Shown: in pieces, positions 1 through 64,000 of the stretch | Layout of the letters: the number at the start of each line of letters is the position of its first letter | Numbering within the stretch: position 1 is the first letter of the stretch | DNA from: Phoenix dactylifera | Lineage: Eukaryota; Streptophyta; Magnoliopsida; Arecales; Arecaceae | Reading direction: 5' to 3' | NCBI RefSeq assembly: GCF_009389715.1 | Contig: NC_052394.1 | Span: 20,462,899 to 20,526,898 of the forward strand | DNA length: 64,000 nt | Translations under genes and position numbers: made by a program | The notes under the pieces: generated by a model | Databases searched by the model: none | Seen by the model: the letters and a program-made list of their open reading frames with translations, nothing else | What the model was told of the DNA's origin: nothing

Positions 1-388
1 TTTTTTTTTTTTTTTTTTGAGAGGAGTAGGGAAAGGAATGGACAAGCCCACCCCCATGTAACAGCCCCCACTGGACCCCCATTCCGTTAGGAGAATGCTC
101 GATGCGGACAAAAATGTCCGTATGTTGAGCACCCTGACCGATTTTACTCATGCCTTCCCCACCCGTGAGCCCGGCTCAGCTACCCCTCTGAGCTCTGGCT
201 CGAGTTCCACATGTGAGTACGTCACACATGACACCACCCTAGCTACTAGCGGTCCAAGAGCAATCCTATATCTCATGTCCAAGCAGTGGCCAAAGCCACA
301 TTTTAATCATCGCCGCAGCGACTCGAAGTTGGGACCATGAGATTAGAATCCCACCCAAATACCACTAGGCTATCACCTTGGTGGCAAC
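1..388 (-). mobile_element. tRNA-derived SINE-like element, 3' tail at window edge
   Basis: On the minus strand the head carries a pol III A-box-like TAGCCTAGTGG near 362-372 and a B-box-like ACTTCGAGTC about 40 nt further on. The element then runs leftward to an uninterrupted T run at 1-18, which is a poly(A) tail when read on the minus strand. This order of head, body and A tail is typical of SINEs. The outer target duplication cannot be checked because the tail touches the window edge. The body is long for a plant SINE, so a composite is possible. An 81-codon open frame on the plus strand here looks spurious. Confidence 0.5.
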
Positions 389-1155
389 TTCAGCCGTCCA
401 ACTTTTACATGCAAGCCTGGCCCTCAAAACGACATCTACAGGCTCGAGGAGTATTAAAATTTTTCTCCCATCTCAAATGTCTCTCTTTTTTCCTCTTAAA
501 TGGCATCATTAATCTGTTTTTCTTTCTTTAAATTGTAGATTATTCTTTGTATATTAAGGTCTTCTCCTATCTTATGTATGCTTTACTTTTTTTTTTGTTA
601 TCTAAATTATGTTGACAGACTATGTTGAATATTTGACCATGGAAGGTGTATAGTTGTATCCTTGGTCGTATACCTAAAATGTCGCATTCGATTGGCATCA
701 GTAATCTTTTTTTTAAAAAAATTATGATTTTATTCTGTTATACATAACAAAAAAATCCTATCCAAAGAGTATTAAAGTTTTCTCTTATCTCAAATATGTT
801 GAAGGACTACATAGAACATTGACGGTTGTATCCATCGTAGTATGCCTAGAATGGCGCATTTGATTCCTATTATTGGCCTCCTTTTTAAACTTATAAATTT
901 TTCTTTCGTATATGACTATAAATCCTGCTCAAAGAGTATCAAGGTTTTCCTCCTATCTCAAATTTATCTGTCTTCTTCCCCTTATCTCAAATATGTTGAA
1001 GGGCTGTATTGAACTTTGACCATAAAAGGTGTACAGTTGTATCCATGGCAGTTATGCCTAAAATGTCCCATTCAATTAACGTCATTAATTACTTTTTTTT
1101 TCTTAAATTGTAGTTTCTTTTCGTTATGTATGAGTAAAAAATCACAATCAAATGG

Positions 1156-1639
1156 TAGGGGTATGCACGAGTCAGATCAAAGATAAACTCGAAGTGAACT
1201 AATTTAAAATACTTTTGTAAAACTAAAATCAAACCAACCATTTATAAAAACCATTTGAAACCGGCTCGAGATATTTAATTTGGTTTGGTTCGGTTAATCG
1301 AGTTGGTGTTCAATGGATTGAACTAAATAGATTGGACTAAATCTAAATATAAAAAATTTATTTTATATATAAGAAAAAATATAAAAATAAAATTTGAAAT
1401 ATATACACAGACATATAGGTTGGATTGAGTTAGGTAGGTTTAAATATATATTATATATAGATACATATTGGTTGGGTCTGATTGGCTTGAATCAATTTTT
1501 TGAAAATTCAAATCGAAACTAAACTAAATTTTTTTGGTTCAAGCCTTTCTCAAACCGACACCAAATATATTTTTTTTAAAAAAATAGTTTAGGTTGGATC
1601 CATCATTTGGCTGGGTTTTTTTTTTTTTGCATACCCCTA
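1156..1639. mobile_element. hAT-type MITE
   Basis: The ends are inverted copies of TAGGGGTATGCA. The flanking 8-bp strings TCAAATGG (1148-1155) and TCAAAGAG (1640-1647) match at six positions, fitting an aged 8-bp hAT target-site duplication. The interior has the GGTTTGGTTCGGTT-type low-complexity sequence common in plant non-autonomous hAT elements. No transposase is present. Removing the element would rejoin a unit of the surrounding direct repeat. Confidence 0.75.
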
Positions 1640-2106
1640 TCAAAGAGTATTAATTTTCCCCTATTTCAAATGCATAGCGATATTTTTCTCTTATTTCAAA
1701 TACGATTGAACCGCTATGCTGACCGTTGACCATAAAAGATGTACAGTTGTATCTATGGCAGTACACCTAGAATGTCGTATTCGATTAGCGTCATCAATTC
1801 TCTTTTTATTAAATTATATTTATTTTCTTTTATTTAACTAGCAAATTTTATAATTCCATACTTACTCTGATATCTCCTTCCAAAAGCATGTCTATCCATA
1901 TGCATATTACATCATTCCCCTTATAAGAAAAATGGAGTGACATCATTTGTAGATGGGTCCAATGGTTGTCATGGAAACGATACGGATATCAAATCATAGA
2001 TATATCCGTTTGGTATATTGATCATTACTATTTTTTTAATGTTGAGATGATATATTCTAAGAATTTAGATTCACGCAAAGTTTTGTAAGAATAATCTTCA
2101 AACTAG

Positions 2107-2109
<3 letters not shown>

Positions 2110-2157
<48 letters not shown>
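2110..2157. repeat. (TA)n microsatellite
   Basis: An uninterrupted TA dinucleotide run of about 48 bp. A second AT run of similar length lies at about 2288-2338 inside the last unit of the local direct repeat. Confidence 0.95.
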
Positions 2158-2159
<2 letters not shown>

Positions 2160-2286
2160 TGTATCCATTACACTATAGTCTAGATGGAAGGAGCATGTTG
2201 ACTATTGACCAAGAAAGATATATAGCTGTGACAGTATGTCTGAAAAAATCTCATCTGATTATCATCATTAAACTCATTTCTTCCCT

Positions 2287-2287
<1 letters not shown>

Positions 2288-2338
<51 letters not shown>
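2288..2338. repeat. (AT)n microsatellite
   Basis: An AT dinucleotide run of about 50 bp. An open frame across it encodes a Tyr-Ile run and is an artefact. Confidence 0.95.
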
Positions 2339-2341
<3 letters not shown>

Positions 2342-3121
2342 AAATTAACCTATAGAAAGCCAGAATTTTACAATTATTCTAGGCATGCCCTGAAAAGCAT
2401 GTCTATTTGGAAGTATTTCATTATCTTTTTGATAATGAATGCCTGATGTTATATAAAAACATATCTACCAATTTTTATGAAAATGGCATGGACAACAAAT
2501 CATGCATATAAATATATATATATAGATACCTTCATATATACTTAAATATAGTAATTCTATATAGCCGTGCATTCTTGACCCGATGATGTGCCATTTGCCT
2601 ATTAAACAAAAAATCAATCAGATCTAACAAAAAAAAAATTAATATATTATAGTGCTCAAGAAAAAAAATGAAAAAGTATCCAAACTTTTAGTGATTACAA
2701 CAACCTCCTAAATATTTATAGAACATAGTTCTTGAATGAAAAACATAGTTCTATATATTTTATAAGAGCTATCTCTAGAACAATGCAAATGTAATATTTT
2801 TTCACCTAAAAAAGGGTATTCAAGTAATCTTGATGCAAGCAATTAGCTCTTTGTCAGTGTAATTTTTAATAGATTCTAACCAATCTCACAGCCTTTGTTT
2901 CCCACAACCACCCTCCAAGTGAAAATATCATATTGAAATAAACGAGCACAAGTTGCATAACAACAAAAGTAGTAATAATATCTCTCTTTTTTTAAAGAAA
3001 AGAGAATATCAAATAAATAGTTTTTTTCCAACACGGCAATAAATTATCCTCTTCCTAAACCCCTCTCTTTCTCTCTCCATCTCTTCTCCTTCGGTGGGAA
3101 GAAAGAGAGGAAGGGGCGACG

Positions 3122-3754
3122 ATGCCTCACCCCGCTCCCAGGCCCTCCCCCCTGCAGTACCGCGTCAGCGGTCGGCCGGAGGGAAGCGGCGCCGCCTCCT
3201 CCCAGCGGTGCACCTCTCACGACGTCCCGGACGCGGTGGCGCGTCACCACGAGCACTTCGTGGGCCCCCACCAATGCTGCTCGATGGTGGTGCAGACCAT
3301 CGCCGCCCCCGTCGCCACCGTCTGGTCGGTGGTCCGCCGCTTCGACCAGCCCCAGGTCTACAAGCGCTTCCTCAAGAGCTGCAACGTCCTCGACGGTGAC
3401 GGCGACGTCGGCACCCTCCGCGAGGTCCGCGTCGTCTCTGGCCTCCCGGCGGTCACCAGCCGCGAGCGCCTCGAGATCCTCGACGACGAGCGCCACGTCC
3501 TCAGCTTCCGGGTCATCGGCGGCGAGCACCGCCTCAACAACTACCGCTCCGTCACCACCCTCCACCCCGCGCCTTCGCCGCCACCCGCCGCCGCCGACCA
3601 CACGGTGGTCGTCGAGTCCTACGTTGTCGACATCCCCGACGGCAACACGAGGGACGACACGCGCGTCTTCGTCGACACCATCGTCCGTCTCAACCTCCGG
3701 TCGCTGGCCCGTACCTCCGAGAACCTGGCCAACAACGGAGGGGCACCGGCGTAA
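3122..3754 (+). CDS. PYL4/5/6-type abscisic acid receptor
   Basis: Intronless, 210 aa, a START-like (Bet v1 fold) ABA receptor of the PYR/PYL/RCAR family. In this family the ABA-bound protein inhibits clade A PP2C phosphatases in cytosol and nucleus and so releases SnRK2 kinases. Hallmarks seen: the pocket lysine in VYKRFLKSC (K81), the gate loop SGLPA at 106-110, the latch HRL at 136-138 in GEHRLNNY, and the C-terminal helix near 180-202. The HQCC motif near 50-53 and the lack of introns fit subfamily II (PYL4-6). The chosen ATG follows a CT-rich leader and gives a normal family length. The coding sequence is very GC-rich within AT-rich flanks, a known pattern for some monocot genes. No defect is seen. 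The exact member within PYL4-6 cannot be settled here. Confidence 0.95.
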   Translation: MPHPAPRPSPLQYRVSGRPEGSGAASSQRCTSHDVPDAVARHHEHFVGPHQCCSMVVQTIAAPVATVWSVVRRFDQPQVYKRFLKSCNVLDGDGDVGTLREVRVVSGLPAVTSRERLEILDDERHVLSFRVIGGEHRLNNYRSVTTLHPAPSPPPAAADHTVVVESYVVDIPDGNTRDDTRVFVDTIVRLNLRSLARTSENLANNGGAPA

Positions 3755-6115
3755 TTATCTCCCAACCTCTCGATGTCGTTTTCTTCTTCCCCGCTTTCCG
3801 CCATCCCGCACCCGCATGGAAGGAGACGACAACGGCGATGACTAGAAAAGAGTACTGCTGAGCTCATCGGAACAAGCCTATTCTAAGCATTATATAGTTC
3901 ATCTATATCTTTCTTTTCTTCCATCTTTCTTTCTTTTTGCTTTATAGTGATGCAAACCCCATTGTGAATAATATCATAGTTCTTAGTCTAGCTTGTTCAT
4001 ACATCCTATAAATGTTCTTATGCTCTATCTACTTATATATTAATAGAGTACATAACTTTTATTATTTTTGTTTGTCTTTAGTGAATGTGCCTCTTGGTTT
4101 TGATCAATGTGGTTTGGCAATGAATTGCTTCTGATGCTCTACCAAAAAAAATGAATTGCTTCTGATGAGTTGTGTTGTCCATCCATTTTATATGTAGCAT
4201 TCAAGGCTGATGCACCACCTGGTTAGCCTCTTTGGCCAAGCATATGGGATGTTGGAGCCTCTAATCATGGTAGAGGCCATTCTTTTTAGATTGAGATCAG
4301 GTCTTGTTTTCTTTGAGTTCGACATGCCTTTCCTTGATGCAAGCTGCCTCCATGGTTGTCATTTCTTTGCCTAGAGTACCACCTTTATTTTCCTCTTCTT
4401 TTTTTTTTCCTTCTCTCTTGCTTTTGAGAAATATGGTGGAATGCCACCGTCCAGATTGAATGTGGGGCCTATTCCAGTGGTTGCGCTGAGCTATGCTTGC
4501 TTGAAAACACCATGCAAGGTAAATAGCATCATGATTTCTTTTGATTAAATATCACTGTGGAAGTGAATCAATTTTTAGGATTTTTTTTTTAAGAGAGATT
4601 TTTTTTTTGAGTAATAGAGAACAGAAAATATTGATAACTTCTAGTAAGCGGGTGATGTGCAGAGAATCCTTTAAAATAATTCATCTTTTGACATTCTTCT
4701 TATTTCAATTTAGCCCCAAATATCTATGAGGCAAGAATCTCTAGGAATTGACTAATATAATAATACATTAGGTCATAGCCAAAGATTATATATCACATCT
4801 GCAACATGACTTCGTCCTAGTCACCTTCATTAATTTTCTTGATACTGACTAATTAACCATGTCATTAATTATGACATGATGCTTGCTGTGTCAATTGCCA
4901 TGTACCATAAATTCTTGAATATTGATGCATGATGGGGGGCTAAAAACAATATTTCTTGGTACATTAGTGGCTGATCCATAACCATCCCCCCGCTCATAGT
5001 TCAAAAGGGTGCAATGGCAGATGAATTCTTTTTAATTTACTTGTTTACTTCTCAATCTGCCAGTACCATGGCTCGCTTCTGTTTCTGAAATGGAACTTTT
5101 CAGATTTAGGCACTATAATGGAAATATTATGGGTGCCCCTGTAAGTTAAGCACATGTTGGTGCTTGTTGCAATTGAAATATCTTTTTCTGGTGATGTGGA
5201 ATCAGCTTCTAGATGGCTATGCAACTTGACCTTTAATTACTTCAACTTGTGGTATAAAGAAATGCCAAGTTGATATGGTTTTTAGTTTTTTTAGAAGCCT
5301 TTCTGCCTTCCTTTCCCTGTCTTCTCTTCTATCCTCATCCTTTTGTTTTCCTTTTTCGATTTTTAATGAAGAGGATGGCTCACGAGTTGGACAGCAATTT
5401 GGCAGGGAAGCTTTTGATTATCCCACCGTGTTAGCTTTGTTTGCAGCCAAATCTTCTCACGCCACCCAGTTTTTCAACCCTCCCTCTGTATCTTTCTGAA
5501 ACTTTGCAGTGAATTGACCATATAACCATTCACCACCAAAAATTATTCTAGGCCTGGTCCTTGGTTCATCATTTGTTATTCTAAGACAGGGTTGCAACTT
5601 GTTTGAAGCAGGACTAACACCGGAAGGGAAAAGTTTTTCAGTCTTCTCCTCGGATAAAAAGAAAAGGAGAAGGAAAATAAGAAGAAAAGGTTTCAGTCTT
5701 GATTTCTGAACTTAGACCACACCAGTTTACTTGGATAAATATGGTTCAGGTTAGAAGCCATGCTTAAAAATCTAATTATTTTTCCATTAAAAATGAAAAT
5801 CTGAGCTAGTTTTATGAGTACCCTATACCAACCTTGTAGGAGAACAATTCTTGCTAGGGCTGCATGCACTGCTCGTGGTTTATTATGTGAAACTAATTAA
5901 TTCATGGTTCAGTTGGATGATTCCAGGATACTTAGTGGATTCAGGAATACATACAGCGAATGATGAAAGAGACACAGAGTAAACTAATATAAGACATCGG
6001 TGGATTATAGTTCACCGATGTTTTTAGCTACAACTGGCTGGTTAGTTTCAGACCACACATTCTTTTCCTGCTTCAGAGAAATTATGGATGATTATTTTGG
6101 ATAGGGGATGGCTTG
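3755..6115. other. PYL 3' flank and spacer, no gene recognised
   Basis: AT-rich DNA downstream of the PYL gene. AATAAT-like signals near 3965 could end the PYL transcript. The short frames here are not conserved-looking and have no recognisable domain. Nothing else is supported. Confidence 0.6.
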
Positions 6116-6834
6116 TGTTGCTGGAATTTGGATCTGGGGGCGACCGTCGGCTGAGGAAGGGGGAGCTCTGGCGAGACTCGACGAACGGCGGTCTGGCTGG
6201 CGCGCGACGTCCTCTGGAAAACCTGTAAGAAGCCGGTGGCCGGGGTTTCCGGCGCCGGCGCTCCGATGCTTAAGTTAGAGGGGGCAAGTGTATGAACGGG
6301 AGTAGTCAATGTTCAGAGTTTTTCCTCCTTCCTCCCTCTCTAAAATGGGAAAGTTCCCCTTTTATAGAGAGGGCTGGGTTACCTGTGATGTGACGGGGCA
6401 AACGGTCTGTAGTACGATTGGGCATGCAGTAGAAATCAATGCTCGATCGTGTGAATCAATGCCGTTACTGTAGGAGATTAGGCCGAAGCTCTCAAGTCAT
6501 CATGGAGTCATACCATCATTCATAGCCAAGCAGGTTTTCTGTAAGAGGCTTGATGTCCGTAGACAACAGAAGCCATACGCTTTAATTGTTGAGTAAGCTG
6601 AGTGCCTGCAGGAGCCATACGCTTTGATTGTTGACGAAAGCAAAGCGTGGTTTTTCGGTCGCGCTACGGGGGGATGTGACCACAGCGCGAGTCCGGCGTC
6701 TCTGGGTCAGTAGGGCTGCTCAGGCGCTTCCGGGTCAGGGGGGTATGCTCGGCGCCTCCAGGTCGGAGGGTATGCTCGGCGCCTCCAGGTCGGAGGGTCT
6801 CGCAGTCGTGACGACTTATATTTTTCCCCTAACA
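6116..6834 (-). mobile_element. solo LTR, Ty3/gypsy (Tat-like), 719 bp
   Basis: A GC-rich island with TG...CA ends (TGTTGCTGG at the left, CCCCTAACA at the right on the plus strand). Flanking 5-mers are GCTTG and GATTG, a target duplication with one mismatch. A TATAAAAGG box reads leftward at about 6361. The left end resembles that of the LTR at 52733. No internal region is attached, so this is a solo LTR left by recombination. A tandem 27-bp duplication lies in its U3 part near 6745-6800. Confidence 0.8.
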
Positions 6835-9800
6835 GATTGCATAAGCAAGGGAATACTCGATATACTTATCAGGAGAAACTCGTATCTCACGCTAATGAGT
6901 ATAAAAAAATGCATTTGATCAAGTCAAGAACTTTCTATCAACATTTGACTTCTACAATTGAGTATTATATGCTCTTTCCACATTTGCTGATTTTAAGAAA
7001 TCCTCTTTGCACTCAGTTTAGGATGCTAACATCTCTTTTCCTAATAGGAAATTATGCTCTTACTTAGGATACGAATTTAATGCAGATGATTTATTATGAA
7101 TCTACACTTGATGCCACTATTGAGTCCAACGCTGACTTTCTCTAAACAAAGAGTGTTTAGACTTGTCATGTGATGGACAATATCACCACTGTGAAAAATT
7201 TAGGAAAATTGTTAGGATTCCTCATCAAACTCTCGCATCCATGGTTATCCTTTCAGGTTTGTTGCACATAGAAAAACGTTATGCTACTTTATCAGAAAGG
7301 CTACATCTGTTTACCGAGATCCTGCGATCGTTCTCACGTAGTTTTGGCAGGTATGATGAACACTAAATGAGAAATTAGTCTTGTTTCACGAACGACAAAA
7401 CTCAAACACAAGTTGCATCAGTTTAGACCAGGAAAGAAGGCCTCGGCATTTCATGAATGAGATTAGGAGACTCTTCCCTAGTGGTTACATTAATCGACAA
7501 ATATAACGTCATCATGCACATCGTGCTTAACACATTTCAGTTCGATATCATCAAGTGCAATTTGGAAGCTTCTTGCATCTGATTCCACTTAAGACAGTAG
7601 TTGAAACAGAACCTCTTCTTCTTTTAGAGGAAGTTGATTATGTAACTGATCTTACTAATTAATCTTTCACCATGAACTTAGAGCAAAAAACATTACATAC
7701 CTAAAAATGTATTTTTCGAGAAACTATTAATTCTTCTTACAGTTCAACAAGGTAAGTCCAATAGAATTATACAAAAAATGCACGTCGTATTGTGAACTTT
7801 ATATACTTGTGGTGGTGGCTCACCCAAAAGCTCCAGTTGGTCTTACCTACTTTTCGAATGCAACTCTTAGATGAGTTTGAAGATCTTCAGTGCAACTCTT
7901 GGATGAGTTTAAAGATGCTTTTCCTCGATCACAAAATAAGCTTTTGGATAGTCATGTTAAGGTAGCATGAGAAATCAATTTTCCGAATAATTTCCCATCC
8001 TTATTGTTGTTGCATGGAAGTTCATGTCACCCATCTGTTAATGAACTAATACTGAAGAAGCTATTCATTTCTTGAACTTATTGAATGATGGATTCTTTGT
8101 GTGGACAGTCGACTTTTTTTTCAGATCCTAACCCATCATCAAAATTGTAGAAGATATTGGACATTGGTGGTTGCACCAATGAACCTACAACAGACTACCA
8201 GATAGTTGAAATATGAATGCTGAAAACTACCCTAAACACCATGGAATTAAGAGGTCACTGCATGACTCGAGCTATGTATTATCTGCTCGATCAGGCAAAA
8301 AGAAGGCATTCCCTTGATATTTCTGATAGTCAAAAACCCGTACGCTGTGTTGGACGTAGCACCTACTCTAAATTTGACTAATGTTTTTCATGATTAGTAA
8401 TCTTAGTGCTAGTAAGTTTAGGAAAAGATTTGAACTTCTAGGATATATAAGGTTTACTATTTTTTTGGTTGGACAGTTGATTATTTTGATAGGACTTTTC
8501 ACCACCAAAAGAAGTTTACATGAATTAACCAATATCTGCATTTCTGCAGAAAGATGACTTTAAGTCCTTGACTACATTTTGAGTGTGGACACTAGGCTGA
8601 AAGCAGTTCATAACATGACAAGTACATATATGACCAAGTGTCATTCTGGGGCCTAGGTCGAAAGAGTAATCAAAGCAGTCACCTTGGTAAATGTAGGGAA
8701 TTTGCAAGAGTGAGTTGATTTTGTTCTAGTCTCAACAAGTTTTGAATTTTCTGTTGCAGCATTTAATAGAAGTTGGTGCTCAATCTTGTCTAAATTCCAT
8801 ACATAAGGACCACCAGTAGGCAACTACAGCTGAGGATCCGCAAGTGGCCATAAGAGTTCAGATCCAAAGAATCGTAGTCAACCTGTTCACTCCATGTTTG
8901 TATGTGAAACATGAGTAGAATAATTCATTATAAAATTGATAAGTTGTTTGTCAGATGTATCAAGTGCATATATGGGCACTTCTTTCTTTGCCTTCAACAT
9001 TAGTACCATTCTCTGCCAAATCCAATGTTACGATCTTCTAGAAGTAGCTTATATCAAGTTGCCTAAAGTAAGCTTCCATTCTGAATCTTTCTTTTGAAAA
9101 AAAAAAGCTTGCATGTTGGAGTTCTTAACTAGTATATTATTTTTTTAAGGTAATTAGCTAGCATATTATGCACTAGAGCTAAAGTTGTTTAACAAAATTA
9201 ATAAAAACTTTTGCCTGATGACGACTCCATACATGGTGACCATCTATATTTTCTTGCTTTAGATGTCCAAGGTCAACTTTTGTTTGACTTTTCATAACAG
9301 AGTAGAAATTGGCACATAATCAGCCCAAGCTCAAGGAAGATGTGTTATTTTTTTTTCAAATCCTAGAATAAAAAATCTAAGAAAGAAAATGAAGGCAAAT
9401 ATTTCGTAGAAATTACAGAATAATATGGATATATGCTTTTCTTTTAAGCAAATTTTATGTTTTACTATTTAAAAATTGACACTTTGATTTTTTTTAATGA
9501 AAGGGGAGGGCAAAGCCCACCCAGTTTATTAAAAATTAGAAAATTGACCTTTCGAAGCTAATGGATCAGCGGGAACCCACGGTTTCATAATTTTCTTCAA
9601 GAATAATCCTGCTAATATATCCTAAGAAAGGAATACATGGTGACCTGCTTTATGGCAAGAAGAAGAATGAGATAGAAAATAGAAATCAGCATGGTTCGAA
9701 AAAAAAAAAAACAGGTAAGTGTCGTTTTTTGAGAGTAAAAGAGGGAGATCCATCTACATTATAATTATCCAGGTTCGGGATTTTGAAACATGCTAACCAC

Positions 9801-10202
9801 AACAGGTTCCACTTTACTAGATTGTGTTATATGTAATAAAGAGGGATACTTAAAGGACAGAGAAGGTGTTGATTTCCATCTCTCAACAAAGACATGACCC
9901 TTTATAAGGCCGACTCATTACAGTGGCATCATGTTGCTCATTCCGAAACTATTTCATAAGATATTTACTTTTCCTTTGTGTTCAAGTGAAAATTTCCTAG
10001 TTCTCTTCTTACTTACTATAGAGAAGATATAGCAGGTGTTTCGTTCTCAACTGATAGAGAAGACCAAATAACATGGGGAAAAAAAAAATCAGCTACACAT
10101 TTTTAAGGCCACGATTAGTTTCACTTAAAATATATCGATGCAACAAATATTAAGTACAAGAAAAATGGAAGCATAACTCGTATAAATGACTTTGTTCTCT
10201 TC
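6835..10202. other. spacer, no gene recognised
   Basis: About 3.4 kb of AT-rich DNA. Around 6840-8350 several short frames on the plus strand look like fragments of decayed coding sequence, but I cannot assign them to a family. A string close to AATAAACTGGGTGGG, read on the minus strand near 9515-9530, resembles the 3' end of a plant LINE or SINE. Nothing else is supported. Confidence 0.5.
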
Positions 10203-11126
10203 TCAGGGAAAGAAAAGCTTGGCATACAAGAGCTCATTCCATGTATCCTGCAGTCCAGGCAAACACCAGTGCACACAATCAGCATAGCTTTTCGGGTTAG
10301 CAAGCTGCTCTGGTGTCAATGGACTCCATTGCTTCTTGTAAATTTGTGTGTGTGCATCCTTGCGATACTCCGATAGTTGAGTGATGTTGATGAGAGTTAT
10401 GGGCACCTTCGCTTTACTAAACACCTCCTTAATTACTTGCATTATGCCTTTGCTTGAACTGCTTCCCCAATAGGTTGGATCCTTGATTGGAGTTGTCTGG
10501 TTGTAGCAGTTCCCATCTGGCTCACCACCCCATTCCTTGCTCCTGTCAAACCTCCTCAATTAGACTTTGAAATGAGGACCAGGAATTATAACTTGTCCAT
10601 GAACCTCAAGGGTTATTAACCAGGAATTATAACTTGTTCATGGGCCCAAGGATATCAAACCTCCTCGTCAAGTTCGCATATTAAGAAATCAGCTATCAAT
10701 CTAATTCCCAGGTGCAAAGAAAATTACAGTGCATATTGTTCTTTCTTTAGAGAAAAAACAGAAGAAAAAAAAGTTTAGGATGCAATCCAGTGGATGACCA
10801 ATTAATGATAGGAGGAAGAAAGGAAATGCAATCCATGGAACAAAGAAGTTTTAGGGGTTAGGGGTATCTAGGCAAGGGCTACTCTTGTCTATTCCCTGTT
10901 TTCTTACCTATCATCAATGGGTCTCCCTTTTTTTTTGTTGAAATAAATTCATCATTTGGCTACATTTGATCCAAACCACTAAGAGCTAAGAGGCATACCT
11001 ACCCTCTAAATTGCTTCTCATTAATGTGCCGTGAATATTCTGGATATATCGTGCATGTGTTTTATCTAAAAGAAGAAAGTATTTGATGGTAAGCATCGAT
11101 CATCATCGATCAATTTATTTAAAATG

Positions 11127-11208
<82 letters not shown>

Positions 11209-12967
11209 ATTTAGCAGAACATACTCTTGTTCTCTTTATCATAATTTATATAGAAACTTGTATTTATTAAAATATTGTGTGAACGTAGGAGGGAATGGGA
11301 GGTGAGCACCTCTTCCACTGAAACAGTGTTTTGAGTGCATTGGAGGACCAGGAGTTAGAAATGCAACTTATGTAAGAAGAGGTTGAGATGGATGGGCCCC
11401 AGCAGAGTAGTGTAGGGAAGATAACTCACGTCGTATGAGTAGGCGACATGCTGGTGAAGAATACCCTGTTCTTGTGAGTATCTATGTTCTTCTCCACCCA
11501 TTTCACCATTCTCTTCAATGCTAACCGATACGCATCCTCCGTTTCCATCTCTAAAATTTCCTTCATGTCACCTTCGAAGGACCCTCGCCTGCGAATCGCC
11601 AAAATAAATTACAACATTAAGGATCAATTGCTAACAAGAGATGATAATAAGGAAATGAGCTGAGGAAGAAAGTACAATATCTTCATCTTCATTCCTGTCA
11701 TCCACCAAAGGTAAGAATTGAAGACCAAGATGTCAACTCCCTTCCAATGCTGAGCATGCTTGTTGATTGACCCCGTTCGAACAATTCTATCTGCAACCCT
11801 GTGTATGACGGCGTTGTCGGAGTTGGATTCAACAAGAAAAGGAGCCCAATAGAATTCGATTGAAGCATTGTAATCCTAAGAGAATCCATTGGTTATTAGT
11901 TCATGATGCAGTAAATTGCAAGCTAGATAATTATAAAGATGTTTCTGAGATATTACCTTAGCTTTGAAGACAGTAAGTGAGTCGAAAGTTTCCATGGATT
12001 TGGCACTCTCAGGAATGATTCGATGCAGGAGACAGATCAAAGATACATACTGTCCGCGATTCAAGGAATCCCCGACAAACATCATCCGCTTCCCTCGGAG
12101 CATTTCGAGCATTAGAGTGGCATTGAAGCTGTAAATTGCGGCAAGCCCATGCTTGCAATTAGCAGTTGATGGAATAATCAGCAGTATGATCGAAAATACA
12201 ATGTCATTGCTAAAACCTCTGGGCATGCTTTCATCTTATTATTTGCTGGAGACAATTACATTGCTAAATCCTCTAGGCCAATTGTGTATCACAATACTTA
12301 TTAGTCATCGGACCTCTCATTGAGGCATACCAGGGCACAATTAGCTCCTACTCAAGAGAGCCTTTACATGGGCTGGTTAGGGTCTATGAAAAATTGGCAT
12401 ATTATTCGACTTTCTAATATGATGAATCCCACTCTCCAAACTTGCCCGTAATAGCTAGAGTGGTTCATATCAGGTTTAATGATCCTCTTGGATAAAAGAA
12501 CACTTTTTCAGGTAAATTGCATCTAAAATGCAAGGGGAATTCTCTTGTTTTCCCACGAGTATTTTCCAAATTGCTTATTATCATATGATTATTTTTCTTT
12601 TCTTTTTAATAAAAGGGCTTGTAGGTAGTAAGCTACATAAGGAGATTCTCAATCTTCAAAATCCTAGTGAAGGCAAGATTTAATTTGAAATCACTTAATC
12701 CAACTACTAAGGACTTTAGCAGCTTCATAAGCTAACACCTTGCTTATAATTATTCTTTTAAGTATGGAGTAAATCTTGTAGTATATTACTTTGACTGTTT
12801 GACATCCCACATTCCAAGTATATGTTACGTGCTAACATCTTCTAATTACAAGATAAGATTTCTTGTTCTTTTCCCCTAATTCTCTCTCTAGATCTCTCTC
12901 TCTCTTTCTCTCTCTCTCTCATTTTACTTCTTTCTTTCTTTTTTTTTTCTTTTTGGTGATAAAAAGA

Positions 12968-13022
<55 letters not shown>

Positions 13023-15319
13023 ACTTCTTATATAACCCTTGTTATATAAGACTACCAAGATATTTTCTACCTTTACGTACAAATCATTTTTAAGGAGAAT
13101 TGTTACCTACAAATTGTTAATGAACTTCTAAGTGTAGCCTTCATTTAACGACGCTGCAAGAACTGCATGCTAATTCCATCCTAGTTGTTCCCCTCAAAAT
13201 ATTATTCTTAAATTAATTACTAAATTAAAAAATATTTATGAAGCATCCATTTTATGCGGATGAAAAGCTGCCATGGTCTCAAACCCATGACTGCTAGCCT
13301 TGACATGGCAATTCATTACTCTACCACTCCCATATATCAGGCTAATTCCCGTGACTCAACACAAATCTGCTTGTACCATGAGGCCGAGAAACTTCCATAT
13401 TGATCCATAGCATTATGCCACATCAAAAGCTGAAAATGTAACAATGGCTTTTATGGTATAAATTTTAGTGAAAAATTCCATGGCAGAGATGAAAGGGTAA
13501 AGTAGCTGTGTGTTTTGCCTAAGGAAAAAGAGCTAACAATATGGCAAACCCCACCTATAGGAACTCTCACATCTTCTCCATTTTGGCAAAAACTCTGAGA
13601 CTAATATTCTGCTCAAAAATTATTTTGTAAATACTTCAATTGATCCATCCCAATGAAGAATCTCTAAATAGGAGGCCAATGATCTCCATAGACACAAACC
13701 TTCCATCAAAACATGGCTTAATTTGCCAATGAAATTTATGTCATCAGACTCCATGTGATTGTATCATTCCTCTAAATCAGCTTGTCAAGCTCCTTCCAAT
13801 TGGGACCAGCTACTTTCCCACATAGGAATTGGGGAGACTCTGGTGATTATTGGTTACAGCTATGGCTGTCATGACCCAAGTAAAGTTGAGAAAGTATGCC
13901 TATCCGTCACAAAGACCATGTATGTGACTCTTAATGCAACCAGCTGCTTTACCACATAGGAATTGGGGAGACTGTGGCGATTATTGGTTACATCTATGGC
14001 TGTCAGGACCCAATTAAAGTTGAGGAAGTTATCTGCACGCCTATATGTCACAAAGACCATTTATGTGACTCTTAAATCTTAATGCAACCGTCCCTCTCAT
14101 AGTTGGTCCCTGGAAATCTACTCCTCAGTCCTCACCACCCTACCAAATCTCAATGAAAATTATTTAGAAAGCATTTGGGCAGAGTTATCAAAGAAAGCAG
14201 TGAAAGCAGCATTTCTTATCATTCGTGATTCCCAACCATTAAACAAGTCATTTCGAGATGATTTGTCGTCACCCAAGTTGTCATCATATATTGCTCCCTT
14301 TCCCCTTCTTTCGAGCTCTACAGCCCCTTCCATTACCCTCTTCATCAAAAAAAATACAGCCCCTTGCATTACCCAAACTTAGGCTACTTCGGTACCTAAC
14401 TTTGACACCAATCCTTGGAAAACTGCCTCCCCTGCCAACCACAAACAGCTGTTATCAAAAGATAAACCCATCCATATCAATCTTTCCAATTTGCCAATCT
14501 TATTTACATAAAAGTGTGACATCCCAGATTAAGTTCTTATATTCCAAAAAAAAAAAAAAAAATCTTTTCTTTAATTCCAGACTTTTGTGCCGATTTCGGA
14601 ATTTCTAATCCTATATTCACTTCTCATATCATGAAATGAATCTATGGATATCTTTAAAAGATAATAATAATCATAATAATTGGCAGCTAAAATTCTTGAA
14701 TTAGGAAGTGATGGTGGAGGTGAGACACAAACAGACGCGCAGTAATTAATAATCCGATTTGGTTGAGAAGATAATCTCTCTTTAATTAAGAAAAATAATG
14801 CTAGAGAGATGCATACCTGGGAAGAGAGCAGCCATGGGGCTGCCATCGCCAGTGCTGGTAGCCGGTGTCCGGGCGGCCGTGGACCAGGCAAGTCAGCTGG
14901 GGCTGGATGTAAGGGCACTCCTTCTCCTCGTACTGCGGTCTCCTCTCCTCGTCGTACACCCACTCCCCTTCGAAAATGTTACAGCCCCTCGCCGTCTCCC
15001 CCACTGCAAATGGCACCACCTCATCCTTCTCTAATACAACACCAAGTCAGCCAAGTACCAAAAAAAGAAGAAGAAGAAGAAGAAGAAGAAAAGATTTCGG
15101 TTCATTTTTACCTTTTGGCTTTGGAATGTTTTGTTGTTGTTGTTGTTCGAAATCCTCTAGCTGTTGGGATTGAAGGAAATGCTGGCGAAGGATGCAGCTG
15201 AAGTCCTCGCCATAAAGGATGGCCACAAAGATGATGAAGGAGAAGGTGATGAGATAGGAGGAGAAGGGGCACTTTCTATGGGAGGAGGAGGAGGAGGAGG
15301 AGGAGGAGGAGGACTTCAT
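10203..15319 (-). CDS. TBL-family polysaccharide O-acetyltransferase (xylan type likely)
   Basis: Six exons on the minus strand: 15319-15112, 15030-14817, 12128-11957, 11875-11676, 11588-11430 and 10542-10203. All junctions are GT-AG with matching phase and give 430 aa. Residues 1-16 are a Ser-rich cytosolic tail, about 17-37 a membrane anchor, then a short Gln-rich stem, the Cys-rich TBL domain from about C86, and the PC-esterase domain with GDS at 160-162 and the DxxH catalytic pair D406/H409 in [12 protein letters not shown] proteins are type II Golgi membrane enzymes that acetylate wall polysaccharides. The [10 protein letters not shown] and RGSFEGD strings resemble the TBL3/31-35 group that acts on xylan; that substrate is inference. 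The first in-frame ATG is at 15319. The 2.7-kb intron 2 holds (CT)n, a 134-bp tandem duplication and a tRNA-like relic. A TATAAAAT at 15926-15933 may belong to a longer leader. Confidence 0.93.
11130..11206. repeat. (AT)n microsatellite in TBL intron 5
   Basis: A pure AT dinucleotide run of about 77 bp lying in the intron between the exons at 11588-11430 and 10542-10203. Confidence 0.95.
12890..13018. repeat. (CT)n microsatellites in TBL intron 2
   Basis: Two CT-rich runs, about 12890-12920 and 12973-13018, separated by a T-rich stretch. The Ser-Leu repeats of an open frame across them are an artefact. Confidence 0.95.
13255..13345 (-). repeat. tRNA-like / SINE-head relic
   Basis: Read on the minus strand, GTGGTAGAGTAATG resembles a pol III A box and GGGTTTGAGACC, about 35 nt on, resembles a B box. 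The stems do not pair well enough for a functional tRNA. It may be a decayed tRNA or the head of a SINE. Confidence 0.3.
13808..14085. repeat. two-copy tandem duplication (134-bp period)
   Basis: The string CACATAGGAATTGGGGAGAC occurs at 13819 and 13953, followed in both copies by closely similar sequence through ACAAAGACCAT and TATGTGACTCTTAA. It lies in TBL intron 2. Confidence 0.85.
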
Positions 15320-17575
15320 CTCGATTGACTTTTTCCGGGATGGCAGACAAACGAGCCGAGGTCCGGTCCTTATGTTAAGAAGGACACAACCGCGTCCACC
15401 GCTGTTGGAATTTTCCTGCTGAATAGAAGGAGTCAGGGTAAGTCGCAAAATCTTATCTTCATTCCATTGGATATCACGAGTTTCACCACGGTCGGTTTCA
15501 CATGGAATGGAAAAAATAATTTTTTTTACCCAGCATGAATTGGCCGGTCCAAATGTATTCTTCCCACGCTGTTAAAAATTTTTTACTTGGTTTGCTTCCA
15601 GAACACCCTCTGTTTACCCTGGTTACATTACATCTCGCCATGAGATGGAAGGAGAACGAAGTAAATTACAGGTGATGGTGGGACCGTCATGGAAGGAGGA
15701 ACAAGGAAGTGGGGTTTCTTTGGTTCCAAGACTTCTCTCTGGGACGGTGGGACAGACGCAAGGTGGCAAAAAGAAAAGGTTGGGTGAGGTTTTGAGAGAG
15801 AGAGAGAGTGTGTGTGGGGGGGGGGGGGGGAAATTTAATGGGGAATTTGGTGGGCTTTCAGCATCAGAGGTTGGGAAAAGATGGGTCTCCTAACATGGAG
15901 CTGGATCGCAGACTTCATGGCTTTTATTTTATACCAGAATCTTTTACTCCTTCCATCAACCACCTAATCCTGTGGCGACACATGCAGTCATCAAAAGCTG
16001 TCTTCCTAGGCTCGCTGGCTTTAGAAAAGCATATGCATATTAAATTTGAAACATAGTAGGGTCATCCATAATGATTTGACGAGTGGAAGAGCTGGAGATG
16101 TGCAGGGGCTCGGCAAGCTAATGGAACCGTTATACCAAATCCTCAAATAAAAAAACTGAATTAGAGCCTCATATATGAGAGTCAGATATGGTTAGTGTTT
16201 AAGTATTTACTATGCTTTCATTACCTATATCCTTTTTCTATCCACACTAATGTCTTTCTTATATTAGTTTTTTCCAAGTTATGGTTAGTATTTACCTAGT
16301 TTCTTTCTATTATCTTGCACTAACCTCATCATCTTCCAAACGTGGACTCTAAATGGAATCAGACCCGACCCTCTGTCTAAGTGGAAAAAAAAAAAGAAAA
16401 AAAAGGAAGGTGATACTTGGCCATTATGACTTAAATAATAGGTAATTTTCTTTTTTTTCAACATGCGCAGCCTGATAAGTAGCTAAATTAGGAGCATTTT
16501 CGGTTGGAAGGGATGAAACTATGAAATAGAAATGAAAATGTGTAATTCTTATTCCAGCCGTTTGGTTCAAGAAAATTTTATTTTTATTATAATTTCAGAA
16601 GGAAATAGAAATGTCTGATTCTTCAAAATTTAATTCCTACTCCCTTTTAGTATTTAAATTTTATTACGATTTCGATTCCAATCACAAACTAAATATATCA
16701 GACGATATACCCTTTCCTAATTTCATTATAATTTATTTCGATGTTGATTCTAGTTGAGAACCAAATGCATCCTAAAAGTTAAGTTATTCAATCCAATATA
16801 TAATTAGCGGTGAATGGTGTGATTTTGAAGCTCGTTTTGGATCTCATATCCCTCATTTATTTTAATATCCTTTACACAAGCTTGAGGCAATCAGAATTAA
16901 AAAAACAAAAACAAAAAAGGGTACGAACGAAATGGGGGAGGCTACAGCATCTTCGGTCCTAATTAATAACTTCAAGTAAAACAGTCATAACAATTTTGGA
17001 ATATCAGAAACTATCTTTTGAAATCATAATAGTGCCCTTAAAATCTTAAGGTTGCTGAATGAAACGGATCCTCCTCGTGCCTCTTACATTCTCCTCAACT
17101 CTTCCAACCATTTGGGCACATACCATGAAGATGGAGAAATTAAGCATCCAAATAGGAGTTACATTAGAGCCATGATGTCTTATGTTTGAATGAAAATTTA
17201 TTTTATTTATTTATTGTGTCTAGCTGTTGGCTGGACGAGACCTTAGTCTAGAGTTTATTTTAATGAAAAAGAGGGGCGACCAAATCCACTAATCAATAGG
17301 ACCTGAGCGTAGATTATTAAGGTCAAGCATGTCTGTCTATGAAGTAAAAAAAAAAGGATTGTTAAATTATTGCAGGGACATGCTACACGTGACAAGATTA
17401 TAAGAATCTCAAAGTTACTAATGTTTAAGTTGTCCGATCTGTTGTTGTGGGGCTTTTGTCTAGGGCAGATAATAACTATAGAGATGTGTTATTATTTCTT
17501 TGGTCTTCTCTAAATTATCTACCTCAATGTGAGATCTAGTAAACTGGGCCTAGTCCACTTTATCGGCCCAATCCT
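15320..17575. other. TBL upstream region and spacer
   Basis: No second gene is recognised. A G run of 15 lies at 15816-15830 after a GA/GT repeat. A probable decayed MITE with CCGTTTGGTT-like sequence lies near 16495-16785. Short frames near 15645-16056 have no recognisable domain. Confidence 0.5.
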
Positions 17576-17579
17576 TTTG

Positions 17580-19930
17580 GACCAAAAAAAAAAAAAGGAA
17601 TATGCATGCCACGCACGTGCAACAACGGAGGAAGAAGATTCCCGATCTCCGAGATGGTCGGAAGGAATCCAACTCTAAGCTGGATTCCGGTCGCGACTAG
17701 GCTTATTTAGAGGTTTTCACCGACTCCTCTCTCATCCCACCGGAGATCTAACCCGATTTGAGCCCACCGTCAGCGTTCTCTTCATTTTTTTCTTTCCGAA
17801 CGCCGATCATCGTTCATGCCATAGCTGCATCTAATTGCCGCCGAAAACCAGGTAAAAATGCAGCCATCTTCGATTTACCTTTCTCCTCTTCCTTTTGGAC
17901 CCTTTGGGGCCCTGATGTTGGTCGGTGATCGTTGGAATTTGGCTGAAAAGGGCAACACCCTGTTTTTTCCTATTTTTGGAAGTCGGGACCTTCTCTTTCT
18001 CTGATCATTGTTTCCTTCAGCACTCGTCGCCCGAGCCTTTCCTTGACTCTCCGCAGTGGTTAAAAGCGAAGGCCGGAGTCAGCCATAGGTCCCCTGACCC
18101 TGTCTTGGTTTCATGGGTTAAGGAGGTTGGAACCCTGTTTTTAGTTTATTTTCCCTCGCTACTAGCTGCCGATTACCATCGGCTGTTGTCCACAGCAGTC
18201 AGCCATAGGTCCCCTGATCCTAGGCACCACTACAGCCTCCCTTTCTCCATCTTTCTCTCTTCCTTGGCTAGTGAGAGAGAGAGGATATGTTCACTTTTTC
18301 TCTATTTTTTTCTCTTCCCCATTCTTTCTCTCTCTTGTTTCTCTTTGCTGAATTTTTACTCTCTCTAGAGATGATAGATCTATAAGGTACTTCTCTCAGT
18401 GATTTTGGATATTTTCTAGTGAATGGTCTTGATCCATGGTCGTCGGACAGCACGCCAGCCCCCACTTTGGCCTTTTACAAACACTATTAGAATTGATCAT
18501 CCTTGATCTCTATTGAACCACCTATAACCTAATCTGAGTATGATCAGATGAATTTTGCTTTGATTGGACCAACAAGGATGTCTAGCACTTTTGCTTAGTC
18601 AGCCCTATAAGGATATCAGAACTTAGAATTTTTTATTCTTTCTCTCTCTTGTTTCTCTCTGCTGATTTTTACTCTCTTTAGAGATGATAGATCTATAAGG
18701 TACTTCTCTTAGTGATTTTGGATATGTTCTAGTGAATGGTCCTAATCCATGGTCATTGGATAGCACGCCAGCCCCCCCTTTGGCCTTTTACAGACACTAT
18801 TAGAATTGATCATCCTTGATCTCTATTGAACCACCTATAACCTAATCTGAGCATGATCAAATGAATTTTGCTTTGATTGGACCAACAAGGATGTCTAACA
18901 CTTTTGCTTAGTTAGCCCTATAAGGATATCAGAACTTAGAATTTTTTATTCTTAAATTAATCATGCTAAATTTTAATAAAATAATAATACAATTTTGGAT
19001 ATTAGGTTCTGAAGGAGGATCTCAGGTTTAGTTGGATTGCCTACTCGTTGTTCGTGCAAGATAAGTAATGATCTATTTTTTCTAGATTTTTTATTATATA
19101 ATATTACTTTTACATCAAAGAAATTGCTAATCAATTTATATGTGATTTATGCATTTTACGAGATGGTGTTTTCGTAAAAAATAGATTTGTAATTTGAAGT
19201 AATATGTTTCGAACTATTAATATATTGTTTACTGATCTTACATCCTATATGCATATTTTAAGTAGACTATGATATGGATATTATTTGTAAAAAGAACTTT
19301 GACATGTATCAAATTTGAACTCTCAGCTGACTATGGTGTGGACCTGCCAATTGGTGGTTATACACTATTACCTCGATAATTATTGAGCTCATTGATTATA
19401 TTTCTGGCCCTGCCACTGGGTATAAATGTGGTATTCTCGCCCACTTTGCAGGATATAAGTGCAATATTCTGTCCCACTCTGCAGGGTATAAGTGTGTTTC
19501 TATTTTTGGCCTAGCCACTAGGTATAAGTGTGGACATAGTTAAAAACTGTTAAATTGAATATGATTTGTTTCAAATCAGATTTATGATTATATATATAAA
19601 TATTTGAAAGATATGGATCTTAATAGATTTGTTTTTTGAAACAGAATTGGTTATGTCTTTATATTGATTCGTGGTAATTTGTGTTGTATTATTATATCAT
19701 ATGTTATTACATAAATTATCTAATTAAAATATTTATTACTTAATTAGTTGTCTAACTCGATTTCTTATTGTTTTTAGAGATCCAAAGAATTAGTTTGACT
19801 CGGAGATTTATCATGGGAGAGTGATTAAAGATAAGATTTCGACATCTTTTTTTAGACTAAATTTTATTTTAGTGTTGATGCATAATTTTAAAATATTATT
19901 AGTTTTGTAAGATTTTTAATTTTGTTATTT
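17580..19930 (+). repeat. unclassified repetitive region with 313-bp tandem duplication
   Basis: A leader-like GC-richer stretch (17600-17860) follows a TATTTAGAGG string. Two tandem copies with a 313-bp period follow: GATGATAGATCTATAAGG occurs at 18370 and 18683, and similarity runs through about 18325-18953. Short related units with GGTATAAGTGTGG lie at 19400-19530. It resembles a dispersed non-coding transposon derivative or an old LTR, but no termini were found. The 147-codon frame at 17925 has no known domain. Confidence 0.5.
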
Positions 19931-21530
19931 AAATTAGAATTTGTATATTAATTATTTAAATTTATTATGCTATTTGTATATGAAATCATGTTGAGATGCT
20001 TTACATTCTTGTGGAAAGAGTTTTTTATAAATATACGGTGGCTGCCGTGACCTCTGGCTCGCGTACTTGGGTTGGGGGCGTGATACTTTTTGTGCCTGAT
20101 GCAAGAATAGATGCAAGAGTAGATGACCTTCCTCTCTTCCAAAGAAATGAGTTAGCATGATGTTTAATCTTCTAGGCCCATGAGTCAGTAGGGGCATGGC
20201 ACCATTCTCATTGTAGAATTTTCTCTTTAATCCTCAGAGAAGGATGTTTTATTAGTCTTTAATATTTGATTATTTTGTTGTTTTATGTTATTCTTCTGCT
20301 GGGTAGTTTCCAATTTAGATTGAGAGATGAATTCAGCTGGCGCAGTGTTAATAGGATGGCCCAGACCATTAAGCCCAATAATGGAGCATACCAGCGTCCA
20401 ACTTAAAGTGAGGCTGGGCCTTGATATGGAAGGCCATTGGTTCAGCTCTACAGGCCTACCATGCAAAATGCTTCAGATCACATCATGGCAACAAAACGAG
20501 GAAGGATCACCGTTCATAACTCATGCAAATTTCCTTGGTTTTAACAATACTTTTCTGTTTTATGGCAAGAATGCCTCAATTCTTTTTCCTCCAAAACCTT
20601 AGATGAATTATTTTTCAACCAAGTCCCTTTTTTTGGGTTTCTCTCTCATGTTGGTGTTCATGGGTAGATTGCAAATTGAGATCAAGGAAACAACTCTAAG
20701 GAGACTAAATTCTACCTAAGGTTCTCAGCAAGCAAAACGAGGGTAGCAATGAGAATGAACATGAAGTTATGAGAAGCGAGGAGGCTACAATTGCAATCAT
20801 GGCATTCTTGGCGATCGTAGAAAGTGGTGATGACATCTAAGAAGAACCATCTTGAAGTATTGATGGAATATATTCTTCCAACGTAATCATATTTTCTTTA
20901 CTAAAATAGAGTCCTTTTGTCATTTTAACAATATGAAAGTTCTTTCTATGCCATTTTTTTTCAATAATGACACACATACATACATATAAAAATATATATT
21001 CATCGGCATGTATCTATATATATAGCAACATTTATTTATGCAGGTATGTATGTATGTATATATGAATATGCATACGGATATATATGTGTGCACTCACAAA
21101 TGTAAACGCACACTTACACACATATGTACATGCATACATACATATTGTCATTCCATATACATACATACATACATACATTATGTCTGTATGTGTGTATGTA
21201 TGTACCATATGGATCCAATTTATAAATTTCTTGTCAAATTTTGATCTAGAACTACTGGACCCCGAATGTAAGCATGTTTCCATCTTGCAAGTACATATCA
21301 GATTAGTAAAATCTCAAAACCAAGCATTCACAAATGGTCTAAACACCTTTATTTTAAACTAAAGACGTCAATCTTCTTGCTTCACATGAAAAGAGAGGAA
21401 AAAAAAATGAAAATATCCCCTGTTATCAAGGAAGAAGCATAAATTGAGGGTGGGAGGAGGGAAAGAAAGGAGTTAGGAGAAAAATTTTATGATCAGATCT
21501 GCTTCCAGCTCCCCATCTATTCAATTCTCT
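19931..21530. other. spacer, no gene recognised
   Basis: AT-rich flank downstream of the first ZIP gene. Two overlapping frames near 20227-20602 on opposite strands have no known domain and look like chance. A degenerate (ACAT)n/(ATGT)n stretch lies at 20970-21205. Confidence 0.5.
20970..21205. repeat. degenerate (ACAT)n / (ATGT)n tetranucleotide repeat
   Basis: Repeated ACAT and ATGT units with interruptions, just beyond the 3' end of the first ZIP gene. It generates several Tyr/Ile/His/Met/Cys-rich false frames on both strands. Confidence 0.9.
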
Positions 21531-24500
21531 CTAAGCCCATTTAGCAAGAAGAGACATTAAGCCTGCTCCTATAAGCAATGAGACATTTATCGCAAATTGT
21601 AGCTTTCCCTTGCTCTGTACCCTTGGGTTCATAAAATCTTCAGCTAGAAGGTCAACAAGAGCCATGTAGATCAAAATTCCTGCGGCTACTGAATTGAGAA
21701 TGCCTTCGACAATTAAAGCAGTAGGACTGTTCTCATTGTAAACAGATGATATTCCAAAACCTATTGCTATTCCAACAGGAGTGGTGAGCGAGAAGAAGAG
21801 TATCATCGTTGCCACTGACATGGTTTTAAATTTTGCCTGCAATATAAAATAGTTCAGTATTATTGGTAAAAGGTAAAAGTTGGATGGTAATACAGGATAC
21901 CACAAGTAGCACTAACTAATTTTTTTGTTTTTTGATAGGCTCTTGAATAAAATCATGGCATAAACTAAAGCTCCAATGGAGAAATTTTCTTGACGCATTA
22001 CATAATCAAATGAAAAACAAACCTTTAGCAAAGGCATGGTAGCTTTAGACAATTTTCAGTGCTCTAAAAAGCTTAGAAACATATAGGGAAGGAGCAAGAA
22101 TAAATTTTTTAACTAAGGTGCAGAATCTAACATGCGAGGTCATTGCAACTAAGCTTTTTAATATTTCATCTATCACATTGAATTTGAGTAAAAGAAGAAA
22201 AATGAAAAGCATGGGTGCAAATCTAGGGACCACAATATTCGGCCTTTATTTAATGGTGAAAACCTTTATGCCACTTGCTTTATATGAATGTATGATATAA
22301 CATAACAAATTTGTGCCAAATTTTATTCCTCTCCAAATTAAAGGGCAATATCAGCAGGCATCCCAACCTCTTGTTTTAGTAAATCAATAAAATATATAAT
22401 GTTACAACCAATATCAATTACCATATGACCTATCAAATTTGCTTTTTTTTGTTTGGGGGGGGGGGGGGGGGGGGGGGGTTAAAATTCCATGTTCCAATGT
22501 TATTTTCCAAGAATTTGACTTAGATAACATTTGAATGAAATTGTTGATGTTATCCCGTCATCATTCTTCAAAATAAAAAGAAAACGTAATACTACAGCAA
22601 ATAGGAGCATGACCTCCAAAAGCTATTATAAAACTACTAATAGTCATCAAGATTAGTTACTAGGCTAATTAGTTACCTTGCAAAAGCTTTGGGCATTGCA
22701 AGTTGGTTGAAATCCCCAATACTATCTTCCAATGTTAGATAATAATATTTTAATAATTCAACAACTATAACTGGCAAACTTAGACATGGTCATAATGAGA
22801 GCCAAATAGCATTACTTGGAACAAGTCCAATCAACTCAACTAGCAGGCTACTGAGCATATCCTCAGTTACTAAAGCTTTACACTTCTTTAAAGCAAACTA
22901 GGAGGGATCTACTATACATGTTATTGATTAATAAAATGGGATCAATTAGACCTAATCTAGATAAGAATTTGAATAACTGTGGTCTACTTAATATAGTATT
23001 AATCTCTATATTTTAAATAATAATTATTGGCCTGAAATTTGCTTGAAAAAATAATTTGTTAGATTTGAATCCAAATAAATCATACCTGAGCAATACATCC
23101 CCCAAGCCCCATGCCCTCGAAGAACTGATGAAAGCTCAAAGCAGCTACCAGGGGCCTTATGGTAGAGGGACTATCTGATGCACCAAGAGATATCCCAATT
23201 ATCACCGAATGGACCACGATGCCCAACTCCAGTACCTACACCACATGCATCCAATCCTTGCAAGTTACCTTACCGCGACAATAGAAAATCTTTCTTAAAA
23301 AGTATTACTTTTTGCAATTGAATCTCAAAGGCAATACAATTTTATAGTTTCAACAAATTCAGTAAAAAAGATTATAAAAAAAATTGGTCTAGGAAACAGT
23401 TGATTTAACTTTATAAGAGTATATTTCCATATATTTTATTATTTTTTGAGGATGATGCAGGAAATCTAGATGGACCATAATTTACAGTCCACCTGGCTTC
23501 TCCCCCACAATTTATCAGAACACACACACATATATATATATTTTAGCTAAAAAATATTTATGTATATATATACATATATATGTACATATATAGATTGATA
23601 TATGTATGTCTATATGTATAGGTACATATAGAGATAGATATAAGTACATATATGTATATGTACATATATAGATAGATATATGTACATATATGTATATATT
23701 ATGTGTGTATAAAATATGAGATAATAATAATAATAATAATAATAAAATTATATAAAAACTAAATATATATAAAAATATATGATTAGTATAAAAAATATAA
23801 TTTAAAAAATTCAAAATTGAACTGTATTGATTCTAATATAATTGTCAAAGCTGACGGCATTTCCAATCCCACTTTCAACTTACTAAAAAATATCAGCTGT
23901 CAGACAAAACTGGCAACCTTTTTAAACCACAAAAAAAGAGAACCGCATCACGATCCTCCATTCTAGGCGTAGCGTGCAAAAAAAAAGGAGTTTTTACGTA
24001 ATATAAAAAATAACTAGAAAGATAAAAAAAAAATTAGAGTCTGTTCTGAATATTTTATATTAGGTCAATACAACCAACAAAATTATAAAATTATAGGTTA
24101 AATTAAATTTATATGTATAAATATTTAAAAATAATTTTGGATTGGGCGGTTATGATTTTCCGCTAGTTAATGCGCGGAAAACGCACCTGGGAGATGACGC
24201 GATGGCGCACGAGCTTATCGGAGCCATCGACGGCGGGGCCATGAGCATGCCCGTGGGTGGCGTGGACGTGGATCACAGCATCTCCCGCGGGGCGATTCAT
24301 CTCCGCATCCCCTTTGTTAGCCTCATCGTTCACCGCCCTCGCCGACCGGCTAAAATAGCTCGTCGCCAGAGTATCCACCATCAGCGTCCCGAGGGCACCA
24401 ATCATGGCACCGAATCCGGCGAACGGAAACTTCCCCCATGGGTCGTCACTGAGGCACGGGGAGGTCAGGTTTTCGAAAGCGTCCGGAAGTATGTGGATGA

Positions 24501-24774
24501 AGCCCGTGGCGAGTATGACGCCGGCGGCGAAGGCTTTGATCACGAAAAAGATATCGTTCTCCGGACTGAGAGCGGGGATGGATTTGCTCAAGATCGGGAG
24601 GCAGACGCCGATGGCGCCGCAGATGAGGATGGAGAAGAAGGCGGCGATTTTGAGCGGCCGGGCTTTGGATTTGTTGCGGCCCTCGTCATCGGGGGAGCAC
24701 TCGCAGTCTCCGGCGACGGCGAAAAGCGGCAAGAGGAGGAGGGAGAGGAAGAAGAGAAGGGCTAGGGGTCTCAT
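21531..24774 (-). CDS. ZIP zinc/iron transporter, first of a tandem pair
   Basis: Three exons on the minus strand: 24774-24187 (196 codons), 23235-23086 (50 codons) and 21836-21531 (101 codons plus stop), all GT-AG and phase 0, giving 347 aa, normal for plant ZIP proteins. Order: signal peptide about 1-22, a short Cys/acid stretch (DCECS), three membrane helices, a variable loop with the His-rich metal site around H169-H178, then TM4 with HSVIIG (H205) and TM5 with HQFFEG (H232, E236), the conserved transport-site residues, and three further helices. ZIP proteins import Zn, Fe or Mn across plasma or vacuolar membranes; sequence alone does not give the metal. The paralogue at 33450-35163 has the same exon lengths in exons 2 and 3. 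Intron 2 carries a run of 24 G at 22455-22478. A TATAAAAG box lies 75 bp upstream of the ATG. Confidence 0.95.
22455..22478. repeat. poly(G) run of 24 in ZIP intron 2
   Basis: Twenty-four consecutive G on the plus strand, so C in the ZIP transcript. Such runs are prone to sequencing length error. Confidence 0.9.
23521..23745. repeat. TATA/TACA/TAGA-rich microsatellite region in ZIP intron 1
   Basis: Interrupted ATATAC, ATAGAT and TAA units within intron 1 of the first ZIP gene. It ends with (TAA)8-type repeats near 23721-23745. Confidence 0.85.
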
Positions 24775-24848
24775 CGTCGATTGGAAAGAGGGTAGAAGCG
24801 AGGCAGGCGGAGAAGTTGGAATATAGAGTGGAGCAGGGGGGTGGGGGT

Positions 24849-24856
24849 CTTTTATA
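24849..24856 (-). promoter_or_regulatory. TATA box of first ZIP gene
   Basis: The minus strand reads CTATAAAAGACC, a canonical plant TATA box 75 bp upstream of the ATG at 24774. No RTGTCGACAY zinc element is seen between here and the LTR element at 25172. Confidence 0.7.
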
Positions 24857-25171
24857 GGAGAGAGAGGTTCGAAATTATTATTTGGAAATATCGCTGGGAT
24901 GAGCACATTTTAGTGGTTCGGGCCGGGGGGACGTGCGGAAGCGTTGAAACTATGAGCTGTGTGGTGCTGATTTTTCGGCGAGACTGATATGGTACTACAT
25001 CAGGTTTTAATCTACACCCTCTCCGTGTCTTTCCATGATAATTTGCTGCAAAAGGGCTAGGTCGACTTTGGATTTGGCAAAGTCGAATTATATTTTTGGG
25101 TTTTGAATTTTGATAGGTACATATTATCTTGCTTTATTATAATACAGTTTTTAATAATATTTATCTAGATG

Positions 25172-25705
25172 TGTTGCCCCTAAATTCTAAATCGAGGTCG
25201 GAGTGCTACTTTGTTTGCTCAGAAATCGGAGAGAATCGAATTGAATGAGATGATCGAGGTGAGGAAGAACTGGTCGCCTTCGAGGATGATCTACAAAAAG
25301 TCCACTTGCCGAAATATTTCCGGCAGAGAGCCCTACGATATCTAAGTCAGAATGGTAGTGCAGCAGTGCTGAAAGAAGAAATTTTATAGAATAGAGTCTT
25401 CGAATGAACTTATGTAAGGACCTCCAGGCCACCTTTTTATATAGGGTATCACACCAATCCATTATTTGATTTGGCGCCATGTGGTCTAGATACTGGTCAG
25501 CTACACGTTTACAACGTAAAAATAGTCCCGCATGAGCAGCATGCATCGATAATTATGTCGATCGTGCGTAAACTACAATGTTGCCATAATTGCCGGTCTA
25601 TATTAATACGAGTGGAGTGGCTTCTTGATTTTTACCGAAGTTGTTCACCTTAGCTAATACTGAAGCTAAAGAGATCGATTTAATCCGAGGACGAGATGTC
25701 CAACA
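25172..25705 (-). repeat. 3' LTR of the deleted element (534 bp)
   Basis: A TG...CA bounded LTR. It contains a leftward TATATAAA-like box near 25437-25444 and is aligned over its full length with the LTR at 26534-27071. Confidence 0.85.
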
Positions 25706-26533
25706 TTTCTCCCATCACTTGCCTCCCACTTTTGAGGTTGAACTGTAAGATCCATGGATGTTCAGTAGTCTTCTTTTTTTTTGAGAGTTCGGAAGGATAT
25801 ACATCGAGAATGGTACATTCTACCAGAAAGTCTATCAACAATTGCACTTTGATTGATGGTCGAGACTAATACTCAAGGTCGAACTTTTTGAACCTAACCA
25901 TCCACTTTGCCAGCCGACCTACATTTTTAAGTTTTTATAAAATTTGCTTCATTGATTGTTTGGTTAGGATTGTGACTGAATAAAACTAAAAGTATGGCCG
26001 GAGCTTCCGAGCTGAGATAATGATGGCATAGACCATCTTTTTTAACTTGGAATACCATGTCTCAGCAACTCGCAGAATCCGACTTGTATATTAGATTGCT
26101 TTCTGACATCTTTCTTCTTCTCGTACCAAGACTAAGCTTACAGCAGAAGGAGAAACAACTAAGTATAAATAAAGCATTTCTCCTACCTATGGCTTTGTAA
26201 GCAGAGGTGATGAGCTGAGATATTCCTTCAGTTGGTCAAAGGCCACTTGACAATCCTCGGTCCACTGAAAATTCTTTAGATGCTTCAAACCTCACTCCAC
26301 CGATTTGGACACAAATTTTTCAAGTCCTACGATTTGACCAACTAGGCATCGAACTTCTTTGACAATCTTTGGTGGCTATGTTTTCTATACTGCTCGGATT
26401 TTCTCCGAATTTATCTTGATGTCTCATTGTGTTACCATGAATCCCGAATTTTTTTTGAGGACCCCAAAAGCGCACTTATTGATTTCTCTCTTCATTTGGT
26501 GTCGATATAGCTGCTCTTCCTCTAGTACCAATC

Positions 26534-27071
26534 TGTTACTGCTAAATTCTGAACCGAGGTCAGAGTGCTGCTCGGTTTGCTCTGAGGTCGGAGAGAATCG
26601 AATTGAATGAGTTGACCGAGGTAAGAAAGAATCGATTGCCTTCGAGGATGTTTTGCAAGAAATCCACTTGCCAAAAAATTCTAAATGAGGATCCTCCAAT
26701 ACCTAAGTCAGAATAGTAGGGCAAGAGTGCAGAAGAGAAAAATTTTGTAGAGTAGTGTCTCCGAATGAGCTTACTTGGGAACTCCAGGGCCACCTCTTTA
26801 TATAGGATAGCATACCAATCCGTTATCTGATTGATGCGACGTGCTTTAATTGCAAGACAACAATCAGTGGCACGTTTATAATGTGGAAACCGTCCCACGT
26901 GAACAGTATGCGCAATAATTACGCTAATCGTGCGTTAACTGCAGTATTTCCATAGCTATTGGTCTTTATTAGTACGAGTGGAGTGGCTCCTCGATTTTTA
27001 TTGAAGTTATTCACCTCGATTAATACCGAAGCTAAGGAGATCAGTCAAATCTAAGGTTGAGATGTCCAACA
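26534..27071 (-). repeat. 5' LTR of the deleted element (538 bp)
   Basis: Partner of the LTR at 25172-25705, with the same ends and the same order of shared strings, including a TATATAAAG-like box near 26800. Confidence 0.85.
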
Positions 27072-27307
27072 TTTTTTCATCATGATAAATTTTGTCTAGG
27101 TTTAGCTTGACCTCAATATGATTCTAATTAATTTCAGGTACGTGAGTGAGACATGCAACCAAAATATCGCTTGCTGTATTTACATTTAAGAGAGTCTCAT
27201 TTAAAAGATATTTGATCGAGTAAAATTGCATTCGAATCCAGTTTTATGAAATCCATAGCTTACCTAATTGAAAATCATGTATCAATTCGGTCCGTTTATA
27301 TGCAGAT

Positions 27308-27640
27308 AGGCTCAGTAGGAATCACGTGCATGGCAATGTTAATTTTCTAGATGGAAGAGTGGAGAGGGGGGAAAAAAAAAAGAGGCTCAGAAGGAATCAC
27401 GCGTATGGCAATGTTAATTTCGCTAGATGGAAGGGTGGAGGGAGAATGTTAATTTCTATAGATGGAAGGGTGGTGAGGGAATCACGCGCATGGCAATGTC
27501 AATTTCTCTAGATGGAAGGGTGGAGAGGGGGGAAAAAAAAAAGAGGCTCAGTTGGAATCACGCTCATGGCAATGTTAATTTTCCTAGATGGAAGGGCGGA
27601 CGGGGAAAATAGAAAAAAAAAAAAAAAGGAGAGTGGTTAT
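27308..27640. repeat. short tandem repeat, about 75-bp unit
   Basis: Units begin GGCTCAG, then GGAATCACG, ATGGCAATGTTAATTT, AGATGGAAGGGTGGAG and an A-rich tail. Three full units and one partial unit are seen. A related single unit occurs at about 30022-30085. The open frames over it are artefacts of the repeat. Confidence 0.8.
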
Positions 27641-28300
27641 AGGAGGTCTAAAATTTCTGAACTAATCGTGGAAGTCGGTATAGAATTCCTAAGTTTAAGA
27701 GTGTCGACATAATGTCGCCACGAAAACCGTGGCTCGCTAATGACGCCGATCGCATAGGCCGGCCCCGAGGGAACGCTGTGTTTCTTTTTCGAGTCGAGAC
27801 GCCACTTTAAGCATTACCTGGACTCCGAACTCGACCCAAAAGGTGCGCATAAAATGGGTTCCAAGTGAAGGAAATTATCCAGTAAAAAACGGTGGGTCAC
27901 GTTTGCAACTAGACTGAGTTCCGGTGGAATAGCGAACTCGAAAGGAAAAGGTCAGTGCCGAGCCCCACGTAATACGTGGGCTTTTTTTCAACCTCATCTT
28001 GCGTTCAGAAAGCAGAGAATTTTGTTTCTATCACTGAGTTCAGACAATGATGAAGTCTTTTGATAACATTCCCAAAGATATTCTCGTTCAACGAATCCGA
28101 ACAGGAGTGGCAGGAGGGGCCCAGAAAGAAACGAAGCTCCTCCCTTCTTTAAAATGGTGTGAAGGGGGAGATAAAAGGTAACCTGGTCAAAGTCGTCTGG
28201 TGGAATCAACGCATCTGCCAACTTGGATGGTTTCGGCTGCACACTTGAAACGTTGATCTTAAACAAACTCATCGTCCATCTACGAGCAGTCTTCATGGGA
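27500..28300. repeat. duplicated intergenic segment, copy A
   Basis: Three blocks here recur in the same order further right: about 27.5-27.65 with 30.02-30.10, 27.84-27.95 with 30.64-30.76, and 28.02-28.25 with 31.94-32.25 kb. Shared strings include TTATCCAGTAAAA and TCCCTTCTTT. The 100-codon minus-strand frame at 27994-28296 lies in the third block and has no known domain. Confidence 0.6.
27701..27721. promoter_or_regulatory. paired zinc-deficiency response elements, distal to first ZIP gene
   Basis: GTGTCGACAT at 27701-27710 matches RTGTCGACAY exactly. After 1 nt, ATGTCGCCAC at 27712-27721 matches with one change. RTGTCGACAY is the element bound by Arabidopsis bZIP19/bZIP23 in promoters of zinc-deficiency-induced ZIP genes. 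The pair is about 2.9 kb upstream of the first ZIP ATG, or about 1 kb if the LTR element at 25172-27071 is discounted. The same pair with the same spacing is found at 35405-35425. Function is inferred. Confidence 0.6.
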
Positions 28301-28635
28301 TGGCGATAACATTATCATTGATTTGTTTGAAAATATAAAAAGATATTCCATACTTATGATTTCTTTGGTTATTTTATTGCGTGTGCATATGTCTAAACTC
28401 TAGAGGGTATGATTTCGTATAGGAATAAGCATAACGGAGTCTTCCATCTTACGTAGTTTTCTCCTCGGTACAATTAAGCACTGGTTTAAATGGGCAGGGA
28501 ATGTCAACGTGAGAGTGTGAACGCCGCGTGAGAGCCATGCGACCCACGCGGTGGAGGTCATCACATCACGTCAGACTCTTACAGCACAATGCTGCCGCAG
28601 TTTGGTAGGTGCAAGCGACCGGATCGTAGTTGTAT

Positions 28636-28721
28636 CCTTCGCGCCCATCGACCGTTGGATCATTGGCTGATCGCTTTGAGAGCTGTGCAACGGGTGATCC
28701 AACGGTGGAAGGGCGCGAAGG
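28636..28721. repeat. foldback: 29-nt imperfect inverted repeat
   Basis: Arms 28636-28664 and 28693-28721 share CCTTCGCGCCC and ACCGTTGGATCA on opposite strands with a few mismatches and a 28-nt loop. The surroundings (28500-28960) are unusually GC-rich for the spacer and include a run of 14 C at 28754-28767. It could be the core of a small foldback element. Confidence 0.65.
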
Positions 28722-29087
28722 AAGGTGAATCCTTCTTTCGCGCGAGGGATGCACCCCCCCCCCCCCCTTGGCGTTTTGAGTGTTGGAAGTTTCGTACAGA
28801 CCCAGAAAGAGTGGTGCCGAGCGAAAGAGGTGACAGCCGAGGATCATATGGATGGTTCGTGGTCCGGGTTCCCTTCAATGGCTTCCTGTCCCTCGCTTTA
28901 CGTCAAAAGGAGATGCTCTTCGCGGTGGGTACGGTACTGCGAGAATTTTTTATATAGTTAAACATATGAAATTTTTCAAGGTAATCCGATTGGTGTAATG
29001 GATCCAATGGGCCACAAACTGCCACTGCCAAAATATTACCTCGCATCTATTTAAGTATGGCGGGGCACCTTCCATCCAATCATGACT

Positions 29088-29541
29088 AGGGATGCAAATG
29101 AGCCGAGCAATCTGCAAGCTGGAGGAGCTCTATTCTGCTATTACCACACTCCAGTTGAGCTCGAATAGTTTGAACAATTTTTCAAATTTAGCTCGAATAG
29201 CAAAATATTCGACCCGATAACACACAAGCTGGATCAAAAAAATTTATTTTTAATAATATTCTATTCTATTCTATTATTTTAATATTTTTTTTAAAAAAAT
29301 ACTATATTATATTTTATTATATTTTGATTAGGGTTTGAATTTGAGTCCGGACTCGGGCTCAATTAATTGTATCTCGGTTGATATTTTTGTCAAACCCGAG
29401 TATTACTTTTTTTTTATTGAGTTGAATTTAATCTTAGACACCAAAGTTTGATTGTTCTTGAATTAAATTTCGAGTTCAAATATTTGGAATCGAGTCGAGC
29501 TCAAACTTCTAGCTACTCGGCTCGATTCGGCTCAATTGTAA
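29088..29541. mobile_element. degenerate hAT-like MITE fragment
   Basis: It starts TAGGGATGCAAATGAGCCGAG and ends in CTCGGCTCGATTCGGCTCA, the GAGCCGAGC-type ends common in plant non-autonomous hAT elements. The right terminus lacks the expected TGCATCCCTA, so the element is truncated or decayed. Confidence 0.4.
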
Positions 29542-30021
29542 CATTAATCACAACTATCATCCAAATCAGAAACGCCTATGATTGGACATCCGTCCCTCTA
29601 AAATGGAATTGGAGAAGATCACACCGAGGCACGCCGAAAATAACAGCCATTAGATGGTGGGGACCGACCGAAGGCTGGTTGGAGGAAAACTTCCGTTGCT
29701 CTATTCAATATTTTAGAACATTGGAATCCCTAGGTAGGGTCCCAAAGGCTAACCTTTTGACCACCAACAGCCACTTTGATTAAAATCGAACTTAAGATTT
29801 TTCTATTTTTAAATTAATTTCAACTTATTCTGATTAGGTGTTTTTAAATGAAAAATCACCCAGCCGTTCAACTTTCTGATTCTTCCAGGGAAGTCCTTGG
29901 TCTCAAAGATTATGTAATGATTCTGACTTCAGCAATAAACTAAATGATCATAGCTTCTGTGTTGTGTTTAATTCACACAAAGCTATTATTTTAGAAAAGA
30001 AATCATTTGCACGAGGCCAAG

Positions 30022-31983
30022 GAGGACTCACTTGAATGACAATATTAATTTCTCTGCATGAAAGGGTGGAGAAAAAAAAAAAAAAGCAGAGTAGTTATAG
30101 GATGTATAAACATCCTGATTAATTGCTGAATCTGTTGAGGAATAATAATCTCATTTAGGATAGATTAAGGACTTTTTGTGGTGTTTATAGCCTTTTGAGA
30201 TCATTCATCTAAATACACAGATTTTTAATTAGGATCTTAACATGGTATATCAAAATCCACGGATTCTTCTTACCTACTAAAACCTCCACATTTTCACTTA
30301 TATGTGAAAAGGAGTGCGGAATTTTAGATAGGATCTTGATAAAATCTCTTGGGATGTTTCCTCCGTAACTTTGGTTGGGAGTTGACAGAATGGGGCCGTG
30401 CAACTGTGGGCTGTTAGGCAAGCCAACCACATCTATTGCCCTGTTCAGCACCACATTTAAAAAAAAAAAAAAAGTTGGAACTTGTGTTTTTTTTTTTTGA
30501 ATCCTGGTTCTTTGTAATATTTTATTTTCTGATTATGTTGAACGGATTCATACTAAATATTTATGATCCATCCATCTTACAAAAAAAAAAAAAAAAAAAA
30601 ATCCTGGCTCCGCTCAAACATTACTTGCACTTAGTACTCCATCCAAAAGTGCACCCAAAATGGGTCCCGAGCAATCGAAGTTATCCAGTAAAAGGTGGCT
30701 CATGTTGGGAGCTAGATCGAATTCCGGGGAAAAAATTGGACTCAAACAGAAAAGATTTCAGGGCAATTAAAAGCTGCTCATGTATAACTAATCAAAGGAC
30801 CGAAAATAGGCTAAAATTATTGTACAAAGTGGATGGAAAACTACTAATCTGGTTTTGAGTGGGTCTCAACACCAAATTGTTTTTGGGCTGTAACTAAAAA
30901 AGTTGTTCTGGTGGCTAAACATAATATGTACAGCGGGAGTTTCCTTATATCCATGCCTAAAGCTCCAGTAGAATTGAATCCTTGTTAACTATTTGATTAT
31001 TGGGAGCTTGAAGCTTGCACCTCATGCGTGCTTATCTTGATGCACTTTTTAAGCTTGCAATGCAGGAGAAACAAAAGTTCTTATTTTTGTTGAATGTGAA
31101 TGCGATACCGAAATTTTGAGATTCATGCACGAACATATTGAGAGTTAGAGCAAGATCTGTGTCAGTTTAGCATGAAGGATATTTTTCTTTTAATTCATCA
31201 TGAATGATTTTTTCCTTTTCTTTCCATCTCCAAGCAAAAACTCTGTGTTTCAACTCCTTAGCACTCTTAAATGGCACCATTGATTTTTTTTTTTTTTTGA
31301 TTGAATGGGATGCTGTGCCACTTTTTGTTTTATTAAATAAGAATTGTGTACATATTGGATTGCTTCATCAGCGATATGATGTTGGCCAAGAGATGATGTA
31401 AGGATCTAGGTGAGAATTAGAAAAGAACAAATCCCCAACCCTTACAAAAAACCCACCGAAGACACAAGTTTGTGGATTTGTGACGTCAATTATCTCATAT
31501 TTCCCAAGTAACGTGCTTTGTTCTATTTTCTTCTGCACATTATGAAAGCCATGCACGTAGGCTTTCATTTGCTACTTCTGTAACAGTATTGCAAATATCC
31601 ACGATCGATTCTTTTGTTTCGCTCTTTGTTCTATATTTTCTTTTCTTTACCTTTTATTCTTGCTCTCCATGTGTTCCACCGTACTTCCATGATACCGTTC
31701 TTCCCCGTTATTCCTAGTCAATGCTCCTATCTTTACCACCTAAATTTCTGATACACATCTAAAACGCTAAAGCGTCAGCATGGGAGCAGTGCTCGTTTAG
31801 TTATCCAAATTCCAAAGTGAAGGCCAGTGAGGAGCTCCACCAAGTCGGCTCGTTTAAAAGCTCATCTGCTGGTTAGAGAACAGAGATTTTTTTTTATTAT
31901 AATCATTATTTTACTTTTCTTTTGAATGAAGTTAAAGATCGGATAATGACGAAGTCTTTTTTTAACATTGTCAAGGTTTCATC

Positions 31984-32026
<43 letters not shown>

Positions 32027-32280
32027 ACTGCCAAAGAATCTCCCGTGGACTGGACGAATCAGAACGAAAGAGTTGGCAGGACCGGAAGAAATGAATCCCT
32101 TCTTTGAAGGTGATCTGAAAGGGGAAATAAAAGTTAAAAAGGGTATGGAGATATATATATATAGCACAAGGCGACCGCTGCTCTGAAGTCGTTTGGTGGA
32201 AACGGCACGAACACGTCTCCTCCCCCTCATCTATAGGCTATAGCACGCAGAACGCACCCAAGCACCCTCCACCAACTTGG
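30022..32280. repeat. duplicated intergenic segment, copy B, expanded
   Basis: Collinear with 27.5-28.3 kb but interrupted by about 1.2 kb between 30.77 and 31.93 kb and by poly(A) runs near 30579-30600 and 31987-32025. The paired zinc elements of copy A have no counterpart here. No gene is recognised. Confidence 0.55.
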
Positions 32281-33353
32281 TTGCTTAGCCTATACAATAT
32301 AAAAGTTGTCCTTTGAAAAAAGAGAAAAATCTGTGGTCTATCTATTAGTAGTTTTGGAAAGAGAAAATTAAGATCTGCCCCCGGAATTGGCTGCGGTTTT
32401 GCATTTGATCTTCTTCCACTGAACTAACAGCTATTTTTGGGTGTCTTCCTCGCCTTCTCTCATTTTTTTTTATAAACTTCTTCCCTGATCATTTCATTTC
32501 CTGCATGAAATGGTGAGAACATTGGCATCCTTTTATCGAAACAGTCAACTATATAAATATAAATATGATATATTTATTTATCGGATTGGATCGAGTTAAA
32601 TTAGGTTAGATTGATTTAGGTTGGCTGTGGATTGGGTCAAGGACCAACTCAACCCACACTTTGTTGAAGGCCAAGTTGGAAATTTGAGCCTAAGCCTCTA
32701 ATTTATTAAATCCTTAGCCCAGTCCTGTCTAATGATCGAGCGAGTTGGTCAGGCAGGTTTAGATCGAGCCTAATCCAAATTGCACCTACATATAACAAAA
32801 TTATCAATGAAAATTTACAACAAAGTTTTCTGGTTGAAATAAAAATATAATAGTCTTAAATGTCCTCCTATATAAGAAGAAAAAATATTTCCTCGTAAAG
32901 AAAAGAAAAAAGAAAAACCAAAACCAACTACAAACATTTTATAAATTCATCTGAGGACTCGAAATGAACATTTTATGAATAAACATTGTATTAATTCTGG
33001 CTGATCTTCTAGTTAAAGTGGAGAGATGAAAAAATCTGATATCTTTCTATCGCCTTTCTTTCTTTTAGCCATTTGATGTGGAATTTCTGTTTCCATTACT
33101 TTGGCTTCCGACAGCGCTTATAAGCATCATCTCAGTTTAATTTCTAGCGACGCTACTAAAAAGTGTGGGCAAATTTCGGCGCAGTGACTAAATTATTGAT
33201 GATTCTTTTTAGCATTGGCAGGTTACAGACGATGAAATTTTTTCCTTTTTGTAGTGAACAAAAATAAAAAAAACAAAACCAACCACAAGGAGCCCATTTT
33301 AATATTTCCACAAAGTCTTAAAAAGACATTCTTGCACCTACGCATGCATATAC

Positions 33354-33410
<57 letters not shown>

Positions 33411-33449
33411 TTTATGAATTTCAAGTTGCCCTATCTATGGTCCATCCTT
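32281..33449. other. spacer downstream of second ZIP gene
   Basis: No gene is recognised. A stretch at 32570-32790 has GGATTGGATCGAGTT-type low-complexity sequence typical of decayed non-autonomous elements. A (GA)n run lies at 33356-33406, about 45 bp beyond the ZIP stop codon and so probably in its 3' UTR. Confidence 0.5.
33356..33406. repeat. (GA)n microsatellite
   Basis: A pure GA dinucleotide run of about 50 bp, just past the stop codon of the second ZIP gene. Confidence 0.95.
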
Positions 33450-35163
33450 TTAAGCCCATCTACCAAGGAGAGACATTAAACCAGCTCCGACGAGCAAAGA
33501 GACATTTATCACAAGTTGTAACCTCCAATTGCTCTGCACCCTTGGGTTCCTAAAATCTTCAGCAAGGAGATCAACAAGAGACATATAGATTAGAATCCCT
33601 GCAGCGGCAGAATCGAGAACCCCTTCAACGGTGAGCGCGGTTGGACTGTTCTCATCGTACGTGGATGATATTCCGATGCCCACTGCTATCCCAACGGGAG
33701 TTGTGAGGGCGAAGAAAAGCATCATCGTCACCATGGACCTAACTCTAAAATTTGCCTGCAATAGAGAGATGACATACCAATTGATGATAGATAAGGGACT
33801 CTAGAAGTAAACTCCTACGTAGTTTTGATTGCATTATTTATTATAGGAAATATCATAGTAGCTGTATTGCATCATCTGCTATATGAAATTGACTGCATGC
33901 ATTATTCTTCTGATCAGTTCATTGGTCTCTTGAATATCTGCATTTATATTTGGATGATGAAAATATTCGTTTTATTTCTTTTTTCTTTTTTTTTTTTGCC
34001 TGCCTGTTTGTAACTCAGAGGTGGTGCAATTTAATGAATGAAGGAGGGAACTGAGCTTGGATATCTGGTACAACCACAAGAAACTTTTACTAGGCGCAGG
34101 CTCTCTAGTACGATCTCATGAACTCAAACACTCTACATATATATATATATATTCCATATATTAATGAAACATAACTCTCACTAATTTCTTTTCAAAGATA
34201 AGCTAATTCAGTTGAATCTGAAATAAACATACCTGAACAATACATCCACCGAGGCCAATGCCCTCAAAGAACTGATGAAAGCATAAAGCAGCCAGAAGTG
34301 GCCTTATGCTAGATGGACTCTCTGATGTACCCAAAGTTATTCCTATTATCACCGAATGGACAACAATGCCCAACTCCAAAACCTGCATCATATCCATCCA
34401 ATCCTCAACCATATATAGTTCCACCTTGTTGAAATCTTAAGAGGGAAAATTACATTAAAATCTGAACTAAGTTATCTCGCTCACACACAAAAAAAAAAAA
34501 AACACAGAGAGAAAACTCAAATTTTTCACGAATTATATTAGAAGATAAACTCACCTGCGAGATGATGCGATGGCGCAAGGCTTCATCCGGGCCGTCATCC
34601 ACCACCAAGGCGGCCGGACCATGCTCATGACCATGCATGGCGTGGACGCGGGCAGCTCCTTGCTCCGCGTCCCCTATCCCCTCATCGCTCACCCCACTAT
34701 CTGGCTTCCAAATGCTCGACCGACTGAAATAGCCCGTTGCCACAGCATCCACCATCAGCGTCCCGATGGCCGAGACCATCGCTATGAACCCCGCGAAGGG
34801 GAATTCCTGCCATGGATGCTCGTTGAGGCACGGGGAGGTCAAGCGCTCGAAGGACTCAGGGAGGATGTGAATAAATGCAGTGGCAAGGATGACTCCTGCG
34901 GCGAAGGCCTTGATCACGAAGAAGACGTCCTTCTCTGGGCTGAGAGACGGCACCCACTTGCCTGATATTGGTATAAGGACTCCGGCGGTGCTGGAGACCA
35001 GAATGGCGAAGATGGCGCCGATCTTCAGCGGTCTGGCCGCAGCCTTGTCCCGGTTTTCATCCTCAGAGGCGGAGCACTCGCAGTCTCCGCCCCGGGCAAG
35101 GACGGGGAGGAGGAGAAGAGTTAGGAGAAGGAGAAGGAGGGGAAGAGCACTCGTTTTGGTCAT
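33450..35163 (-). CDS. ZIP zinc/iron transporter, second of a tandem pair
   Basis: Three exons on the minus strand: 35163-34555 (203 codons), 34382-34233 (50 codons) and 33755-33450 (101 codons plus stop), all GT-AG, phase 0, giving 354 aa. Layout matches the paralogue at 21531-24774: signal peptide about 1-25, DCECS, membrane helices, a His-rich loop with H174, H177, H179 and H181, TM4 with HSVIIG (H212), TM5 with HQFFEG (H239, E243), and three C-terminal helices. The two proteins share most of their helices and differ chiefly in the signal peptide and the His loop, so they are close duplicates. Its introns (172 and 477 bp) are much shorter than those of the paralogue. A TATA box and paired zinc elements lie 220-260 bp upstream, which suggests induction by zinc shortage. 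Confidence 0.95.
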
Positions 35164-35380
35164 CGGAAGGGAAGACGAGTTTGGCGGGGGATTAGAATAG
35201 GGACTGAGACGATGTGGGGAGGACGGGAGTAACTACGCTAATAGTAGGGTAGGAGGGTTGAGTTCGAGTTTGGAGCTTGGAGAGTTTAGGAGGGTGGGAA
35301 TAGCAGAGCTTGGAGGGGAGGAATAGTTTTCAACTCTTTATGTAGGAAGTCAATGCCTCGATGGTGGCGTCGTCTCGGTG

Positions 35381-35387
35381 TTTTATA
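35381..35387 (-). promoter_or_regulatory. TATA box of second ZIP gene
   Basis: The minus strand reads CATATAAAACACC, about 220 bp upstream of the ATG at 35163 and immediately downstream of the paired zinc elements. Confidence 0.6.
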
Positions 35388-35404
35388 TGCCAAGGAATGG
35401 AAGG

Positions 35405-35425
35405 GTGTCGAAACAATGTCGACAC
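35405..35425. promoter_or_regulatory. paired zinc-deficiency response elements, proximal to second ZIP gene
   Basis: ATGTCGACAC at 35416-35425 matches RTGTCGACAY exactly. Separated by 1 nt, GTGTCGAAAC at 35405-35414 matches with one change. The pair lies 18 bp upstream of the TATA box in the direction of transcription. The element is the known binding site of group F bZIP factors (bZIP19/23) in plant ZIP promoters. The position is that of a functional proximal site; function itself is inferred. Confidence 0.75.
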
Positions 35426-35429
35426 CGGC

Positions 35430-38400
35430 GACGGAGGCCGCACACCAAAGGAATCGCATTGGCTGGCCGCGGGGTGTCGAGCAGGGATAAGTCTTGGAAT
35501 AAACTTTATGCCCACCAAATGGATTTGTTTTCAAAAAGGGAGTAAGGAAATAGTTATTCTTCCGATTAAACCACCCTACTTCCGAAATAACATCCTCTCA
35601 TTTTTGTAAGAAAAATAAAAACTTCGATCTAGCATATATCTCGGAAAATCTACTCTTACCTTTCAATTAAATACGTTTCATTTATCTTTAATAATAAACC
35701 TACGCACAGCGTGTAATGTGAACAACGCCAAAGATTCATTGTGAGTTAGATGCAGGGTCTTCTTTGGAAAAAAAAAAAAAAAAGGCTTATACGGCCCATG
35801 CCATGCCTCAACAAGCATGTAGGTTTATCTCTTCTTCGTTCACATCTATCTTATATGGCCTATATGAGCATATGTCTAGCCCTACATCGATTTTATATTT
35901 GATAGAATTTGAGTACTCATACTATACTAAAAAATCTAAATAATATCTTGCAATTAATTTTTTGGATGAGATCTTAAATTGTTACAAATGATATGAAACC
36001 TAGCCCTCGTAGATTGACCACAACTTGACTATGATATTTATGATTGAATTTATGGTGCTTATAAATAGATTTGGATCCTTAGTTTGGTGAGAATGTTTGA
36101 GCTTGAAAGGAGAGGACGTGAGGACTCTTAACTTGGTGAAGATGCCGAAACTTAAAATAAAGGAGAAAACTTGTGGAGACTTGTGTTTAATACCATTCAG
36201 CTAGTTTTTTTTAAAAGAAATAAGGGCTTGTGTTTGTTATGATTAGTATTTTTTTATAATAATTCTAAAAAATCTAAATAATATTTTTCTGATCAAAACA
36301 ATAATTAAATTAATAGTGGCTTCAAACTTTAATTGCAAATTAATTCCAAGGCCGTTTTGTTTCAGGGTCCACGGTCCCACCCGGGTGCACGGACATCTAG
36401 TCAGCCCTTTGGAAGGCTCTCAATCATGCCTAAGCTCAAAAAAAAAAACAAGCACCCTCATGGGGATCCGGAAGTGACGAACTTTATGCGCCCACCTTTG
36501 CCTTTAGGACACAGACGTGTGCTCGAAAGGGGTGCCGACCCCACAAATATCTACAGGTGGAGGGGAGATTAGAACGACTTTTGAGGTTCAACCACTGGGA
36601 AGCATATCATATGCGAAGGATTCGGTCCCATTTTGAATAAAGGAGCTAAGGTTTCCATAGAGATGATGCCCCGTAACAGTGCTCCTCTTTATTACAACAA
36701 AAATTATGACTTTATCCATTTGATTTAAATCTAAATTAGTTTTTTGATTTATAGATCATTGGATAATTATTTAAGAAAAGTCTATTTGGCTCTTACATCA
36801 TAGCGTATATGGTGAATTTGCAAAAAGTTTTAGTCAGCTAACACATTATTGTCACTCGTTCAAAGAATAGTTTGTCAAACATAGAGCAGAAAGCTGCACT
36901 GCTGAGTTTTGAAAAAAAAAAATAAAAAAAAATCATGCTCTAAATTTGCTATCAATGTGAAAGTGCTTTAGAGGATGAGTCAAATATATAAGCAAATTGG
37001 TTTGGACATAGACTTGCAAAAAGAAACATGAAATATCCTCATCGGAATTAAATTAAACACGGATAGAGGAAATATGGTTCAATTAGAAATGAATTAGTAT
37101 TATAAATGAACAAAAATCAACTGAAAAAACAGTTCATAAATTTTAAAAGCAAAGGAGACTTAGATTAAAGATTGAATTTTCAAAGGATGAATGGTGCTCG
37201 ATTAGCAAAAGGAGTCATACATATAAGGTATAAAATTATACAGATATCTATATATAATTGAATATTACAATTAAATTGGTTGCTGTTTGTCATCATATCA
37301 TCACCAAAATACTGTATCTTTCAGCATCGGGTAGGTTAGACTTGGAACACAACAACTGATATAGCACATATGTTTTAATAATCATTATACTAATCTAAGT
37401 CAAAACATAATTTGTATGAAAGCTAGTATGCGGAATCCAGGATTATAATAACTTGTCTCATATTTTTTAGTCAAAGAAAAAAAAGAAAAGTTATTAGGGT
37501 TTTAGGCTCCATGTACTGCTTTCAATTCTAGCCCTCATCCTAAAATCGACCATCTTATAACGGATTTCCCCTTCTATTATGTCCTGACCGCACAGCATGG
37601 CCTTGGATTCACGGCAAAACAGCTAATAAGATATGATCAAACGGTGCGCTGTTTGGAACAAAACAATAGATCCCCTTGCCCGCGTCTAGGACGACTTTGA
37701 GTCTAAGAAGAATCCTTCTCTCCTTCCAAAATTTTTCCTTGCAGCAAAGAAGAAAGAAAGGAAAGGGTTATATGATCTCCATCATTTAAGAGTCAGAGAG
37801 AGAAGAGACCAAATGAATCGGATGATGAACAAGATGGGACTATACTCTTTCCATCAATCATTGCAGCAAAGCTTCTCTTGCTCTCTTTTTTAACAAATTA
37901 TTTTTTGTTTTTTTTTAGATAAGAATTGAAATCGGACAATAATGTTATGAGATTGTGCATAAAAGATGGTTAAAAAATTGAAAACATGTGATCCAGTCAA
38001 GCAATAATTTGGCATTTGGGAGTGATATGGCTCGGAATGAACATCTAAAATTCAGAAAAAAATGATGCAAAAAGAAAACTCATCAAAAGTGCAAAAGAAA
38101 TATGGAAAAGAAAATGAAAAAAGTAAGGTTATATAACATAATGGTGCATTTTGTTCATGTAAAAGCAAACATGAAGCAGTGGAACAAGTGATAAGCATTG
38201 GTGAAAAACACTTGAGGCAACAATTCCAATTAAGTCCTTAAATTGTAATCCATCAGTTTTTCCTAAAAAGCTTTGAATAACTTGCAGAGTAGTTCTTGAT
38301 CTATCTGACCACTCAAGAATAATTGGTAGAATCGCTTGGTCATTCAAGAATTTATTACTATAGCTCTAGCTGAATACCTAATTTTGGGTTATAGTGGAAA

Positions 38401-38700
38401 GTTACTTAGCCATTACTTAACATCCATTTATTTGTTAAATGTTATAATTTCAAGATAATGGAAATTATATTGTCCCTTTATCTGGTTCCTTTAATTATAT
38501 CCTTTATCTGCCATAATGGAAATTTCAAGAGACGGGGAAGGTTTCTCCCTTTATCTGCTCTGCTATTAAAATGTCTCCAAAACTGCATTTATTTTAGTCA
38601 TGCCCAGAGTTTCATAGAATTACCAAGGTGTGAATGCAGCTAGTATTCGGAGTCTTTAATGCGGTCGTCATGTTGCCAATATTCGTGCTCAGCAAAAAGT
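35430..38700. other. spacer, no gene recognised
   Basis: AT-rich DNA with A runs. A GC-richer patch at 36360-36600 has a 79-codon frame without a recognisable domain. Nothing further is supported. Confidence 0.5.
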
Positions 38701-38702
38701 CT

Positions 38703-38708
38703 AAAAAA
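38703..38708 (-). terminator. pol III terminator of tRNA-Gly
   Basis: Six T on the minus strand, 15 nt beyond the 3' end of the tRNA gene. Confidence 0.7.
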
Positions 38709-38723
38709 CTACGGTATTAACCT

Positions 38724-38794
38724 TGCACCAGCCGGGAATCGAACCCGGGTCTGTACCGTGGCAGGGTACTATTCTACCACTAGACCACTGGTGC
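38724..38794 (-). tRNA. tRNA-Gly (GCC)
   Basis: A 71-nt minus-strand sequence begins GCACCAG and ends CTGGTGC plus discriminator A, so the acceptor stem pairs perfectly. The D arm has the TAGTGGTAGAA A-box string, the anticodon loop reads CTGCCAC (anticodon GCC), and the T arm has CCGGGTTCGATTCCCGG. CCA is not encoded, as expected for a nuclear gene. It looks functional. Confidence 0.97.
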
Positions 38795-41700
38795 CATGAG
38801 ATGGCGTTTCGCTAATAATGTTTAAGAGTGCGTTTTAGTCCCACTTTTAGAAAATTGAATCAGGATTGACTAAATTTTAGTAAAAAAATACATTAAAAGA
38901 TTGAACCAGGAGTAGCCAATTTTTATAATATATGTATTCTATCCATAGGGACAATGAAATGTGCTGGATTCATTATGGCAAAGAACTAAGAGAAAAATAC
39001 TGCTTGTAATTATGTTTTATTGAGAGGGAAAAACAATAATCTCCATGACTTTCTTTGAGTGATCATTTTTCCCAAATTATCCTGATAATTTTCAACATTC
39101 AGGGATTAGTTGCTCAATGCTGCTGGTTGCGAGTGAAGAAGAGGATGCATCATTGACATGGAAACAGTCTATATGAAGAGAAAGGAAGAGTAGGCATTTT
39201 AGAACTGAAATTATACTTGAAAACTACAAGCTGGGAAAAAGAGTGACAAATCTGACTTGTTGAGTACCTGAATTTTGCCTTTTCTTTGTTATTTTGAGGC
39301 TTGACCTCTTTTTGAAGATTTTCATTACGTCAATGAAAAATGGGTGAGAAAAAAAATGTTTGAGTGACGAGTGAGGAAATTAAGCTATAGGAAAAATGTG
39401 ATAGAAGAGAAGTTTTCAAGCTACAAGTTCATTATACGAAAATATTGAAGAAAAAAAACAGAAACTTAAATTTTTATCTGTTCTTAATTTGCATGTTATC
39501 CCGTAAAAAGTAATATAGCATTTTCATTTAGTTTTAGTGAGTTAGCTAGCCTAGCTCGGTCTGATTATAACAGGGCTCATTTGGTGTAAGTGGGCTGCTG
39601 TGTGAGAGCACACCACTGAAGTGGCTTCGACCATCTGAGACTTGTACATTGCCCTTCATTGGTTTTAATGGAAACTCAGCTGGGCTACTCTTTGAGCCAA
39701 GAAGACTCTCCGTGATGCTAACTTAGTTTGGATGCCCAATTACAAGCAACCCAACAAGCCTTTAGTCAAAAATGATCCAAAGTTGAATATTTATTTGAAC
39801 ATAAGTTTGAACCCTGCTGCCAAAACCAGGTTAAGATCAAGATTCACAACTTATTTTTCTAATATCTTAATAGATTGGATTGAAATTCCCATAAACCTCT
39901 ATCTGAAAGGAGGATGAAATCAGCATAATAAGTAGTCACCATTTCATGCTGTATATAGAGACCGAGCTTTCTCGCCAAAGTGAATATACCGTTTAAGGAG
40001 AGTGGATCCTTCAAACATTTTGAAATGAATGCAAGGGGTACCTTCAAGACATACAAAGAAACTAGGCCAAAAAAATTTGTATATATATATATATATATAT
40101 CAGGATCAGCTTGTTGGCAGATTTGGAATGAGAGAAACATAAAATTTGTTTTTTCAAAAAAAAAAAGATCATTGATCAACTCAATTCTTAACGAGACCCT
40201 TCATACCTTCAATCTTTGGAGAAATTTATGTTCCGATAAATAAGTTAAATACTATAGAAAAGTCCCTGGTACCTTATCTCCATTATTTCATTTTCACTTT
40301 CCTCTTGGGTAGAATCTCCGCAGCCACCGTAACAATTTAATCACTACTCCTCTGCTCTCCTGCAAATACTTTGTAAATAATTTTGTTATTTAATGAAGGG
40401 GGGAAGTTTCTTGCTTCCTCCGATTTACGTCAAAAAAGAACATAATTTATATTATTAACACTGACAATATATATTTTTTATTTAGAGGCATGTTGGGAAT
40501 ACATGTTTATAAGCGGATGCAAGTTCAAATCTGTCCACGCAAGCATAACATGCAATGCTGAATAAAGTCCACCATTAGGAATCTTTCTCAGATGGTATGT
40601 TTAATACTGAATCTGACACATTACCATAAGAGTACATATTTTTATGCTAAGATTAGATTGTTGACTTTGATTAAAAATTACCACATAAATTTACTTTGCA
40701 ACTCATATGGATAGAATATAGTGTGGTCACCAGCAGCAGTTGACCGATTTTAAAAGAACTGAAGTCTCGGTTTCCTCGTATCAAAATCTTTGGAGAGAGA
40801 TGAAGAATAAGAAGGCAACTACCCTTATAAGATATCGCAGGCACTCACAGCAACTCTACTTCATGTGATCTTAGCAACAAGTTTTTTACTCATGCAAACA
40901 TACAAACTCCAGTAAAACCAAAAGCCAATTAACTGGGGAAAGTCGTCTTTAATCGGCGCAAAAGCTCATGAGAACCAATGAGAGGTTATGCATACCAAAG
41001 TAGAACCAAATATAAATGCACCATTCAAATACATCCAAGGGACTAAGGAAGAAAGGACTAAGGAAAACATATATGCATGTATACTTGAATAGATTCAAGT
41101 GGAAAAAAAAACAAGAAAGAAGCAGGGATTAAGGAAAACATAAAGACTTAACAGAAACTAAAGACAAAGCTTTCTTTTCCAAGGTGGAGTTCAGTCATTC
41201 AGTCCAGCTGCTGCTAATTTGCCTGATAATCTCATCAGCGTCACAGCTGTTGCCATTAAATATACGGTTTTTTCTTCCGAGATGAGCCACCGTGCTGCCA
41301 ACATGACAAGATCCTAGCCACTTTTAAATTACTTGGATACTCATGTGCTTCTCCGTTGAGACCAAGCAGAAAACAGAGAAGATGGGCAGCCAAAGATATT
41401 TAATCGAGCCTTGAACAGAAGAACTGATTTAGTGAAGCGGCATTGGCAGAAAATATGGAGGATAATGGTTGGAGAGCATATCAATCATTTTCGTTTCATG
41501 GGAATGATTTTTAATTTTTTTTAGTTTTTGAGGTGTAACGGAGGAAGCAAGAAACGCTCCCCCCAAAATATATTGATATAAAAATTTATGTACAGGAAAA
41601 GTACAAAGTGTAGTAATAAAAGTACAAGAGGATCACTAAGGTGTTACCACTGTAGGCGAGAGCATGGATACGAGCTTCTTGCGGCCTTCCAGCTACTTCC

Positions 41701-43330
41701 ATCGATGTTCTCCCAAAGCTCGACAGTGGAGTATTTGGAAAGTATAATCTAAAAACATCTTCAGACTCGTACTATTTTAGTCATTAAAAGTAAAAATGGA
41801 CAAAATTTAGAAGCAAGACCTACCATATTAAGATACCGAATCATAGACCAAACTTCCAAAGCCATAACTTGGTCATACAACGTTGAATTGAGATGATCTT
41901 ATTTTTTTTCAAATTTGATGATTTTTTGAGATCTACGATGTTGGCATCCTACCTTAAGGAATAGCATACTTAGCGATCGAATCCAAATTTCATTATTTAA
42001 AAACTGAAACGACTGATTAAATCCAAAATTTTCTTTTCGAGTAAGATTTTGTCGGATGTATCTCTCCATCTAAGAAGAATCAGGCTGAGCGGCAGAAGAC
42101 CGAATGGATGTACAATTCGAGATCTACTTGCAAAAGAATTTTAGCTTTTCAAGTTTATATCCGCTAATGATGTCTATTTTAGAAAAAAAGAATTCTATTA
42201 GAATTAAAAAGAGGAAACTAACCTGAATTGTGCAGGGCCGTATCTCACCATTATCAATAGAAGCTATGTAACTCGTTTTTTTTACCAATTAATATAAAAA
42301 AGGACTTAAGCCCTACTTTTGCAATTCTTCTATTTTTGTCTTTTTTTTATATTTTTAAGAGATTTAAGTTAAGCAGGTGAGTAAAATCTTTCTTTTCTCC
42401 GACAAGATCAAAGCACCGCATGAATAGTTGAGTTTCTTTCGAGAAACATATAGGAGTTTCTTTTACGCTAAATCTGCTAGCAAAGTGCAATCATCAATTG
42501 ATACTTAGCTCTTCTGATTATGGGCTGAATTTTCATTTTTCTCCATTATAACTAAAGGGATTGAAAGCTAGTTAGCTATCCTCTAAATTTTAGGTATACT
42601 TCGAGAGAGTATCAAATACATTTTGTGAAGGGACACTAGAAGAATAAATGGGTTGTATTCTTCGTTCGTATCATGGGAATGATGGACTTAAATAGTATCA
42701 AACGCTAGGTGGAAATTCCTCATGTTCGAATGCAGAACCTCCTCCTAATGTAGCTCTCTTTGCCTTGATGCAATGGTTTGAGAAGTTTCTTTTAAAATCA
42801 CATTGAAAAAGTTATTAACTCATCATTTCTTGACATTACATATCTATGAATTCTCGATCTCAATCACCAATCCTTTTCCCCAATGTAATGGATTAGTTCT
42901 ACAAATCAAAGTAATATCAAGGTTTGAGAATCCCCTCTAATTTATGGAAATTCTGGCCAAGGAGACTCTTGGGAAGAAGGACATGCAATGAAACTCCTAC
43001 GGCGGACCACTGGATCATACAAACCTACCCTGTACCGGGATTCACACTTACGTTCAGACACAAGTTTCCCAAAAGGGAGGTCATGCCACCCGATTTTATT
43101 AATGAAAGCTATTTACAAGAGCGTAGTAGTTGGAGTGTACAAAGTGAAGCAAGACTTACAAGGTTGGGTTGGTTCAGATTTCTATTCAGCCAAACCAGCA
43201 GAGAGGAAACCAGCGCTCAGAATAATTTTGACATGTTATTATTATTGGTTAGGAGAATGAATTGATTGCCGACAGTGGAAATGGCATTATAATTTGTCAT
43301 AATAATATGAAGAAAATATCATTGACATTT
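38795..43330. other. spacer, no gene recognised
   Basis: AT-rich spacer. Strings at about 40395-40430 and, inverted, at 41525-41560 share GCAAGAAAC and GGAGGAAGC and resemble a dispersed repeat tail. At 43085-43120 a TTTTATTAATGAAAGC string resembles a LINE 3' end read in reverse. Frames at 42924-43265 have no known domain. Confidence 0.45.
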
Positions 43331-43389
43331 AGTGCAATGTTGTCCAATGGAAAGGCTGGAGGATGCACAGGCACAAGCTCGGAGAAGTG

Positions 43390-43650
43390 AAGAATCTAAA
43401 GTTCATCGTCTTGGTACCGGACTCCATGCAGATGCCATGCTAATATTGTGTCAGTATAGCACAGTACGAAATCTTTTGACGTACCGAGTGTTGGTACCCC
43501 ACCTATATTGGATACTGATACCGTGGTACACGCCATCCATATTGGATACCGATATTGTAGTACGCCAACTGTACGAGATACAAATACTGAATTGGTACAG
43601 TATAGTATGTTGGGTTTGGATCGGTGCCAGGCCGGTATGGTGGGCCATGG
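43390..43650. repeat. TACCG-type dispersed repeat, copy 1
   Basis: Dense in GGTACC, GTACCG and GATACCG strings, a pattern seen in dispersed non-coding repeats of monocot genomes. An inverted, shorter relative lies at 49117-49263. Overlapping frames of 128 and 110 codons on opposite strands here are judged artefacts. Confidence 0.5.
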
Positions 43651-44326
43651 TTCAATCAGTATACAGGGATGATAGAAGGACGCTTGAACTTTCATGCGGA
43701 AACAGTGAGGCAAGATAAGCTCGAGCAAGGAGGCTTAAAAAAAATGGAGGAATCTTCGAGTCAGGTGTTCCTTTTGTCTTCACTAGCTCAAACTAGTAGA
43801 TGGATGTGGACAAGATGTAAGGGGCATTCAATCTCTCAGGAGAAGGTTGGGTTTGCTTGCCCATCCCTCAAAAAGAACGAAGGAGAAAGACAAAAATGAA
43901 GTACCCCATCCATGAATAATTAATCATGGGCCTTGCTACCATGATAAACTTGAATCCAAAACTAAAATTGATGAGTAATGTGCCTATAAATACTTAAACT
44001 AGAAGGATCCCTACCACTTCCAATATGAGACTATTCCTCAATAATGGCATTGTCTCCATATGATAAGCGAGCTTTTTTGTTAAGAGGAACAAACACAGCA
44101 GAGTTTTCTTTGTCTAAGAAACCAAACATTAACCCCCAAACAACTCCATGTTTGCATGCCAGAATTGTCTCGAAAATCAAAACAATTATCTAAACAAAAC
44201 CTCCTTGTACGCATTGTCCACTGAAAAATAATTACTTTACTGAACATTATCTTAATACTCCATTACACACCAGAAAAAAAAAAAAAAAACACTCCATTAC
44301 AACAGAAGGAAGAGAACATGTTCTTC

Positions 44327-45315
44327 TCAAAAATTAAAAAAGGGTAGAGAAACATGTCTATGTCTAAGAGACTCTATCTTGAAAGGCTCTTGAACTACAC
44401 TTCCAGATGAAAAGTTCATGAATTGGGGTATGGAATTAATGCTATTGTGCAAAAGGAAAGACTTGCCATCAGCGTGCATCTGTTGATAAGCCATGGAAGA
44501 CTCTTGCTGCATCTGAATGCATAAAATCTCTGCCTGAGCCATTGCAAGCTGCATCTGTAGCTGAGACACTTGGTTTTGGAGGAATGATATCGCCCCCACG
44601 CAGCCATAAACCGGGTCTCTCATCCTCGCATTTGCCTCAAAAACTAGACTACTCACAGCATCAGCTCTCTGATAAACAGGAATCTCCTATACCAGGAAAG
44701 AATAAGAGAAAAAAAAAAAAAAGCATTAAGCCCCCGCATCTGAAAAACTATATTAGCAGAAGCATTAAGCACTGCAAGGACAATGCATCATTAGCAACTC
44801 ATTTTAGTCTGAGAAACAAAAGACAACTGATCATGATTTGTTTGTGAAGTCTTTTGATAAATACAATTCAGATTCTTTTTCTCCACCCTTGGTGGATTTT
44901 CCAAGGCTACTTTCATACCCTCAATAAAAGTTTGTTAGGCTTTCAGGCCTAGTTTCCTCAGAAAGATAAAAAGAAAGTAATTCATTGGAGAGAGCTAATC
45001 ATCCTACCATCATCTTAGCATGATCAACTACATTTGCAATCATGCATGGACAGAGATGCCACTTCAAATATTGAATTTTATTCTCTTCTGCATCCATATG
45101 CTAAATAGAGGCAATTTTTTCGATGTAAAAAACAACGCAATTTAGAGAGAGAGAGAGACCTGCAACATCTTGCTGACATTGCTTGCACCGAAGACCTTGT
45201 GAACAATGGCAAACTTGTGGGGATCATCAGAAGGGAAGTAGGGGGCAAAGATGCAGTCCTTGGCACACCGTCTCCGTAACCATTTGCAAGAAGCGCAAGG
45301 CGAACCGGCGACCAT
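44327..45315 (-). CDS. LOB-domain (LBD) class I transcription factor, LBD4/LBD12-like
   Basis: Two exons on the minus strand, 45315-45160 (52 codons) and 44686-44327 (119 codons plus stop), joined GT-AG in phase 0, giving 171 aa. The LOB domain is complete: the C-x2-C-x6-C-x3-C block at about 7-21 (CASCKWLRRRCAKDC), the GAS block with FGASNVSKMLQ at about 42-52, DPVYGCVG, and the class I leucine-zipper-like L-x6-L-x3-L-x6 repeat. QVSQLQMQLAMAQAEILCIQ is very close to what I recall of the LBD4/LBD12 group. Members are nuclear DNA-binding factors acting at organ boundaries and in vascular development; the specific role here is inference. The intron after LQ is at the conserved LBD position. The ATG at 45315 is the first in frame and gives the short N-terminus usual for the family. 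Confidence 0.93.
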
Positions 45316-45432
45316 TTTTCCTATCAAAACTATAACGAGGACGCAGAGAGTAGGAAAATGGAGTTGCCTTTGCTATAATTGCTTCAACTGGGAGAAGTTG
45401 AAGGCAGATGGAGTCATGGAGATGGATGAGAG

Positions 45433-45438
45433 TATATA
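45433..45438. promoter_or_regulatory. candidate TATA box near LBD gene
   Basis: A TATATA core lies 118 bp upstream of the LBD ATG. Read on the minus strand it is TTTTATATACTC, an acceptable box for the LBD gene. On the plus strand it reads TATATAAAAGG, a stronger box, but no gene is seen to the right. Confidence 0.35.
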
Positions 45439-45439
45439 A

Positions 45440-46620
45440 AAGGAGCCTACCAAGGTAGGTGGATAAACCAATGACCAATTGAGTAATAAATGTGCTTAGA
45501 TTTTCAAGAAGAACCTAAATTACCATGTCTGTATTTGAATATTACAGTGCTGGCCTAGCAGTCATTTAAGGTGTCATTAGTTTTATATTCTACTTATGAA
45601 TAAAATTGTCTTTTTTTCCGAATCTAACTTCCACCTCAACTTATAAATCCAGGCGTCCTGATCAAATTTAAAACAATGGTCCAGGCCATATTTGTCCGTT
45701 CTTGTGATAAATTTGCATACCTAATGCTACGTCATGTACAGCTTCTGCATCATAGAATGAAGATACCTCAGTGTTCTAGTAAAATGCCTCAAAAATGGAT
45801 TTAAGTTTAAAAATAGTCAACTGTTGGTCGCACGTATAAAATATTTGTTAATATAAAAGTATTGCTAGATATACATTGGATTTAAATTGCGACACAAATA
45901 ATAGGGGCCAGCATTGAGTGCCCAGGAGCAAGTTTTCAGAGTAATGCATATTTTTCAGTGGATGGTATTTATTTTGACATGCTAGATTATCGAGTCGAGG
46001 CAATCTAAAAATATCATTTATCGACAAAAAGTACTCTTATTTATATTATCTTAATAATGTATTAATTATAGTATATAATTAATATTAATTATATTAAAAT
46101 ATTTAGTAATCATATTTATAAATAATATATTTAATATATTAGTATATTTTTAATAATATTGATTATTAATGAGTAATTAACAAGTATTTATTGATTATTA
46201 ATAAATATATTTTTAAATATATGTATGATTAATTTAAAAATATTTATTAATCATGTAAATATATTTCAATATTCAAAATAGCTAATATTAATAGCGTTTA
46301 TATAAATGAACCATAAATGACTAACGAATGGACTGAGAAAAGAATGTTATTACTTGATTTTTTTATTCAAAAGTATTGTTAAAAATTTGGTAATATTTCT
46401 ATATAAGATTACCTCTAATCAAATATAATAATCTTGTTCCGATACCATTTTTCAAAATAATTTTTTCACTAACCAAACATGATAAAATTTATTTTTCTCC
46501 GTAATCATTTTTTCAGATAAATAATTTTCAAGAATCATCAGATTATCTTGTAATTTGACATACCCTAACCAATCGAACCCTAAGTATATATTTGAGAGGT
46601 AAAATTATACTTAAACTTTT
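45440..46620. other. LBD upstream spacer, no gene recognised
   Basis: Strongly AT-rich. ATTAATAT-type low-complexity sequence fills 46050-46280. A possible decayed MITE with ACTAACCAAAC lies near 46370-46580. Confidence 0.45.
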
Positions 46621-46625
46621 TGAGA

Positions 46626-47530
46626 CAACCTAGGACTTATCCCAAAAAAATTGGTCAAAAGGTATTATTCGAATTTCTCGACCGTACATAAGTACTTAAG
46701 ATCATCCAGTGCATAACTTATATGAGCTAAATATATACTTATATAAATTCTCACATACTCTCCCCATTTAAACCCTGATGTCGTTGCCAGATTAAAAATC
46801 CAAACCTAATCCAAATCATAAGTATAACAAATCTAATCACAAAGACCATAATTAGCTTATGGTCGGCCCAAATCAAATTGTGCTACAGTATTTCCTAATC
46901 CACATAAATTTTAGATCGGATACACTCTAATACTATTTGTAGTAACTTAAGAACTAATCTAAAAAAGCTAGTTGGAAGGTGTTATTTGAGTTTCTTGGTC
47001 ATATATAAGTATCCAAGACCTATCTAATGCATAATCAATAAAATACTAAACATACATCCGCACGAGTCCCCGCATTTTCATCAAGTCCTATTAATTTTGT
47101 TTGTATCGATGGCAATATTATTACAACCTAGGACTTCCCTGAAAAAACTAGTCGAAAGGTATTATTTAAATTTTTTGGTCCTATATAAGTACCCAAGATA
47201 TATCCAATACATATCTAGCATGGAACTAAACACATGCTTGTACGAATCTTCATATACTTCTCTTATTTAAGCTTTGTCGTCCTCACCAGGCTAAGGGTCC
47301 AAATCCAATCAAACACTATGATTAACCTTTGGCCAATCCTAATGAGCCCGTACTGCAGTGTCCCATAATCCTTATAGTCCATGGACCAGCTCTACTCTAA
47401 TACTATTCGTCGCAATTCAAGATTTTACCTAAAAGGCTGGTTGGATAGTATTATTTAGGTTTTCTGGTTTTGTATAAGTATCGAAGATCTACCTAATATA
47501 TAGTTGATGTAGAACTAAACATACGTCTGC
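46626..47530. repeat. four-unit diverged direct repeat
   Basis: A block with CAACCTAGGACTT, AAAAAACTAGT, GGTATTAT and TATATAAGTACCCAAGA-like strings starts near 46626, 46943, 47126 and 47412. The copies differ at many sites and spacing is irregular. Between copies a second shared segment has CTCTAATACTATT and GGCCAATCCTAATGAG-like strings. No coding capacity is seen. Confidence 0.7.
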
Positions 47531-50500
47531 ACCGGTTGCCAAGGTCATGCCAAAATCACATCCAACAAAATGCTCATTCACCTGTTTTGTCTTGTCTCAT
47601 GTTTCTTCTAAAAAAAGTTCGAATAATCTATTCCACTGAAATTCATATTTCCATCTGCAGGTAATATTTTAATCATAAAATTTTATCTTATTACATACTA
47701 TAGAAACAGCATCTTAGACTTAATTATGTATAACGGACTTAGCTGATTCCTTTAAATTAATCTCTCCATCTGATCCCATCCAACCAATTTGAGCCACAAG
47801 GCCACACAGACACTAACCACAAAACCCGCACACCTATTATTTTTTTATATATTGTTTTAACTTTATGATATCATATCATGTCTAAAGAAATAAGACTTTA
47901 TGTACATCATGTGCGAGCTGAGACTAACTTCACTAAAGGAAACCATGGTTTCATAACCTCTTTTTTTCTTTCTAGTGCTCTAAGCCGATCGATGTTTTTG
48001 TTATTGTATTAATTGACTAAGCAAAGTATAATAACTGTGTCTTAGGTTCTGAGGTACCAACCGGGGCGGTGGAGCTCCAAGAGGAGTGAGTGACGTGACT
48101 ACGTGGCCATCTAACAACAAACATTCACGTCGACCTCCTCTCTCTCTCTAAAAGAAAAAGAATAAAACGTACACATCTAAAAGAAAGGACATGGTGCAAG
48201 CTTAAAAAAAAGGTGACAAAATGTTAGTCTACACTCTCTACGTATTAAAAAGACCAACTATTAGCTGTATGGGATTAGGCCCACATCAACATTGATTCAG
48301 TGAAACACCAATAACAAAGTGGCAAACCACAATATTGAAATATAGCTTAGTACACGAGACTCCAACGTGAGGCCTCTGTTAGATATGCGTAATTTTGCCT
48401 TCATGACGAGCACTTACCGTTGCACCAAACTCACCTCAGAACTGATGAAAATAATCGAATATAATAATACACAGGACAAAATGGATGATGGATAGTGGAC
48501 CTTCCATGTCTCCTCTGCTTTAGCTTCTTTGTTTTAATAATTAAAAGAAAAGGGTGAAATTAATATCTAGCTACCCCACATTTTGTTGAGAAATCAAATA
48601 AACAACAAGTGTGACAAAGAGTCTCCAAAGCTTACAAGCTATGCATCGTGATTAGAAAAGAGTATTAATGTTAAGGTGGGCTTTACTAGGGATATATTAG
48701 AGAATTTTATTTTTTTTGGGAGAAAGAGAGAAGGATCCTCCTGCGTTATCCTAAGGGGCAAGCCCTGGGTTTACAAGAGAATTGTTTTTTTTTTAATGTA
48801 ATAATGAGGGACAGCACATCAACGGGGACACTAAATAGGAGAGTCCAAAAACGAACCTCATTAAAAATCATGGTATGGTACAGCTTACATGAGGCATAGT
48901 GCAACCAATAGCATCTGAAGTTTATGTCAACATAAGCAAATTATGAGAAAAGGTGCACACAAAAAAAACTTTGGTACTAAATGTCCATCTAACTCCAGAC
49001 AAAGTTTACTACTCACAACAATTTATTGGGTTTTATTCTAAAGTTCAGCAACAGGGCTTTTGGCCACCAAAGAACAAAACCATCTCTAACACTTCTGACA
49101 CAAAAGACCAAAATATATCATATCGATCTGAACCGAACGGTACAGAACATACTGTACTATACCGATTTGGTATCGTTACTCAATACGCCAAAAATTTTTT
49201 GTATCGCACCATATTGATATTGTATTAATATAATACAGGTACAGAGTTCTGTACCGAGATAATAAATTTTGTAAAAAACTTTCAGTATTAGAGCTTCAGT
49301 ACGTTCATAAGTATAATGTAATGGGTTACAAAAACTTAAGCTACAGTTTATTCTACCATAGAAGTTCCATCTTGAGAACCAAAAGTTTCTTGACCTCGAA
49401 ATGAAGCAAGTACCAACCACTGGGTTAATCTTCAGTTTGTCCTTTCCGGCTAATAATCAAAATATAAATCACCGCCAAACCGATCTTTTCTTTTGACATC
49501 CTCCGATCCACATTTTGAAATGGACTAGAAGCATACTTAATATTATTTTGAGCATAATTGTTTTTGTTTTTGTACATCAAAAAAAGTTGGATCAATTCTC
49601 TTGGTTTTGTCCTTTTTTAAAAAAAAAAAATAACTGAAAGCGAAACATGAACAACATAGTACATTTTTATGTATGAGGGCAGGTAGTCTTTTTTTTATCT
49701 CACTAAACTTGGCGAGCATCGTGCAGTTCTTCCGTGCCAACTTGAATAATTAACCTTTATTAAGTTGCAAAGGTTGAAAAACTCAGCCTGCTTTAGAAAA
49801 CTTGATAAACCTAACTTTACCTCAATTAAGCTATATATTTTTCTACCTTTTGATTGAGGTTCCAAGAGCGTACAGAAATTTCAAAATTTCTACTACCGAT
49901 TAGACTTAAACAAATGCGATTTTTGACTGATTATAAAACTGTACCTTTCGATGGCATTCTTTATCCCCCTACATACATCCCCCTTGCATTCACAATATTG
50001 TAAACTGGTCCTTTGTTGCTTCTATTATTCTCTCCTTATTGCCCGTGGTATCGTTTCATAGATCTCAATGAATTAGCAAACTATTTCCCTTCTTAATGAA
50101 TATCAAATTAGAACTTACATGAACTTTGAGATCTACAAGCTCAAAATCAACAATCAATTGGAGTGAAGCTACTGAAATTGCACCATGTTAATGGATATTC
50201 CCCAACTGACACGCTTCAATGGGGTGGTACTCTATATGGATAAAATTATTATAAGAAAACATGCAAGATAAGCCTACCTAGTGCTTGATTAATTATGCAG
50301 CAAGCATTACAAGATTGTGGAACTCTTAATGAGATCTGACACTTAATTAAGGCCTAGAGATTATAAACTGCAACCCATTTCTGGGGAGATGATGAATTGA
50401 AAGTTGAAGCCACTAGTTTCTATTACCCAAGCCATATAACAACCATCCTTGCATTTAATGTTCTCACATGACTCCACAGTCCACACATTAATCTTCTCTT

Positions 50501-50790
50501 GCCTTCCAAGGGAATTAAACTAAAAAACTATTTAATTTCGAAACCATGTTAATAGTTGGCCTTCATAAGCGCCTTCTTCCAACCCTAAGAAGTAGGGTGG
50601 GAAGAAAACCATTTGAGTTTGAATAAAGGAAACGATGGAAACAGACATCTTTTCCTACCTTGGCGTGATGCAAACACTGATGCCTCGAGGTGACAAGATT
50701 CCCCTTTGATGGAGGCTAGTTTAATTCATTTGATTGGGCCATGCCAGGTCAAAGTCTACCCAATCCATTTGGTGACCTAGAATTGCAGCA
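47531..50790. other. spacer, no gene recognised
   Basis: AT-rich spacer. A short inverted relative of the TACCG-type repeat lies at 49117-49263. A string at 48715-48780 with AAGGGGCAAGCCCTGGG resembles a dispersed repeat tail. No frame looks coding. Confidence 0.5.
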
Positions 50791-50796
50791 TACTTC

Positions 50797-50955
50797 TCCG
50801 AGCATAGATGCTCTACAGTGCGTAGTTTGCACCGTCGAGTCCGGTGCAGCACTCGGTATACACGATGCACTTTATTAGACGGCTACTCATCTTCTGATGT
50901 CAGCCATTGAGCATTGCACCGAACCCTGCAGTGCAAACAGCAGACCATAGAGGAT
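50797..50955. mobile_element. small MITE-like foldback
   Basis: The left part reads TTTGCACCGTCGAGTCCGGTGCA. The right part read in reverse gives TTTGCACTGCAGGGTTCGGTGC, so the outer parts are imperfect inverted repeats. The element is about 160 bp, with no coding capacity and no verified target duplication. Confidence 0.4.
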
Positions 50956-52732
50956 CCTAGGTCTACAATCAATGAATTCCGATTTACCGAATCCAATGGT
51001 CGAACCGCCCTCTATTTATTCGAATCAGCTGCATTGAACATTGCCGACACCAACACGCGACATGGTTGAGTGCAATTTTAATGTTGACTAAACAATTTCC
51101 AAATGTCTTACTTTGGAATTTTGTGAAGATGGTAAAAATAATTTTGCCAACTATTATTAGTGCCTTTTCCCCTCCTGGGGTAGAAAAAGGGATGTTTGGC
51201 AGCTGGGTTACACTAATCAATTGAAAATACGACCATGAGCTTCCAATCTAACAAGCTCGATCTAACAGCAGCTGCGACCTTCATCAGTCCAAACCATACA
51301 ACTTCCAACTATCATGGCACAAGGAAAGGGTAAACAGTAAACAGTCGCCGTTCGCTTCTACATTAGCGAAAGAGCACCACAAATTCCAGAATGTCATTCA
51401 AAATCTAATTTAGTTATGCTCATTCATGCACATAACGAACCAGTTTGAACCACTAAATTAATGTGATTTGGGGCAGGATTTAGTCGATTGATGCATGGAC
51501 CACTTGAAAAAAGAACATGGCATACTGAGAAGACTCATCAATAAACTCATTGATTACCAGCTTCTAAGGTCAGATGATGAATGATATATTTCCAGGTTTC
51601 AACTAGTTCTAGTTTCATGACATGCAAGCTCCAGTACGAGTTTCTTGGAATTTAACTGGACCAAAATCCAGCTTATCCTTATAAAAAGTCTGTTATGTGA
51701 AAAAAAAAATCCAGTCCCGAGCCAAAGCACATTAGGCATGGCTTATGTCAACTCGAGCATCCTTCCCCTCCTAGAAGATATTTTTTTGTTAATGTAACTT
51801 TGCCCTAAAAAATGTCAGCTTTGAATGGCTCCATACAACAAATGCTGTAGCAAATGTGTTCATATTAAGATGGTATTTGATAACATCAAGGTCCAACTAC
51901 TGCCATTAGTGTCGATCAAGTGCGTCACATACAAGAAGATCTTTATGAATAGATGCTGTAACTGAAATGTTTTATTGCAACTGTTCAGACTGAGAAAATA
52001 TGGATTCTTTCTGTTCATTCCTCATGAGGAAATCTATCAAGATAAGATTTTTCTTTCGCCCAAAACTTGCACCTATTATATCTTGTTTGTTATTTCTATT
52101 AACACAAAGGACAAGGCTCAATAGTTTGATCAAAATCGATCCAGCTTCCCGATCCATTTCATGTCCCCTTCCATCACCATTGGCTAAATCTAGGGTGGTA
52201 GGCGGTTAACGAACAATAGATGAACCTAGATATCTAATTGCAGGTCATATTTGCCTATTGTATACAAATCAGCAACTGAAAATATCTTCTTCCCTATAAA
52301 CCTCTTCCCTATGTGGGATCATGTTTTATGATAGCAAGCTTGAATTCAAATTTGAAATGTATCAGAAATGGTAATCATGTTGGCATATCGGCTGGCATGA
52401 ATCAAGCCTGCTATCATTTTAATTCTTTTTCATTAGGTTTTTACAATTTTATCTAAAGCTTGTTGAATCCAACCAGTTTGAGTACATCATTGGCTCTAAA
52501 TGCTTCCATCCCTCATAAAATTTTCATCTAGTTCCGGCATATTCTCTTTCTTACATTCATTTTATGCTTTTAGAAAATTTTAAGCATATGTTTCTTAACC
52601 TAGTAGCTAGCCCTCAGGGTTCCAGCTGATCTCTAGGTTAGTATAATTTTTCCAACATTTTGAAACATTAAATTTTTTTTTTTCTCCTTGACTGTCAGAA
52701 TATGTGACTGATCATAGGTGCATAATACCAAC
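50956..52732. other. spacer, no gene recognised
   Basis: AT-rich spacer up to the sharp rise in GC at about 52730 that marks the start of the large retrotransposon. No frame looks coding. Confidence 0.5.
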
Positions 52733-53579
52733 TGTTGCTGGTGGTCCAAACCGAGAACGATTGGCACAGCGGTGTGAACGGGGTTCCGTTTGAGTTGCCT
52801 TGGTTGGTGTTGATTGCGCTCCACCTTCCACCGGGAAACCTGCAAGCAAGCCTCGCACCACCACTGGGGTAGTGGGGGCCCTCCGACGATCAAGTCAGAG
52901 GAGATTGGAGGAGAAGGAGAGATAATAGTAGCAAGTAAGAGAATGCACTGGAAGTTCTTGCTTACCCCCCTCCTCCCCCAGCCGCATATATACCAGGCTG
53001 GGGGGTCTTTCAGGGGGGTTCGTCATCGTGGGGCACGATGGAGCTGCCACTGACACGGCCGTTACAGGGCGTCGTGGGGCAGCGCTGGGTACGGCCATGA
53101 CAGGGCGTAGTGGAGCTCCGCCTTGTACGGCTGTTACAGGGGATCGTGGAGCAGCGCCAGATACAACCGTTGCAGGGAGTAGTGGAGCAGGAGGCTGCGG
53201 CGTGCCTCTGGGGAATAGCCTGTCGTTATCGAGAGATGTCCGACTCGGGGTCGGGCTGCGGAGACGAAGATATTCGACTCGGGGTCGGATCGCTGGATCA
53301 AGGGGCTGCCGACTCGGGGTCGGGCTGCGGAGCCGAAGATGTCCGACTCGGGGTCGGATTGCTGGATCAAGGGGCAGCCGACTCGGGGTCGGGCTGCGGA
53401 GACGAAGATGTCCGACTCGGGGTCGGATTGCTGGATCAAGGGGCAGCCGACTCGGGGTCGGGCTGTGGAGACGAAGATGTCCGACTCGGGGTCGGATCGC
53501 TGGATCAAGGGGCTGCCGTAGTCTTCCTAGGCGCGCGTGCCGGTCACGTGGGGCATGGTGGCTAAGTTCCCCCGTAACA
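52733..53579 (-). repeat. 3' LTR (847 bp)
   Basis: On the minus strand it starts TGTTACGGGG directly after the purine tract GGAAGTGGGGGGCTAC and ends CAGCAACA. A TATATATGCGG box reads leftward at about 52985-52992. Its left end TGTTGCTGG is shared with the solo LTR at 6116. U3 holds four 69-bp repeats. The right end is well supported; the left end is placed by the terminal dinucleotide and the base-composition change. Confidence 0.7.
53236..53517. repeat. 69-bp tandem repeat in LTR U3 (about four copies)
   Basis: Each unit has two GACTCGGGGTCGG strings separated by GCTGCGGAGACGAAGAT or by a GCTGGATCAAGGGG stretch. The period is 69 bp (GCCGACTC at 53377 and 53446). Because 69 is a multiple of 3, several frames stay open across it on both strands, including a 313-codon minus-strand frame that is not considered a gene. 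Confidence 0.9.
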
Positions 53580-53845
53580 GTAGCCCCCCACTTCCGAGCC
53601 CGGAACCAGAAGGGGAACGGGTGAAGGGAGTGATGCTTCGAGATTGCCGCCATCCCTCGGAGAGGCGCGCGCGCTTCGAGCTCCCCGCCTTCTTTATGGC
53701 GTATGGCGGTTGTTGCTGACCTGGCAGTCTGAGGATTTCGGCGGACATCCTTCCTTAATGGCGTCGATTTGCCTTTGGGGCGCGAGCGACCCTTCGGCAG
53801 CCAGGCGTCCTCTGGCGTCACCGAGGCGTCGCCCACCTTTCCGCC

Positions 53846-53852
53846 TATTTAA
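53846..53852 (+). promoter_or_regulatory. TATA-like box ahead of the antisense ORF
   Basis: CTATTTAACC on the plus strand, 269 bp upstream of the ATG at 54115 and 267 bp inside the LTR boundary. A GT...AG pair (about 53988 to 54095) between the two suggests a leader intron. This would drive transcription opposite to the retrotransposon RNA. Confidence 0.45.
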
Positions 53853-54114
53853 CCGGGGGCTCTCCTCCGTCCGCCTTTCTCTTTACAGACATCTTCGAGT
53901 TTCTCCTTTGCGCTGCCGTCATTGCCGTCGGACTGTTCGCTTGCTCCTCCTTTGACGCTCTCGGAGCCGTTCTTCCTTCTTTTCCGGTGAGTTGCCCCAT
54001 TCTTCAATTTAAGGCTCTCCATACTTTCTCCTTCTGTATTAGTGTACTCCAGTCGTTCCGGTCCATTCCCCCTTCTTGACCCCGTCCTGACCGTAGATTC
54101 ACTGGCCATTAGGG

Positions 54115-56483
54115 ATGGGCGAAGTGAGAGCAGACCGCATTAAGTCGGAGCTGGTCGCCGAAGACCTAGATAGGTTCGTGGCTCGATACCACCTTCCCGA
54201 GGCCTGCAATGTTACGCTCCCGGGGCCTGAGGAGAGGATGTCCCATCCTCCTCCAGGGAAGGTTGCCATCAATGAGGGCATTCTTCAGGCCGGGTTCCGC
54301 TTTCCCCCCTCGGACTTAGTTGTGCAGGTGCTTCGGGGTTTAAGAGTGGCGCCGACGCAACTGGTGCCGAACTCATGGCGCGCCCTGACGGCCTTCCAGG
54401 TTCTCTGCCGCATGCACGAGGTTCCCGCCACCCTGAATGTCTTTTGGGAATGCTACGGCCTGAACGGCCACCCCCAGGACAGAGGGTGGTGGTGCTTTGC
54501 GGCGCGGCGAGGGTGCGGCCTCGTCAAGGAGGCTCCTTCCTCCATTCACGGCTGGAAGGAGCGTTTCTTTTTCATTGACGTAGATTCCTCTTGGGGAATC
54601 AGGGCAACCTGGGAGACGCCGATGAAGTCCCCGATTGGCCTATCGAGGTTGTCGAGGGAGGAATCCGATGGCGTCGCCATCTTGAAGGGGTTGGTTGCCG
54701 AGGGCCGGCTCCCCCCGGTGGCTCGCCTTATTTCCGAGGATATCTTGGTGAACGTCGGTCTGAGCTTGGTCCCCGCTGACCGTGAGCCCGCCACCATTTC
54801 TTTTTTAGCTCTTTTCTCCTCTTTCGTCTCGTTCATTCCTTCAGTTTCTCAACCTCCGACCACCTCGTCCTTTTTGCAGAGATCGACGACGTCATGCGGT
54901 CGGACAAGGCAACGGCTGTTGGTAGGACGTCCCTACTGGAAGCAGTCCGGAGGAAGAAACGAGCTCCTCCGAGCGGGGCCCCACCGGCGAAGAAGTCCCG
55001 CCAGCAGGTGACTCCGACGCCGACAGACGGGTCCGGACCCACCGATCAGGGGGACGCCGCGGGTGCGGACCGGCAGTTGACGCTGTATCAGCCCTCCGAT
55101 GCCGAGACTACCGTTTCTCCGGAGGCATCACCCGGGCGCGCCCGAGATGGACGGGTCGGACGTGATCGGTCACCAGCCCAGCCTTCGACTCGGTCGGCTC
55201 CGGATGATACGAGGAGGGACGCGCCGAGGCCCCGGCCGAGCGGGACCCTGTCAATTCCAGGGGCGGTCCCCGCCCCGAGCATGGTCAGCATGACTCTTCC
55301 CCAAGCGATGGGTAAGGGTAAGGCTGCAGAACCACCGTCCGACTCCGGGAAGAAGTCGGGGTCGGCCTTCACTTACGCCGGCGCCCGAAACCTCATCGAG
55401 ACGGTGCTGCTGGAGAAGGACCGCAGGCGGGTCCGGGAGATGAGGGTCCCTGACGTTGGGGCTGCCAGCTGCGTCTGTCTCATGTCGGTGAGTGTTCTTT
55501 TGGTCGCTTTCATCATTCATAGGCTCTGTTGATCCCCGCCTGACGCCCTCGTTTTTCTTATCTCTTAGCTCGCCCAGTACATGATCCGCCTGGAGAAGTG
55601 CTACGAGGAACAGGCGAGGCTTCTGGCGAGGGCCGAGAGCCAACTGAAGGCAGTAGAGGAGGGAGGTCAGGCTGCGGCGGGGAGGACGACCAGGGACCTC
55701 GAGACGAGGCTCCAGGTGGCCGAAGAGCGGGCACTCGGCTTCGTCACCCTCGAGAAGCAACTGTTGGAGGCTCAGGAGCAACTCAAGGTTGCCTCGAGTC
55801 TCGAGGGCGAGATCAAGAAGGCGGAGGAGCGGGCCGAGAAGCAGTCCCGGAAGGCTGCCGACTACCGGGAGAGGTGGGAGAAGGCCCAGCGGTCAACCGA
55901 CAATGCCCGCAACCGAACCCGGTCTCTTGAAGCCAAGCTGGGCGAATTGGAGTCGGCCTTGGAGAAGTTCCGCGCGAGCGACCAGGAGCTTCATTTGCGC
56001 CTGGAGGAGGCTGAGGCTGCTCGCATTGCTGCCGAGGCGAAGCACAAGGAGGCTCAGGCTGATCTGCTGAGGGTCTCCTCCGAGGCGGATGACCGAATTG
56101 TGGCGAAGGTCTTGGAGGCGAAGGCTCAGATTATGGAGCGGGCAGAGGCGGCGCTGGCCGAGAAGAGTGCGGAGATCGGGCGTCAGGCGGTACAGGCTTA
56201 TCGTCAGTCCACCGAGTTCACCCGTGATATGTCGGAGGCGGTACAGGCCTATCGTCAGTCTGACGAGTTCGTCCGTGACATGTCGGACGCGGGGTCCGAC
56301 TCCTTTGTCTTAGGCTTCGAGGAAGGCCTGGCAAGGGTGTCGGCTAAGTACCCCGAAATTGACCTGAGTGGGATCTCCCTTCTCGACTCCCCTCCGGCGC
56401 CATTGCCTGCTGATTCTCCAACCGTCTCCCTACCCCCTGCGGACGTGCCCGGCGTTCCCGACCCGGAGGTTCCTCCAAGCTGA
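54115..56483 (+). CDS. additional ORF of Tat element (plant transposon protein domain plus coiled coil)
   Basis: Antisense to pol. Three open blocks, about 54115-54781, 54880-55487 and 55569-56483, are separated by two short gaps with GT...AG ends and matching phase, so the gene looks spliced. The first block resembles the 'putative gypsy-type transposon' domain (as in PF04195), with TWETPMKSP and LPPVARLISEDI strings. The second is a Pro/Arg-rich linker. The third is a long Ala/Glu/Arg coiled coil with an acidic, Pro-rich end. The role of such antisense ORFs is unknown. AATGAAA-type poly(A) signals follow near 56557. It looks whole, with no breaks noticed. Confidence 0.65.
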
Positions 56484-56644
56484 CCTTCTGTATTTTTGTT
56501 CTTTTCTTTGTGTGTTGGCGTTTTGCCAAGTTGTATGGGTCTCGGCCCTGAAACAATGAAAGTTAATGCAAATAGAGTTTCTTCATTTCACTTTCGTCCT
56601 TCTTCTTTTTAACTCTTGGTAGCATCTCGCTGACTCCCGACTCT

Positions 56645-57938
56645 TGAAATTCTTCGGGCGCTAGGCCAGGTATCTGAGGGTTAGGCCTCAGGAAATTCTT
56701 CCGGCGCTAAGCCAGGCATCCGAGGGTTAGGCCTCAGGAACTTCTTCCGGCGCTAAGCCGGGCATCCGAGGGATAGGCCTCAGGAAATTCTTTCGGCGCT
56801 AAGCCGGGCATCCGAGGGTTAGGCCTCAGGAAATTCTTCCGGCACTAGGCCAGGCATCCGAGGGTTAGGCCTCAGGAAATTCTTCCGGTACTAGGCCAGG
56901 CATCCGAGGGCTAGGCCTCAGAAAATTTTTCTGGCACTAGGCCAGGCATCCGAGGGCTAGGCCTCAGGAAATTCTTTCGGCACTATGCCAGGCATCCGAG
57001 GGTTAGGCCTCAGGAACTTCTTCCGGCGCTAAGCCGGGCATCCGAGGGTTAGGCCTCAGGAAATTCTTCCGGCGCTAAGCCGGGCATCCGAGGGTTAGGC
57101 CTCAGGAAATTCTTCCGGCACTAGGCCAGGCATCCGAGGGTTAGGCCTCAGGAAATTCTTCCGGCACTAGGCCAGGCATTCGAGGGCTAGGCCTCAGGAA
57201 ATTCTTCCGGCACTAGGCCAGGCATCCGAGGGTTAGGCCTCAGGAACTTCTTCCGGCGCTAAGCCGGGCATCCGAGAGTTAGGCCTCAGAAAATTCTTCC
57301 GGCACTAGGCCAGGCATCCGAGGGTTAGGCCTCAGGAAATTCTTCCGGCACTAGGCCAGGCATCCGAGGGTTAGGCCTCAGGAAATTCTTCCGGCGCTAA
57401 GCCGGGCATCCGAGGGTTAGGCCTCAGGAAATTCTTCCGGCACTAGGCCAGGCATCCGAGGGTTAGGCCTCAGGAAATTCTTCCGGCACTAGGCCAGGCA
57501 TCCGAGGGTTAGGCTTCAGGAAATTCTTCCGGCACTAGGCCAGGCATCCGAGGGCTAGGCCTCAGGAAATTCTTCCGGCACTAGGCCAGGCATCCGAGGA
57601 TTAGGCCTCAGGAACTTCTTCCGGCGCTAAGCCGGGCATCCGAGAGTTAGGCCTCAGGAAATTCTTCCGGCACTAGGCCAGGCATCCGAGGGTTAGGCCT
57701 CAGGAAATTTTTCCGGCACTAGGCCAGGCATCCGAGGGTTAGGCCTCAGAAACTTCTTCCGGCGCTAAGCCGGGCATCCGAGGGTTAGGCCTCAGGAAAT
57801 TCTTCCGGCACTAGGCCAGGCATCCGAGGGTTAGGCCTCAGGAACTTCTTCCGGCGCTAAGCCGGGCATCCGAGGGTTAGGCCTCAGGAAATTCTTCCGG
57901 CGCTAAGTCAGGCATCCGAGGGTTAGGCCTCAGAAAAT
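56645..57938. repeat. 46-bp tandem array (about 28 copies)
   Basis: The unit contains GGAAATTCTTCCGGC, CTAGGCCAGGCATCCGAG and GGTTAGGCCTCA. The period is 46 bp, with two main variants (GCACTAGGCCAGG and GCGCTAAGCCGGG) interspersed. It lies between the antisense ORF and the 121-bp array, in the 3' untranslated part of the retrotransposon. Confidence 0.97.
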
Positions 57939-58795
57939 TCCGCTCATTGGTCGGCCAAGGCTGGCGCAAGCCGAGGCGACCGGTCGGGGCTTCAGGCTAG
58001 TCTGCTCCCGGGATGATCATCGGGTTAGCCTGGCATTCGAGGGCCGAGCCTCGGGAAATTCCGCTCGTTGGTCGGCCAAGGCTGGCGCAAGCCAAGGCGA
58101 CCGGTCGGGGCTTCAGGCTAGTCTGCTCCCGGGATGATCATCGGGTTAGCCTGGCATTCGAGGGCCGAGCCTCGGGAAATTCCGCTCGTTGGTCGGCCAA
58201 GGCTGGCGCAAGCCGAGGCGACCGGTCGGGGCTTCAGGCTAGTCTGCTCCCGGGATGATCATCGGGTCAGCCTGGCATCCGAGGGCCGAGCCTCGAGAAA
58301 TTCCGCTCGTTGGTCGGCCAAGGCTGGCGCAAGCCGAGGCGACCGGTCGGGGCTTCAGGCTAGTCTGCTCCCGGGATGATCATCGGGTTAGCCTGGCATC
58401 CGAGGGCCGAGCCTCGGAAAATTCTGCTCGTTGGTCGGCCAAGGCTGGCGCAAGCCGAGGCGACCGATCGGGGCTTCAGGCTAGTCTGCTCCCGGGATGA
58501 TCATCGGGTTAGCCTGGCATCCGAGGGCCGAGCCTCGGAAAATTCCGCTCGTTGGTCGGCCAAGGCTGGCGCAAGCCGAGGCGACCGGTCGGGGCTTCAG
58601 GCTAGTCTGCTCCCGGGATGATCATCGGGTTAGCCTGGCATCCGAGGGCCGAGCCTCGGGAAATTCCGCTCGTTGGTCGGCCAAGGCTGGCGCAAGCCGA
58701 GGCGACCGGTCGGGGCTTCAGGCTAGTCTGCTCCCGGGATGATCATCGGGTTAGCCTGGCATCCGAGGGCCGAGCCTCGGGAAATTCTGCTCGCT
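57934..58795. repeat. 121-bp tandem array (about 7 copies)
   Basis: The unit has GCTCGTTGGTCGGCC, GGCGCAAGCCGAGGCGACC, CTGCTCCCGGGATGATCATC and GGCATCCGAGGGCCGAGCCT. The period is exactly 121 bp. The last part is a variant of the 46-bp unit of the neighbouring array, so the two share an origin. The 81-codon frames repeating every 121 bp are artefacts. Confidence 0.97.
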
Positions 58796-59953
58796 GGTAG
58801 TGCGCCTGTCGCTTGCCGCCCGACGGGATTTCTCCGTGGCCAGCTGCGATCGTGTTTCTCCTCCTCTCCAAGCGTCGCCTGGGGAACACCAGATGGGCAT
58901 TAAATGCTAATTGAGGAGTTACCTGGGAAATCGGATCGCCAGTTGCTGCTTGCGAGGAGTGTCAGTTAAGCGGCCGCGATACGCGCGTTCTTCGAGGCGA
59001 ATGCGGCCTGGGCGCGAGCGGAGATATGTGGACCTAGGGGTACAGGCCACCCGGAGTGTCCTGCACAAAGAATGCGATTAAGGAGAATAACGCTTAGGAA
59101 ATCGCGGGAAGATACGCCTCGAGAGCCGGATCGGCTCCGGATTCAATGCGCCCGCATTTATTGGAGCCACCCGCATCGGAACGACCGGGGGGCCGCAGTT
59201 TGGCTATAAATATAGGTGCAGGTGCGATGGAGCCTGCCAAGCCGGAGCTATTCAGGTTGCCATGGATCGTGGGCCTCCTCTCCGGCGCATGGTTGAAAGA
59301 CCCCTACCGAAGGAACGGGAGGCGCGCCCTTCGCGACTTCCGCCAACTAGCCGTTTCATCTGGGATCAACAAGAAGGTTCTCCCCGGCGGAACTCCGCTC
59401 TAGGCGTTTCATCCGGGATCACGTCTCCCCTCCTTGAAGTTCGGCCTCCCGATTGAGCTCCGCACCAGGCGCTTGATCCGGGACCGCGCCTCCATATGCT
59501 CTTCTCCCTTGTATTCCTTCTCTCCCCTAACACTGGGGAGGACCGGAATATCCCTTGGAGGTGGCGTTCCCCTGGAGGCAGCGGGAGCTTCGTCTGCGGC
59601 GGCTCCTCGTCTTTTTCGTGAGGCGTGGATGGCGCCTCTGGGTAGGAGCAGTGTGGACTTCTCCTTCGTCCACTTCTTCTTCATCCGCGCTGGCTCTTCG
59701 TCTTTTTCGTGAGACGTCGATGGCGCCTCCGGTTGGAAGCACCCACTTCCGGTGGGATTGCAGCCGCTTCGGATGGAGGTTTCGGGATCCCAGATCTCCA
59801 GCTCCTCGGAATCTCCACCTCTTCTTTACTTTCTTTACACCCTAATTTCCCTCTGGGAATTCCTTGTAATCACACGAGCACGCCGTTGTAACCAGAAATT
59901 ATTGAAATGAAAAGTGTTATACATTTTTGAACTGTCTTTCTGGCATTGTCGTT
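58796..59953. other. spacer between pol and arrays, with plus-strand TATA-like box
   Basis: No gene is recognised. GGCTATAAATATAGG near 59202-59216 is a good plus-strand TATA box, and AATGAAAAG with TTGTAA strings near 59880-59915 resembles a plant poly(A) region about 0.7 kb on. Three copies of a CATCCGGGATCA-like string at about 64-bp spacing lie at 59355-59495, and a two-copy repeat (TCTTTTTCGTGAG at 59611 and 59701) follows. It could be a nested LTR or a second antisense transcription unit. Confidence 0.4.
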
Positions 59954-62900
59954 CTACTGGTAATACATCCGCAGGTTAGCGGAATTCCAGCTCCTTGGAA
60001 TTTCTCGACCATCTAGGGCCTCCAACTGGTAGGAGCCAGGTCGGTTTACCCAGCGAACCCTATACGGGCCTTCCCAATTTGGCGCTAGCTTCCCACCTTC
60101 CGCAGGTTGAGATGCTTTAGCTCGTCTTAGCACCAGATCTCCGATTCTGAAAAGCTTCGGTCGGACCTTGGAGTTGTAATATCGGGCCACCCTCCGCTGA
60201 TACATCGCCATCCGAACCTGCGCCATTTCCCTCGCTTCTTCCAAGAGATCCAGGTTCCCTCGGAGTTGCTCCGAATTGGCCTCGGGTCGGTGCGCGGCCA
60301 CCCGAGGTGAGGGGAGTCCGAGCTCCACGGGGACAACGGCTTCCGTGCCATAGGTTAGGCTGAAAGGCGTCTCCCCGGTAGGGGTCCGTTGCGTGGTCCG
60401 ATACGCCCAAAGGACATTCTCGAGTTCTTCGACCCAAGCTTGCCCCGTCCGACCGATTCGCGCTTTGATTCCTTGGAGGATTGTCCGATTTGTGACCTCG
60501 GCCTCGCCGTTGGTTTGGGGATGCGACACAGATGTGAACCGATGCTCGATCCCGAACTCCTCGCAGAAGTCACGGAAATGCTTGTTGTCGAACTGTCGGC
60601 CATTATCCGAGATGAGGACCCGAGGTACCCCAAATCGGACAATGATGTTCTTCTTCACGAACTTCCGGACTTGCGCCTCCGTGATAGTGGCCAGCGGCTC
60701 TGCCTCCACCCACTTGGTGAAGTAGTCGATTGCAACAATCAAAAATTTTCGCTGAGCTGAAGCGACGGGGAATGGTCCGAGGATATCCATTCCCCACTGG
60801 GCGAAGGGCCAGGGTGCAGTGATTGGTGCCAAGGGGACAGAAGGGACTCTCTGGACGTTGGCGTGGCGCTGGCAGGCGTCGCATTTCCGTACATGATCCT
60901 TTGAGTCCTCCAACAAGGTAGGCCAATAATAGCCTTGCCTCATGATCTTGTGCGCCAAGGACCTAGCCCCCAGGTGTGATCCGCAAACGCCTTCGTGGAC
61001 TTCGCCGAGGACGTAGGCCGCTTCCGAGGGGCGGAGGCACTTTAAGAGAGGGGCGGTGAACGAGGTCCGATACAGCCTCCCTTCATAGAGTACGTAGTGG
61101 GCGGACTTCATAACAAGTCGCCGAGCTTGATCTTCGTCTTCAGGGAGGATCCCTTCGACGAGGTAGGTGACAAGCGGGTCCATCCAAGACGGCTCCGGAT
61201 CAATCGCCATCACCGCTCCAGCCTTGCCGATGCTCGGGGCATCCAGGGTCTCCAGGTAGATCGCCCTCGACAAGTTGTGCGCGTCTGCGCCCACTAAGCG
61301 GGACAACCTGTCGGCCCTGGCATTTTCACTTCTTGGGACCTGCTGGATGTCGACACTGCCGAGGTCGGGAATGAGTGCTTGCACCTTCCGGACGTAATTC
61401 TGCATGGTCGGGTTCCGGGCTTCGAACTCCCCACGGACCTGCCCGACCACCAGCTGGGAGTCGGTGAAGACCTTCAGGCGCCGGATGCCGAGCTCCTTGG
61501 TGAGTTTGAGTCCCGTGACTAGGGCCTCGTACTCCGCCTCGTTGTTGGTCACTGGAAATCCAAACCTCAAGGCATACTCGGCTATCACTCCATCAGGACT
61601 GGTAAGGACCAGCCCGGCCCCTCCACCTTCGGGGTTCGACGACCCATCGATGTGAAGCGTCCAAATCGGGAGGTCGAGGCTGGGTGTTTCCGGCGACCTA
61701 GGTTCCGCCTCCTGCACCGTGCACTCAGCGAGGAAATCCGCGAGCGCCTGGGCCTTGATGGCGGGTCGGGGCTGGTAGCGGATGTCGAACTCACCAAGTT
61801 CTACTGCCCACTTCACCAGCCGTCCCGCATTCTCAGGATTGCTGAGGATCTGCCGCAGCGGTTGATCGGTCAAGAGGGTGACAGAATGGGCCTGGAAATA
61901 GGGGCGAAGCCTCCTGGTCGCGGTCAGCAGCGCGAAGGCGATCTTTTCAGCCTTCGTATACCGCGTCTCAGCATCCCGTAGGACCCGGCTGATGTAGTAC
62001 ACAGGCTTCTGGAGCTTTGCCTCTTCCTGAACCAGTACCGCACTGACTGCGGTTGGGGAGACCGCCAGATAGAGGTAGAGCATCTCCCCTTCTTGCGGCT
62101 TGGACAGCAGGGGAGGAGACGCCAAGTATTCCTTGAGCTGGTCGAATGCTGCTTGACATTCGGCCGTCCAGAGGAAGTCTTTCGGGCGTTTCAACACCTT
62201 GAAGAAAGGTTGGCAGCGTTCGGCCGATTTTGCCACAAATCGTCCGAGCGCGGCGACCCTCCCAGCGAGCTCCTGAACCTCCTTCACTTTGGTCGGAGGG
62301 GACATATCTTGGATGGCCTTGATTTTGTCCGGATTGGCTTCGATCCCCCGCTGCTTGACAATGAAACCGAGGAACCTCCCGGCCGAAGCGCCAAAGGCGC
62401 ACTTCGCTGGGTTCAGCTTCATGTGAAACTTCCGCAAGGTGGCGAAAGTCTCCTCCAGATCCGCGATGTGCTGGTCTGCATGGCGGCTGTTCACCAGCAT
62501 ATCGTCCACGTACACCTCCATGTTCCGGTCGATTTGTTCTTTGAAGATTTTGTTGACGAGGCGCTGGTAAGTGGCGCCAGCATTCTTCAGACCGAAGGGC
62601 ATTACCTTGTAACAGTACAGCCCCCGGTCTGTTATAAAGGCAGTTTTCTCCTCGTCCTGTGGAGCCATCATTATCTGGTTGTAGCCGGAGAAGGCGTCCA
62701 TGAAAGACAGCAGCTGATATCCGGAAGTCGCGTCGACCAGTTGGTCTATCCGCGGAAGCGGAAAGCTATCCTTGGGGCATGCCTTGTTCAGGTCGGTGTA
62801 GTCGACGCACATCCTCCACTTTCCGCTCGCCTTTCGGACAAGTACGACATTTGCCAGCCATTCGGGGTAGCTGACCTCCCTTATGAATCCTGCCTCCAAG

Positions 62901-64000
62901 AGCTTGTCTACCTCCTGGTCGACCACTCGGATCCGATCCGGGGCACAGTGTCTCTTCTTCTGTTTTACCGGTCGGTGGGTCGGGTCGACGTTGAGGGCGT
63001 GAGAAATGACCTCCGGGTCGATCCCAGGTACATCGGCCGCCGACCAGGCAAACACATCGACAGTGGCTCGGAGGAATTCCACCAACCGGGCCCGAGCTCC
63101 CAGGTCGAGATTGGCGCCGACCCGGATCGTCCTGTCCGGGCGACCTTCCTCGAGGGGAACTTCGATCACACCCTCGGCCGGCTCCCCGTGCCGCAAGGCC
63201 ACCTCGTCTCTGGCGTCGAGGGACTCGACGCTTAAGGCTTCTACGGGCTTCTTCCCTTTGAGAGTTGCTAGGAAACATTGCCTTGCGGTCGGTTGGTCAC
63301 CTCGGACCTCTCCAATCCCGGCCGCCGTGGGGAACCGCATGAGCAAGTGGTACGTAGAGACCACCGCGCGAAGGGCGTTCAGTCCGGGTCGTCCGAGGAT
63401 AGCGTTGTAGGCCGAGGGAACACGGACGACCAAGAACCCGAGCCGCACCGTGGCTTCTGCGGGTGCAACGCCCGCAGTCACAGGCAGCTCAACGACACCT
63501 TCGGCCGAGATAGCGTCACCAGTGAATCCTATGAGGGGGGTGGATGTTTTGTGCAACAATTGTCTGGACAAGCTCATCTTTTGGAAGGCCTCGTAAAACA
63601 AAATATCAGCTGAGCTTCCACTATCCACAAGAACACGCCTTACATCATAGTTTGCCATAGAGAGGGAGATCACCATGGCGTCATCGTGGGGGGTCTGAAC
63701 CCCCTTTACATCTTCATCACAAAAAGTGATTACATTACCGACCCTCTGCCTCTTTGCGACGGCTGCCCCTGACGCTTCAGTCGAGCCCCCTGCGTTCCTC
63801 TCGGGCCGGGGGCAGCCCCCAGTGATAGTGTGGATCACGCCCGCGACGGGTCGATTCTGCTCCCGAGGCTCCTGAGGGGCCGGGTCGGCCGGACGCGGGT
63901 CTGCGGGGGGACGTCGGTCGTTCACATATCGACCGAGACGCCCTCGGCGGATGAGAGCCTCGATCTCGTCCCGAAGCTGGAAGCAGTCTTCGGTGTCGTG
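59954..64000 (-). CDS. Ty3/gypsy gag-pol polyprotein (partial, 5' part outside window)
   Basis: The frame is open from the window edge to the stop at 59954, about 1348 codons. Order from the right: the C-terminal tail of gag (HDTEDCFQLRDEIEALI), retroviral-type protease with DSGSSA near 63.62 kb, reverse transcriptase with YVDD near 62.51 kb, its RNase H at about 61.86-62.06 kb, a second RNase H with HIDGSSNPEGGG near 61.63 kb, the integrase HHCC zinc finger near 60.9 kb, and the integrase core with its three acidic residues near 60.79, 60.61 and 60.50 kb. The second RNase H marks the Tat lineage. No chromodomain is seen. It looks whole over this part. Confidence 0.95.
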   Translation of the reverse strand, partial: HDTEDCFQLRDEIEALIRRGRLGRYVNDRRPPADPRPADPAPQEPREQNRPVAGVIHTITGGCPRPERNAGGSTEASGAAVAKRQRVGNVITFCDEDVKGVQTPHDDAMVISLSMANYDVRRVLVDSGSSADILFYEAFQKMSLSRQLLHKTSTPLIGFTGDAISAEGVVELPVTAGVAPAEATVRLGFLVVRVPSAYNAILGRPGLNALRAVVSTYHLLMRFPTAAGIGEVRGDQPTARQCFLATLKGKKPVEALSVESLDARDEVALRHGEPAEGVIEVPLEEGRPDRTIRVGANLDLGARARLVEFLRATVDVFAWSAADVPGIDPEVISHALNVDPTHRPVKQKKRHCAPDRIRVVDQEVDKLLEAGFIREVSYPEWLANVVLVRKASGKWRMCVDYTDLNKACPKDSFPLPRIDQLVDATSGYQLLSFMDAFSGYNQIMMAPQDEEKTAFITDRGLYCYKVMPFGLKNAGATYQRLVNKIFKEQIDRNMEVYVDDMLVNSRHADQHIADLEETFATLRKFHMKLNPAKCAFGASAGRFLGFIVKQRGIEANPDKIKAIQDMSPPTKVKEVQELAGRVAALGRFVAKSAERCQPFFKVLKRPKDFLWTAECQAAFDQLKEYLASPPLLSKPQEGEMLYLYLAVSPTAVSAVLVQEEAKLQKPVYYISRVLRDAETRYTKAEKIAFALLTATRRLRPYFQAHSVTLLTDQPLRQILSNPENAGRLVKWAVELGEFDIRYQPRPAIKAQALADFLAECTVQEAEPRSPETPSLDLPIWTLHIDGSSNPEGGGAGLVLTSPDGVIAEYALRFGFPVTNNEAEYEALVTGLKLTKELGIRRLKVFTDSQLVVGQVRGEFEARNPTMQNYVRKVQALIPDLGSVDIQQVPRSENARADRLSRLVGADAHNLSRAIYLETLDAPSIGKAGAVMAIDPEPSWMDPLVTYLVEGILPEDEDQARRLVMKSAHYVLYEGRLYRTSFTAPLLKCLRPSEAAYVLGEVHEGVCGSHLGARSLAHKIMRQGYYWPTLLEDSKDHVRKCDACQRHANVQRVPSVPLAPITAPWPFAQWGMDILGPFPVASAQRKFLIVAIDYFTKWVEAEPLATITEAQVRKFVKKNIIVRFGVPRVLISDNGRQFDNKHFRDFCEEFGIEHRFTSVSHPQTNGEAEVTNRTILQGIKARIGRTGQAWVEELENVLWAYRTTQRTPTGETPFSLTYGTEAVVPVELGLPSPRVAAHRPEANSEQLRGNLDLLEEAREMAQVRMAMYQRRVARYYNSKVRPKLFRIGDLVLRRAKASQPAEGGKLAPNWEGPYRVRWVNRPGSYQLEALDGREIPRSWNSANLRMYYQ

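Follow-up and report, generated by a model that had tools for sequence, protein, structure and literature searches.

The question raised by this locus is what two similar pairs of ten-base palindromes represent upstream of two neighbouring ZIP transporter genes of Phoenix dactylifera, and whether they are paired zinc-deficiency elements (ZDREs) that were inherited through duplication of an ancestral promoter. In the window, meaning the whole stretch of 64,000 nucleotides analysed, two tandem minus-strand ZIP genes have their ATGs at 24774 (ZIP-A) and 35163 (ZIP-B). Both match TIGR00820, at 454.8 and 440.8 bits against a cut-off of 231.15, which places them in this family and agrees with the duplicated ZIP locus described in an earlier note on this DNA. 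The genes and their upstream elements are the following:

21531..24774, minus strand: ZIP-A gene, exons 24774-24187, 23235-23086 and 21836-21531, 347 aa, TIGR00820
24850..24856, minus strand: TATA box TATAAAA of ZIP-A, 76 bases 5' of the ATG, assigned by eye
27701..27721, minus strand: ZDRE dyad of ZIP-A (dyad A), on the gene strand GTGGCGACAT T ATGTCGACAC, lying 5' of the ATG and 2927 bases away from it
33450..35163, minus strand: ZIP-B gene, exons 35163-34555, 34382-34233 and 33755-33450, 354 aa, TIGR00820 'ZIP zinc/iron transport family'
35381..35389, minus strand: TATA-like box of ZIP-B, CATATAAAA, assigned by eye, with dyad B 15 bases upstream of it
35405..35425, minus strand: ZDRE dyad of ZIP-B (dyad B), on the gene strand GTGTCGACAT T GTTTCGACAC, lying 5' of the ATG and 242 bases away from it

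As read along the window, the pairs are GTGTCGACAT A ATGTCGCCAC (27701-27721) and GTGTCGAAAC A ATGTCGACAC (35405-35425), and the positions and letters previously given for both 21-base pairs were exact on re-reading. Each pair combines a perfect RTGTCGACAY with a copy changed at one base, in opposite order in the two genes, as had been claimed, and both copies of both dyads conform to the ZDRE definition (10-bp RTGTCGACAY, one mismatch allowed). With at most one mismatch this motif is found 12 times in the window, against 3.13 expected, a count reached in none of 100 shuffles. Another perfect single site, at 61347-61356, was considered as a member of the system and counted as chance, since it falls within an open frame of 1348 codons (59957-64000, minus strand) that resembles a retroelement polyprotein, as judged by eye. 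Dyad B, at 242 bases from the ATG, lies within the 2 kb from a ZIP or NAS gene that define a ZDRE promoter and are the usual search range, and dyad A lies outside this range, at 2927 bases from the ATG of ZIP-A, its nearest ZIP gene.

The ZDRE of the literature (RTGTCGACAY or RTGWCGACAY; AtbZIP19/23, OsbZIP48/49, TabZIPF1) is likewise reported as a 10-bp palindrome at ZIP genes, often with two per promoter and commonly with one mismatch, and the earlier identification of the element as a bZIP19/23-type site is supported by the presence of this consensus at ZIP genes. ZDREs are reported to be bound by F-bZIPs of Arabidopsis, wheat and rice, and an Arabidopsis F-bZIP mutant to be partly rescued by barley F-bZIPs. 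The corresponding sensors are present in this genome: a query with the zinc-sensor motif gave five loci with E below 1e-6, and among these a bZIP-type basic region lies beside the motif in all four frames read, with Pfam bZIP_2 above its curated cut-off in the three frames scanned. Four loci thus have the arrangement of an F-group bZIP zinc sensor, a Cys/His motif and, downstream in the same frame, a bZIP domain. We consider it probable (about 0.8) that both pairs are ZDREs arranged as a 10+1+10 dyad, which would be a promoter module of ancestral origin shared by some of the ZIP genes.

Other candidate readers of TGTC/GACA include NAC repressors and auxin response factors (ARFs), and one of these could use the palindromes in place of the F-bZIPs or alongside them. 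TGTC half-sites suit ARFs. OsNAC15 of rice was reported to bind ZDRE-containing probes of OsZIP7 and OsZIP10, but the OsZIP5 and OsZIP9 promoters, which carry ZDREs, were not bound by it in yeast, and the full RTGTCGACAY consensus, concentrated at ZIP genes, fits the F-bZIPs best, so that we regard another reader as improbable.

The ZDRE dyad is rare. In the 773 Mb genome, RTGTCGACAY-N-RTGTCGACAY with at most one change occurs at three places, two of which are dyads A and B, and chance would give 0.15 to 0.4 such 10+1+10 matches, as estimated from 1521 perfect single sites. At the remaining place of these three, C9:10488921, no gene was recognised within 6 kb; scanning four of the seven listed frames gave a single weak hit to DUF420, with an E of 0.008 and a score under the cut-off. 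With at most two mismatches to the a-priori pattern there are seven places, three of them at ZIP genes (A, B and C8:22752988); other places with two mismatches include those on C6, C76 and C1341. The dyad of the C12 paralog of ZIP-A is reached at three mismatches in the genome-wide search. Besides A and B, at least 2 of 84 places are at ZIP genes, with 0.014 expected from 129 kb of ZIP loci. NAS genes were rejected as additional carriers, as neither NAS locus (C13:7043204 and C3:8640785) is near a dyad place among the matches listed, which cover about half of the 86 places and the best 100 of 277 rows.

The single-nucleotide spacing also recurs. Of 16 additional ZIP loci, four have a dyad with this spacing, a number reached in none of 200 shuffles (mean 0.055, maximum 2), and these loci hold four pairs at a spacing of 1 nt versus eight over the other 40 spacings combined; this specificity is based on the ZIP loci and shuffles of one plant genome. 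The four additional dyads are not independent, since close-paralog relations (C8/C9 and A/C12) exist among them, and 12 of the 18 ZIP loci have no dyad at the threshold applied. Given its presence at four other ZIP genes, the fixed 10+1+10 layout has the appearance of an old regulatory unit and not of a chance outcome.

The regions around the two pairs also share a companion element:

27749..27759, minus strand: companion element GCCTATGCGAT, 27 bases upstream of dyad A
35453..35463, minus strand: companion element GCCAATGCGAT, 27 bases upstream of dyad B

Within the window, GCCNATGCGAT occurs only at these two positions, so the flank similarity noted before is real. It is also present just upstream of the dyad of the C12 paralog, and once more in L036, inside the ZIP match of that locus, where there is no dyad. 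Two unrelated upstream regions could resemble each other by chance, and indeed, when 1 kb around both pairs was aligned locally under strict scoring, only a poly-T match was returned, the shared flanks having come from a looser alignment and a three-way MAFFT alignment of the regions. However, the companion element is at equal distance in both, the C12 paralog has the same layout and the four further ZIP dyads all have the 1-nt spacing, which makes such a coincidence highly implausible; a chance origin of the pairs was ruled out within this genome by rarity, spacing and the companion element.

Synonymous divergence gives the relative age of the dyad. With dS of 0.85 for the A/B duplication and 0.33 for the A/C12 split, the former is older, and the dyad is therefore ancestral to the tandem pair. 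Its presence at the C12 paralog, and also at three ZIP genes that are less closely related, agrees with the earlier proposal that a paired site was inherited through duplication. The ZIP tree comprised 10 of 18 sequences, after removal of L046, L047 and L049 (fewer than 200 columns) and of five loci without a match. Between A and B, the dyad differs at 3/21 bases and four-fold sites differ at 58/128 (binomial p 0.003), whereas between A and C12 there is no significant constraint (3/21 versus 42/154, p 0.14). The C12 dyad is 2134 bases from its ATG and has both copies off consensus.

Complementary decay had also been proposed, from an ancestral promoter with two perfect sites. An ancestral paired site and one changed copy per gene are borne out, but two perfect ancestral copies are not established. 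Neutral complementary degeneration, in which a doubly perfect dyad lost one copy in each duplicate and left one working site in each, would account for the opposite positions of the single-change copies, and by hand parsimony a doubly perfect A/B ancestor is no costlier than the alternatives considered; that both C12 copies are off consensus also fits such decay, while rendering the two-gene symmetry incomplete. Against it, all six ZIP dyads found in this genome have at least one imperfect copy, and across the 21 bases A and B have diverged less than at four-fold sites. A genome-wide search for perfect RTGWCGACAY pairs separated by 0-30 nt returned five rows, corresponding to four places. No ZIP locus is among them, so a perfect pair in this range was discarded as a ZIP arrangement; the C8 gene in L044 has a perfect RTGWCGACAY pair 33 nt apart. 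Furthermore, the changed copy of dyad A, TGGCGACA, fits TGDCGACA, reported as the F-bZIP ChIP motif in Brachypodium, a grass, and the changed copy of dyad B contains GTGTCGAA, which in reported EMSA was bound by AtbZIP23 and hardly by AtbZIP19. As the changed copies match motifs reported to be F-bZIP-bound, they may not be dead, and neutral degeneration appears to us possible but doubtful. Still more tentatively, the 1-nt dyad might be an ancient composite operator with two contacting F-bZIP dimers on one DNA face, in which the asymmetry between consensus and variant would be functional, with a TGGCGACA-type partner in ZIP-A and a GTGTCGAA-type partner in ZIP-B, so that ZIP-A and ZIP-B may respond to different F-bZIP paralogs.

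The element itself is known, and the fixed 1-nt dyad is a variant that we did not find described in the literature covered. Unlike the ZDREs of the literature, the copies here are separated by one base, in fixed phase at six ZIP genes. Two ZDREs are reported in most ZIP4-group promoters of seed plants, and those of AtZIP4 and NcZNT1 are similarly close to the TATA box, but the distance between them ranges from 72 to 118 bp across the tabulated species, with 118 bp in A. thaliana, instead of 1 nt. In 5' deletions of the AtZIP4 promoter, loss of the distal ZDRE reportedly reduced the zinc-deficiency reporter and loss of the second abolished it. Probes with two or three tandem ZDREs, for which F-bZIP binding in vitro is reported in EMSA and yeast one-hybrid assays, are synthetic, and the dyad would be their natural counterpart as regards the tandem arrangement. 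A natural 1-nt ZDRE dyad is not mentioned in the portions covered of PMC7307843, PMC5476651, PMC5656842, PMC9643250, PMC4773103, PMC5656896, PMC9279927, PMC5894230, PMC6335357, PMC5826268 and PMC9569620.

Under the ZDRE dyad reading, low cellular zinc would cause the F-group bZIP sensors to lose zinc at their Cys/His motif and to switch on ZIP transcription via the dyad, where two F-bZIP dimers would sit side by side, 11 bases apart; since this offset is about one helical turn, both would be on the same DNA face. From sequence we infer F-bZIP binding, cooperativity and a zinc response of both ZIP-A and ZIP-B. That the one-turn phasing has stayed fixed in multiple ZIP lineages within a single genome points to the spacing itself as a feature that matters, and the dyad may be a compact module for testing cooperativity, half-site preference and F-bZIP paralog specificity. 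OsZIP5 and OsZIP9 are tandem neighbours in rice. They are ZIP genes reported to cooperate in zinc uptake and to have ZDREs, resembling the present pair.

The two promoters differ in what separates the dyad from the gene, and three features upstream of ZIP-A are relevant here:

25169..27074, minus strand: decayed LTR retrotransposon, LTRs 25169-25708 and 26531-27074, with RNase H-like fragments inside
27318..27607, strand not given: 161-bp minisatellite present in 1.8 copies, with the retroelement on one side and dyad A on the other
30013..32137, strand not given: partial second copy of 27382-28181 (dyad A and upstream), in four matching stretches

Dyad B, immediately upstream of the TATA-like box of ZIP-B, is expected to have full activity. 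In ZIP-A, the old LTR retrotransposon and the minisatellite would have put 2.8 kb between the dyad and the core promoter, and as a result of this separation the zinc response is probably weaker or dependent on looping. It is also possible, with odds somewhat below even, that only dyad B works. In that case the retrotransposon would have left dyad A behind as a relict, and ZIP-A would have escaped F-bZIP control. The 2845 bases between dyad A and the ZIP-A TATA box, which include the 1.9-kb LTR element, the distant and off-consensus C12 dyad and the lack of significant constraint between A and C12 all point in this direction, but dyad A has kept one perfect and one TGDCGACA-compatible copy despite a dS of 0.33 from C12. 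The tandem transporter pair, with a tight promoter in ZIP-B and a retrotransposon between dyad and TATA box in ZIP-A, may represent a natural experiment in the regulatory divergence of zinc uptake genes.

The distance of dyad A from the ATG and the intervening retroelement were absent from the earlier note. The partial copy at 30013-32137 was rejected as the site of a relict dyad, its best 21-mer having six mismatches. The insert upstream of ZIP-A conforms to the definition of an LTR retrotransposon (paired LTRs, internal RT/RNase H, dispersed copies); no target-site duplication was recognised by eye, and the RNase H-like fragments between the LTRs (E 1e-4 to 2e-3) are all under gathering scores. 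Its LTRs, about 540 bp each, are 75.6% identical, and dispersed LTR copies account for 39 of the 41 scored matches, the other two being the element's own.

The two zinc-transporter genes of the window, ZIP-A and ZIP-B, are arranged in tandem on the minus strand, and both score well above the TIGR00820 cut-off of 231.15 (454.8 and 440.8 bits, respectively). The two 21-base pairs of zinc deficiency response elements (ZDREs) described in the earlier note match exactly in sequence and position, and are here called dyads A and B.

Features of the tandem ZIP locus
24774-24187, 23235-23086, 21836-21531, minus strand: exons of ZIP-A (gene model, 347 aa)
24850-24856, minus strand: ZIP-A TATA box, TATAAAA, identified by eye
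35163-34555, 34382-34233, 33755-33450, minus strand: exons of ZIP-B (gene model, 354 aa)
27701-27721, minus strand: dyad A, pattern match, gene-strand reading GTGGCGACAT T ATGTCGACAC
35405-35425, minus strand: dyad B, pattern match, gene-strand reading GTGTCGACAT T GTTTCGACAC
27749-27759 and 35453-35463, minus strand: companion element GCCNATGCGAT, its sole two occurrences in the window

With at most one mismatch, RTGTCGACAY occurs 12 times in the window against 3.13 expected, a number reached in none of 100 shuffles. The pairs are real, chance being excluded as their origin, and their identity as ZDREs is well supported. A third perfect RTGTCGACAY (61347-61356) lies inside a minus-strand open frame (59957-64000, 1348 codons, running past the window end) that by eye resembles a retroelement polyprotein, suggesting that some of the single sites counted across the genome may come from repeats.

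The genome, 773 Mb in 2391 contigs with the window at C3:20462899-20526898, was searched with the pattern RTGTCGACAYNRTGTCGACAY, in which nothing was used beyond the known consensus and a 1-nt spacing. Up to three mismatches, it occurs at 86 places, about half of which were listed, against 66 for the reversed pattern. Three places have at most one mismatch, namely dyad A, dyad B and C9:10488921 (on contig C9), the last with no recognised gene nearby. Seven have at most two, including C8:22752988 upstream of a ZIP gene, and C12:5363336, with three mismatches, is upstream of another ZIP gene. Besides A and B, at least two of 84 places fall in the other ZIP loci (129 kb), against 0.014 expected. 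When pairs 0-40 bases apart were counted at the 16 other ZIP loci, four had spacing 1 and eight were spread over the other 40 spacings combined; in dinucleotide shuffles spacing-1 pairs averaged 0.055 and never exceeded 2, so that none of 200 shuffles reached 4.

Dyads at the other ZIP genes
Contig C12, ZIP-A paralog (the C12 gene): GTGCCGACGT T ATGTCAACAC
Contig C8: ATGTCGACAT C CTGACGACAC
Contig C9: ATGTCGACAT C CTTACAACAC
Contig C12, second gene: ATGACAACAT C CTGTCAACAC

The six ZIP dyads fall into two sequence types, with T[A/G] or CC at bases 11-12, and those within the C8/C9 and A/C12 couples are not independent, since these genes are close paralogs. Of the 18 ZIP loci (the 16 others plus A and B), some may be assembly copies; 12 have no dyad at the scan threshold. 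Further ZIP genes may have escaped the family search, in which 120 of 177 candidates were scored. Some ZIP matches come in couples with equal or similar scores (C3:31679 and C3:873937; C1:5107419 and C1:5249750; C6:16657067 and C1009:36199); either the assembly contains both haplotypes of these loci or the genes may have duplicated recently. In a C8 ZIP gene (region L044, G000:C8:22740900-22749500), GTGTCGACAT and ATGACGACAT are 33 bases apart; one base past the first copy no second copy is recognisable, and relatives in regions L043 and L037 carry the dyad. A pattern shaped on the dyads found gave 15 places within two mismatches, five of them at ZIP genes, a count that is partly circular; when three mismatches were allowed, it gave totals of 139 and 138, no higher than those of the reversed control (157 and 158).

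Common ancestry of dyads A and B is well supported. The companion element precedes the A, B and C12 dyads on the upstream side, at distances of 27, 27 and 26 bases, and across the ZIP loci other than C12 a single further copy was found, within the ZIP match of region L036; to our knowledge it corresponds to no familiar motif. ZIP-A shares 291 of 345 residues with the C12 gene (dS 0.33) and 238 of 339 with ZIP-B (dS 0.85), and ZIP-B shares 234 of 343 with the C12 gene (dS 0.86). In a tree of 10 of the 18 ZIP sequences, inferred from exon fragments, A pairs with C12; B joins them next, followed by the second C12 gene, and C8/C9 lie further out (supports 0.94 to 0.96). Together, dS values and tree order place the tandem duplication before the A/C12 split. 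Between dyads A and B, 3 of the 21 bases have changed, compared with 58 of 128 four-fold sites (p 0.003); between A and C12 the figures are 3 of 21 and 42 of 154 (p 0.14). Constraint is thus visible over the longer comparison but not over the shorter.

The earlier note proposed that two perfect ancestral sites were duplicated with the gene and then decayed in opposite copies. This account is partly supported: complementary decay is possible, and none of the six ZIP dyads found is doubly perfect. The variant copies may instead be altered rather than dead sites, as they match motifs reported for F-group bZIP zinc sensors (F-bZIPs). The changed copy of dyad A, TGGCGACA, fits TGDCGACA, the motif reported from ChIP-seq of BdbZIP10, an F-bZIP of Brachypodium (PMC5894230), and that of dyad B includes GTGTCGAA, which in the LPCAT1 leader is reported to be bound by AtbZIP23, hardly by AtbZIP19, and to be associated with repression (PMC5826268; PMC9643250). 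In the C12 dyad both copies are off consensus, which looks like genuine loss.

Dyad B is 242 bases from the ZIP-B ATG, with a TATA-like CATATAAAA, identified by eye, 15 bases downstream; from this juxtaposition, ZIP-B likely has a working promoter. Dyad A is 2927 bases (>2 kb) from the ZIP-A ATG, a distance that makes a weaker or looped zinc response more likely for this gene. Between dyad A and its gene lie two direct repeats of ~540 bases (25169-25708 and 26531-27074, 75.6% identical); in the sequence that they enclose, short stretches hit RNase H-like models of reverse transcriptases with E values of 1e-4 to 2e-3, under the gathering scores. Genome-wide, at least 41 matches to the repeat were scored, of which 39 lie outside this element (233 candidates in the first pass). 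Paired repeats, RNase H-like pieces and dispersed copies identify the insert (25169-27074) as a decayed LTR retrotransposon. A minisatellite with a 161-bp unit (27318-27607) lengthens the distance further. The surroundings and upstream flank of dyad A are repeated in part at 30013-32137, without the dyad.

At low zinc, F-bZIPs are reported to switch on ZIP genes via ZDREs (PMC9643250; PMC7307843; PMC5656842), of which most ZIP4-group promoters are described as having two (PMC5476651). The AtZIP4 response is reportedly carried by two ZDREs; deletion past the distal one lowers it and past both abolishes it (PMC4773103). These lie ~118 bp apart (PMC4773103), whereas the palm dyads have a 1-nt spacer, so that 11 bases, roughly one turn of the helix, separate the centres of the two sites. 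Two F-bZIP dimers would therefore sit side by side on the same DNA face, where we infer that they could touch or cooperate. The ZDRE itself is already known; the fixed 1-nt dyad at several ZIP genes is a variant of which we found no description in the literature passages searched.

An F-group zinc-sensor motif gave seven matches in the genome, five with E <1e-6. In all four frames read, a bZIP-type basic region comes after the Cys/His motif, and Pfam bZIP_2 was above cut-off in the three scanned. Two near-identical F-group bZIP zinc-sensor genes (regions L053 and L054, at G000:C2:4330305 and C2:4342926) lie ~12.6 kb apart on one contig. Elsewhere in the window, open frames resemble, by eye, a PYL-type abscisic acid receptor (3059-3751, plus strand) and part of a LOB-domain protein (44330-44686, minus strand).
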